From Nymphaea colorata (taxonomy: Eukaryota > Streptophyta > Magnoliopsida > Nymphaeales > Nymphaeaceae), in assembly GCF_008831285.2 (NCBI RefSeq), contig NC_045141.1, positions 10,588,106-10,652,105 of the forward strand: a stretch of 64,000 bases of DNA. Direction: 5' to 3'. Numbering within the stretch: position 1 is the first letter of the stretch; each line of letters opens with the position of its first letter. Made by a program: the position numbers and the translations under genes. Of this stretch, positions 1 through 64,000 are shown one piece after another. The notes below the pieces were generated by a model. The model made no database searches, was not told the DNA's origin, and saw only the letters and a list, made by a program, of their open reading frames with translations.

Positions 1-1003
1 GTAACAATTTTCAAACCAACTAAGGGGCATGGTATCCCTTAGGGAAAAGTTTCAAAAATGCATCAAAATTTTCAAACTCAACCCATGTCTTGAAGACAAT
101 TGCAAGGGCATCGTCTTGAAATAGGCAAGAAATTTCACAGACATTGAGGGACTTATGTATAGTAATTAATGTTGGTCCCGACAATCGGCATTTGTAAAGG
201 TCTAGCATGAGATGCCATAAGAAAAAGTCTTGTCACCTAAAAGACCTTGGCAAGATGCTAGAAAAAGCTATCAAGCGAAATGAGTTGAGCAATGAGCTCG
301 GGGTGAGTGTAGTTGTTCCTCTGGTTCAAAGCTCAGCAGGCGCGGGTGGGCATATGACCTATGCTTACGCCGTGAAGCTAAAAAGCAATCCATGAACATT
401 TTGCTTATATTAAGTCTCCTAAAGCCTTCTGAATTCGAGCAAGTAAGCCCGGGGAGTGTTTTACATTTGGTACCCTGAGGCCAACTGGTCTAGGAGTTAC
501 CGGCCCAAAGCTTGTTACAAGGGTTCAGAAGAAAGCCCGATAGACTTGATATTACACAAAGCAAACTACACAAAACCGCCAAAGCGGTGGAACTCCGTAG
601 TAGCTTTTGGGGTGGTGAGGAATTTCTCCCAAGAGTGAAGGGTGACTCAAAAAGAAAATCAAAATTCAAAAGCAAAAGAGAGTATGTGAAAAATTAAGTA
701 AAAGAAGAGAAAAAGCACTTGCCAATGGTTTAGAAGCATCGAAGGCAAATTTCTCAAAGCATCAAATGCAAAAACTTTCACAATTACAAAATTTTTCAAC
801 CAACATTAATTCCTCTACAAAGTCTCCAATGAGATGGAGAAAGATCTTCTTATTTCAGGTCTATGCCTAGCATTTCCCCTCGAGCGAGGATGGTTCAACA
901 TCATTTGAAAAATGGATTTTCCAAACGATTTGCAAAAATTTGGTGCGTGAATCTTTGCTATTAAGCAAATTATTCAATTTGCTTAACAACAAAGAGGGGC
1001 ATC
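1..1003 (+). mobile_element. 3' internal end of a long-LTR Gypsy (Tat/Ogre-like) element
   Basis: This stretch lies directly upstream of a polypurine tract and a long LTR, so it should be the 3' untranslated end of the element's internal region. Only short broken frames are present and I recognise no gag, RT or integrase motif. The 5' part of the element lies outside the window. The Tat/Ogre assignment rests on the very long LTR and its terminal sequence style, not on protein. It is an inference. Confidence 0.5.
991..1002 (+). other. Polypurine tract of the Gypsy element
   Basis: The purine-rich run AAAGAGGGGCAT ends one base before the TGTTAACACCCC start of the LTR. This is where the plus-strand primer of an LTR retroelement sits. 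It shows that the following LTR is a 3' LTR and not a solo LTR. Confidence 0.65.
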
Positions 1004-4000
1004 TGTTAACACCCCAAATTTTTCCACATCAAAATTGAAGCAATGTGAAAATTTCACAAAAGAATTGTGAAAATTTGCAATTTCAAAGCCAATTTCGAAT
1101 CTAAAGAACAATTAGATTCAAATCGTGAATTTAACCCGATACACGAATCCCAATGCAGGATTACGAGTCCAAATTCAATTGCAAATGTCATTTGAAATCC
1201 AAATCCAATTGCAAAATGCAAATTTTGACTTAGATCCAAGAATTGGATCTAATTCAGTCTAAAATGCTACGTGGGACCCACGTGTGGGCCCCACCTAGCC
1301 CGTGTGGTCAAGAGCCCTCCCCAGGGGCCATGCCCCCCTCCATGTCAAAAAAAAAATAATAAATAAATATTTTCTCTCAAATTAATTGAAGAAAAGTCAT
1401 TTTCAAGAAGAAATAAAGGAGAAACCTAGGAAAAGAGAGACATTTATGTCTCTCTCTCTTCTTTAACCAGATCCTCCTTAAAGAAAAAAATCATTTCCAA
1501 GAAGCAATTACTAGACTGGTCAAACTCACCTAACCTATTTAATCCAAGTAGGTTTGACCCGGGTGCACTCAAATGTGGTGCCAATTCCAGCTAGGTTCGG
1601 TCACAATGGGCTCAACATAGTCAAAACGTAAGTCTGTCTCATGATCCAATTAATGGACGAAAATAGACTTTGACCGAACCAAACCCACTTTGACTAAACT
1701 CAGTCAAAGTACAATTTAGCTCAATTAAGAGCTTTCTTGACCCAAATTTATCAAATTACCTCAAATAAAGTCAAACTACTTGCAAATGAGCTTTGACTTT
1801 GGTCAATTGGTCGAAATTGATCAATTTGGACAATTTTGCCCTTCTGCGGTCAACTTAAGATTAAAAAGCCTAAAATAGTTTATGAAAGGCAAATAAACAT
1901 TTGAATTTGTCAAATGCTTGAATCAAATACCAAATTTAAATTGAATTTCTCAAGTGAAAGTTTGATTCAGTTGAAATCCATTTTCAATCAAGTTTTGGAC
2001 GAAAATACCCTTTTCGAACCAAATTTGATAAAATTTTTAAATTTTATTAAAATTTAAATTTAATTATCATAATTCAATGGCATTTGGAGCTTAGTAACTA
2101 GGTTTTAACCTTATAAGCTCGATTTCAAACAAAAAAAAAATAAATAGTATAAAATAAGGGCAAAACCCTGTGTAAGGGCATTTTCGTCCAAAATTTTGGT
2201 CAAAATGGTCACCTAGGTCTGAACCCAAGTTGACCAAACCTAGCCCAGCCCACCTAGCTCGTGGAAATGGGCTGAGAAATGGTCAATTAGAGCCTTTAAA
2301 GTCTATTTAACTCATTTTACAAGTCCCCAAGGTCTTAAGTAAGTTCCAAAGGTGAGTTAAGAAGGTGGTTGAACCCACCTCCTCCTCTATATAAACCTCC
2401 CCTTGGCCACTAAGGGGGAGGACGAAATTTTGGAGCATTCTATCAAATTGCTGCAGCCAAGGAGCTAGGAGGGAGAAGCCAAGGAAGAGAGAAGAGGTTC
2501 GTCCAAGCCCCCTTCCCCTTTTTCTCCCATTCTCTTCTTCACTTTCTTCTATTCTCCCCATTGATTTTGCTAAGTTAGGGTGCTTAAGTGAACCCTTACT
2601 TAGGATTTTCGTGGTGAGAAGCCCTCTTTACCACTCCAAATTCCAGCAAGCAAGCTATTTCTTATTCTAGCTTTGCTAAGCTTGAATCCACGGTTGGATT
2701 CTTGCTTAGGATTGCTTGGGTTAGAAAACAAGTGAAGACGAAAGACAAACATCAAGACCGACCGCAAGGTAGGTGATCTTAACTCACTTCTCTTCTACTT
2801 TAGCTTATTGTTGATTTATTTTAATTCCAACAATTTGTGGGAGGGTTTATTTTCATTTGCTTACGGCTGGGAATGATGTCCAGCTAAGGGAAACCTACGC
2901 TTCAATGTACATGTTAATGCATAATGCATGCATATGTCGGTTTTTCTTAAATATGAACCCAAGTATCAAATTTCGAAATGGGCCCCAAGGCCACGTCCCT
3001 TTCAAAGGAACCAACTTAATACCATTTTGAACTCCCTACCATGAGAGAATCCCACGGTGAGAAAGTGATTTTGCTACATCACGTATGATGAAAATGCCTA
3101 TAAGGGATGGATACGTTTTTATGAATGTGATCCACCCTTGCGTGGCGAAATGATGGACGAATAAGCTTGAGTATTGTTTTATTTTCTTTCTTATTCACAG
3201 TCATTTTGATTCATGTCTTTCAATTTAATTAATCAAGGGTAGTAGGGAAGATTTGAAACAAGTTCTCAATCTTCCTACATAAAAGAACCCAGCCATGAAT
3301 CATCATGATTCATGAGTCATGCGGTCCCTTGATAAAATTTCATTTTGAAAAGTAAGGTACGTATATGTATACATTGTTATATATGTACATATATGCATCC
3401 GATTTCTTGTCAAAAATTACATTCCTCCCTTAAAATCAGGTTGGAACATGTTTCCAAACCGGTCTTTAAGGAAATTGGCCATTTTTATTGATTTTTCTAG
3501 TGCAAGATTATAAATTACTTTCATTTCATTTTTACTTAATTTCAGCAAACCCATACGTAAGATGTATGTATGTTGTTGAAATCAGACCATGTTTTATAGG
3601 AATTGGTTTAAGAATATCAAAATTTACGTATTTGAAATACCAACCATCCTAGAATCATCCAAAGGAGTTGATGATTTCATTACTACGAAATCTGGAATTT
3701 GAATAGATTTGAAAAACTCATTGTTTCTATCTAAGAAACAAGTCTTTATTGGAATCAATGTCCACAATTTTCAGCTATTTAAATCAACACAAGGTCTGAT
3801 TTTTAGCTATTTTGAGACAAAAGTGGACGTCATCCATGTCTCCCATCCGTTTCAAAGATTGAACTTGACATCATTTATATATTTTCATCATTTTGATAAT
3901 TTTATGTCAAGCCTCAAGCTTATGGACTACATCTCTAATTCATGTGCTTAATCATATAATGAGCACATATAGAGAAAGTCCTACATTTTAATCAATCTTC

Positions 4001-4829
4001 ATGTATAGATTGTATGACGTGCAATACGGACTTTGAGAGATTATGAGGGAGTGAAGAATGTATGTTTCATATGAATGAATCTTGATGGATTATGAGAGAG
4101 AGAAGAATGAATGTTCCATATAGTTTCCATTCTCGTTTCATGCATTCACTTTCACTCAAAATCAATAGCACCACATGCACATTCTCAAGAAATTAAGTGA
4201 TTCAAATTTAAGTTGCAAAAAGTGACCAAGTCATATTGCAATGAGAATTTGTAAACTTCACTTAACTTCAAAAGAAAACACAAGCAATGCATTCATAATC
4301 TTTTGGCCAAAGTGCATTTGAAAAACAACATGTTTTCTAACAATTTGGAACCTATGTTCTTTCAAAAGAATGAATTCTACAAATCACATGATTTGACAAA
4401 AGAAGAGTTCAAAATCAATTTTTATCATAAGATGATCATCATCATCTAGAGTTCACAACAAAGAACTCAATTCCAAATCTTCAAAAATCCTCAAGAATTA
4501 TGTGTTTCAAATAACACCAAAACAAAGGATTTTAAACCAACTTGAAAACCCCCAATATTCAAATTCATTTATTCAAAAAAATGAATTTCGGTTCTTGAAT
4601 CCAAAACCTCAATGCATAAGCATATAGGACTTACATCAATAACTCGTATATGATCCAAATGATCTTTAGTCCTTGGTCTAATTACCCCTGTTAAAGGCGG
4701 CAGGAACGGTTGGACCTCGTACCGACGAGCGGATCCCTTTCTCTTGAAAATTTTCTCAAAACCTCAATTTTAAAAGAATTTTGCTGACTCGCATTTCGAC
4801 CTTCTTGAAAAGGGAGTGGGGTGCGAACA
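1004..4829 (+). mobile_element. 3' LTR of a Tat/Ogre-like Gypsy element, about 3.8 kb
   Basis: The repeat begins TGTTAACACCCC just after a polypurine tract and ends GGGTGCGAACA, giving TG...CA ends. Minus-strand LINE coding sequence starts right after the end, which fixes the right border at 4829. The partner LTR is outside the window, so the pair and the target duplication cannot be checked. A TATA box near 2387 implies a transcript start near 2420 and more than 2 kb of R-U5. No coding sequence is visible inside. Small frames here are chance. Confidence 0.7.
2387..2395 (+). promoter_or_regulatory. TATA box of the Gypsy LTR
   Basis: TCTATATAAAC lies in a pyrimidine-rich, GC-richer context typical of plant core promoters, about 1.4 kb into the LTR. 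A start site near 2420 is expected but not shown. Confidence 0.5.
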
Positions 4830-5451
4830 CCAAGGATCAGGACATATGCCATACTGCCACCAAGAAGGCAGTTCTTTCCTGATGGAGGAGGACCAATTGG
4901 TGCTTGAGATATAACTTTTAATATCGTCCCAAACTGTAACTTCTAAAAAGTTTCCTTTCAACTCATGCATAATTGAAATTTTTTCCTTCCATATGTTCCA
5001 AATGGCCAACAGAAAAACTGATCTCCGGCATCTTCTAGTCCATGAGCTTTTAAACCTCTTGTTCCACCACCATACGAAGAGCTGTCTAACGTTCTTTTTG
5101 GGCTCCAAGTTGATGTTAAATTTCTGCCCAGCTATCTTCCGGCCGCCATCTTACAATGTAGAAAAACATGGGGACAGGTCTCAACAACAGAACTATACAT
5201 ATGACATGCATCAGTTAAGTAAATCCCAATTTTCTGCATTCTGTCATTGGTCAAGAGTCGTTCTGTTATGCCTATGTAGAATGTCCATTTTGCTTGCCAA
5301 TTTGAGTCTACTTCCCATACTGTGGGCTTGAGTCTATTTCCTCTTTTGAGCCATATATCCTGCTCTCTCCCATCTCTGATTTGCTGATAGATATCAGCTC
5401 TATTAAGCCCGTTGACAATAGAGTACAGCCAACATAGTTTGTCTTCCTCTT
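4830..5451 (-). pseudogene. LINE ORF2 C-terminal zf-RVT segment
   Basis: The conceptual minus-strand peptide holds a zf-RVT-like pattern near 5130-5270: a Cys before HMYSS, then ETCPHVFLHCK, matching the C..C....E...H.f..C layout at the end of plant LINE ORF2. A further stretch with RSVFLLAIWNIWKEK (near 5020) is typical of the final part. Reading frame changes occur, and the Copia LTR plus GCACT duplication cut it on its 5' side at 5452. Coding runs up to the Gypsy LTR border at 4830. Confidence 0.75.
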
Positions 5452-5456
5452 GCACT

Positions 5457-5864
5457 TGTAAAAGTATAGAGACAAGAGAGAGAGAGAGAGAAAGAGAGCA
5501 CACCAAGCAGTTATGTGGTTCATTCAAAATTGACCTATGTCCACGATAGTTTCTCTCCTTTACAATTCTGGAAAATGAATACTCTCTTCACAACGACAGA
5601 AATTTTAGAAGAGAAAAGAAAGCTAAATAACAATTTCAAGCTGGTATGTCAAGATCCAATATTTTTGGATCTTGATTACAAAATTGAATTTCTTTCTCTT
5701 TGGAATAGATTTTGATATCTTCGAACATTGGAGCATTTGTTGCTTTCTTCTTTTGAGTGTCAATCACATTTCTTCCATATTTGACTTGATCCAAGCAATT
5801 TGATATACGTTGCAAGATTGGTAAGAATAATGGATGAATAAGATCGGCAACCTTATGTCTAACA
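5457..5864 (-). repeat. 3' LTR of Copia A
   Basis: On the plus strand it starts TGTAAAAGTATAGAG and ends TCTAACA. It aligns throughout with 9979-10389, at roughly 90 % by eye, with a variable GA-rich run near the start. Confidence 0.93.
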
Positions 5865-5878
5865 TGCCCCTTTGATCC
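5865..5878 (-). other. Polypurine tract of Copia A
   Basis: The minus strand reads GATCAAAGGGGCA immediately before the 3' LTR. It is the expected position and composition. Confidence 0.7.
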
Positions 5879-5899
5879 AATCTCCATTTCAAGGACGTT

Positions 5900-8800
5900 T
5901 AGCATTTCCTTGAAAAAATGAAACCTTGGGTAATGGCTTAGTAAAAATATTAGCTAATTGTTTTTCTGACTGAACATATTTAATCTCAATTGTATTGTCT
6001 ACCACCTTTTCTTTGACAAAATGATAGTTAATTTCTATGTGTTTCGTTCATGCATGGAAAAATGGATTTGCTGCCAAATATGTTGCTTCAATGTTGTCGC
6101 ACCACAAAATTGGTTTTTTCTCAGTCTGAATTCTCAAATCTTTCATCAAGTTATTTAGCCGTATCACTTCTACAAGAACTCCTGCAATGGCCTTGCACTC
6201 TACCTCTATGCTAGATTTTGCCATTGTCTATTGTTTGGTATATCTCCAAGATATGGTATTATGTCCAATTTTTGTAACATAGCCACTAGTGGATCTTCGA
6301 TCGTCCCAACCCAATTTGCGTCAAAGTAAGCAGATAAAATGAAAGAATTAGATTTTGATATTTCAAAGCCATGCTGCATGGTGCCTTTAAGATATCGTAA
6401 AATTCTTTTGACATAAGTCCAGCGAGTTGAAGTAGGTTGGTGCATGAACTAGCAAGCTTTATTCACTGCAAAAGTAATATATGGGCACGTTAAAGTGACA
6501 CACTGAAGTGCTCCCACAATTTGTGGGTACTGAATTTCATTTTCCAATTTTTCACCATTAAGCTTAGATAGAGGAACATTTGGAGCAGCATGAGTGACAC
6601 AAGATTTTGCATTCCTCATGTGTGCTCGCTTTAAAATATCTCTGATATATTTTCCTGTGAGAGAAAAATTCTGTCCTTTTAATGTGACACTTTAGTACCT
6701 AAGAAGAAATGTAATTTTCCAAGATCTTTTATAGAGAAGGCTTGTCCAAAACTATGTATAATCCTTTAAATTTTTCGAGGATTATTTCTTGTAATAATTA
6801 TATCTACATATATAAGTAGAAAGATTATTTTATTTTAGGTTTTTCTAACAAAAAGAGAAGTATCAACTAATAACTCATTGAACCCATTTTCAAGAAGATA
6901 TCCTTTGAGTCTTTCAAACTCGCCCGGGGTGCTTGCATTAAGCCATAAAGTGCCTTTTTAAGGTGACACCCTTGGTGAGGCATAACTGTATTCTCAAATG
7001 CTAGTGGTTGAGTCATAAAAACTTCCTCCTTTAGAATTCCATGAAGAAATGCATTGTTAACATCCAATTGATGGATAGTCCAACCTTTGGACACAACAAT
7101 AGAGAGGACGACCCGTACAGTGGTAGGTTTTATCAATGGACTATATGTGTCATAATAATCAATTTCTTCTCTCTAGCTATAACCTTTGACTATAAGTCTG
7201 GCCTTGTAACGAGCAATTGTTCCATCTGAACATCTCTTGATTCTAAAAACCCACTTACATCCAACTAGATTAACTCTCTTAGGTGGTGCGACAAGGTTCC
7301 AAGTTTGATTTTTGTACAAGGTGTCCATTTCACTTTGCGTGGCTTCGATCCATCATGGGTATTTTAAAGCCTCCTCAAGGCTTTGTGGTTCTCTTTCTTC
7401 TAGAGATGTAGTTGCCATGTAAACCTTGGGTTGCCTAGTTCCATCTTGAGACCTTGTGATCATGGAGTGAGTCTTACTTGAGAAATCAATGGTGAGATTT
7501 GGAAGAGATTGATCAATTGCATTTTCTTGAATCCTAGGATTATAAGTATAACTTTTGTCAATTGAATTGATCGAATGGTTGTTTTGAGTCTGATCTTCTT
7601 CCCGTGAATTTGGACCGGATAAGAATATATATTTGGATCCATTTGGATCAGATCCAGCTTTGTTGGAGTTGTCTTCTTTTTGAGTCTCAACTAGAGATGT
7701 GTCTAGATTATTAGAAATCCATTTTCCAATGTCCCTTTCAATGGTTGGAGAACCACATCCATGAAATAAGAAATTTGTCACATTGAAAACAAATGTTTGC
7801 TAATAAAGACCATGTTAGTAATCGGATTCAAACATATGTATCCCTTATGACATATCTCATAGCCAAGAAAAAGACAAGCTTTGGATTTTGGAGAGAGCTT
7901 GGACTCTTTATATGGTACAAGAAAGGGATGACATGCAGATTCAAAAACTCGAAAATAATCATATTGAGGAGTAGCTTTGAAAACAATTTAAAATTGAGAT
8001 TTATTTTCGAGTTCTGTACTACGCAATCGGCTGATGACGTGAATTGCTCTTCTAAAAGAATCAACCCAAAATGCTGAGGAAGAGATACATGAACCATCAT
8101 ACTTAAGCATATCTCAACAACATGGCGATGTTTTCTCTCTATAATGTCATTTTGTTGAGGCATGTGGCGGCAAGAAAGTCATCTGTTTATCCCGTTGGAG
8201 CTGAGAAAATTTGAGAAATCATTGCTTAGAAACTAGCCACCAGAATCACTATGAAAAAATTTTATCTCATGTCCCAATTGTTTTTTTACAAGCATCTTAA
8301 AATTGAAAGCATGGCAGCATGTCTGATTTTCTAACAAAGGGGAAAATCCAACTAAAACATGAAAAGTGATCCACAATCAATAGATAATATTTGTAGCCTT
8401 CTCTAGAGCATGTTGGAGCAAGCCCCCAAAGGTCTACATGAAGTAAATGAAGAGGATGAATGCTAGTACTTAAACTAAAATCAAATGACAATTGGTGCAT
8501 CTTAGCCAAAATACAACTAGAACAGAAATCAAGTTTACTATCATCCATAGACACATAATTGTTTTTCTTAAGTAAATTCAATGTCTTCAAGTGTGAATGA
8601 CCCTGTCGTTGGTGCCAAAGATTGACTGGAAGACATCTAGAATGTTGTGTAATAAGAGCATGCTTAGATCCTTTGCTGGCTTCATCAGTTCATATGTATA
8701 GACCATCCTTAGTTTTTCCCTTGTGAAGTGCTGCCCCTGTCTGCAAATCTCTAGCAACAAATCCATTAGCATCAAATTCCACCAAGCAATTGTTGTCTTT

Positions 8801-9943
8801 TGTAAAACGAGAGATAAATATAAGATTTTGGCTGATCGTTGGCACATGCATTGCATTCTTTAACTAAAGGAACAAGAGATTGAGTTGAGAAATATGTTAC
8901 CGTTATGAGATATTGGAGCCTTAGCACCATTGCCTACAAGAACTTCTTCTCCACCTTGGTAATCGACTTTGTCTTCTATGGAGTCATCACTATGAGTCAC
9001 ATGGTGGGTCACACTACTATAAGGGCACCAAGCATTTCCATGACCTCCATTTAGAGCCATGGCCATAAAGGCCTTAGGTATGTCATAGCATGCCCCCGCA
9101 GTATGATTTCTATGCCCACAAAATTGACATATAACCTGCTGAGTTTTAGGATTCTTTTGCCCTTGAGAGCCTCGTCCAGCAGGGTAAAAATTCCTTCCGC
9201 AGCTACGACCACTATGACCACTGCGACCACTATTTACCCCATGGCCACCATAGTTTCCATGACCAGCATAGCCTCCTCATTAATTAAAAAAGGCAGTTGC
9301 TGAAGGTTCAACTTGTGTAGGGCTTTTAGAAGCAAGTAATTGAAGTCGACACTCTTGATTGAGCAAGAGATCATGTAACTCAGAAAATGTGGGTAGGATT
9401 TTGGACATGGTGACTGTTGTAATAAAACTCTCATATTCACTTGACAAGCCATTGAGAGTATGCAAGACCATATCTGAATCAGATACTATCTCATTCACAG
9501 CTCTAAGAGAATCAACCAAAAACCTCATGTGGTCGAGATATTCTAACATACTTTTGTCTTTTTTTTTGGCATTTTGCAAATCCCTTAATAACTGAAGAAT
9601 ACAAATATTTGACTGAGATGTCCTTAGTCAGGGCGACGTAGGCTTCACGAGCCGTGTCATAGGAGATAATTTAAGTGAGTATAGATTCAGTAATGGTTGA
9701 CAATATCCAGCTTAACGCAAGTTGTTCAGAGCACTTCCATTTGATGTACTCCAGATTTATTTCAATGGAGTTATCATTCAATTTTTCAGGTGGAGGAGTG
9801 GAAGATCCATCAACATACCTTAATAAATCTTGGCTATACATGGTACTTTGGAGTTGCGATTTCTAGAGGAGATAGTTGTTTTCATCTACCTTGATAGATA
9901 TGAGGCTTGTAATAGCATTCCATTGAGGACTGATGGTCGTCAT
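5900..9943 (-). pseudogene. Copia A gag-pol polyprotein, broken
   Basis: Gag starts at the ATG complementary to 9941-9943 (MTTISPQWNA). About 30 residues in, a TAG replaces an expected Trp. A CCHC knuckle, CQFCGHRNHTAGAC, lies near 9090-9130. The protease site expected as DSG reads YSS, followed by VTHHVT (near 9010). Integrase parts are HVDLWG and IVDHFSCFSW (about 8450-8360) and PQQNDIIERKHRHVVE (near 8150). RT has [11 protein letters not shown] and [12 protein letters not shown] (7080-6910). The catalytic motif near 6802-6813 reads YVD followed by III, so the second Asp is absent. RNase H begins RILRYLKGTMQHG (near 6400). Frameshifts and lost catalytic residues make it inactive. Confidence 0.9.
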
Positions 9944-9966
9944 GGTAGATTGCTGAAGCGAATTTG

Positions 9967-9978
9967 GCTCTGATACCA
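9967..9978 (-). other. tRNA-Met primer binding site of Copia A
   Basis: The minus strand reads TGGTATCAGAGC right after the LTR end. This is the standard initiator-tRNA-Met complement of plant Copia elements. Confidence 0.93.
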
Positions 9979-10389
9979 TGTAAAAGTATAGAGACAAAAG
10001 AGAGAGAAAAAGAGAGAGAGAGAGAGCACACAAAGCAATTACGTGGTTTGGTCAAAATCGGCCTACGTCCACGATAGTTTCTCTCCTTTACAATTCTAGA
10101 AAATGAATCCTCTTTCACAAAGACAAAAATTTAGAAGAGGAAAGAAAGCTAAATAACAATTTCAAGTTGGTCTGTCAAGATCCGATATTTTTGAATATTG
10201 ATTACAAAATTGAATTTCTTTTCCTTTGGAACAGATTTTGATATCTTCGAACATTGGAGCATTTGTTGCTTTCTTCTTTTGAGTGTCAATCAATTTTTTC
10301 CATATTTGACTTGATCCAAGCAATTTGATTTATGTTGCAAGATTGAGAAGAATAATGGATGAATAGGATCAGCAACCTTATCTTTAACA
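9979..10389 (-). repeat. 5' LTR of Copia A
   Basis: It starts TGTAAAAGTATAGAG on the plus strand, right beside the primer site, and ends TTTAACA before the GCACT target duplication. Substitutions against the left LTR show an insertion that is not recent. Confidence 0.93.
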
Positions 10390-10394
10390 GCACT

Positions 10395-12812
10395 AAGGTG
10401 ATGCTGCTAGCGACGTGGTTGACACAAGGAGAGAGCTCTCCAAGCGAGCTCTTCTATGGCCATGCATTCTTCAACCTTTCAACTGAATCTTTACAATACT
10501 TTCTAGCCAGAAAAATCTTGTCAATATCTACCAGGTACAGTAAAATACCCCAGCCTCAATACTCAGTTGGGACTTTAGCCTTTTGACCATCTCTTAATTT
10601 CCATCCGATGAGATGGCTGACTTCTTTCTAGCCCCACAAGGCACTTTTCCAGCTCCATGACATCTTTGTTTGGCTATTGCATTTCCAAAGGCTCTTCTTC
10701 AAAAGGTATTTTCTTTTCACAAACTTGGACCGAGGTGATGTGGTTGTGTATACTTTCAGGGATACATAGATCATGTGAGTTCTATTGCTGGTCCAAACAT
10801 TTTTCAGACCAACTCCACCTAACTAGGTGAATCTTCCTTTGCATGTCGTTTTCACCGCAAAGGAATTTGTTGCATTCCCTCTCAATGAGCTAGAGGATTG
10901 GTTGGGGAGTTTGAAACACATCAACCAATAATCCATCAACTGGTTGAGTACATGTTTTATTAGGCACATCTTTCTTGAGTATGAAAGAAGCCAACCTTTC
11001 TAGCCTGCAAGATTTTTATATACCTTCTCCATGAGCATGTTGTAGTCCTTTAGATTCATTCTTCCTTCAGATAGAGGAAGGCCCAAATACGAGATTGGGA
11101 GATCGACCTTACTCCAATCTAATTGGTTGGGAATTTTGGTGCAGTCCTCCTCCTTTGAAGTGGCACAGGGAATAAAGCAAGATTTTTTAGCATTGATATG
11201 TAACTCAGCATCAAAAGCAAACACCACTAAAATAGACTTGGTATTTGAGATGGAAGTAATATCAGCTTTACAAATCACTATCATGTCATCTGCAAAAATG
11301 TAGCCAAGAAATGATCTTGGATCCTACAATATGGGGCATGGTGATTCTAAAATTTTGCATTTCCCAACTTAGTCTTCTAGATAGCATTTCCACAATGATT
11401 ATGAATAGAAAATGGGACATTGGATCCCCTTAGCAGATACCCCTTTCACTGTTAGAGAACACACCTTTCCTTCCATTAATTAAAATGGCGAAGGCTGGAG
11501 ATTCAATGCATGTCATCAGTCTGACTGTCCAAACCTTGCTACATCCTAGATAATCAAGAGCTCCTCTTAAAAAGTGTCATTCTAATATACTGTATGCCTT
11601 AGAGGTGTCAGGTTTCATCATGACTGAACTTCCGCTGCTGTTGGCAAGACTATTGGAGAGCTTACGAACCAATAGGATTTGGTCTTGGATAAACCTGTTA
11701 GGGATGAATGTCATTCATTCTGGCCACCATTAACTTGGTGATGATTTTATGGATTCCGTTACACAAGGCTATTGATATGAAGCCTTTTAGATTTACTGCC
11801 ACATGAAATTTTGCTATCAAAGAGATATGAGATCTATTAATTTTTTTTCACAATTCTTCCAGTTTTAAAGACATCAGCCACAATCACGAAAATGTCATTG
11901 TCTATCACATGCCAATACTTGTTGTAAAACTCAAGCTAAAACCATATGGGCCTGTTGCCTTCCCTGATGAATGCTAAGAGTAACTCCGTGAACCTCGTCA
12001 AAGGTTACTGGTCTCATAATTAGATGACTATCTTCTTCTGCAGTTACCTTGGGGCAACTCAAAACTAAAACCATATGGGCCTGGTGCCTTTCCTGATGAA
12101 TGCTAAGAGTAACTCCGCGAACCTCGTCAAAGGTTACTGGTCTTATAATTAGATGACTATCTTCTTCTGCAGTTACCTTAGGGCCTTCCTCTATGTGGCT
12201 GGTACAATTTTTATTTGATCTTTCAATAGAGAAAAACTAGTTAAAGTACATGGTGCACTGATCTAAAATGGATTGTGGATCACTATGGAGCACACCTTTA
12301 ATTTCCATGGTTGAAATTCTTTTCTTCTTTTCCTGCTTTCTGACATGTTGATGAAAAAACATGATATTTTTGTCGCTGTCCTTCAACCACCTTGCCCTAG
12401 CCTTTTTCCTTCAAAGCAAGTCTTCTTCCTTATTTTTAGTCCAATTCTTTTGAAAGAAGAATTTCATACTCAACATCCCAGTCCGTGTTAACAATTGGTA
12501 CATGAGTGAATTCTTTCTACTTCAGTCATGATCGACTGCACTTTTTTGGAAATATTCCCATACGAAAGGTGATTGCATCTAGCTAGGGATTTCTGAACTC
12601 TTTCTTGCTTCCTGAGTAGTCTTATCATTGGGCAGCCATAGTCAGTCTTATCCTAGTTTTCTTTCACTATGCATTTGCAGTCCTCTTGAGGAGTCCAACA
12701 ATTTAAAATTTTGAATATGCCTTTACCAAGCATATGATTATTCCACTTACAGATGGAAACAATTAGAGTTGAATGGTCAGGCATAGAGAGAGCAGTGACT
12801 TTAAACGCTCAA
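10395..12812 (-). pseudogene. LINE ORF2 reverse transcriptase and endonuclease end (broken)
   Basis: Minus-strand translation shows the endonuclease end MPDHSTLIV near 12770. RT blocks follow: KPDTSKAYS (near 11610), NGRKGVFSNSERG then GDPMSHFLFIIIVEMLSRR (about 11490-11360), the catalytic FADD at 11285-11296, and LPISYLGLPLSEGR (about 11110-11070). The catalytic FADD is intact, but stops and frameshifts occur throughout. A 129-bp tandem duplication lies at 11936-12193. The segment joins 4830-5451 across the Copia insertion. It is a dead L1-type copy. Confidence 0.8.
11936..12193. repeat. 129-bp tandem duplication inside the LINE
   Basis: CTAAAACCATATGGGCCTG occurs at 11936 and again at 12065 and each copy runs to GCAGTTACCTT. 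The two copies differ at only a few positions. This is a local duplication of LINE ORF2 sequence. Confidence 0.85.
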
Positions 12813-15708
12813 TGTCTTTGCAGGTCAGGCTGGATCGGGTCCAAACCCAGACCCATACCCCAACCACGTGAAGAGCCCGATATGGGGCTCTTTTTCCTTG
12901 CCTTCCTCATAGTCTCCCTCTCCGTCGCTCTCTCGTCTCGTTGGTGGGAAGTCGCCACAGAGAAGCAGGAGGTGGAAGAAGGGCAGCGGTGGCAGAGGTG
13001 AAGGGCGGTGGTGGTGCACAGGTATGCCCTGTCGATCTCTTTATGTTTCATCATTCTTCCTTGCCCACTACCACATTTCTGTCCCTCTACCTCTAATCGA
13101 TCTCTGGTGTCTCCCTCTCTTCAGCTCATGCTCTCTCTGCTCGCACTCTCCCTCTACCACCAGCCGCTTTCACTGGCGGCATTCCTCACTCTCACTGTCT
13201 CTCACTCTCACCGTCTCTCACCCTTGACCGAGCATTCTCTTGCTGCAATCTCCCTCTTGCCTGTCTCTTTTTTTTTCCCATGCCATATTGTTGTCTCTCC
13301 CTAACCTTGCATGTCAAAATCAGCTGAACCACCTCCTTCTCACAACCGGATGCCTTTTTTTAACGGTAGACCCCTCTTTTGATCTCTCTTTCGTTAATTC
13401 TCACTCTATTTAGTAGTATTTGATCGGATTGCAGCTTGGGGATGCATTTTTCCCCTCATCACAGCGAATAAAAGGCTTTGAAGGTGACAACAACATTTAA
13501 TTTTAGTCGTTTGGGGATCGGTCGAGCACTTGGGGTGGCGCCGGGAACACTACAATAGTTTGGACTCTAAGGGTGGGGTGAGCGAGGCATAATCGAGCCT
13601 AAATTATCTAATATTTTTGTTATTGCATGTATAATTATTATTTGAGCATGCTAAACTCAAGATTGGATGATTTAGAATGCACGTTGGCGACTTTGCCATT
13701 TTGGAGGAGGTCTAGGACTGTTATGGAGGGACGATGATCTATGCATATGATTATGTTTTTAGAATGGTGAGACTAATAATTGAAGTGATTAGGAAGCATG
13801 GTAGAGATTTGATGTTGTGGAGAAGGTGTAGAACCGTTTTAGTGAACTAGTGGTGTATGTTATTTTTGATGTGCATGCTATGTCACTTGTTGGAAAAGAG
13901 CCTATTGGAGGGCTTTAAGGCCCGATACTACCCGTCGGCATCCTTTTGAGGCAATGACCTATGCCTCAATGATTCTATTTCATACTTGTATAGATGGTGA
14001 AGCAAAATGAGTAGAAAACTTATCACTTGATTATGTTTACAGGTACATCAAGTACGTCGAGTAGACCTTGAACAACAAAATACAAAGCTCAAAGTGTTTT
14101 GGGTATTTTGGTGACGCGCGACAAGTATGGCGGCATTTCAGGCAAATCTATGCTTGAGGCCAACTTTAGAATGCATGTCTTTCATGATCATTGGATCCTA
14201 TGATTGTGTTGTGTTTGAATGAATGTATGTCTGTGATTAAATGGTTATCAGATTGGTTTTGTTTTTAAAATTACTACGCAATTGCATGTGCATGCTAGCA
14301 ATTATAATTACTTAGGACAGAAGAGGTGGGGTATCGTATCGACTATCTCCTTGACCCCGATTGCGCATTAGAAAGCATCGTAGAATGATAATTGTGTAGA
14401 ACAGGTACGAGCCAATCATAGATCGAGATTGTTATCTATGGTTCGGCTATTTGTAAGATGTGATTGATATGTTTGATTGATGTGAATGTTGCAATATGTT
14501 TCGTATACATTGCCGTTGACATGATACAACTAAATGAATTTGAAGGGTAGATGTACCCATAAAGTTACAATGACCAGATAAAAGTATTGATTGTGTGTGT
14601 GTCCCTCGTAGGGATGTGTCTTAAGGTATGAGTGCACTCGTGAAGTGAATCAACCTTGTGTGCTAGCAGTCATTCATTTTGTGAATGTGTTTTCCTAATG
14701 ATAAGTTAATAAAGGATAATAGATGAGAGGCGAGTGGGTTATGGCAATGTGTTTAGGAGATGTGCTACCCTCGCCACTTGTCTCGCCTGCTCAAAGCGCG
14801 GTGGTACAAGACCCTAGGATATCGTTGTGTGATGTGCTTGGAGCGTTAGACTCATGCCTTCTTAACCTGTGTGTTCTAAAGAAGGCTGAGTCACTCTCAT
14901 TGGAATTCACACATCCATGGATTGTTGCTTTACTGCTGTAGCATGAACAGATCTGTATCGTTTGAGGCCACCACAGAGGTTGTCTCCTGACTATAGGTCA
15001 CCTTTTGTGTGCACATGCATGTGTTTGTACTTATAGAAACTGTCAATTCACTAAAGCTAATGTAAATGAAATGATTGTAAACAAGAAGAATGCGAATGAA
15101 GTGTATGTAAAGAAAGTGAATATGCATGAAGTGAGTGTGATTATTAAATGTGTTAATTATGACCATTAAGTGGTCTCTACATGCTGTGGTATATATGAGG
15201 GGCTTTCATAACAAGTCATTTGACTGCATGCTCCTATCATGATATTATAATATTTTGTTTTTATATTTGTTATATCTTATATTTGAACCCTTACTTTAGA
15301 GGGTTAGGGGTTTATCTGGTTTGTTGCCATACTGCGAAGGCTAAGCTTTTTGTTGTTTTCCTTTTTCAGGTTTTGGTGGACTCGGGGCAACAAGTTTATC
15401 AGATAGCTGAACTCACATCCTACTGGGGAGATTTTAGATCTATTGTAGTGTCGGCACATCATGTTTTGGGTCTCATTAATGTCTTGTTTTGTAGATATCA
15501 ATGTTATTATTTTGGGGCATTTTTTTCATGTATATCGTTGAGGAATATGAAGTGATTTTGTATGAACTGAAATTTACTACATAATGAAATGTTTGCCCAA
15601 TTATCTTTTGATTTGTAGAGCTCCTTTTGAATTGTTATGTTGTCGCACTTCGACGTTTTATGTTTAAAAAAAAAAATTATTTAGGGGTAAAAAGGTTGGG
15701 GTGTGACA
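12813..15708 (-). mobile_element. Solo LTR, long Gypsy (Tekay/Del-like) family, copy 1
   Basis: The plus-strand right end reads GGGGTGTGACA, the complement of TGTCACACCCC. The left end reads TGTCTTTGCAGG. The sequence matches the inverse of 46746-49879 from end to end: both share the TGTCACACCCCAAC start and the block with GGATCGGG followed by GGGCTCTT near the other end. No internal region or partner LTR lies nearby, so it is a solo LTR. The bases outside the ends (CTCAA and ATTTC) do not match. The family name is inferred from LTR length and ends. Confidence 0.75.
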
Positions 15709-17250
15709 ATTTCATATGGATTCTAGACCCATAATGATGGGGGCGTGGAAAAGGTAACTACTCAAACTAGATTTACAAGCATAGCCTTTACAGTTTTTCA
15801 TCCATATGTCTGCACTAGCCTCGTCTAACGTGGAATAAAAAAACAAGTTTGGTCTTACTACTTGAAGAGGTCTCCATGTGCTTTTTTACGTACTAGGCCT
15901 CCCATGTTACATGCGAAAACTGTAATGGGGTCATTGAGTAAAGGATGCAGGGTATACCTTAGCACCCTGCTGCTTTTGAGCTTGTGTGCCTGAGATGTCA
16001 TTTTCTTCATTAGTCTCTACACCTCCCTTGAGTTCACCATCCACTTTAATCACATTGGGATTGATGTTAGTGATCGGTATTATGTCCATGGTGGGTTCAT
16101 TATCTTTCTGATCATCTTCTAATATTTCCACTTGATTATTTTTGACATCACGTAGAGGGTTTTTCCATCTTGATTTGTTCTTGACTATATAGTAGGGATC
16201 TAAGGTTTTGCTAATTTTGGCCCTACCGTCTCGACTTTGGTTAGATATTCCCCCGTTATCGACAATGTCCTCGAAAGCCAGGTGATCTCCATCACTCCCC
16301 TCGACATGGGGTAGCTTGAACAGCTTTGGTAAAACCAAGGGGAAAGGACTTGTCATCCTGCTCCTTCATAAATTAAAGTTCAGATTTCTGAACCCAACAT
16401 TTTTTATAAAATTCCTAGCATTAATGGAGGATTATTTGAAAGGGACTGTACCTTTGGGACTCCCAACACTCTGACCTTTGTGAATTGGAGTAGCCGAAGG
16501 GCTCACCTCGACCAATTCTAGCATTGACATCTTTGGGCTAGTCGCTGATTGCTTTCCTGCTAACCCATTGCCATTATTAGCTTCTTCTTTCTCCATCTGG
16601 AAGCTCTTTGAAGGTGGTCGCTCAAGGGATTCCTTCTCATTGCCATCAAACTCTTGCTTATTGTCATGTGCATGTTAGATTGGTAGTGGGAACAAAACTT
16701 TATACTACTCTTGTACTCCACTTGTTAGGTGGATCACATTATTTTTCCCCATTTCTATCTCCACCAACGGTTTAGGAATAAAGCTGAGAGGAACGTCGAT
16801 ACTAATTCGTGCAAAACCTGGGCGTGATAGGGAGTGAGACTGCATATCTATTTTCAGCAGTTCACGCCCAGGCTTCTAACCAGGGCTTGGAATACTCGGC
16901 CATTCCATAGGAAGGAAGGGAGGCCTGGAAACGTACTCCAAATCAGAAGTCTTAGAGAACGCTCCATTCTAAGAGAGTTCTACCTGATCTCCATCTGCTT
17001 GCCACGAAGGATCTTCCCCTCAATTTTCATGCCCTTTTGATGGAGGACCGTCTGCAATTCCTGCTCATTATCCACTCTAACTAGGAAAGAGCCCCTGCCG
17101 ATAAAGGAGAATTTAGGGTCTGGGATATCTGCCGATAACCTCTTGAGACCTGGCACAATGTAGTTGAAGTCCATACTTCTCATTTTCTCGTCACCTATGA
17201 AGCATCCGATGGCTGTACAGCTCCTTCATCTTCTCAAGATCATCCTCTGA
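15709..17250 (-). pseudogene. LINE ORF1 (DUF4283-like) and start of ORF2
   Basis: Minus-strand translation from about 17280 gives an RNA-binding ORF1 N-terminus. GSFLVRVDNEQELQTVL near 17090 and FPGLPSFLWNGRVFQALVRS near 16920-16860 match the DUF4283 layout of plant LINE ORF1 (an LPGLP-like motif followed by a leucine-rich turn). A hydrophilic Asp/Asn-rich tail follows (about 16356-15931). Then comes a weak endonuclease start, NMGGLVRKK (near 15915). Several in-frame stops are present. The solo LTR cuts the endonuclease at 15708, and a few hundred bases of endonuclease seem to be missing. Confidence 0.65.
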
Positions 17251-17429
17251 AATCTTCACTCTTGGCCGGACATTTATCATCTCCACTTCCAGGACCGGAT
17301 GATCATCGCAAACTACATTCAGCCGTGATCGACCCGTTGGGGGTTTTCTAGGTAACGATTGGAAGTAAGCGCTATTAGGGTTTCCTCGAGGAGCTCTCGA
17401 ACTCTCACGTATTGCGCTCTAGACAATCA

Positions 17430-18077
17430 ATCACTTTGACCCAACTTGAGATCAACCTACTGAAAGTGTTTTTCCTTTTGCGAAATGTGTGAGTGTTTCA
17501 AGAACCCCACTGATTAGTGACTGCTGCAGATGAAGAACCCTTACATGTTTGAAGGGATTTTTTGTAAATTTTTAGAACCAAAAAATGACTCATTTGCTGA
17601 TTCAAGCATCGTTGAAGAGATTCAACCAAAAATTGAATAGTTTTTTATTGCGCTGCATAAAACCTCGCTCCACACCTATTTCATCAGCAGATCTCAACAA
17701 TGCTGGTATACCTAGCTTTCAATTGCATCAAAATTAGATGCTCCTTTAGGCTTTATACTTGAGACTTTTGCTGACCAAAGTCCACATGGCGATGTTATTA
17801 AAGTCGAATTGAATCGGCCTTTCCTGATCGGGCGGACTCTAAAATCGACCGATTTTATCTAGGAATTGGTTGAATCATAGGTGAATCAGGAGATTCAATG
17901 TGAATCATGCACCCGAATCTACGAAAGTGCATGGGATGCCCTATCAACTACCATGTTTAAGTCGACCTTTCCCAAGAACAAAAAGAAATCACCATGCCAC
18001 ACTTTTTCTCTTTCATTACTTATTATTTTTCTTTTTTCTTCTTCACGCCCAATTGCAGCATTTAAAGACAGAGGTTA
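17430..18077. other. Intergenic, no gene seen
   Basis: AT-rich DNA between the LINE 5' end and a MITE-like element. Frames are short and nothing is recognisable. About 17815-17930 has a degenerate GAATC/GATTC-rich patch that may be an old transposon end. Confidence 0.5.
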
Positions 18078-18413
18078 TGGGTAAGGTTGGGCATCGGGCC
18101 GGGATGCCGTCGAGTACTCGATACCCGGCCCGACAATTTATCGGCCGACCCAGGTAGGCACGATAAGCTAAATTCGGATCCGATAATTAGTTTTTTAATT
18201 TTTTATTAATTTTTATATATATTCATAATATTTATTACAATTAATTATATTTATATATTATTTTATGTAAAAATATATTTTTAAATTTAATTGGGCTGGG
18301 CTCAAATTTTTTGAGTTGGGCCAAGCTCGGGCCCAGTTTTTGGATGTCGGGCTGGCCCGAACTCGACTTGTTATCAGGTCGTGCCGGGCTGGGTCCGCCC
18401 GATCCCCAGGTTG
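18078..18413. mobile_element. MITE-like element, GGGC arms and AT core (copy 1)
   Basis: GC-rich arms with GGGCATCGGGCCGGG (left) and the near-inverse GATCGGGCGGACC (read from the right end) flank a core of about 120 bp made almost only of A and T. Three related copies occur near 21437, 28727 and 29425. The inverted ends resemble common non-autonomous hAT-type plant elements. I could not fix a target duplication, so superfamily and exact borders are uncertain. Confidence 0.6.
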
Positions 18414-21209
18414 TGAGCACTGGCCATGGCCTCAAGGCTATCAGATTTTCAAACAAAAAAAAATACATGTAATTTTAAATATAAAATTATAAAAATTTAT
18501 AAATCGACCCTTGTTAAGATTTTGAAACTATAAATCGACCCTTCAATAAAAAATCCTAGCTTCTCCCTGCTTAGGAGCTGAAGCAGCGTCCCACAGTTCA
18601 ATTTCTTCAACTTCTGCCTCCATTGTTCATTGCATCCTTCTATTGCCTCGCCTTTACTTGCACAAATATATTTTGGACACATGCCTTAGTGATAATTTAA
18701 AATTTTAAAATAAGTTCTTCATAATGTTACGATTAAATGTATGAACTATGGAATTTACCATCTAACATGTGATGTATTTTGAGGAGTATCTTATTCCACT
18801 TGGTCATTATTAACAAGTGATTTACTTTGTTGAGTATTCCATTTGGTCATTAGTATTCAAAACATTTTCATAAGGTGCCCGGTCTCCCAAAATAAGAACC
18901 GGTGGGTGCTTAGGGGCTTGACCACTTATTAAGAGGTTGAACCCTCACTCTTATTTGCACTTCTTTATTTCTTTTTTCTCTCACTCCTCCATTTTTCCCC
19001 CCTCTTCATAACCAACCTCCCGCCTTATCTAGAGAAAAAACTTGAAAATTACGTCTGGAAATGAGACTTGTTTAACCCATTCTCTATACATATAGATACA
19101 CACACGCAAAAGCACACACCTTAGGAAAAATATAGCAACTTGACTTCATACCTATTCCTCTTTTCAATAAACGTATCTAACGAGAAGAAAAATAGACATA
19201 TAATCAAGGTCAACAAGATGGTAGAAATCATGATCTTACTTCTCTTTGGTATATAATGGATCATATAATGGAACTCCATAACAAGCTGCAATTGTGAGAT
19301 AAGTTTGATGAAGAATGAGGATCACCTAATACGAAAATGAGAAACGCAGGGAGAAACAATACCCTTGTTGCTAAAAATATGCCACACATGACTCACAATT
19401 GAGCTTGGGCTTATCAAGAATGTAATGTAAATCAATATAAATGAAACTGGGTAAACCACAATAATCATGAGTACTGCTTCATTCTATTTCCATCATGTTG
19501 TGCTATCAGAGCCTTAGTTTGTGCTGCAGCACTCTTTGCCCTTGAAACAACAGATTGGTGGTGATTTTTTTAATGATAAAATTATGGCTGTGTTATTGGC
19601 CTTGCCCCATGTTGGACCTTGGTGTGGTGATGACACTTTTTTTTTATCTCTTGTTGCTTTGAGCCATCTAAAACTTATATGGTGTCATCAAGTTCATTAG
19701 TATCTGAATTACAATACTTGGTACATCATGAAATTTAAATTATTTTGTAAGCATCATCTAAACTGCTGAGGATTACTTTTGTGAGAACCACAATTTACAC
19801 CTTTGCTACAAATCTAAATCCTATCTTGACCAGTTCAACTTGTGGAGTGATGGAAAAACTCAACAAAACAAATCCTTGAGTATCTTGGAAGAGACAAAAA
19901 CAGTTCCTACTAAGCTAGATTACATCATCTTTGTTACAATCATGCTTACGTACACAAATAATTGGCTTAAAGTCATTGTATCATGTTTGCATAGTAGACC
20001 TGCTATAGGATATGGAACATCATCGTAAGCCTAACTTGTTCAAGTTATTGTGCTTGCATTCAACCATGCTATTTTTCTCAAAAGCTTTAGGACATGAAGT
20101 TTGTATTTGATTCCAAATATGTATAAATGTATTATAATATTAAATTCATCTCCTTTGTCCGGTTTAATTTTTTTTTTAATCAAATTAACATTCAACATAA
20201 TAGCAAACATGAACAAAAGTATAGAAAAATCAGGTTTTCCCTTTAAAGGACATATCTAAGTGAATTTTGTAAAACTTAAACCTTCCTTTTGACAAAATAA
20301 ACAATAACTGCTGCAAATCCGAGTGTATTTTTATATGTAGTTCTTAGTGCATATTTACAATCAAGAAAGGTAATTTGTATGATTTTACTAACTAGTGACT
20401 AGCATATATTTGATTGTTATCAATTTGTGAAGCAAAATCAATCATAATATGTTTATCGGGAAAAATGAATCAGATTATATTAAACATGCCCAGTGTCGCC
20501 GTAAGAGAATTAACATGGGTTTTCACCACAAAAGGTGATGTTAAGGTCAATAGTGTGTCAAGTGCCTATATAAAGACTTTGGATTACAATGAGCGGTAAG
20601 CGTTATTGCTGATCAAGAATGAACAGTTACAAGAATAATTACTTAAGAATTGATTGTATATTTATTCGCAAACAGCTCCATGATTTTTATCCTGCGTTGA
20701 TGACATGGGTAGCATTTTGATTGCGTAACTGGTCCTTGATTCTTTGCCTTGAATTGCTAAATAATAATTGTCACGGTAACCTCAAAGATCATTTTGCTGC
20801 ATAACAAATTTGCTTTTCCTTTATCCACCCTCAAACTGGACAGTTTGAAAATTGCAAGTTTGCCATGGAAATTTTGTGAAATTGGATTGAACACGAGATG
20901 TTATCAATCTCTTGGTTGTCTATAGAGCTTCTTTGAAGGCTAAATCTTCTTTAGCATCACAAAATTCGTCCTAAATGAACATCACTTGAACGTTAGAACG
21001 TTAGAGTTTATCTGCTTTCCATCCTCGTATTCTGAATTAGGACAAAAAGATTTTTCTATTATCATACCATGTTGTCACAAGACCACGTCTTTGGATTTTC
21101 AACCCATATAGTTACGAGGCCCTGTCACAAAATGCCATTCATTTGAGTGTCTCTATTTCTTATCCATACAAATTTAGTAGGGTAGACTCTCTTGAGGGGA
21201 AGTCCTCCA
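18414..21209. other. Intergenic, no gene seen
   Basis: AT-rich sequence with short frames only. Near 20500-20560 one plus-strand frame (ELTWVFTTKGDVKVNS) faintly resembles the zf-RVT entry of LINEs, but it is too short and degraded to call. No RNA gene or LTR ends were found. Confidence 0.45.
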
Positions 21210-21293
21210 GCTTGAAATAGTTTCTACTAGATGTTTAGATGTTGAGCATTCGCTTGAAATAGTTTCTACTAGATGTTTAGATGTTGAGCATTC
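21210..21293. repeat. 42-bp tandem duplication
   Basis: GCTTGAAATAGTTTCTACTA begins at 21210 and again at 21252. The two 42-bp units look identical and the next unit stops after CGCTTGC. Confidence 0.85.
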
Positions 21294-21431
21294 GCTTGCT
21301 AAACCCTGCACCTTTCTCATATACAGTTGCAAACACTACTTATAAATCCATATAAAGAATTAGCCCTGACCTATGCACATCTCTTAGTGTAGATGTTATT
21401 TATGTTTGGCATAGCTTCTAACGAGGCATCA

Positions 21432-21722
21432 TTAAAGCTGGGCACTAGGCTGGGCCACCGCCGGGTACCTGGTACTCGGCCCGACTCGGGCCTGGGAAAA
21501 AGGTACCCGAGCCGGCCCGACTCATTATTGGGCCAGCCTGGGTGGGCCTGGTAATTTATTTTTAAATTTTTTATTAATTTATATATATACATATAAATAT
21601 ATTTATAATATTTTATTATCATTAATTATATTTATGTATTATTTTATATTAGGGTCGGGCCTGGTTTTTAGATGTCGGACCCAACTCATTATCGGGCAGG
21701 CCCGATACCCAAGCTTAGTCGC
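21432..21722. mobile_element. MITE-like element, GGGC arms and AT core (copy 2)
   Basis: Left arm AAAGCTGGGCACTAGGCTGG and right arm GGCCCGATACCCAAGCTTA form imperfect inverted ends around an AT-only core. It shares the arms and core style of the copy at 18078. The match of AGCTGGGCA with AGCTTGGGTA (read inverted) suggests the borders given. Confidence 0.6.
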
Positions 21723-22476
21723 ACCATAACCCAAGGGCCAAGGGACTGCCAATCTTGCATTGATACATCCACCACTAAAATGTGCATCTCAGGTGCAATG
21801 CTTTATAGCTTGATTGTGATTTCACTTACTTTATATGCAAGGTCTAGGCAACCAAGTTGAGTATTCCATTCCACTTTTTTGGTCAGGCAGGTACCGTGGG
21901 TCCACAACATTCTCCTACTAATAAATAGTCGACATCCTCTCATCAAGTTGCTGCCTTCAGGGGAAATCGGTGACTGTCCCTTGTTATTTTCCACTGGATT
22001 CACCCAGAGTTTTTGAACCACTTGTGTTCCTACCTTCCCCACCAACCAACTACTCTCCTACTAATAAATCGTCGACATCCTACACTTGTGCTTGCGCCAC
22101 ATCTGTCTGATTGATGCATCCACCATGTCTTTGAATACCCGTTTGCTCGAGTATATTTGCCTCCTCCTAGCCATGCCAATTCACTGGGGCCTTGTTCTCA
22201 TTGACGATCCCTTTTTACATTGGATCTTGTTTATCTTTATCTTTCTAACCATGTGGCTCCTCTTCGGCCGTGCTTCTAATGCCCTTATACTATTTATACT
22301 ATATGCAGAACATGTGATCTTCAGCCCTTAATAACAAAAGAGTCGCTTGCACCAATTGGTCAATGAATATGCCTCGAACTCAAGGTCATATCAAGTAAGC
22401 CAATATTTTTTACATATAGTTCCCTTTCTAATTCATCTTTTAGTTTTTTTTAAGTTCCCACGACAAATTGTTCTAC
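21723..22476. other. Intergenic, no gene seen
   Basis: There are short frames without recognisable motifs. A repeated CTCCTACTAATAAAT..TCGACATCCT phrase occurs near 21912 and 22052, which suggests a small old duplication. Confidence 0.45.
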
Positions 22477-22680
22477 TCTTATACCATGTTGAAAAACATA
22501 TAAATAATCAAAAGAAGAGATTTAATATAGTTTGTTATCACTTATTAGTCACTAGCTCGAGTCAATACTCTCAAATCTCTCAAAGATCATGTAATATCAT
22601 TTCAAGAGTGTTATCCTTATTACCAAACTAACCCCTAAGTCATATCAGTTCAAGATCAAAGATGATTGCCTATACATAAC
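22477..22680 (-). mobile_element. Copia primer site and LTR remnant
   Basis: CTCTTATACCATGTTGAAAA reads like a Copia junction on the minus strand: a degraded tRNA-Met primer site next to an LTR starting TGTTGAAAAAC at 22487. No partner LTR or pol is present nearby. It is probably a leftover LTR end and its right border is unknown. Confidence 0.35.
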
Positions 22681-23179
22681 GTTGGAACTCTTGGTTGCTG
22701 ATACTACATACCATTCCGATCCAATTAACATTCGAACCACGACCGCAACTCAATCCATCAGTAACCCCACTCTAACCACACCGTTATATCTGCAAATATT
22801 GCTGTTACAAGGCCACCGACGAACCCGAGACGGTCAACATGAGTATGTCGGTCACGCTTTGGATCCGAGACGGCCTCCAACGTTTCAACGTTACGCTGGT
22901 ACTTTCTTAAAACACGCGCTCCACCGTCGTCTTAAAAGCTACGCTCAGACACGTTGCAGTAAAACAGCAGCCTCGTGTCAGTAGCTCTAACGGGTATCCG
23001 AACCAGGAGCTAACGGCTAGCCCCTCCCGCTTCTTTAAAACGCGACCGTGGGCCTCGTCCTCGTCACCTGTACAGACTTCGAGTTCCCTCTCACTTTCTC
23101 TTTCTCTCTGGAAGGTCCTCTGTCGCTTGCTTCAGCTGCTACCTTCTGCAACGAGCCCATCCATCTCATCTTCGGTGAA
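22681..23179 (+). promoter_or_regulatory. Promoter and 5' leader of the early-nodulin-like gene
   Basis: GC-richer sequence lies directly upstream of the ENODL start codon. A weak TATA-like TTTAAAA sits at 23034-23040, which would put the transcript start near 23065 and give a leader of about 115 bases. A pyrimidine-rich stretch follows (about 23088-23112). No other core element is clear. Confidence 0.4.
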
Positions 23180-23830
23180 ATGGCTTCCAGAGCTGTGGCT
23201 GTCTCCTTCTCTCTCACCATCTTCCTCTTATTTTCCTGCTCTGAAGCTGTCCGGATCCCAGTCGGCGGCAGGAACACCTCGTGGTCGGTTCCATCTTCCA
23301 CCTCTCAGACACTCAACCAGTGGGCGGAGCAAACCCGCTTCCAAATAGGCGACGTCCTCGGTAATCTTCTCCTCTGCCTTCGTTTTTCCTGCTTTGCTAC
23401 TGAAGATTTGTTGATTGGGCTTTTGGACTAATGAACGAATTTTGTTTGATTGTTTGTTGCAGTGTGGAACTATAATCCCCAGAAGGATTCCGTGCTTCAG
23501 GTGACTTTTGACGATTACCAGAAGTGCAACACCTCTAACCCCATCGCTAAGCACACCGACGGGAACACCACCGTGACGCTCGACCGCTCGGGCCCCTTCT
23601 ATTTCATTAGCGGGGTGCAGGGGAACTGCCAGAAAGGGGAGAAGCTCATCGTGGTTGTCCTGTCGCCTAGAGTTGCCCAGCCGTCGATGGCTCCGGCCTC
23701 GTCGCCTGCCTCCGAGGGTTCGCCGTCTAGCCCTCCTATGGTTTCCGCTTCTACTGGTTTGGATGGTTTCAGATTGGGCTTCTCTGCTTTGGTTGTTACC
23801 TTGGTGACAATGGTGGTTGGGCTTCTGTGA
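23180..23830 (+). CDS. Early nodulin-like protein (phytocyanin fold), likely GPI-anchored
   Basis: Two exons, 23180-23360 and 23463-23830, joined across a 102-bp GT-AG intron. The split codon makes GDVLVWNYN, the usual phytocyanin junction. The product has 182 residues. Residues 1-23 form a signal peptide with a hydrophobic core. A plastocyanin-like domain follows, with WAEQTRFQIGDVL, QKDSVLQV, YQKCN and FYFISGVQGNCQKGEKL. A Pro/Ser/Ala linker and a hydrophobic C-terminal tail fit a GPI signal. In copper-binding phytocyanins the last block carries Cys and His ligands. Here they are Ser and Asn, so the protein should not bind copper, as is usual for the ENODL group. Family members are cell-surface proteins with likely arabinogalactan-type glycans. 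The exact role is not known from sequence. Confidence 0.92.
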
Positions 23831-24363
23831 GTAAGAGAGATACAAGATGCTTGTTCTTCTTCCTCGCTCATCCATACTTAGTCGTTCACAATCTTTCTTC
23901 CTCTTTTGTTTCGTTGGCTATTGCTGGTAGTGAGAATTTGTTGGTTTCCTTTGCTATGTAGCTGGTTGTACTCGTCTGTGATCCTCACATATATTATATT
24001 CATTCATTTATTTGAAATACCTCTCTCTCATCCTCTCTTTCGGAGATTCTATATCCTTATCCCAGAAGGTAGATAATCTATGGGAAAATCTAATATAATC
24101 CATTCAAACATTCATACCAAACAGTGGACGTGTAACCTTAGACAATATATTCCAATATAATAATTAGCAGGAAAAAACTGGATCTTGCTACCATCAACTT
24201 TGTGTAGTAACAAGAACATTGGAAAACATTTCCCCTGTAAAGAACTGATAAAAGAAGGGATTATTTCTGTCAAGGAGATATTGAAATCAACATGACCTCC
24301 CTGGCCAGTCCAACATTCCGACCAAAATCAGTTCCTCTGAAGAAGACATTACTTCTGAAAGGG
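23831..24363. other. 3' flank of the early-nodulin-like gene
   Basis: The 3' untranslated region and intergenic DNA. No canonical AATAAA was noticed close to the stop. ATATATTATATTC near 23990 is AT-rich enough to serve as a weak plant polyadenylation region. No further gene is seen. Confidence 0.4.
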
Positions 24364-24625
24364 AGAGGGGGTATTTAAAATTTTAAATCAAAATGACACC
24401 CGTATAGAGTGCGTCCTTGTAGATTGAAACCAATTTTGTGGCGGATGCTAAGAGGGGGTATTTAAAATTTTAAATCAAAATGACACCCGTATAGAGTGCG
24501 TCCTTGTAGATTGAAACCAATTTTGTGGCGGATGCTAAGAGGGGGTATTTAAAATTTTAAATCAAAATGACACCCGTATAGAGTGCGTCCTTGTAGATTG
24601 AAACCAATTTTGTGGCGGATGCTAA
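24364..24625. repeat. Three identical 87-bp tandem units
   Basis: AGAGGGGGTATTTAAAATTT starts at 24364, 24451 and 24538 and each unit ends GGCGGATGCTA. I saw no differences between the units. They lie between the ENODL gene and the left arm of the SAMS inverted repeat. Nothing suggests that they code. Confidence 0.92.
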
Positions 24626-25147
24626 TGTTAATGTGAGAAGGGAGGTGTTTTTCCTCCAAGCTACATTATCTGTAGTTCCCTTTTCCTCTTCCTATTTTGT
24701 TAAAGGTTGGACTTGTGATATACAGTTTATAGGCCCGTTTATTGTAAATGTTAGTTGGGTTTCTCTGCTTATTGGGTTACACACACAATAGCGAATTGAA
24801 TGTTTCTCTTTCACAGGGAAAGAATTGGGAGATCAAACCAATGGCAGCTCATTGGTTACTCTAGAGTGACCCGAAGCCTATGGTCTTTTGGATGATGTTG
24901 CAGACTTGCTTCATGTTTTTTCAGCAATGTCCAAACCTTTTCTTGCACGATCAAATATGAAACTTAATGACCTTCCCTTTATGACTTTGCTTAAAAATGC
25001 TGGAAAGAGGATTATTTATCTTAAAAGCAATTTGATGCTGAGCAATGAAGTTAGAAATCAAGCAATTCCTTTTTCCATTCTGTAGTTTTCAGGTTAGTCT
25101 CATCGGACCAATCCTCTTACATGCAGAAGCAATACCCCAGATGCGTA

Positions 25148-25153
25148 TTTATT
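25148..25153 (-). terminator. Polyadenylation signal of SAMS copy 1
   Basis: The minus strand reads AATAAA in GGGAATAAATACGC, about 115 bases after the stop. The same sequence and spacing occur in copy 2. Confidence 0.6.
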
Positions 25154-25268
25154 CCCACAACATACTTTGAAACAGTAAATAGAGGCCAAACAGAAACACA
25201 GAAAGTGATGGAAGCTTTCTCAGCCAACAGGCCTAGTTGTCCTTCAGCACAAAAATTGCCTCAGTTTC

Positions 25269-26432
25269 CTACTTGAGCAGCTTGACTGTCTCCCATGTGA
25301 AGTCTGGATCATCACGTCCAAAATGACCATAAGCAGCAGTCTTCTGGTACCTGAAATTTCCTCCCCTCTTCAGGTCCAAATTGATAGCTATCATCCCAGG
25401 CCTGAAATCAAAGTTCTCCTTGATCAGATTCAGTATGTCCTTATCCGAGATCTTCCCTGTCTTGTAGGTGTCGACAAACACAGAGAGTGGCTCAGGCACT
25501 CCAATTGCATAGGAGACCTGAACCAGGCAGCGGCGAGCCAGGCCGGATGCAACCACACTCTTGGCCGCCTGCCTAACTATGTAAGCACCACTTCTGTCCA
25601 CCTTGGTTGGGTCCTTGCCAGAGAATGCACCACCTCCATGAGCTCCCCACCCTCCATAAGTGTCAATGATGATCTTCCTTCCTGTGAGCCCTGCATCGCC
25701 GTGCGGCCCGCCGATGACAAAGCGGCCCGATGGGTTCAGGTGAAATATGGTCCTCCCATCAAGGTATTTGGATGGTATCACAGGCTTGATCACATGCTCC
25801 TTCAGATCTGCTGCTATCTGATCATTTGTGACCGTCTCATCATGCTGTGTGGAGATAAGAACAGTGTGAACTCTCAGTGGAACCATTGCACCTCCTTCAT
25901 TTTTGTACTCTACAGTAACCTGTGTCTTCCCATCTGGCCTCAGCCATGGGCACGTCCCGTTCTTCCTGACTTCAGTGAGCCTTGCTCCTAGCTTTGTGGC
26001 CAGGACATGGGTGAGGGGCATCAGCTCAGGAGTCTCATCGGTAGCATACCCGAACATGTGGCCCTGATCACCTGCACCGATCTCCTCGGGCCTCTTGGTG
26101 AGATGGCCATGAACACCCTGAGCTATGTCCGGGCTCTGCTGCTCTATGTTCACGAGAACATTGCAGTTGTCAGCGTCCAGGCCGACGTCTGCCGAGACGA
26201 AGCCAATCTCTCTGCATGTGTCCCGGACGATCTTTTCGTAGTTGATCTCAGCCTTGGTGGTGATTTCTCCGAATACCATGACCATGTTGGTCTTGGTGCA
26301 TGTCTCGCATGCGACCTTACTGTCAGGGTCTTGCTGCAAGCAGGCGTCGAGTATGGCATCTGATATCTGGTCACACAGCTTGTCCGGGTGGCCCTCGTTG
26401 ACGGACTCTGAGGTGAAGAGGAAGGTATCCAT
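25269..26432 (-). CDS. SAMS: S-adenosylmethionine synthetase, copy 1
   Basis: This is a complete uninterrupted 387-residue coding exon. The enzyme makes S-adenosylmethionine from methionine and ATP in the cytosol, feeding methylation, ethylene, polyamine and lignin pathways. The N-terminal [14 protein letters not shown] (residues 13-26), the ATP-binding GAGDQG (119-124) and the phosphate-binding GGGAFSGKD (266-274) are intact. So are the lysines and aspartates around them. Plant family members usually have about 390-394 residues. Here the protein ends at VKLLK, a few residues short, in both copies. The start is fixed by the family N-terminus ([14 protein letters not shown]), and the ATG sits right at a splice acceptor. 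The protein is identical to copy 2, with three silent base differences that I found. Confidence 0.98.
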
Positions 26433-27498
26433 CTGTGGTAGGAAAATTTTGTTGCCAAATCAGTAAGAATTGTGCAGAATTGTTGAGAGCGTTTCATAAA
26501 AGCAATGTATTTAAAGTAGGTTTCACAATTTTCAGACCCTTCCTCGTTCTCAAGGTCAGAGCAAATGTTTCTTCTTCCTTTTTTTTTTTTGGCAGCAAAT
26601 GACAATTGATTATAGCATCCAGGAAATGAACTTTGCGCTGAAAGATCTCAAGTAGACTAAGACCCTGTTTCCAACATAGCAGTGCTTCTCTGCTTCTCCC
26701 GTCTATCTATGCCCTGCTTCCAATTTCAAAATTCAAACTACCAATCCTCTGTTCTTGGCAACTAATTCTGACAAAGAAAGACAAGCCGGTTTCCAGTCTC
26801 TGTCTCTCTCTCTCATTGGGAACGAAGTCAGCTAGATTGCAGTAGTAATGCATCTATACATATAACCTCACATCTGAATAGATAATTAATCTTCTTAACC
26901 TTTTAAAAGATGCAGACTCGATAGATCTCCTAAAACGTTAAGATGGACTGCAATTAAGTAAGGAGATGCATGCTAGACATGAAGCCCGCTGCATATATTA
27001 TGATATCATCAAAGTCACATGGATGAAGATGACTTCTCAAGATCCTGAAAGTCTCTTTACTGAGAGCTATCTTACCCATGGACTTGAGGCAGTGGATCCT
27101 CATGTTTCATTTATACTTGCGTAAAACTGCTGGAGGCCCTCGACAGTTTTATTGCCCAAAAAATAAAATATATACACAGCAAAAAGTACAAAGCCCACAC
27201 AAGTACTGAGATGCAGAAATTACAGTGAAGATTCAGAGATGGGGTCCCAGCTTCTTGAAAATTTATGCCTTTTGTAGAAGAAAAACACTAATTTTCATGC
27301 TTTAAAAAAAATCTACCCATTTCTCAGTCATGCCCAGAATGGGTTCTGTGCTAGCTGAACTAGCAGAACGGACCATGCGTAAAAATAATCACAAAAGGGA
27401 AAGTGAAAAACTTCACAGATTCAACCGGCCCTCCATCACACTCACAACTCGAGCTGTGAGTGGCCAGTAAAACCAGGTGAGAGAGAGAGGGCAGATAC
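26433..27498 (-). other. 5' leader intron of SAMS copy 1
   Basis: On the minus strand a GTATCT donor follows the leader exon end CTGCAAGAAG at 27499. The acceptor TACCACAG lies directly before the ATG. Length is about 1066 bp. A single long intron in the 5' leader is usual for plant SAMS genes. The matching intron in copy 2 has many indels and substitutions, unlike the coding exon. Confidence 0.8.
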
Positions 27499-27590
27499 CT
27501 TCTTGCAGGTGGAATGAGATAAATGCCACAGAGCTCAGAGTGGAATGGTGGACGTGGAAATCGCTGCCAGAGTCTAGCTATTTATAAGCT
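27499..27590 (-). promoter_or_regulatory. Core promoter and leader exon of SAMS copy 1
   Basis: On the minus strand the TATA box TATAAATA (27579-27586) lies in GAGAGCTTATAAATAGCTAG. The leader exon runs from about 27555 to 27499 and contains no ATG. The same order is found in copy 2 at 30199-30305. Start-site position is estimated from the TATA box. Confidence 0.7.
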
Positions 27591-28045
27591 CTCTCCTCTT
27601 TCGTCTTACTCTTTCAAAGCGCACGGACTAATTTTGTGGGGTTGGTGTGTTTCTAAAATCCAGAAGCGGTGGGTTCCTCCAAACCTTGGTCGGGAGAAAA
27701 GGGTTGGTGAACGGAGGCGGTGGCGTGTGTAATTGCGACCAAAGTTGGTAGATCTTCAAACCCCCATGGATCTTCTGCAGGCGGTTGGTTTTGTCGGCCC
27801 ATTCCTTCGTTAAAGATTGATTCATTTCATTTTAAAGCTTTTATTTTATTTCTTAGCCTTTACTTCTGAGTTTTTTTTCCTTTCAACTTTGGCGGCTGCT
27901 TGATTCATGATCAAATTGTGCCCAACGTCACGGTTCTCCGAAACGTGTCTGCCCATTGTTAACAACCCAGACGAGAGGGATGTTTGGAAGTAGTCAATAT
28001 CAATGACAGAAAAGTCTTAAGCAGGATTGGTGTGTTGCCACTGGT

Positions 28046-28486
28046 GGAGGTGTCAACGAACCATATTTGAATCTTTGAATCCAGCATTACCTTTAATCAT
28101 ATTTATTTTGTCATATATTTATATATTTTTATGTTCAAATGTGAATTTGGATTTGAATATGAATAAAGAAAAGTTATATTTAAATCTGAATTTGAAACTC
28201 TATTTTACAATTCGAATCTGATTTTTACATTCATATTCAAATGTGAATTTTCAACGAAATTTAACCAACTTTTAAAATATAAGAGCATTATGTATTGGAT
28301 ATTTGTTTAAAAATAAATCCGATTATGTACTTAAATCCGATAAAACTGAATTTGAATCTCAATTTGATCAAATTTCATTTGTTAAATACCAATCAGATCC
28401 CATTTCTTAATCAGAAATTAAATTTTTTTCATATTTCATTTTTTGGGTTCCGTTTTATAAAATCCAATCCAAATGAGACACCTCAA
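28046..28486. mobile_element. AT-rich MITE-like element with GAGGTGTC ends
   Basis: The left end GGAGGTGTCAACGAACC and the inverse of the right end, GAGGTGTCTCATTTGG, form short inverted ends. The interior is built of degenerate AATTTGAAT-type phrases. It lies in the spacer between the two SAMS arms, just beyond the left arm. Target duplication and superfamily were not resolved. Confidence 0.45.
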
Positions 28487-28726
28487 AATCTCTATAAGTC
28501 TACTCAAATAGCCCAGACCACCCAGCCATGATGATAGATGGGGCCATCAGAGAGGCTGGTAGTAGGATCCTCTTTTTCTGCCCGATTTTCTTTGTTTTTT
28601 TTTTCTAATATAAAAATATTACTGGCCTTTTATGTTGACCACCCAAGAGCCATATAGAGTGATTATTGACTTGAATCTTCTCTTCCGTTCTCTTCTATTC
28701 TATGCTTTGTGGTTTAGTATTTAAGT

Positions 28727-28995
28727 CTTGCGCATCAGGCCAGCCCGGTCCGATAACTAGCTGGGTGCATGCTTGGCCTGATTCTAAAAACTCGAGTCTG
28801 AGCTTACCTTGATTAAATTTTAAAAAATATTTTTAATAAAAGATAATATATAAATATAATTGATTATAATAAAATATTATAAATATATATATATATTAAT
28901 AAAAAATAAAAATTAAATTATCGAGCCCGAAGACTCAGGTCCCTTTTTCTCGAGCTCGAGTTAGGCTGGGAAACTGGTATCCAACAGCGGCCCGA
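28727..28995. mobile_element. MITE-like element, GGGC arms and AT core (copy 3)
   Basis: Arms contain CAGGCCAGCCCGGTCC and CAGCGGCCCGACTT around a core of more than 100 bp that is almost only A and T. It is related to the copies at 18078, 21432 and 29425 but appears inverted relative to copy 2. Borders are approximate. Confidence 0.5.
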
Positions 28996-29019
28996 CTTTT
29001 ATATATGTAGTTTATCAAT

Positions 29020-29424
<405 letters not shown>

Positions 29425-29710
29425 CCAACTAGGAGTGTGGGCATCGGGCTGGGCCCAACAACCTGAAATTCACTGGGTCCAACATTCGAGTATCCGGTTA
29501 TAATAAAAAAATATTTTTAAATTATAAAATGTTTTTTTCATATAAATTATATTTTAAATAATAAAATATATATTATTAAATTAAAAGATAATAAAATTAT
29601 TTTTTAATATTAATGGACCAGGTCGGGCCTGAGCCCAGGCCGGGTTTTTCGAGCCAGCGTTATGGGATGGGTACCGGCTCCCACCGGCGGCCCGGCCTAG
29701 TGCGCACCGT
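29425..29710. mobile_element. MITE-like element, GGGC arms and AT core (copy 4)
   Basis: Left arm GTGTGGGCATCGGGCTGGGC, right arm with CGGCGGCCCGGCCTAGTGCGC, and an AT-only core. It stops within about 12 bases of where the right SAMS arm begins. The left arm closely matches copy 1. Target duplication not resolved. Confidence 0.55.
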
Positions 29711-30200
29711 GGGTGAGACTTTTCATTGATATGGACTATTTCCGAACAACTCTCCCTCTTTTAGGTTGTTGATAATGGACAGAAACGTTTAAAGGTGGTG
29801 ACGTTGGCCACAATTCGGTCGAGGATCAAGCAGCCGTCAAAGTTGATGGAAAAAACTCGTCAAAAACAAAATAAAAAGCTTTACAATGAAATGAATCAAT
29901 CTTTGTCGAAGGAATGTGGCAAGAAAACTAGTCCACCTGCAGAATATCCATGGGGGTGTGAAGTATCTGCCAACTTTGCTCACGATTACACGCCACCTCC
30001 TCCATCCACCAACCCTTCTCTCCAAACCAAGATTGGAGGAACGCCTACTGCTTCCACCAAACCCCGTCCACACAATACGCTGGTGTAGTAAAGCAAGACA
30101 AAGCGAATTAGAACAGACTTGGATGGTTGGTAGAAGCGCACCAACCCCCCAGAATGAGTCAGTGCGCTTTGGAAGACGAAGACGACAGGAGGAGAGAGCT

Positions 30201-30305
30201 TATAAATAGCTAGACGCTGGCATCGATTTCCACGTCCATCATTCATCTCTCACAATTCTGTACTTCTGAGTTCTGCGGCATTTATTTCACTCCACCTGCA
30301 AGAAG
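30201..30305 (+). promoter_or_regulatory. Core promoter and leader exon of SAMS copy 2
   Basis: The TATA box TATAAATA at 30201-30208 lies in GAGAGCTTATAAATAGCTAG, a near-exact match to copy 1. A start near 30232 is expected. The leader has no ATG before the splice donor at 30306. GTCCATCATTCATCTCTC, a pyrimidine-rich stretch, follows the expected start. Confidence 0.7.
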
Positions 30306-31376
30306 GTACCTGCTCTCTTTCTCTCTCTCCCTCTCTGGTCACCTGGTTTTACCGTCCAGTCACAGCTCCAATTCTGTGTGTGATGGAGGCCCGGTTGACT
30401 CTGTCCCTTGTACACTCGATGGTGAAGTTTTTCGCTTTTTCCTTTTGTGATTATTTTAGGCAATGGTTACTTCTGCTAGTTTAGCATGACTGAGAAAAGG
30501 TAGTTTTTTTTTTTTAAAGCATGGAAATTAATGTTTCTCTTCTATAAAAAGTATAAATGAAACATGAAGCTAGGACCCCATCCCTGAATCTTCACTGTAA
30601 GTTCTGCTTTTTGCTGTGCATGTATGTTATTTTTTAGGCAATAAAACTGTCGAGGGCCTACCCATCAGCCGGAGTTTTACCGGAAGTGTAAATGAAACAT
30701 GAGGATCCACTGCGCCTCCAGTCAAAGGGTAAAATAGCTGTCAGTAAAGAGACTTTCACTAACAGTCATCTTCATCCATGTGACTTTGATGATGTCATAA
30801 TGTATGCATCGGGCTTTATTTCTAGCATGCATTTCCTTAATAGCAATACATCTCAACGTTTTAGGAGGTCTATTTAGGTTTCATCTTTTAGAAGGTTAAG
30901 AAGATGAATTATCTGTTCAGATGTGAGGGTGCATGTATACATGCATTACTATTGAAATCTAGGTGGCTTCTTTCCTAATGTGAGAGAGAGGCCAGAAACA
31001 GCCTTGTCTTTCTTTGTCTGAATTAGTTGTAAAGAAGAGAGCATTGGTGGCCTGAAATTGAAAGCAGAGCATAGATAGACGAGAGAAACAGAGAATCACC
31101 TCTGTTGGAAACAGGGTCTTAGTCTACTTGACATCTTTTAGCGCACAATCCATTTCCTGGAAGCCAGAATCAATTGTTATTTCATGCCAAAAAAGGGAAG
31201 AAAAAATTTAACCATCTGCTCTGACCTTGAGAAAAAGGAAGTTTCTGAAAATTATGAAACCTACTTTAGATGTATTCCACCTGTTTGCTTAAATACATTG
31301 CTTTTATGAAACGTTCTCAAAATCAGCAATTCTGGACAATTCTTACTGATTTGGCAACAAAATTTTCCTACCACAG
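30306..31376 (+). other. 5' leader intron of SAMS copy 2
   Basis: The donor is GAAG|GTACCT and the acceptor TACCACAG abuts the ATG at 31377. Length is 1071 bp, close to that of copy 1. The sequence has diverged from it by many substitutions and small indels. No coding sequence lies inside. Confidence 0.8.
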
Positions 31377-32540
31377 ATGGATACCTTCCTCTTCACCTCA
31401 GAGTCCGTCAACGAGGGCCACCCCGACAAGCTGTGTGACCAGATATCAGATGCCATACTCGACGCCTGCTTGCAGCAAGACCCTGACAGTAAGGTCGCAT
31501 GCGAGACATGCACCAAGACCAACATGGTCATGGTATTCGGAGAGATCACCACCAAGGCTGAGATCAACTACGAAAAGATCGTCCGGGACACATGCAGAGA
31601 GATTGGCTTCGTCTCGGCAGACGTCGGCCTGGACGCTGACAACTGCAATGTTCTCGTGAACATAGAGCAGCAGAGCCCGGACATAGCTCAGGGTGTTCAT
31701 GGCCATCTCACCAAGAGGCCCGAGGAGATCGGTGCAGGTGATCAGGGCCACATGTTCGGGTATGCTACCGATGAGACTCCTGAGCTGATGCCCCTCACCC
31801 ATGTCCTGGCTACAAAGCTAGGAGCAAGGCTCACTGAAGTCAGGAAGAACGGGACGTGCCCATGGCTGAGGCCAGATGGGAAGACACAGGTTACTGTAGA
31901 GTACAAAAATGAAGGAGGTGCAATGGTTCCACTGAGAGTTCACACTGTTCTTATCTCCACACAGCATGATGAGACGGTCACAAATGATCAGATAGCAGCA
32001 GATCTGAAGGAGCATGTGATCAAGCCTGTGATACCATCCAAATACCTTGATGGGAGGACCATATTTCACCTGAACCCATCGGGCCGCTTTGTCATCGGCG
32101 GGCCGCACGGCGATGCAGGGCTCACAGGAAGGAAGATCATCATTGACACTTATGGAGGGTGGGGAGCTCATGGAGGTGGTGCATTCTCTGGCAAGGACCC
32201 AACCAAGGTGGACAGAAGTGGTGCTTACATAGTTAGGCAGGCGGCCAAGAGTGTGGTTGCATCCGGCCTGGCTCGCCGCTGCCTGGTTCAGGTCTCCTAT
32301 GCAATTGGAGTGCCTGAGCCACTCTCTGTGTTTGTAGACACCTACAAGACAGGGAAGATCTCGGATAAGGACATACTGAATCTGATCAAGGAGAACTTTG
32401 ATTTCAGGCCTGGGATGATAGCCATCAATTTGGACCTGAAGAGGGGAGGAAATTTCAGGTACCAGAAGACTGCTGCTTATGGTCATTTTGGACGTGATGA
32501 TCCAGACTTCACATGGGAGACAGTCAAGCTGCTCAAGTAG
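31377..32540 (+). CDS. SAMS: S-adenosylmethionine synthetase, copy 2
   Basis: A complete 387-residue coding exon with the same protein as copy 1. [13 protein letters not shown] (14-26), GAGDQG (119-124) and GGGAFSGKD (266-274) are present, so activity is expected. The three silent differences I found against copy 1 are in the codons of GEITT (GAG/GAA, residue 56), FVDTY (GTA/GTC, residue 320) and MIAIN (GCC/GCT, residue 349). The gene is head-to-head with copy 1, about 4.9 kb ATG to ATG, with its own TATA box, leader exon and leader intron. Both genes look functional. Expression cannot be judged from sequence. Confidence 0.98.
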
Positions 32541-32654
32541 GAAACTGAGGCAATTTTTGTGCTGAAGGACAACTAGGCCTGTTGGCTGAGAAAGCTTCCA
32601 TCATTTTCTGTGTTTCTGTTTCGCCCCTATTTACTGTTTCAAGTATGTTGTGGG

Positions 32655-32660
32655 AATAAA
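32655..32660 (+). terminator. Polyadenylation signal of SAMS copy 2
   Basis: AATAAA in GGGAATAAATACGC, about 115 bases after the stop and matching copy 1. Confidence 0.6.
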
Positions 32661-33075
32661 TACGCATCTGGGGTATCGCTTTTGCATGTAAGAGGATTGG
32701 TTTGATGAGACAGCAAACTGAAAGCTACAGAATGGAAAATGGAATTTCATGATTTCTAACTTTATTGCTCTGCATCATTAATTTGATTTTAGGATGAACA
32801 ATCCCATTTTCAGCATTTGTAAGCAAAGTCATGAATGGAAGGTCATTAGGTTTCATATTTGATCGTGCAAGAAAAGGATTTTCAGGCGTTCATTGGAAAT
32901 TTTAAACCTCCCATTGTTGGACTTGTGATCTGGCCACATCTTCCAGTACCATAAACAAAAAAAAAAGAAGTACATGCTTAAATAATAAATGAAAAATTAA
33001 TAGCTACATATGGCTCTCATTTTTTCGTCTACCATGGGCCATCTCCAGATGGCAATTCATATAATAAGTAACAAT

Positions 33076-33458
33076 TGTTGGGTTCATGCAGCGGAATGGT
33101 GTCTGGCATCTGCCGATCGGCTCTCTTCTGTGCAGCAGGTTTACCACCACCAGCGTGTCAACCATAGCCTCTCAACGTAAAGAGGCAGCACCTGTGAACA
33201 AATAGAGAGAAAGAGGAAGAAGAAGAGTATGTCCCTTTTGGGGTTTCCTTCTAAGGGGCTCCTCATGTGTAATCAACCATCTAATACTTAGTCTCGCTAG
33301 ATATAAATAGTCAGCGCCTTAGGTTTTCCCCAAATCCAGCAGCGGTTACAGTCAGTGAGAGATTTTAGGTGAGCATTTAAAGCTCGTAACTGCAAGTGGG
33401 CCCCCTTGCAGTTACAAGATGAATGGGAAGGGCTCTTGGCCACTACCACTACCCAACA
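33076..33458 (-). repeat. 3' LTR of the non-autonomous element
   Basis: TGTTGGGTTCATGCAGCGG to CTACCCAACA. A TATA-like TAGATATAAATAG sits near 33299. The adjacent inner bases read GGCTAAGTGGGATA on the minus strand, a plausible polypurine tract. Confidence 0.9.
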
Positions 33459-34569
33459 TATCCCACTTAGCCATGAGACTGCCAGTTTGCTTCCACTATA
33501 TATGAGTTTTCTTGATCTTTAGTTACGAGGTTTTCCTTAATTGGTTTGTCCATCGTAACTTGTTAAAACTTAGTCGCATATAGACCAAACTTTACATCAA
33601 AACATCAAGAATTTTCTTGATAATAATGCTAGCAATCATGTACGCATTTGATACGTACATATATATCCTCTTCTTGTTCAACAGTGAAATCAACCTGGAT
33701 ACTTTTCAACCACCTCACAAAGAGGCAAACCAGTATTTTCTTAGCCCCATACGAGCTACATGCTTGGCAGATAAATCAATAGTAATTTTTTCACTAAAAT
33801 GCTAGCAAACATATAAATACTTCTCTGTTTTATTCATGTATCCGAAAACAATTAAATACCTTAAAACAAGACAACTTGGACATTTTTAATGTGTACTAAC
33901 AAGCCAAATTAAGAGCTTGTATCAAGTCCAACACACAAACTAATATACATTGAAAGCACATAACATACCTTTCTTTTATTGTTTTCATCAATGTACTCCT
34001 TTAACAACAGGAGTTCCAATGCATTCATGCAATGCATTAAGGTGTGACAAAACAATATAAAGTTTTCCATCAAAACAAAGAGCATATTCAAGTGTGCTCC
34101 CACTTATCAAATATTTACATAGTCATCAACCTGATTAGCAACTCCTAATCTTTATTATGATTATTTAACAGAATGAGCAATTAACTCATAGTCTATCATA
34201 CAAGCACTTTTCATCTTATATAGTTTTCATCAATGTACTCACTCATAGAAAGAGTTCCATTTATCCCATCGAGGTCAACACATAGCTTCAACAACGCATG
34301 CATGCAACAATAATTCAAATATCTCCATTCATGTATTCTACAAGAAGATCATTAAGATCACTAATAAACTTCAGTTGAACGTTTAATATCAAACTGATTC
34401 TTAGTCGGTTCATTACCTGACCGCTTATTAGCATATTTAAACGATCAAACTTGATCATCAAATGAATAGCCAGATTTTGTGCATGCAACAATGATTCAAA
34501 TATAACCATGAAACTCTTGACTTTTGTGACTATTATCAATGTCTAAAGAATAAAAAATTGGACTCAGTT

Positions 34570-34735
34570 GGTTATTTTTCTTACTGATCCATAAATTGAT
34601 CTAGACGGTTCATTACTAGATTGTTCAGTTGGTTCATTGCCAAACTGATCCCAATCGGTTTTTTGTGAGACTGTTACCCAGTTGGTTCATTGCCAAACTG
34701 TTCTTCAGTCGGTTCATTACCAGACTGATCAGATC
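34570..34735. repeat. Degenerate short repeats (GGTTCATTGCCAAACTG)
   Basis: Phrases of the type GTTGGTTCATTGCCAAACTG or CGGTTCATTACCAGACTGAT recur at irregular spacing of about 30-60 bases inside the non-autonomous element. They look like decayed tandem units. Confidence 0.6.
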
Positions 34736-37619
34736 ATCCAGTAGATCAATATGATCTCCCATTGGATCATTGTCTTTGATATTATTATTTAAACACATCA
34801 ATCTCATGCATAAAACTTCATATACCCTACTTCATTTGGATATTCAATACATATGCATTTAGAAACATATTATTTAACTTCTAGATATATACTTCATATG
34901 CATTGTATATCTCCTAAGATATCAATATGAATCTAATTAGTGTGGATCTCATTATAGTCATGAGTGTTATCTTACACCTCATGACAAATATTTAAATCAA
35001 ATTCATTCTCAAACAAGAACTTGCTTAATTGCATGCTAACATAGTTCAATCCACAAATGAACAAATAATATAACATGTTTGGATCTAATATAAACAGGAT
35101 ACAGATGTTTAACCATATATCCAAATATATATATTCAAATCTGAATCACAACTATATGTAAAGTGGATCTCAAGCAATAAATAGATCCAATTTCAAAAGT
35201 CACATGAATTCAGATTATATTAACATAGATCCAAACTAGTAATATCAATAATATCATTGACATGAATTTAAAACACATGATCCTCATTAAAATAATATAC
35301 AATACGATTCAACAACCATATTTGGATCAATACCCATCTCTCTTTGAAGAAAACAAGTTATCATGTACTAGAACTTTAGTGCTATAAAGCTTCAAATAAA
35401 TACATTCTTGCCAATATAAATGTTGGTCCAAGAGTATTATATTACATCTCTTGAGCATGCACTAAAAGACAAATTCATTTTCCTACAAAAAAAAGCAAAT
35501 AAAGCTTTATCCAATAATTTTCCAGAATAACCTTTGAATCTAGAATGGCAAGACATACTATAATATGATCATATCCAAAGACAAACATGATAACATATAT
35601 TGGAACCAAAATAATTAGGATATGAATTTTTCACATATCCAACCAGGTCAGTTTAGATCTGAAGCTAAACTTTATGTAATGTGGATTTCAGCAGTTCAAA
35701 TATATAAATTCAGATCAAATCAGTAATATCCACAATGCAACTAATCTGAATTTAAAACTGCAAATGATCCAAATGTTGTACACCATGATTTCAACAACCA
35801 TGTTTGGATCAAACAATACCCTAATTCTTGAACAATGTATAACAAGAAAAATTTCTTTACCTTGGTCTGTATCCATACTAATTCATCACCCAAATAAAAC
35901 AAGTCTCCAAATTAAGACATTCCAAACTCATATGGGTTTCAGTTCAAGAGTGTTATAGTACACCTCTTGAACATACATTTAAAACAAGTTCACCTCAGTA
36001 GTGGAGTAAATAAAGCATTGTTCAATTAGAACTATAGAATGATTTGAGTTCATATCTGCTAGCCATCTTAGATAAGGGCAAATAAATTTTTATGTACTTG
36101 AATTTATAGTACAACAGATCTTCAAATAAAATATTTCATTAACATGGTTTTCATCATCTTTATGACTGTTATCTTTCAAAAAGCAAACATGATGATATAC
36201 GGTATTCATTGTCAGTACCAGTATTTGGAGTCAATGATCCAACTAAATTCATCTGGATGTAAAATCTATCATAAACGAGTATAATGCTATATGGATCTCA
36301 CCATGTCTAAGAGTATTGATTTGCGCCTCTTAGCATACAATCATGCAATAATATAATCATTCATTTTAAATAGGATAAACACATAGTAGTATAATCTTTA
36401 TCCCAAGAATATTCTTTTATAAGGAGCAAAAGAAATTCATCTTTTAGCACTCTAGTGCTACTCACATTGAATGTGTACAACTCGTAAAATCATTAGATCT
36501 AAAAATCAATGCTTATCATAATATGTTTAGATCTAATATAAACAAGATATAGATCTTGAACAAGTCAAATCAGATCATGCTCCAAATGAGTGCAGCGTTT
36601 AGTGTGAGATCCAAATTCAACAACTAAATGGATATATAAAACAAAGTTTTGGTCATAAATATGTGTGTGGACCAAAAAAGACGATGAATATTTGTAAAGC
36701 AAGTATAATAGCATATACTTAAACCAACATGAACCAGATATGAATTTTTAACCAAAATCCAAACAAATTTAGATCTGAATATGTCATGATTCAAAACGAA
36801 TATAAATATGGAACTTAAGCAACAATCAGATCCAAAACAAAAATCCAAATGATTATTTAAATTCAGATCTTACCAATGTGGATCCACACTCAATAATATC
36901 AACACTATAATTGATATGTATTTAAACAAATAAAGAGGATCCAAATTCAAATCCAATATGACTGTGTTTCAACATAATATTCATATCCAAATACGACACA
37001 ATGTTTATAACACCATTGGGTCATGCACACACAAAATAACAAAAATGTATAAGCATACATGCTAACCATTTTTAGCTTTTTGCCTGAGCTCCCACTCTTG
37101 TAGTCATTTCTAAATTAATTCCATGACAAGTATAGAACATTAATACATGAAAAAAAAACCAATAAGGAGAATAATATATCAATGATCTCCAATACCGTTC
37201 TAAGTATCAGTTAAAACAAGGAAAACTCATTAAAATTTTAGACCGTAAGTTCCCTTCTCATATTTCAAAATTATTTTCAGAACCCTTTTTCTGTGATTTT
37301 AATAAGCCTAAGGGTATCAGTACGTAATTGTACATAAATCTCGGTTTTCCGCAGAAATTGTAAAAGAATTTTCTGCAACCCTCTTTCAGAAATTTATGAT
37401 AACTAGGAGGGTATCTTTACGAAATTTCATATAAAATTTCTAGGTTTCACTGAAATTAACTTTCGCAAGCCTCTTCTTGAAAACGTTTTATGAAAAAACA
37501 CTGCTGCAATAATATTAGCAAAATGTGACAACGTTTTTGAAACTATTGCGAAAATGGTGGACTAAATATGTAATTTTCAAACTTTGACTGTAAAAACCAT
37601 TTTCGAATGATTTTTCCTC

Positions 37620-38040
37620 ATTTTCCGATTTCGTTCTCTCTCTCCTCTTGAGAGTTCCTCTTTCTCTCGTGAAACCCTAACCGAGGGTTTAGTCTGCCGC
37701 GCCGCACCTCCGCTGCCTGTACCAACGCCGCCGCTGCCAAGAGGAAGACGACCTCCTCTTCTTCCTCTCGTGAGGAAGATAGCCGGAGCGGCTTACGACG
37801 AGCAGCTAGCATCCTTGGGCGTTTTTACGCCACAACAAGGTTTGGGTCTCCACGGGGAGGAAGTCAGGGGCTTCAGCAGGCGAACACCAATGCCTGGTCA
37901 AGCATCTCTGCTGGACACGACAAGCAAAAAAAAGATGTCGGCTGAGCACCGGACCCGGTCAGGGCCCTCTGTTTTGGCTCTTGGGTCGTCGCCTGAGGGA
38001 CTTGTTTGCAGTTGTTGGAAAAGAAAACAGTAAATCTTTT
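37620..38040. other. GC-rich island inside the non-autonomous element
   Basis: In contrast to its AT-rich surroundings, this stretch is GC-rich. It has runs such as GCCGCGCCGCACCTCCGCTG and CCTCCTCTTCTTCCTCTC. Short frames exist on both strands (about 37618-37812 minus, 37770-38033 plus) but match no family I know. It lies near the 5' end of the element and could be part of its leader or a captured host fragment. Confidence 0.4.
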
Positions 38041-38604
38041 GGACTGCCGGAGAAGGAACAGCGGTGAAAAAAAAAACTCGTGCTTTTACGCGTCTACTGG
38101 AACAAGAGCATCAGTGTGCTCTCCAACAACAGACATCATATGAGGTAATGCTCTTTCTCTCAGATTTTGTGCGTAAGGGTTATGGTTTCTTATTTATAAC
38201 TCTGCATTTTATTTCCTTTAGAAATCTTCTTCCATGATACTTGACACTTGACAGATATGCATGCTTTAGAGCTCGACTATGCTCTTTGTCACTTTCTCGG
38301 ATACAGAAGTACAACTTAAGTGGACAAAGCACAAACTTGTATTTCGAATCCAAAAAAAATATCATATATGTTTAGACTAGCATGCTTCATATAATCTGTC
38401 TAACATGTCTAATATTATTTAAGCATGCTTCATGTTTTTTATTTGGCATCATCTACCTTGCTTTCTCATGCATTTGACTCATCTTAAAGCAACATGATTA
38501 ACCAATGACATATATATATATGTGTGCAGACTGTATTCATCATAGTTATCACAGGCACCACCTAAAGTCGGAACGGACTTACTGGTATTGGTAGAACCAA
38601 CCTA

Positions 38605-38616
38605 GCTTTGATACCA
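38605..38616 (-). other. tRNA-Met-type primer binding site
   Basis: The minus strand reads TGGTATCAAAGC one base from the LTR end. It differs from the usual Copia primer site at one position. Confidence 0.8.
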
Positions 38617-38617
38617 C

Positions 38618-39000
38618 TGTTGGGTTCATGCAGCGGAATGGTGTCTGGCATCTGCTGATGGGCTCTCTTCTGTGCAGCAGGTTCACCACCACCAGTGTGT
38701 CAACCATAGCCTCTCAGCGTAAAGAGGCAGCACCTGTGAACAAATAGAGAGAAAGAGGAAGAAGAAGAGTATGTCCGTTTTGGGGTTTCCTTCTAAGGGG
38801 CTGCTCATGTGTAATCAACCATCTAATACTTGGTCTCCCTGGATATAAATAGCCAGCGCCTTAGGTTTTTCCCAAATCCAGCAGCGGTTACAGTCAATGA
38901 GAGATTTTAGGTGAGCATTTAAAGCCTGTAATTGCAAGTGGCCCCCCTTGCAGTTACAAGATGAATGGGAAGGGCTCTTGGCCACTACCACTACCCAACA
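38618..39000 (-). repeat. 5' LTR of the non-autonomous element
   Basis: Same ends and length as the left LTR with a small number of substitutions, for example in CTGCTGATGGGCTC versus CTGCCGATCGGCTC. Confidence 0.9.
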
Positions 39001-39149
39001 ACAACAACACATTGTTGTCAGTTGAGTAAGATGATTATGACCCATCGAGAAGATAGCCTCCCTCATGCCTCTTGGTCCAAGGCTACTTCAGGGACTAGGC
39101 ATGGAACCGATGCCTTATTAACTGAATGTCATGGCCTAACTTATATAAC

Positions 39150-42100
39150 TTATTGTTAGGCTCGTTCCCGCTAGATCTGGTCGCCGAAGCCGAGGGAGAC
39201 ACAAGGCCAATGGAGGCTAGTCGAAGAAATCGAGCAAGGAAATCAGATTTTCCCCAACAGAACCTGGCTAGTGTAGGGTTGGAGAACCCCAGTGGTGCCA
39301 GTTTCATCCTTAGGCAACCCTCAAACAAATCATTAATTCGGCAAAAGATTCTTACAAATGAGTTTGAAGGCCTTAAATACATGTTGTCAAACCCTAATCT
39401 AAGGGTGCCAAACATTAAGGGAGCCAAATCAAATCTAGATGGTAACTAAAGCAATAATTCAAACATAAGGGGAAAGAGAAAGTTGGAGATGACGCTTAGC
39501 TGCCTTGCTAATCGGGCGTTGGCGTTTTCGAATCCTTTCACTTTTGGTCTTCTTGCTGCGCCCAAGAAGGAAGGAGCTTGCATAGTCAATCTGGTGGGTG
39601 TGGTGCCTAATATGGAAAGTCTGCTGGCGTTGGCTTGCCCGACATGGAAGGAAGACTGGGCAGCCTTCTGACATGGAGTCTCTATTGTCTTGGGCACCAA
39701 CGATTGGAAGCTCCGTTAAAGTTGACCAAGTAAGAGCGTTGGTGTTGGAAGGTCGCCTGTGGTAACTCTTGCCTTAATTGGCTAGGGCCCGATTGGCGTT
39801 CCAATGATGGAAGGGACTTCGACTGGGCTGATATGCAAAGAAAGACAAGCAATCCTCCCAGCGAGTGCGCTCCGGAAATGTTAGGTTGCAGGTGGAAGAC
39901 ACGTGAGCCCAATATGGCAACTGTGGTTTGAGCGTGTGTCGGGCTTTCCTTCTTAGTTCACTCGGGGAAGATTGATCCCAGGATGGTAGGCCGTGTCTAG
40001 CTCAGGCCGCGATTTCTTAGACGAAGCAAGGCCGTGGTCACTCGGGCTGTCACTTTGGATGGCCGTAGCCTTGCCCGAGGTTGGTTTGGTTGCAGCATGT
40101 TGCTCGTGTCTAGGCACTGGCATACGTTAGGTAGTGGCTGACCCTTTGCCAAGCTGCTCTTGGCTGGAGTCTGTCCTGTCACTAGTAGCAGAGAGTCGAC
40201 TGAGTCATGGCTGGTTCTAGCAGAGCAGTGGCTGAGACCCCCTTCAAAAGAGTGTGGCTCAGCAGTGGCCGTCTACGCTTCGACCACATCGGGTAGGAGT
40301 TGGCTGGATGTTGGACGACGCTCAGTGAGGCCGAATCTTGGGCAGTAGATGGCTGCATTGGCCCAGTAGTGGGCCAACTAGTGGGTGTGCCTGTAACAGA
40401 TCTACCCTCTTTATAATGAGTTTGTTCCAAAGATGTAATGTGTGTGCCAAAATTCATGCTAGTCCTTCTATGCAAGAGCACTTTGGCCAGTTGGTTTCTC
40501 ATACAAACCCAATTGGAGTGCAGCTGAGAGTGGCCGAGGCACGTCGAGGTTCGTCAAGGGAGGTTATTATCAACTGTTGAGCAGGTGAGACTCCGCCCCA
40601 ATCAGCCACGGCTCTGTCAACAATGGCCGAGGTGACAATCAAAGCATGCAACATTCTACCGACCGTAGTCGAGCAGATTGCTAAGAGTTGCTGAGTACCA
40701 CATGCTAAGGCATGGCCAAGAGTTGCTAAGCGCCAAATGTCGTGGTCGAGAGCATGGCCTAGACGTGTCAAGTGCCACAAGCCATGGCCGAGATAGATGT
40801 TGAGTCATGCGGCAAATTACTAAGTGTGGCTAATCGACCACAAACAATGATTTAGCCAGACAACTGCAATAGCCTAAGGGCAACTTAGGCATGTTCGGGT
40901 CAACAGATCGAGACCAGTTGAAGACTAGCATGGGAGCCACCCAAGCAAGTGTAGACGACTGCCACAAACCGAGACTTTCTCTGGTTATTTTCAGTTTTCT
41001 TACAATTGTCCAGATTCATTGAATCTGTAATAAGTCTTGAGTGTACAGAGACCAGCTCGTGGCTAGCCGAAGGCTATAAATAGCCAGACTACTTGTAACT
41101 CAATATGCATTGAGAATTTTGGGTTGAATAGAATTGGAGGGCAAATCCCCCTTTCTACAAGTAGAAGCCGATGACACTTACGAAGACTTACCCCATTCTT
41201 GACTTGAAACACTACACTTCACGAAAAGAATCGATTGAGAACGCATCCCAAGCGAACGATGCGACCCCGCAGTAGATCCCAATAGTGAACACCGGAATTT
41301 GCTAGTCCTCTATGATTGGACGAACGATCTCACGCAAAATCCCAAGAACTGGAGCTGATTTACGATCGTCTGTGCAATCTGATCAGCAACAATCAAGTTA
41401 GAAATAGAGATCATCTCTTGCGAAGCAGCGCCAACCGACGGCCATCTCCAACACTTCTGGTGGTGATCCACTCCTCTGATCAACAATTCTCCAGGTGATC
41501 TCGATACAAGCAAGTGTCCCTTACTCAAATTGACCTTTCCTGCATTTAGATCGAGTTTTGGACGAGATCTTGAAGTTGTGAATGGAGCTGACGAATCTAT
41601 GAAGAACTCAGGCGTCCTTCGAAGCTTTGATCATTTGTGGAGGCTTTTAGATCTGCCAAATTCTATCGTATTTTGTTCCAATTTGATCTTGATTATGTTA
41701 GGATGGATAAGGAGTTAAATTGAATGGTGATTTATCGTCTGTGAGCTGGAATTCCTAATTCTTTGACTTTGGATTCATCGTCTGTCATGGAAAGAGGAAC
41801 ACAAACGAATTCCTACAAATCCGGCCGTCTGAGGCGATTTCGGCAACCGATAGTAGTTCCAGAAGTGTCATCATATCCTGCGTAATGCACCAGATTATTA
41901 TGAGACTAATCTGAATTGTATTCGATAAGAATTGTGAATGACAAAGCAGTTGTCGTAAAACATGAAGCAACAACGAGTCACCGCCTGTTCACGGTGATAG
42001 AATCTATTGGCATTGTCGAATTTGGCGAAACGAGCTGTGGAACAGGAGCCCAAAGGAATCCTAGACATAAATTTTTGACCTGACTCAAGGAACAATCGAT

Positions 42101-43390
42101 TTCTGAAGCTCCATCGATTTCCAGAACGCGATTTTGTAGCTATTGATAGTGAATCATCATCTGTTTCCCCAATTCTATTCTAGATTTGGGATTTCTTGTA
42201 TTTTCGGTTATATTTCAACACTATCCTTGAATTGCGAAAACTGTGAACAAGAATGTCTGGAGGCGTCTGGAGGTTCAGAAAGTCTACGAATGAAGGAGAA
42301 GAAAGACGCAGTGGCAGAAACAAAGCGTGGGAAGTTTCTGCAACCGTCAGTACACTTCTAGCGATTGAATCCTCAATTCTGACAAAGATTGGGTTTTCCT
42401 ACGATTTCTGGTGACACAATCCAACAATGAGTCTTTGATATTCCTCTGTGTGTTTGAATTGCGAATCTGATAGCATCTGTATCGTATGTTGTGGGCGGTG
42501 AGGACTGAGACCAAGAGCATTGGGCGAGCAGCAAGCCTGTGATGATCATTTCCACCTGGGACTACACTTTGGCAAGGGTCTGGGTGACGACGCGGCAGTT
42601 GGCCTTGCAAACAGTCTCGATCCAGTGTAAGACCAAAGTCTAGCTGATCAATCCAGAGGAAGCAGACTGTGGCACAACAGCCAGCACCAAGTGTCACAAG
42701 GAGCAGTCATCAATCACTAGCGACTATCTGGCCCACACTGCCCCAATTTTTGTTACAGGATTGGGTTACTCGACATTCCGGTGACATGTTCAACAGTCAT
42801 GTTTCCCATTATTCAATACTGTGTTGGATAGATATCTGTTGATCTTTGGATTTGTGTATGTCTGCATTTTCTGATTGGAGGGCGAGCTGCTTAACTCTGC
42901 TAAGAGCCATAGCAGCTGATTCTTGCTATGCAATCTACTGAGACTGTCATGGTAGCACACTTGTGGAGGCCTGCATGGGCTGATTCCACCACTTCTCGGA
43001 TGTTTCCTGCTACAAGGAGCCCCAGGGCAAGGCCCCAGCTAGTGAGAGTTCTAGCCACCCTATAGAAGCGGGAACTTAGGTGGTTTGTGGTTGTGGTTGA
43101 CGAGGCTGTGTGACTCACTGAGGGCTCCTATAGCCGGAGGCCTAGCCCCTTCTCTCAACCCTTGACCATCCGTCCTAGGGGGCAGGGAACGAGGCTGTGT
43201 GACTCACTAAGGGCTCCTATAGCCAGAGGCCTAGCCCCTTCTCTCAACCCTTGACGTCCTAGGGGGCAGGGATGTGGTTTGGCCACTTGAGGATTGCATG
43301 CGAATGGTTTGGACGATGGTTTGATGCTTGACGCGCATGTGGTTTGTTGAGTGAGGCGAGTGCAATTTGTGTCGAACACATGTGTACAGC
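39150..43390 (+). mobile_element. Decayed LTR-type sequence, unclassified
   Basis: This block is GC-richer than its neighbours and has no supported coding frame. A TATA box (CTATAAATAG, 41074-41083) is followed by a leader-like stretch. A possible LTR start, TGTTAGGCTCG, is at about 39153. A degenerate minisatellite with GGCCAAGAGTTGCTAAGCG phrases lies at about 40670-40810. At 43391-43402 the sequence CTTTGGGGGAGA looks like a polypurine tract before a TG start. No LTR pair was matched, so the class is unknown. Confidence 0.35.
43107..43275. repeat. Tandem duplication of about 90 bp
   Basis: ACGAGGCTGTGTGACTCACT occurs near 43099 and 43190. Each copy continues with GGGCTCCTATAGCC and GGCCTAGCCCCTTCTCTC and ends CCTAGGGGGCAGGGA. 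A short indel separates the two copies. Confidence 0.8.
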
Positions 43391-43472
43391 CTTTGGGGGA
43401 GATTGTATTGTTTAGATATTGAGTAGTGTGGGAGGGTTAGCCCCTTGTTGTATCTCGTCCCAAGGATTATAT

Positions 43473-44060
43473 TCAGCCAAGGTTACTGTTCCGATGGGCG
43501 AAAAAAATTGTATATTCACTTACGACAAGGTGCTGTCGAGCCATCTTTTCGAGTGTTCCTAGCGTGGGCTCTTCTGCGGTGCAAGGATTTGGTCGGCTGA
43601 AGAAGGATCCTCTCAGTTTCTCACAAACGACTTTAGTAGTGTCACATGGAAAACTGGATGAACCGATGGCCCATAAAAGGAGGGCTAGCAAATAAGAAGC
43701 CTTAATGATGCCCTCGATCACCTTATATGGCCCATAGTAGTGCAGTGGAATAGGGCTTGCCTCTTAAGCCCAACCCAATCATCCACCTTGAACTCTAGGT
43801 CCGTCCGAGCCTTGTCATAGTAGTGCCTCATCATTTCTTGTGTGGCCATGAAGTTGGTGCATAGGAGGTGGATGAGATCATCCCTTGTGTGGAATTGGAG
43901 CTCGATCTTGGGATCTTGCACTATATCCGGCTCAAACAGCACCATAGGCAGAAGAGGGAAGCCATACACAGCCTTGTGTGGGGTCAAGCCCATGGCGGAG
44001 TGCTGTGAGGTGTTTTGGCTCCATTCACAGAACGCAAGATGTCACACCCAGGTGTTGGGC
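43473..44060 (-). pseudogene. Gypsy integrase C-terminal fragment
   Basis: The minus-strand peptide has TPHKAVYGFPLLP, then a helix-rich stretch ending ATQEMMRHYYDKARTDLEF and VDDWVGLK. This is the layout at the end of Gypsy integrases (TPFEAVYG.PP, AQ.RMK..ADKHR..EF.VGDWV.LK). The next frame (43473-43721) carries on with a SYLLAL block and ends EYTIFFAHRNSNLG, but frameshifts and stops intervene. The catalytic core, RT and LTRs are not seen here. It is a truncated and dead fragment. Confidence 0.75.
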
Positions 44061-44439
44061 CATAGACAAAAGCAATAAGTTAAATATTCTCTACCAAAAA
44101 AGTGACACAGAATTTGCCAGTGTCAAGGACACAAGCCTACAAGCGACCATAACACAGAAATGCCCCCTGCTAGACTAGCAAATCATACGACCTTCTTAAA
44201 TCCAAAATGCACACATCTTCAAATGCTAGCTGTTGTGACATGAGAACAAGTTCAATTTTAGTTTCACAAAAAGTTGTATGTTCATTTGCTCTTATATTTC
44301 AAATTATGCATCATATTTTTACTTTATTATCATCAATAGATCAAATAAATTTCTCTGTTGTCCATCTATTTCCTCTACAGAGCAACACGAACAACAACAG
44401 GAAGAATTGATTAACAGTCAAAGGAAATAACCTAGCACC

Positions 44440-44710
44440 AAAAAGTAAACTAACAAATTCCAAAATCAGCATAGGGTTGACACCCATCTTTGTCGCTGGT
44501 AAACATCTCTCCATCACACAACTTAGAAAGAATAACAAGAGTAAGTTTAAGAAGAAAAAAAAAAAAGAAGGTTATACCCAATAGATGAAGAACCCAACAA
44601 GAGGAAGAACTGCAATAGACCATGCGAAGCACAAAATCCCCAAATCCAAACATTAAAGTCCCCCATCTTTGTTGCTGGTAAATAAACATGCATCATATGA
44701 CTTAAAGAGG
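44440..44710. repeat. Imperfect direct repeat (CCCATCTTTGTCGCTGGTAAA)
   Basis: CCCATCTTTGTCGCTGGTAA near 44488 and CCCATCTTTGTTGCTGGTAA near 44665 sit in similar AAATC/ATCACA contexts about 175 bases apart. This is a small old duplication, with no gene. Confidence 0.5.
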
Positions 44711-44854
44711 AAGATTAAGGACACGTCTAACAAATAAAGAGGATGACCAATAGGGAGAGGGAGATAGTGGGAGAGTGCAGGTGAATTGGTCATTTTCTTC
44801 TTGTGGTTAGACTCCACCTCGGTCGGGTCTTAGCAGCTTTGTTGTCCTCGAGCA

Positions 44855-45615
44855 ATAAGTCTATGTAATTTGGGATTGAGACAAACTAATATCCAACAAA
44901 TGGAGAAATTCGTGTAACAGTCTACAAAGTGGAAAATCTTCTTGGTGAGAATAATCATTGAATTCTATACAGGGAAGTACAATTTGATGGATAAGAAGTA
45001 TGATGCTGAGTTGGAAAAGATTCTTTCTGGTGAAAGAGAAACCAAGAAGCACATCTAGACTATGTTGGAGATAAATCCCTCAAAATTCTAGACATTTCTT
45101 TGTGGGATCAATCTGTACTCCCCTTAGTACAAGGGAACATGTGCAGGGTGGTTGAAATTCCCATGTTTCCCAATCAGAACCTACCAAACATTCCCAGCTT
45201 GTATTACCATTGATGGGCATTAGTGTTTCTACACATTGTTCCAGCTACATGCATAGCATGACGAATTTGGTAACATGTGGTAGTTCTGATTTTAACTAGT
45301 TGGATGTGGTGCTCAGCTACATATGACATTAATGCAACTTGAGTCTCAGGCATCCCAAGCACAATGCCAGCAAATGCTAATTACTTTTGAGGGATATGAA
45401 TCTCCCACTTGCATTAACGAGTCTGCCTCCAATCATGAGCCAGTGCCCTCCCTGCCAAAAATGTTTTGGTTTTTTGTGTTCTTGCCAAATCCTTTGGGCA
45501 GGTTATATCAGCAATGTAGTGTAGATGTGCTTCTTCATGCCTTATATCAACAAGAATTTTTCCATTTGTTGGACTTTAGTTTGTCTTAGTCTCAAGTTAC
45601 ACAGATAAAGTTACA
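44855..45615. repeat. Imperfect inverted repeat, about 760 bp overall
   Basis: GACAAACTAATATCCAACAA at about 44880 recurs inverted as the complement near 45570, extending over roughly 60-70 bases. A second shared stretch, AGAAGCACATCTAGACTA (near 45046), matches the inverse of the region near 45520. The left arm has about 100 extra bases between these blocks. It may be a decayed DNA transposon or a local inverted duplication. Confidence 0.4.
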
Positions 45616-46251
45616 CATAGCAAGCAACATATGTCACATTTTCTCAAGCCTTCCCGACATATTGAAGCATGTCACCAAAGGTGTCATTGTCATTCTTGGA
45701 ATAACAAGGGATAGAGATTTGGATCCACTCACTTACCAAAATGGTGCAGCTGGTAACCATGCCCAATGTAAAGGAGTGAGGAGGAAGAACAACACTCGTG
45801 GCAACATCATCCTACTCTTTCAGGGCCACCATTGCAACTTCAACTTCTCTCTCTCTCTCTCCTTTATCTGGCTGATTGTGGGTTGAATTCAAATATTTTA
45901 CTCATATACACATGCAAGAAGATAAACTATGAAGGTTTGTTGATATCTATCTAAGAGTTAAGGCTGATTCCAATACATATGGAAAGCAATGATTGAACAC
46001 AGATTAGAGAAGTTGCTCCTAAACTTGACATTGCACTCTGAAGCTTTCAATTCAATCATATGGTTATGCTTGAGAAATAGTATTGGTATAACTAGAAATT
46101 TGGAGGTGCACAAGTCAAATAAATTTCATGACTGTCACCTAATTTATATAAATCAAGATTTAAACAATCATTTGAAAATAACGTAATGATGTCATGTTGA
46201 AAAATTTGAAAAAAACCTCAACATGGAGTCATGAATCATCTATTTATATTT
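45615..46251. other. Intergenic, no gene seen
   Basis: AT-rich sequence left of the second Copia element, with a (CT)n run near 45845-45865. No motif recognised. Confidence 0.4.
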
Positions 46252-46476
46252 GTTGAAAAAGAGAGAGAATTGAGAGAGGGAAAACATGTTAAATCTCATT
46301 ATCCCTAATCATACATAATATATGATTTGGTCAAGGGAAGGGCAGCAGCCACTTTACAATTTGAGTCCACTAGAAAATTGTAAAAGACACAAAGAGACTT
46401 AGTGAACTAAAACAAATAAACCACACGACTTTAGACTATAATGAAAACCCCTTATAACCATTGTTATTTTTCAACT
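46252..46476 (-). repeat. 3' LTR of Copia B
   Basis: TGTTGAAAAAGAGAGAG to TTTTTCAACT. The terminal CA expected on the plus strand is changed to CT. On the minus strand, CTTGAGGAGGAG lies directly before it as the polypurine tract. Confidence 0.85.
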
Positions 46477-46489
46477 CTCCTCCTCAAGT

Positions 46490-46745
46490 TGGAGCAGATA
46501 TATCCATCATGCTTAGCTTGTTACAACAAGTAGTAAACTCAGTGATAGGCAAAGGCTTAGTAAACATAACAGTTACTTGTTTCTCGGAAGTGTGGAATGA
46601 TTCCAGATTACACCATGTCTCTGATATAGTGACAATCTACTTTTATGTGTTTCATCCTATCATGAAATACGTGATTGTTGGCTATGTGAGTGGTTGTTCT
46701 ATTGTTGCAATACATCTTCATAAGCAGTGGAACTACCATTCCTAG
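46490..46745 (-). pseudogene. Copia B RNase H C-terminal end
   Basis: Minus-strand translation carries the Copia RNase H tail pattern: an ANN-V-FHDRMKHIKVDCHYIRD-like block near 46690-46620, then the final part ending close to the polypurine tract. It is broken by stops. The rest of RNase H lies beyond the solo LTR at 49885-50143, so the insertion split this domain. Confidence 0.7.
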
Positions 46746-49700
46746 TGTCACACCCCAACTCTTTGACCCTCAAATAATCTTTTTTTGTTTTGTTAAAACA
46801 TAAAACGTTGAGGTGCAACGACACAATGATTCAAAAGGAAAGGCGCTATGCACATCAAAGACAATGGGGCAACTTTACATTATATGATAAATTCAGTCCT
46901 TACTAAATCACATCATATTTTTCCAATAATACATATGACAAAAATGCCTCAAACCACAACATTGATGTCTAACAAAAATAAGACATCAATAAGACCAAAA
47001 CATGGTGCGCCGACACTACAATAGACCTAAAACCTCCAAAGTAGGATGTGAGTAGAGCCATTTAATTAACTTGTTGCCCTGAGTCTGCCAAAACCTGAAA
47101 AAGAAGAACAACTAAAGGCTTAACCTTCGCAGTATGGCAACACCCTAGATAATTCCCTAACCCTCTTAGGTAAGGGCCCAAATTTAGTATAAACAACTAT
47201 GAAAGCAAATCACTATTATGTCGTGATAGGGCATATAATCACATGACTTGTCAAGAAAACCCCTCACATATACCATGACATGTAAAGGTCACTCGATGGC
47301 CACAATAACACATTCAAAAATCACATACAATTCATGCATAAACATATCATTCTTATTCACATTCTTTTCATTTACATTAACTTTAGTGAATTGACTGTTC
47401 CTGTGGGTGCAAACACAGGCACGTACACACCATGGGCAAACTACAATCGAGAGACAACCCCATGGTGGCCTGAAATGATATGCATCCATTCACACTGCAG
47501 TGAAAGAGCAATCATCCATGGATGTGTGAATTTCAAGAAGAGTTGCTTAGCCTTCCCTAGGACACCCAGTTTGGGAAGGCGGGAGCCCAACGCTCCAAGC
47601 ACATCACACAATTGTACATTGAGGCCTTGCATGGCTTGCGCTCCAAGCAGACGAGACCAGTGGCGAAGGCGGGACATCTCCTAAACACATAGCCATAACT
47701 CACTGGCCTCTCATCTGTTATTCTTTCTTACTTATCATTATGAAAGCACATTCACAAAATGACCAGCTAGCTCATGAGGTTGGTTTACTTCACGAGTACA
47801 CTCGTACCTCCAATTGCCTCCACATGAGGGCTACACATATAGTTAACATTCTTAGTTAGTCGTCATAATAATACGTACAACTACCAATCAATTTCAATCA
47901 TTTGCATTTATGCCCACGATAATGCATGTGCAACATATCACAACATTCACATTAGTCATACACATCAATCACATCTTTCAAAACTTAGCCAAACCACGGT
48001 GAGTAGTCTTAATCCTTGATTGGCTCGTAGTTGTCTTAGACAATTATCATTTTAGGATGCTTTCTAATGCACAAATGGAGTCGAGGAAATACTCGACTCG
48101 ATACTCCACCTCATCTGTACTAAGCAGTTATCGTTTTTAGTATGCACATGCAATTGCATAGTAATTTTCAAAATAAGACTTATAGTAATTTTTAAAGCAA
48201 AACTTATCTCATAACAATCCAATCACATGCACACATTTACTCAATCCCAACATAGCTATAGGATCCAATGATCCTAAAAACACACATTCAAAGGTTGGCC
48301 CCAAGCAAGGATTTGCCTGGAATGCCGCCATACCTGTCATGCATCAACGAAACACCAAAAATGCCTCGAGCTTCAAATCTTGTTGCTCAAGGTGTACTTG
48401 ATATGCCCGTTGTACCTGCAAACATAAGCAAGTAATAAGTTCTCTACTCGCTTCACTTTACAATTTATACAAGTATGAAATACAATAAGGTCATCGCATC
48501 AAGAGGGTGTCGATGGGTAGTATCGACCCAAAGCCCTCCAATAGGTCTATTCCCAACTTTTTGAGGTTGTCACCAAACGATTTAAGCTCCGCTCTTTTGA
48601 TTTGAACCAATCACTAATGTGTTTCTCCCTTGCTTCCTTAGTTGAGGTGTTTTCCTAACAAAAATACTCTTTCCCAACAAACGACGTACATGCACATCAA
48701 CAAAAGCATACTTCATGAGTTCGCAAAGCGGTTCTAAACCTTTTTCACAACATCACAATCTCTACCATGTTTCCTAATCACTTCAAAAATTGATTCATCA
48801 TGCTAAAGAGATAGATATACACGTGGATCCTCGTCCCTCCAAAATTGTCATAGACCTTCCCCAAAAAGCAAATTCGTTAACATGCATTTTAAATCATCAA
48901 ATCTTAAGTCTAGCATGCTCAAGCATTAATTATACATGCACCAACGAAAATTATTACGCAACTTAAGCTCAATTAGGCCTTGCTCACACCAATCTTAGAG
49001 TCCAAACTGTTGCAATGTTCGCAGCAACCACCTCAAATGTTCGGTTGATCCCCTAGCGGCAAAAATCATACGATTTTGCCACCACGAATGCCTTCCATTT
49101 GTTGTTGTGAGGGGAAAGATGTGTCCCCAAGCTGAAGTTCGACCAAATACCTACAAAAATAGTGAAAAAGAGCGAAAAAGAATGCAAGAGGAGGGTCTAC
49201 CATTAGAATAGGACCTCCGGCAGTGAAGAGCTGGTTTGGCTGAAGATGGGAGACACTCGGAGTGAGGAAAAACTAGCAGGAGAGAGGGAGAGTGCTCGGT
49301 TGAGGGAGAGTGGAAAACAAACAAAAAATGAGGAGAGGGAGACTGACCGAGAGAGTTTGGGCAGAGGGGAGAGCATGCGGGGGAATGGAGATGAGAGGGA
49401 CAGTGAGGGAGAGAGTTGGCAGAAGGAGAAGGAGAGTGGTAGCACACAGAAGGGAAATAGTGCAAACGAAGAGGGGAAAGACAAACGGAGAGTGCCGAGG
49501 GAGAGAGGGCAGGTGTGAGAGAAGGAGAGAGAGAGAGAATGCAGAGAAAGAGAGAGACGGGCAGAGAGAGGGCATTGACAGGGAGGGGAGAGTGCGGGTA
49601 GAGAGAGGGCAGAGGAGAAGAAGGAAGAGATAGAGAGAGACCGATGGGCTTACCTACGCGCCGCCGCCACCGCGTTCACCCAAGTTGTCACCCTACACTA

Positions 49701-49879
49701 ACCTCTATCTTCTTCTTCTCTGCATCATATTCTCACTTGCAGAATGAGAGGCAATGAAGAGGGAGACCGAGAGGAAAATGAGGGAGAAGAGCCCTCGCAT
49801 CAGGCTCTCACATAGGTGAGGTTTGGGTTCGGGTCTAGACCCCGATCCAAATTCAACCTGCCAAAGTGGTAACATTACA
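46746..49879 (+). mobile_element. Solo LTR, long Gypsy (Tekay/Del-like) family, copy 2
   Basis: It begins TGTCACACCCCAAC and ends GTAACATTACA. CCTAG sits on both sides (46741-46745 and 49880-49884), a perfect 5-bp target duplication. Length is 3134 bp. It matches the inverse of 12813-15708. There is no internal region, so it arose by recombination between the LTRs of a full element that had inserted in RNase H of Copia B. A long purine-rich GA stretch runs from about 49250 to 49650. No real gene is inside. Confidence 0.93.
49250..49650. repeat. GA-rich (polypurine) low-complexity tract
   Basis: About 400 bases of GAGAGG/GGAGAG-type sequence with few pyrimidines on the plus strand, inside the solo LTR. 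It gives long spurious frames on both strands that should not be read as genes. Confidence 0.8.
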
Positions 49880-49884
49880 CCTAG

Positions 49885-52800
49885 GCTATTAAGAGTGGAT
49901 TTGATCTAGGTCATATCTACTGTCATTTGAGCCATGGCCCTGGCAACCACGGTTTGTTTCTTGCTTGTCCATGATACTAGATTTCTCTCCAACAAAAACA
50001 CAAAACCCAAAGGTAGAATTCCTGTATTCAACTGAACTTGCATAATTAGCATATGTGAATGCCTCAACTTTAATAGAAGTTGCTTTCTTGAAGAACAATC
50101 CTTTTTTGAGTGATGACTTAAGATATTTGAGGATCATGGGCACTACATCCCAATGTACTTTTCATGGATTATCCATGAATTGGCTCAAGTTCACCACAAC
50201 TAAACAAATATCTAGCTTGGTGACGGTCACATACAATAGTTTACCAATTAGAGCTCAACATGATATGTTGTCTACAGCATCAGACTACTCATCATGGAGG
50301 CAAAGCTTGGGATTCATAGGGATACATGCAGGCTTAGTCCTCAGCATACCTATCTCTTGTAATAGATACAACACATACTTTTGCTGAAACAAAGTCACTC
50401 CTTCTCTACTTCTAGCAACTCAATTCTGAAGAAATAGCGACGAGCACCTAGGTCCTCGGTCACAAAGCGTCTTTGCAAATAGTGTTTAGTTTCAGATATA
50501 TCGTGACCACTGTCTCTAGCCAAGATGATATCATCAATGTAAACAAGCATCACAATAATACATTTGGTGCCCTACTTGACAAATAAGGACTGCTCTAACA
50601 GGGATTTCTAAAAGCAAAAAGATAATACTACCTCAAATAATTTGTGAAACCATGCACAAGGGCTTTGCTTAAGCCCATAAATGGCCTTTTTCAAAAGGCA
50701 TACCTTGCCACACTCTCCCCATCACTCAAAGCTAGGAGGCTATTGAATATAAATAGTTTTAGAAAGATCCCCGTAGAGGAAGGCATTCTTAACACCCAAC
50801 TAGTATAGTCTCCACCCTCAGTACACAACAATAGAAATGACTAACTGCATGGTTCCCAAGCAAGCAATAAGAGAAAAGGTCTCAAAGAAGTCTACCTCAT
50901 AAGTTTGAGTATATCCTTTTGCCACTAGCTGAGCTTTATATCACTCTATAGACCCATCAGAGTTACAAGTGATGGTAAAAACCCACTTGGAGCCAACAAT
51001 ATCACTGCTTGGAGCGGGATCAGCAAGCACCCAGGTTCCTCTAGAATGGAGAGCCCTAATTTCTTCTTACATAGCTTGCTTCCACAGTGGGTCTAAATCA
51101 CCTACTGATGGGAGAGAGGTGTTGACATAGCTGAAAGGGCACCAATAAAATTCTGCATATGTGCACCGAAGTGCTCAATGGAGACAAACTTAGAGATGGG
51201 ATGAAGCGTGCACTGTTGCTTCCCTTTATGGAGAGCGATAGGGAGATTGTCTTCTTTTGCAGAGGGACCTGTAGGGCTGCACATCCCAAGAGATGGCTCA
51301 ATGAAATCAGTAGGAGAACTTGCTTCACAGATAACATTGATGAAGGCTCATGATTAGGAGAATGTCTCCTACTATACACCAGTGGAGGTTCCTTGAATCA
51401 AGCAAAATAAGGGCAGGTGGACTAAGAGGTATGTGGGTCAAAATCCAAAGGCATAGGAGGGACTGGAAGGGGAAAAAAGGAAACCTCTTAATGGGGAGCA
51501 GACCCAGGATTATGATTCAGATTAAAAAAAAGTGGCATGCGCACTAACACTTTTTTTTTAGGATAGGGTCAAAGCATTTGTCTCCCTCTTGGGTCCTAGA
51601 ATAACCCACCAATACACATTTAGTAGCTTGGACAGCAAGTTTGTCTTGTTTTGGTCCAAGGATATGTCCAAAACATACACATCCAAAGACCTTGAGAAGA
51701 AGGTGAAACAATTTGCTGTCAAGATAGAGCAATTGAATACAAATTCTATCATTCACAAAGGACAAAAAAAAGTGACTTATAAGATAATAATTTGTCAATA
51801 TAGCATCACCCTAAAAGAATGAAGGTACCTTCCCTTGGATCATTAAAATTTTGATCATTTTCAACAGGTGTCTGTGTTTTCTTTCAGCAAGTCCATTTGG
51901 AGGAAAGGTATGAGCACATGTGTATTATGGATGAATTCCAAGGGTATTGTAAAGCTGTGTGAAAGAGGGATTAGAATTGGAGAGCATTGACAATGCAAAC
52001 ACTTTTGACACATGAATTAAATTTAGTCTTTATATCAAGAATGAAATTTGAGGATACAAATAACTTCAGATGTGTCTTTCAACAAGTAGACCCATGACAC
52101 TCGTAAAATCTTAACAAGAACAACATAATAACAAAACTTAGACCGACAAAGGGCCCAACTTGGCCCCCCACTCATCGACATGAATAATATCAAAATGACT
52201 TTTACTGTTAAGACTCTGACTCAATGTGGAAGAACTTCGGGAATGCATCTCAAGTTGACAAGCTTCACACTGGAACATGATCGATGGAGGAAAATGTGGA
52301 AGAACTCTATGAAGCTTGGAGATAGGAGGATGTCCAAGCCTAAGATGCCACTGAAAGAGACTGATACTCGACTTCAAGGATGATGCCACAACCCCATTTG
52401 GTTGAGATAGATAGTAGACTTTGTCTTGCTCATAATGTCCACCAATCGTCTTCCCATTTGGTAAGTCCTGAAACACTTAAGAGTCGGGGTCAAAGATAAC
52501 TCGATAATTCAACTAGTTAGTAAGTTGTGCTCACAGATAATAAATTGGTTGAGAACTCTGGGCATGAGTAACTTGTGAGATAAATAAAGGAGACCAATGA
52601 ACATCTCCATGTCCAAGAGTAGGGATAGTCTTTCATCTGCCATTCAAATATGGCAGGGAGTAGGATAAGACCGTAAAGAAGAAAACACGTGTGTTTTCTA
52701 CAAAAGTATTGCAAGACATGGTCATCAATCATCCATACATTACCTGAATCTTGGGATGTCATACCCGTAGAGTAGGCGATGCCAAATATGGCAATCGAGG

Positions 52801-53851
52801 CATATGCAATATTAGATCTCTAAGTTCAAATATGTTCACATAATGAGCTGCTAAGACTCGAAGTGAATGCATCTGAGGAGAGACTTATATTCTCACTCGA
52901 AGTAGGACCAGCTTGATTGGACATAGCGGTAGAGGCAACCTGCACAGTGGGCTTTGTGGGAGCAGTAGTAGAAGACTTGCTCTGGATAGATGATTGAAAT
53001 GGGGGATGCCCATTTTTTGTTCCAACATATGTCTTCTAGATGAACCAAACAGCGATAAAATGTATACCGCAATTTTCCATGTCTTCTATTTCCTCGACCA
53101 CCACCTCCCCCACAAAAACTAGGAGAGCCACGACCATGCCCTCCATAGACAGCAAGGGCCGAGGCTGTAGAAGTATTTGGTGGTTGAGTTAAAGTGAGAG
53201 CAAGTCAAGTGAGCCTGTTATAAGCCTCTAGTAAATTAGGGAGTTCAGCCCCTATAAGCATTTGTGCCTTTGCTGCACTATAAAGAGAAGACAAACTAGA
53301 CAAGAACCATGCAACCATAATTTTCTTGATATGAGATTTTTGACATGCATCACAAAGAGGTCGCAGAGCATTCAGCCCTTCATATGTAGCCTATACTGAT
53401 GCAAAATATTGAGCCAAGTCTTAGCCCCCCTGCTGGAGATGAAATATGACTTGCTTAATTTGTAAAATTATGCTAACATTCTTCTCTTGAGAATAAGTAT
53501 TACGAAAATGCTTCCACATACGTTTAGTAGTTCATAATAGCACAACCCACTAGCAATCTGTTGTTGCACATTGTTCATTATCCAGGCCATAACAATACTA
53601 TTATCCTCAATCCAAGTAGCATACTTTCTCACATTCTCTTTAGGTTCATCCAAGATTTGTCCTTTATGATGCCCCACCATAGATATCATAAAGGCCCAAT
53701 GCCAAATTTCATAATTAGTTCCATCAACTTTGACAGAAGTGCCATAGGAGAAGGGATTTGAGAAGGCCTTATACTCATCTTCTAAATCAGATTTACTAGT
53801 GTTGTTGGACCCCTTCTCATTTGTCATTTTCATTAACACAAATAACAACAA
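49885..53851 (-). pseudogene. Copia B gag-pol polyprotein, broken
   Basis: Gag begins near 53830 (MTNEKGSNNTSKSDLEDEY) with TNYEIWHWAF and NSIVMAWIMNNVQQQI further on. A decayed zinc knuckle lies near 53020-53070. The gag-pre-integrase region has QWHLRLGHPPISKLHRVL and the integrase start FDIIHVDEWG (about 52380-52160). A later integrase block is KVFGCVCFGHILGP with KCVLVGYS (about 51690-51590). RT has YKAQLVAKGYTQ (near 50935), KKAIYGL (near 50680) and an intact catalytic YIDD at 50530-50541. RNase H starts ILKYLKSSLKKGLFF (near 50130). Numerous stops and frameshifts make it non-functional. Confidence 0.88.
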
Positions 53852-54485
53852 AGCCTTCCCACAATCTGATTATACGAAGAGGCAATCCACAACACAATAA
53901 GGAACTCAATGACTATCGGCTGAACCAGAATAGCAGAAATAATGTCCAATTTTAGAATAAAACATTATGGTCTCATGACATATGCATAGGTGTTGATCAT
54001 AGCATAAAAGAATTAAATTGCAGCATAAAAACACTTCCACACCATATATAAAAGCTAATTCTCAACATAGATTTCGCAACCGACTAAAGGTTTGCATGAT
54101 ATATATCAACTAACGTTGCAGAATAAGGAGATCAACATATGTACTATCAGATCTAAAACTGCCTAACTAACATGCATAGATCTAGACAACTTTCACAGAC
54201 TCTCAATGCCAGATCAGAACCAACACCTAGAGAAAAGAAACTTTGGCAACAGTTAATACAATCTGATCCAATGGCGAATGCTGACTGGTTAGACAACAAC
54301 ATAAGGGTGCTAATCACGTCATTGCATGATAAACATGATTAGCCTCTTTCAAATGGGCATTCCAGTCTTCCTTTAGCAAGCAGCAGAAGTCCTAGGAGTA
54401 AAACCCTAGGCTGGGGGGAAGGAAGAAGATGGTGAGGGGAAGAAGACATTGTGGACCCCTAAGAACAATGAACCCTAGGATCACC

Positions 54486-54497
54486 ACTCTGATACCA
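54486..54497 (-). other. tRNA-Met primer binding site of Copia B
   Basis: The minus strand reads TGGTATCAGAG right after the LTR, as in Copia A. Confidence 0.9.
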
Positions 54498-54725
54498 TGT
54501 TCAAAGAGAGAGAGAAGTGAGAGAGGAAAAACAAGTTAAATCTCATTATCCCTAATCATACGTAACATATGGTTAGGCCAAGGGAAGGGTGGTAGCCACT
54601 TTAAATTTGAGTCCACTAGAAAATTATAAAAGGCGCAAAGGGACTTAGTGAACTAAAACAAATAAACGACATGACTTTAAACTATTTACTTAAAACCCCT
54701 TATAACTTATTGTTATTTCTCAACA
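54498..54725 (-). repeat. 5' LTR of Copia B
   Basis: TGTTCAAAGAGAGAGAG to TTTCTCAACA. It aligns with 46252-46476 across its whole length, with scattered substitutions and small indels. Confidence 0.9.
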
Positions 54726-57700
54726 ATATCTTCTTGTTCAAAAATTAATTAATGGTATTTCTGTACAAGAATAAGCACAGAAAGAAAGAGAAAATCTATA
54801 TAACAAAGGAGGACCAAAAAGATTTGAAAAAAAGATTTTGGGTGATTTGGGTGGGCATGGTGCGAGCTATGCACACGACATGTTGGCCTACATGCGTCAA
54901 GCCATATCAGGTTGCATCACTCTTTTTTATTTCCTCTTATTTACAAATCATAATGCATGAAATGCAATATTTCCTAACACTATTTTCATGCAATTTTGAT
55001 ATAATAGCATTTAAACCTCATGTTTGTGCATGTGCATGTGTGGGGCCATTAAGATATAGTTTGAATTTGAATGAAAATAGAGCCAAAATGAGCAAAATAG
55101 TTGTCAAAATAGTGAAATGCGACTCCTAAGGGTGAAATTGTTATTTCACACCTTATAACTCATAGCTTTGAGCTTCAGTACTTTAGTGTAGATTATTGAA
55201 GGTTAGGTATTGAGTATGTTGCATCGATTAGATGGTGATCAGCAAGTGACAATTGGGGATTTTGTGGTAAGCCAACAGATTGCTAGGTGTTGGCTGCATT
55301 CAACTCCAATTTCTTCGTAACTTATGTTAATTTCTCCTTGATGTTCTTCTGTATTCATTCATTAGTATTATGTTATTTGCATCTATCTTTAGTTAAGTAT
55401 TTAATGTTTAGTAATTAGAATTTGGGACCTTTACGACTCACTTTTGAATCAATTAGCTTAAGTGCATTAGTTATTTAATCATGTTGTGTGCTTGATTTTA
55501 GCATGCAGGCTACACATTAGTTTGTTAGTATCATTAGTTTATGTTTCTTTCTTGTCTTTAGATTAGTTTGTGTCTTGTTTTATGGTGTTCTCCATATTAG
55601 CTGCTTATAGTTTGTGTCTTGTTTTATGGTGTTCTCCATATTAGCTGCTTAATTTAGACAGTTATCTTATAATTTGTTAATTTCTGAAGTTTAAGATAGA
55701 TTTACTCAATGGTTTAGTGTAGTATAAGTGTGGAACAAATAAACCAACAGCTTATTAGACTACAAGTGTGAGTGGGTCACAACTAGTACTAGTTAATCAT
55801 ATTTTAGGTGTAAATCATGTCTTTCTAGCTAGAATTAATAGCTGTACATTTGTTAAAACCTACTTTATGTGCTATTGTGGCTTTTACATTAATATCCTGG
55901 CAGTTTAATACATTTTCTGCTTTATTTTCATGGTTTAGACATGTTACGCTGTTGAATTTACTGATTTATAGTGTAAATTAGGGTTAACACAAGTATTCAT
56001 GGTGTGCTTAATGTTTGCAAATGTTCCTATACTGGCAGATTTCTTGCTGACCAATAGGTTTGCTGTCGACAACCAAATACTGATGATTGTAATCTAGTTA
56101 CCTTTACTGCATTCTAGTGTAGTTTTTAGTATTTATATTCAGTTATACATGTGTTTATTAGTTTAGAGGAAGCTTCAATAGTATGTTGTGTTTTGGTAGT
56201 TTTACATAAATTCTTTAAATTTGCTACATATTGGATTTCATTGTTATATACTTAGGTTTATTGGTATAGTAGCACGGTACCAGGAATTATCATGTTTTTC
56301 TTGTCTTATCAAATTAGTTTTAGCTTCTTTTTTTGTTATAGCAATGCAAGTAACAGGTAGGGTATGAGTCTCTATGCAGTTGCTTGTGGCACATGGTTTG
56401 ATGGTATGTTGAAACACATGGTTACACATGTTTCAAACATGAAACATGTTGGCTTAGTATTTCCTTAGCCTTGGGAAAATGAGATATTAGTGGATTGCAT
56501 AGAGAGAATGTTGGATAATTGTAGTATCCAAATTCAAAGTTCAAAAAACAATATATTTGTGGTAAATCATAGTGTTAATTACATGATTAAGAATGACTTT
56601 TACCACATATTAATATCCTCCTTGATTGGTAGTACTGGACCTCAACTAATCTTGGAAACTTGATTGGGTAGTAAAAGATCTCAATAAATCTTGGAAGAGC
56701 CATCTGCTTAGATTATGAAGAAAAAAATTGACCCTTTTCATGTAACTATGGCAACGTAATTTTGTACCATTTGTGTTTCTTGGTTATCTTGGCTGACTGC
56801 TACTAGGTTACCTAACTATATAATTTGGTCTATTTAAATATGTTTGATTTGACTGCATGAATGAGATTGAGCTAAATTTGGATAACACTTGGTTATTACA
56901 TAAAAAAGTATATTTTAAATAAGACTCTGCGTTCATATTTTAGCATACCATGCAGGGAAACTTTGCAATGCAGCATTAATACCAACATTCTTCATGTACA
57001 TGTCAATGCGAGCTACTTTCAAGTCGACCTTAGCTTTTGACCTCTCCTTTTCAATAAAAGCAAGACGCCATATAGAACAGTTGAAAACATGAAGACTATC
57101 CTGGTTCCCAAAATATATATGTGGGTTCAACCAGAGACCCTTCTGTGGTATCTGCCAACTATGAGGTCCAAAAGAAAACTTGGAACCTTTTTTTAAATTA
57201 TGACAAAATATTGTGACCAAAGGAAAGTCACCAAAAGAGAACTTCTCTTTAAACTATTGGTTTTTTCGCTTCATAAAGAACATTAAGGAGGCTAACTTCT
57301 TTTGAGATAACAAAAGAAAAAATATTTAAAAAATTGATCTTAACAGCTTTTTGTTTACATATATAGCTTCATTCAAGTGGCTAATTTTAAAATATAATCA
57401 CATGAATGTGTTTTTGCTCATTTTATTGTGCACTAAACTTTTAGTCCAAACCCCCAGAATGTAGTGTTTGCTACAAGCCTCAACTACTTTAGAGGTGTAA
57501 AAAATTCCCCACACCGGTGTTACGTAAAATTAATTAAATTGCATGATCTCATTGCAATGCATCGCTCCTTCATTGCATCCTTCAAACGGGCATAGGTTGA
57601 CAACAAACTAATCATGGTCACTCTATTAGCTCTCACATGCTCTGCCTGAGTCCTGTTGAAAATTGTAAATGCCTTACCAAACTCCCTACCTTGCACACAG

Positions 57701-57868
57701 CCTGAACCTATGCTATTTCAAGAAATGGAGTTATTGGTATCCATCCCTTCAAATAGCTCTCAAGCAGAAACCGAGTCACTAAATTGATAGCACCCCATGA
57801 TCACTAAGTTCCAATCATTGGGATACAATATCATCCTTTCGACTGCTAGCAGCAATATAATGCTTCTG
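54726..57868. other. Intergenic, no gene seen
   Basis: AT-rich sequence. A 44-bp direct duplication with TAGTTTGTGTCTTGTTTTAT starts at 55564 and 55608. The longest frames (54752-55129 plus and 56933-57220 minus) resemble no family I know and have no supporting start or splice context. Confidence 0.45.
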
Positions 57869-58275
57869 TAGAGGGCATTTGATGTTGAGAGCAGTTTGTT
57901 GTTGTTTCATGATTCTGTTAAAAAATTGTGGCAGATTTTAAAATATTGTGTTGTACTATTTCATGAATATACCCCAAAGATTTATGAAACAACAATAAAT
58001 TATTTTTGTTGTCAAACATTTCATAAGGGTTGGTTGGCAATATATAGTAATAATAACATATTGTTTCATATATATGCACCAAATATTATGGTATATTCAT
58101 AAAATACTATGTTCTATATTATGTTTTATGAATCTACCTCAATTTTTGAAGTACGCACATATATCTATGAATATGTTTAAATCTTTGGTGCAGATACATG
58201 AAACAATATGTTATTTTTCCAATTACCAAACACTAAAACAATATGTTATTGTTCCAATTACCAAATACCCCTTAA
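57869..58275. mobile_element. MITE-like element with GGTATTTG ends
   Basis: The left end AGAGGGCATTTGATG and the inverse of the right end, TAAGGGGTATTTGGTAATT, form short imperfect inverted ends. The interior is AT-rich, with repeated ATGAAACAATA and TTTCATGAATATAC phrases in both orientations, so it can fold. Near its right end two similar 33-base units hold CCAATTACCAAA (about 58208-58265). Superfamily not determined. Confidence 0.4.
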
Positions 58276-59411
58276 GCCATTTTATTGTACATTTTCTCCC
58301 ATCCTCAACACGATGATGGCGTCGATACACGACAAGCGTCAACTTTCACTGAACAAATCATCTCTGAGGCATTTCTTAATCACTTTCATTGTCAACCCAA
58401 CAACCCAGTTAGAAAGATGCCACCTAGAGATGAAGAACCAGCAAAAAGGTCGCATTCTACACGCTAACACCTTGTTGCGGCAAACTTCATGTAGCAAATA
58501 GAGGGCCTGCTGTTACCAACCCGATTGCATTCTCTTTATTGTCATTTTTATTTTGAAAATTACTTTAGAGCATTTTAAATTATTTTTTAATTCATAAAAA
58601 AGTCAATAATACAGACTTGTATATAGCCATACGTATCGGCTGATACTTTGCATCAATTATCAAATCGGACAGGGCACGGTTTTCACAAGATCACTACCTA
58701 TCATTAAATAGGAATAAATTGTTGTATTAAGATATAAATAAAAAAGTAATATTCAAGGACAAAATTTCACTTTCCTACAGCAATTAGTGCGCTTTGAACT
58801 TGTACTTATACTTTCAAATGCCTTGTTTTTATTTTAAAGCAAAAAACTGCATGGTCATCATGGAAAGTTGATAAAAACCAGATCACTTGGCTAATGAATG
58901 ACTCTTACAATATCGAAATTTTGGTAGTATAAAAGCATTTTTTTAAGAAAATTAACTTAAACTAAAACATTATTTATATAAAATTAGTGTTTATAAACAC
59001 ATTATGAGGTTCATATTTTGTTTATAACACTTTTTAATGCAAATTTAAAAAGACGAGTTTTTATTCCTTACTCTAGTTACTCTTGTCATCATCATCTATT
59101 TCCTGATGCGGATACATCTGCGGAATCAACCATTGGCTAAGTTGAAACCGTAACTAATTAACAACACCAAGTTGTTTGCGGCCAGACATGAGGGACGTTG
59201 ATTAGCTATAAGTGCGGGGAGGTACTAGGAAAAATCACTGTGCTCAATAGGTGGAGAGGTCGAACCTGCGGTGTACGGGTGCACAAATTCGAACTCGTTT
59301 CCTGCTCGCGGGACTCCCCGCCCCTCTCCTTCTCTTTCTCTCGTGGTGCGTGATTTTAGTTGGTTTCTTCAGCGATTGGTCATTGGAGTCGGAAGTCAGC
59401 CGACTCTCACC
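58276..59411. other. Upstream region of the RDM4/IWR1-like gene
   Basis: Mostly AT-rich, turning GC-richer from about 59200. No clear TATA box. The pyrimidine-rich stretch CCCGCCCCTCTCCTTCTCTT (about 59318-59337) is probably in the 5' leader. A frame on the opposite strand (59244-59837) is a shadow. Confidence 0.4.
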
Positions 59412-62400
59412 ATGGAAGTCGGGGAGAGCTCTTTTGGTGGCAGAGGTGGAGATGGTGGTGATGGTGGCTGCAGCGGCGCTGTTGAGATTCCTGCCTCCTC
59501 GTCGCCTCATTCTTCTGCCGCTCTCATCCACAATAATGGAAAGACTGTGGTTGTTAGGGTTAAGAGAAAACGATGCCAACAGCCAATTGAAGCTTTCTGT
59601 TGAGTCGATTTTCTTTTTTCTTTGATATTGATGCCATCGCTCTTTCTCTAACATGCCTTTTTGCTCTTTATTTTTGAAGGGTTGGAAATCAATGAAAGGC
59701 CGCAGAAGCGAGCTGTACTCGACCTTAGCAGTTTGTCTATTTCGGATTCTAGCGATACCGGTAAAGTGTTTACGGTGCTTATCTTGGAGGAATTTAGAGT
59801 ACCTACTTAGGTATATCCAGTATTTCGGTTTCTCCAAATTTGTGTAGTATTTCGTTGAAATTGTGTCCTTCCTAGATCATTTCTTCGTTTAGGAATATTT
59901 TAGTGCATTTCGTTTCCTTCTGACTCTGCATTCGAGCCTTGCTCTCACGTGCAAATATGATTTCCATGCATTAGGAAGCCGTGGTTTTCAATTTTTTGGG
60001 CTTGCAAAAGCACAAATTCTTTTGAAAATCCTTGGTTTCCAGATATGAATACAGAAAGAAGAAGCTTGGTCATCATTCCCGTATTATTGTTAGAAAAAAG
60101 TGAAGCTACATTAGACATTGTGTTGTCAAAGACTACCTACTGAGGATTTACATGGAAATACGGTTTAGACGATGGAGTTGAGTCAAGTCCATCTGTAACG
60201 CAACCCGTTGATGGCACTGCTACTTCCAAAATCCAAACATTAGGCTGCATTGAGAAAACCACAATGCACTTATCCTTGCATATGAGACATTCTTCCTAAT
60301 AAAGTGCGTTAGTGTCTTTCAGATTCTGTTCTAGCGCATGATGTTTGTGCATACACCTGCATGAAGAGCACAACATATGGAGTTGCTGTTTGTAGACCTA
60401 ACAATTTCACCACAGATTCATAACGCCATGAACTGTAAACATGATATGTTGATTAAATGCATTAATGTTCACAGTCATAGCTATGGGTTCTTGTAGATGT
60501 CTTCATCATTGAGCTGAATTGAGAGCCATCTTCCTCAGCAAATTTTGATTAATTGGCCAGACAACTCCTCAATTGGTAGTTACTCAGCAGCTAAACAAAA
60601 TGATGCTTGATTGAGGTCCCCATATTTCGAGTCAAGTTTATGGTGCATTTTTTTAGCTTAATTATTTCAGAAGCAACTTTTCGCTAACATGTCAAAGAAC
60701 TTAAAGAAAACTCAATAGACAAACAAACATAGAAACTGAACGAATCTTTTCACGTAAACCTATTTGTTGAAAGCCAAAACTAGTGAAGGTAGATACTTGC
60801 AATAAATAACTAAACTGTTAATGAATGAATGTTAGGAGAACACATCTTTGCAGGTCAGAGTCTAATAGATAGAATAAAAAAATAGTGGCTTCAGAAAATT
60901 TTTAAACGAGAATCAGATTTTTCAGCCCTTGGTGGAGAAAGAACCTATGGTTTATTTACCTTTTCACAATTCTGTGGAAAATGAATGAGAAACTATGTAG
61001 GCAAATCGATTGTGTGCTTCCTTATGAACAAAACTAAAGGCAGATGACTTCTCTTTTGGTTAGCATGGAACTTGTTTTGTCCTTGTGGAGCCATTCTCCA
61101 TCAAATGAGTACTTCCCTTATCAGATTAAAGGGCTCATTAGAGGGAGATTATGATGGATACATGATTGGTTAAAACTCACTCAATAGTCACAGAAAACAC
61201 GTTTTTTTCAAAAAATGCGAAAAAACATGATAAATTAAATTGCTGTTTAAAACTTTTAAAAACGCGTTTTTTTTTAAAAAAACGTGTTTTTAACTCGTTT
61301 TTTCCCTTTTTTTTCACTTTTTTCGTTTTTTTCAGTTCTTTTAATGCCAAAAATTTTTTTTTTTCATTTTCTATTTTTTATTTGTTGCAAATCTACTTAT
61401 GTTGTGATGTTTGTGTTATTAGTTTCTCACTTATTTTATTTTTCCTCCATTTTTAGTTTTTTTAAATTTTTAAAAATTTACGGTATTTTTCCTGTTTTTT
61501 TCAAGCTCGTTGTTTTATACCCGAGAAAAACCTCGCCGTTATTTGTGACTAAAACTAAAAGTAACATAATTGTGGCATCTAAAAGTGGCAGTAGAGGATA
61601 GAATTTTCTTTCCATTCAGAAAAACATGACAAACATGGTTTATTGCTTGTAAAGATAAACTTCTCATTGCAATACTATCTTCTATCTTGTTTGAAAAAAT
61701 AATGGCATTTGACATGTATCCTGAGACATATTAAGCTGCTTTTGTGTATGCACACTAGATAACATAGTGTTGCCCTTACCTTGTACTTTCCCAGATTCAT
61801 ACTTAACATGAGTGTCATGGCTGGTCTTGAAAAAAATTGATGGTCATGTGAACAATTTTATTACAAATCTTTGTGATTGGAGTATTGGACAACTTTACAA
61901 AAATGTTATTTGGAAAATTTGGCAATATGCATATTGAGAACATACACACACTTATATATCAAAATATGGTGGTCTATATCTTGTGGAAAATGCAAAAAAG
62001 ATCTACTTTTCTCAAGAAATTGTACCAAAGCATGTTCATCAATGTTGAAAAGGATGGTCCAAATGTAATAGGAAGACTGTAACTATGTATCCTTACTCTC
62101 TTAGGTAGGGAGACCAACTACTCTGCAACACATGCTCTGAAATTCAGGTCTAGTACGTGCATTATCCTTCCTATCTGCATGTTTTGTATGCAAGCTACTA
62201 TTCTTGCTTTGTACTCTTAACTGCACCATGCATTCACGATGAACTTGGATTGTTAGGACTCTTGAAGAGCAAAAAGTTTCTGGTTCAACATGTAGAGACG
62301 GTCAGGAGTTCAGATGAGATCAAAGACATCTTGCAATCGGTCATGGTCAGTGTATTTATCTTATGTTGGTCTTTCTTCAATTGTTGTACCATGCACTGAA

Positions 62401-63351
62401 ATTAAGTGCCATTCTCAATTTAAGTGTTTTATCGTATATTAGCACCTCAAGGACTATATAAATAAGTTAGACACATAAGTAAATAAATAGTATGAATACG
62501 CTACCTTGCCATCATACTGATGGTGGTTTATTATGTTTATGTTTATCTAGCCATTGCATATCATCATCTGAAATTGTTAAGACAACTAATTACTTGGAAA
62601 CACGACCAACAAGCAACAAATGGACAAGCATATTGCTGCAATATATGGTGCAATGAACCTGATCTGCTATGATTAATAAATGTAAATGATCAAATTTTGA
62701 TGTCAGAAGTTAGAATCGGCACAGAATGTTGTTATGATCAATTTCAAGGGAAAACGATATTGGAATAGAATGCAACAAGATCATGAATAAATGACTGAGT
62801 TGGTCATGGTGCGGAAAGATTGAAGATCAACCAGATTTTACTAAATCCAGATCTGAAATCTTTTCACTATAGCCAAATCCATATTTCAATCTCAAACAAA
62901 TCCAATAAAGTATAGTCAAATATGGATATTTTATGCACACACACACACTTCATGTTCTGGATTCTCAGTACTTAAATAAATATGATAAGTAACATTTATG
63001 CACTATTTGTTTGTGGATAATTTTTGTTTGGATAATATGCATATCTTAATGGGCATGCATATATTTATGTGGTGTCTTTGTTTATTTGCATATGCCTATG
63101 CTGGACATGCATCTGCATCAGTGTACGTGCATGTATTTCTTGTATTCTGTGATTTGTCATTTGTCAATTTGTATCTGTTGCTCTGGTTGGGTTTATGGAT
63201 TTCTTCATTGAGAGTTCTAAAGGACATGCAAAAGCAGTTGGTTTGGTATAATTTGGCTTGTTGGATTTTTGCTAAACAGCCAGAATTTAATGGTGCAATG
63301 GCATTCAAAAAGAAGTTGGAGGAGAGAAGGCAGACTTTCAGGCAAGGAAAG
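59412..63351 (+). CDS. RDM4: RDM4/IWR1-like transcription and polymerase-import factor, 5' part (partial)
   Basis: Four exons join in frame: 59412-59598, 59680-59760, 62257-62345 and 63280-63351, each with GT and AG borders. The start is the ATG in CACCATGGAA, a strong context. An upstream in-frame ATG at 59271 is less likely. The peptide begins with a Gly/Ser-rich tail, then VVVRVKRKRCQQPIEAFWLE, INERPQKRAVLDLSSLSIS, KKFLVQHVETVRSSDEIKD and FKKKLEERRQTFRQGK. These blocks match the N-terminal half of plant RDM4/DMS4, relatives of yeast Iwr1. That family binds RNA polymerase II, helps its nuclear import and in Arabidopsis acts in RNA-directed DNA methylation. The IWR1 domain and later exons lie beyond the right edge. 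Intron 2 is long (about 2.5 kb). Confidence 0.85.
61195..61500. repeat. T-rich low-complexity tract in RDM4 intron 2
   Basis: Long T runs and CGTTTTTTTC-type phrases occur on the plus strand. The frames here, rich in Phe, are not genes. GCGTTTTTTTTTAAAAAAACG near 61263-61285 can form a hairpin. Confidence 0.7.
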
Positions 63352-63484
63352 GTAACATTCTAGCCAATATTACAATTTAAAATTATCAGTCTTTTTTTTT
63401 CTGTAATTCAATTTTTTTTTCTTGTGCTAGTGTTGCATTGGGTTAACCTATTAGATATAATTATTCTTGTGCAATCCCTTTTTC

Positions 63485-63980
63485 TCTTCACTTGTCTCAA
63501 ATGGAAGAATGTAAACGCATACAGGTATTATGCTTGCTTTCCTTCATGGGTAGAAGCAACCTAACAGAGCATATCAGAAGGCATATTGGGAGGTTATGAT
63601 TTAGTTGTATCCAGAATCCACCATGTCTTATATGTATCCAGATCTATTTTGCACGAATATACAACTAGTCTTGAAATAGTGAACTCCTGCACATAAGTTG
63701 TCAAAATGGGAAGTTTGACCCGATGTTGCTTAATCTCCATTTTTCTCTTCTCCCAAGTAGGAGATCCAATAGGCATGCTTGGTTTATCTCTATTTCTGAC
63801 CTTCACTTATCTCAAATAGGAAAATATATTGGCTTGCTTGGTGTTACACTTGCTGTTCTTTCTGCTTAAAAGCAACCTTACAGAACGTATCAGAAAGCAT
63901 GTTGGGAAATTCTGGTTTAGATGTTTCAAGCATATCTGGTATGTCTCCAGAACCATTTCACGTGAACATTTGCAGAACGG
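63485..63980. repeat. Duplicated 170-180-bp block in an RDM4 intron
   Basis: CTTCACTTGTCTCAAATGGA (63487) and CTTCACTTATCTCAAATAGG (63801) start two similar stretches. Each holds GGTATTATGCTTGCT- or GGTGTTACACTTGCT-like sequence, AGAAGCAACCTAACAGAGC or AAAGCAACCTTACAGAACG, and TATCAGAA(G/A)GCAT(A/G)TTGGGA. The offset is about 314 bases and divergence is clear. It lies downstream of the last exon seen. Confidence 0.75.
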
Positions 63981-64000
63981 TTGGTGTGCAATGCAGGTAT

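Follow-up and report, generated by a model that had tools for sequence, protein, structure and literature searches.

A homogenised coding block in an inverted pair of SAMS genes from Nymphaea: a probable case of interlocus gene conversion

Two SAMS genes stand head to head in the 64,000-nucleotide stretch of Nymphaea colorata DNA analysed here (the window), and their coding sequences (CDSs), each 1164 bases long, show 5 differences (0.004), with no indel and no amino-acid change. Silent divergence between the copies (Ks) is 0.019, whereas the leader intron stands at 0.168, the promoter arm at 0.234 and the 3' flank at 0.145; the low-divergence block runs past the CDS on both sides. As the best explanation we propose interlocus (ectopic) gene conversion that homogenised the SAMS exons, and we hold this reading to be very probable. 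The pair would then be a well-bounded plant example of conversion between inverted genes, and would show how the enzyme can stay unchanged in two copies while their promoters drift apart.

The gene pair and its inverted arms

The two genes are divergently transcribed, one in each inverted arm, with 4,944 bp between their CDSs. The first-pass annotation had described a SAMS pair in inverted arms of about 3.1 kb; self-comparison of the window bore this layout out, and both CDSs are present as it had claimed. The main features are as follows.

25269..26432, minus strand: SAMS copy A CDS, intronless, 387 aa (ORF and CDS comparison, Pfam and PDB matches)
31377..32540, plus strand: SAMS copy B CDS, intronless, 387 aa, protein identical to that of copy A
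24930..28017, minus strand: inverted arm A (self-comparison and alignment)
29716..32886, plus strand: inverted arm B (self-comparison and alignment)
28018..29715, no strand assigned: spacer between the arms (self-matches short and weak only)
26433..27498, minus strand: putative leader intron of copy A, 1066 bp (GT donor, and CAG next to the ATG)
30306..31376, plus strand: putative leader intron of copy B, 1071 bp (GT donor, and CAG next to the ATG)
27579..27586, minus strand: TATAAATA box-like site of copy A (read by eye; both copies have one)
30201..30208, plus strand: TATAAATA box-like site of copy B (read by eye)

The identity of the genes is clear from copy A, to which the Pfam scan was applied, the protein of copy B being the same: the N, central and C domains of S-AdoMet synthetase (PF00438, PF02772 and PF02773) are each over the cut-off, and S-adenosylmethionine synthases are the top PDB matches. 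A leader intron that ends directly 5' of the ATG is typical of plant SAMS genes. Splice signals in the sequence suggest such an intron in each copy, as both have a GT donor preceded by AAGAAG (at 27498 on the minus strand and at 30306 on the plus strand) and a CAG immediately 5' of the ATG. Each CDS is a single open reading frame of 387 codons, and the sunflower SAMS genes are reported in PMC11598334 to be without introns as well. A search of genome_contigs returned no plant relative among the best 80 of 293 loci, which carry prokaryote titles and reach at most 62% identity, and in viral_contigs one locus was found, at 48% identity.

When the arms are aligned in inverted orientation, 24933-27655 matches 32880-30131 at 87.3% identity, and a second stretch, 27663-28017, matches 30054-29716 at 76.9%. 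In the 1.7-kb spacer, positions 29023-29122 form an AT array of 100 bp without interruption. A continuation of the arms through the spacer was rejected, since a word-7 self-comparison of 27991-29740 gave short matches only, the best of them with E 7e-4 in direct and E 0.009 in inverted orientation.

A bigger inverted duplication around the SAMS pair was considered as well, as three pieces of 12831-15708 match 46746-49849 in inverted order at 73.6-75.9% identity. Both copies terminate in GGGTGTGACA, which we take to resemble the end of a transposable element. A check for target-site duplication in the left copy found ATTTC followed by TG upstream at 12589 and at 13075, neither of them at the edge of the homology. 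We rejected the bigger duplication and read the two regions as separate element insertions, probably of one element family, and not as arms of the SAMS duplication. Elsewhere in the window, 23450-23827 matches a plastocyanin-like domain (E 4.5e-17), a weaker match lies just upstream of it at 23039-23428, below the cut-off, and there are remnants in which gag_pre-integrs and zf-RVT domains can be recognised; this content appears to fit plant DNA.

Divergence along the arms and the extent of the block

The arms were aligned by MAFFT and the differences tallied for each segment, with K2P distance for the promoter arm. The promoter arm (28016-27592) has 80 differences over 404 sites and 10 gap events, and in the segment holding the TATA site and the first exon (27591-27500) the count is 9 of 92 (0.105). 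The intron body (27499-26547) has 132 differences among 879 aligned sites and 15 gap events, the intron end (26546-26437) 7 among 110 (0.067) with 2 gap events. The 41 bases 5' of the ATG are identical between the copies, as are all 63 bases 3' of the stop; beyond them the differences rise again, to 7 of 105 (0.071) at 25205-25100 and 22 of 168 with 3 gap events in the 3' flank (25099-24932). Substitutions and indels in the introns, promoters and outer flanks, which the first-pass annotation had noted, are thus plainly present. It had also counted three silent differences in the CDS: the silence of the changes and the unchanged protein stand, but there are five of them, at CDS positions 48, 168, 435, 960 and 1047, each at a third codon position.

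The comparison of silent sites with the intron, which had been proposed with the first-pass annotation, can be put in numbers of differences: 5 are seen at about 268 silent sites (Nei-Gojobori), where about 40 would be expected at the intron rate; a Fisher test on the silent and the intron differences gives p = 3e-11. The 95% interval of the silent rate is 0.6-4.3%.

The extent of the block was drawn from a change-point analysis with 1 to 7 segments over 1,607 noncoding and fourfold sites, and its strict core from the list of differences.

25135..26525, minus strand: homogenised block in copy A, the putative conversion tract (three-segment change-point model)
25206-26473, minus strand: strict gap-free core in copy A, with 5 differences (list of differences)
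31336..32603, plus strand: counterpart of the strict core in copy B (differences at 26474/31335 and 25205/32604 bound the core)

The three-segment model is the best, with BIC 1107.8 as against 1138.7 for a flat model, 1119.6 for two segments and 1116.1 for four. Its rates are 0.147 for 27591-26526, 0.022 (9/412) for 26525-25135 and 0.128 for 25134-24932, and along the arms identity forms a plateau. An even level of identity through exon and intron, the result that had been named as speaking against conversion, is not seen. The best low-divergence segment gains 29.6 log-likelihood units over 1,608 noncoding and fourfold sites, and none of 100 shuffles reaches that value, their maximum being 9.3. 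Inside 25206-26473 the identical runs measure 524, 266, 180, 119, 88 and 86 bp, and the longest outside the core is 36 bp.

The edges deserve a closer look. A 6-bp indel (26483) and a 23-bp indel (26515) fall just inside the left edge, which was drawn from substitutions alone, so that its position carries an uncertainty of about 50 bp. For the 104 margin bases (41 and 63) the chance of no difference at the intron rate is 4e-8; this figure is given light weight, because the presumed splice acceptor lies among the 41 bases and the 63 are taken to be 3'UTR, and both stretches may be partly constrained. The intermediate divergence on the two sides of the block (0.067 and 0.071) could be taken as graded edges and thus as a mark of repeated conversion, but this was set aside, as BIC worsens when the model is given four to seven segments in place of three. 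For the same reason recurrence is not claimed; a single conversion event suffices, and several are without support.

Gene conversion and its alternatives

The block, its statistics and its reach past the CDS are observed, and it is from them that we infer conversion as the cause. Since the low divergence continues through the identical bases on both sides of the CDS, protein selection alone is insufficient. The claim of the first-pass annotation that conversion was centred on the coding exon is supported by the deficit of silent differences, with the correction that the edges of the block are not at the edges of the exon.

In the sequence of events that we propose, an inverted duplication would have produced the two divergently transcribed genes, after which noncoding sites would have drifted and gathered indels, now at about 0.15-0.23 substitutions per site. 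Later, in at least one interlocus conversion, one gene may have overwritten about 1.3-1.4 kb of the other: the CDS in full, the final tens of bases of the leader intron, and about 60-130 bp beyond the stop. The exon, which protein constraint kept clear of indels, would by then have been the sole remaining long uninterrupted homology, which may be why the block sits at the CDS; the indel-rich introns and promoters would drop out of conversion, and the copied tract would end shortly past the exon. A tract that ends near the exon is consistent with the suggestion, made in PMC3966223, that faster intron divergence may impede conversion. That paper also names, besides conversion, the possibility of a duplication that took in the ORF alone; this does not fit the original duplication of the SAMS pair, because the arms align well past the CDS on both sides.

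Judged from the ratio of silent to intron divergence (0.019 / 0.168), the last homogenisation would fall at roughly one-ninth of the age of the pair. It follows that a date for the duplication taken from the exon would come to about one-ninth of the intron-based age.

Four other explanations have to be weighed. Short-read consensus can be homogenised in near-identical blocks of this size, and the assembly or its polishing may have built both exons from the reads (or transcripts) of one copy while the true exons differ. Collapsed copies should, however, show no difference at all, and here five silent differences persist, spread over the CDS; we regard such an artefact as unlikely, though it is the strongest of the four.

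It would be less likely still that one exon, or both, had been overwritten from a third SAMS locus at another place in the genome. Plants can have several SAMS genes (sunflower has seven, on seven chromosomes, according to PMC11598334), and either gene may have been the recipient of the transfer. Against this stands the distance of merely 4.9 kb between the two CDSs, because of which they are the likely conversion partners; self-comparison found no third copy in the 64-kb window (E up to 1e-8, window only).

Strong selection on silent sites or on RNA structure, acting without conversion, appears to us quite improbable. Codon bias is moderate (ENC 47.9 and 48.0 versus 58.4 expected from GC3) and could slow silent change, and the authors of PMC11598334 argue that natural selection shapes codon usage in the sunflower SAMS genes. 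The same source, on the other side, gives Ks of 0.504-4.345 in all 19 of the SAMS pairs that it tabulates, SAMS4/SAMS7 having Ka 0.009 and Ks 0.504, so silent sites of SAMS genes can diverge; as these pairs are whole-genome duplicates from another plant and older than the Nymphaea pair need be, they show this and no more. Nor do the copies differ in the 63 bases past the stop, and selection on codon usage would not extend to noncoding margins. Both exons also carry long antisense frames, of 260 and 123 aa from stop to stop, and antisense coding as the cause of the silent identity was rejected: three of the five differences alter antisense ORFs started by ATG and four of the five alter the stop-to-stop frames, so that, with most of the differences changing their residues, these frames give no visible protection.

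Replacement of one exon by a cDNA of the other copy is the least probable of all, even though the block closely matches the coding exon, since the 41 identical bases before the ATG belong to the predicted intron, which a cDNA would be without, and the first-exon segment with its TATA site (27591-27500) was not homogenised.

Conversion between the two SAMS genes is therefore retained. We may even suggest, as a possibility that we ourselves rate as rather doubtful, that conversion here is sustained and selected, keeping one enzyme under two diverging promoters, and that the inverted layout avoids the loss of copies; PMC3924832 considers that a palindromic arrangement may keep copy-number polymorphism to a minimum. 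If this were true, the pair would be a plant counterpart of the amylase case in flies.

Comparison with known systems

The SAMS pair is a clean instance of a known process, interlocus conversion in an inverted pair, and the process itself is not new. In Arabidopsis, PAI1-PAI4 form an inverted repeat whose arms are a source of methylation and silencing, and they resemble the present case as an inverted pair of plant enzyme genes. In the literature searched we found no report of SAMS gene conversion in plants, and such reports may exist elsewhere.

An S-adenosylmethionine synthetase does figure in a protist: Tb47 of Trypanosoma brucei is described in PMC1855330 as an invariant tandem array. Its noncoding parts are typically identical as well, whereas those of the SAMS pair have diverged. 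Closer in this respect is the Caenorhabditis pair col-12/col-13 (PMC3966223), in which the ORF is 99.5% identical and the flanks have diverged, as in the SAMS pair. These two genes, however, are in tandem and their tract includes the intron, while the SAMS intron of about 1.07 kb is excluded save for its last tens of bases; the hsp16 modules treated in the same paper are inverted, like the SAMS arms. Conversion between adjacent copies occurs, according to this paper, in either orientation, and a study that it cites suggests more events where the copies share one orientation, a suggestion confounded by proximity. The first-pass annotation had expected the inverted layout of the SAMS pair to help pairing, a view to which the present data lend no support.

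The closest parallels come from Drosophila, as described in PMC3924832. Hsp70Aa/Hsp70Ab and Hsp70Ba/Hsp70Bb share with the SAMS genes a conserved protein, a tight inverted pair and ectopic conversion, but the Hsp70 cases rest on comparisons between species and on shared silent polymorphism, and the SAMS pair is read from one genome. The palindromic amylase pair Amy-p/Amy-d is the direct precedent (PMC3924832), from which the present pair differs in that it consists of plant SAMS genes, has a leader intron as read from its splice signals, and is known from one genome alone.

Repeated segments around the SAMS pair

Two distant segments, 12831-15708 and 46746-49849, lie inverted relative to each other with about 75% identity over three pieces, and GGGTGTGACA forms the terminus of both. 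We interpret the two as members of a single transposable-element family and not as outer arms, that is, a larger inverted duplication that would enclose the two S-adenosylmethionine synthase (SAMS) genes.

Directly beyond arm B, the homologous inverted arm with SAMS copy B, the stretch 33076-39000 is likely an LTR retrotransposon, bounded by direct repeats of 383 bp (TGTTGGG...CCCAACA) and by similar, non-identical 5-mers at its outer edges (ACAAT versus ACAAC). The repeats agree at 366 of 383 positions, and with this divergence of about 4.4% the insertion would postdate the inferred inverted SAMS duplication. A gag_pre-integrs remnant (8300-8689, minus strand) is also flanked by direct repeats of about 410 bp, 5457-5864 and 9979-10389, which share 89.9% identity and are perhaps LTRs of an old element.

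Sequences beside and between the SAMS genes

Near SAMS copy A the following domain was found:

23450-23827, plastocyanin-like (Cu_bind_like) domain

Upstream of it, at 23039-23428, lies a below-cut-off match to the beginning of this profile, and 23039-23827 may perhaps represent a two-exon gene adjoining copy A. Outside arm A, an 87-bp unit occurs as three identical tandem copies (24364-24625).

The spacer separating both SAMS promoters contains a self-complementary AT array of 100 bp without interruption (29023-29122); AT arrays of such kind can be fragile.
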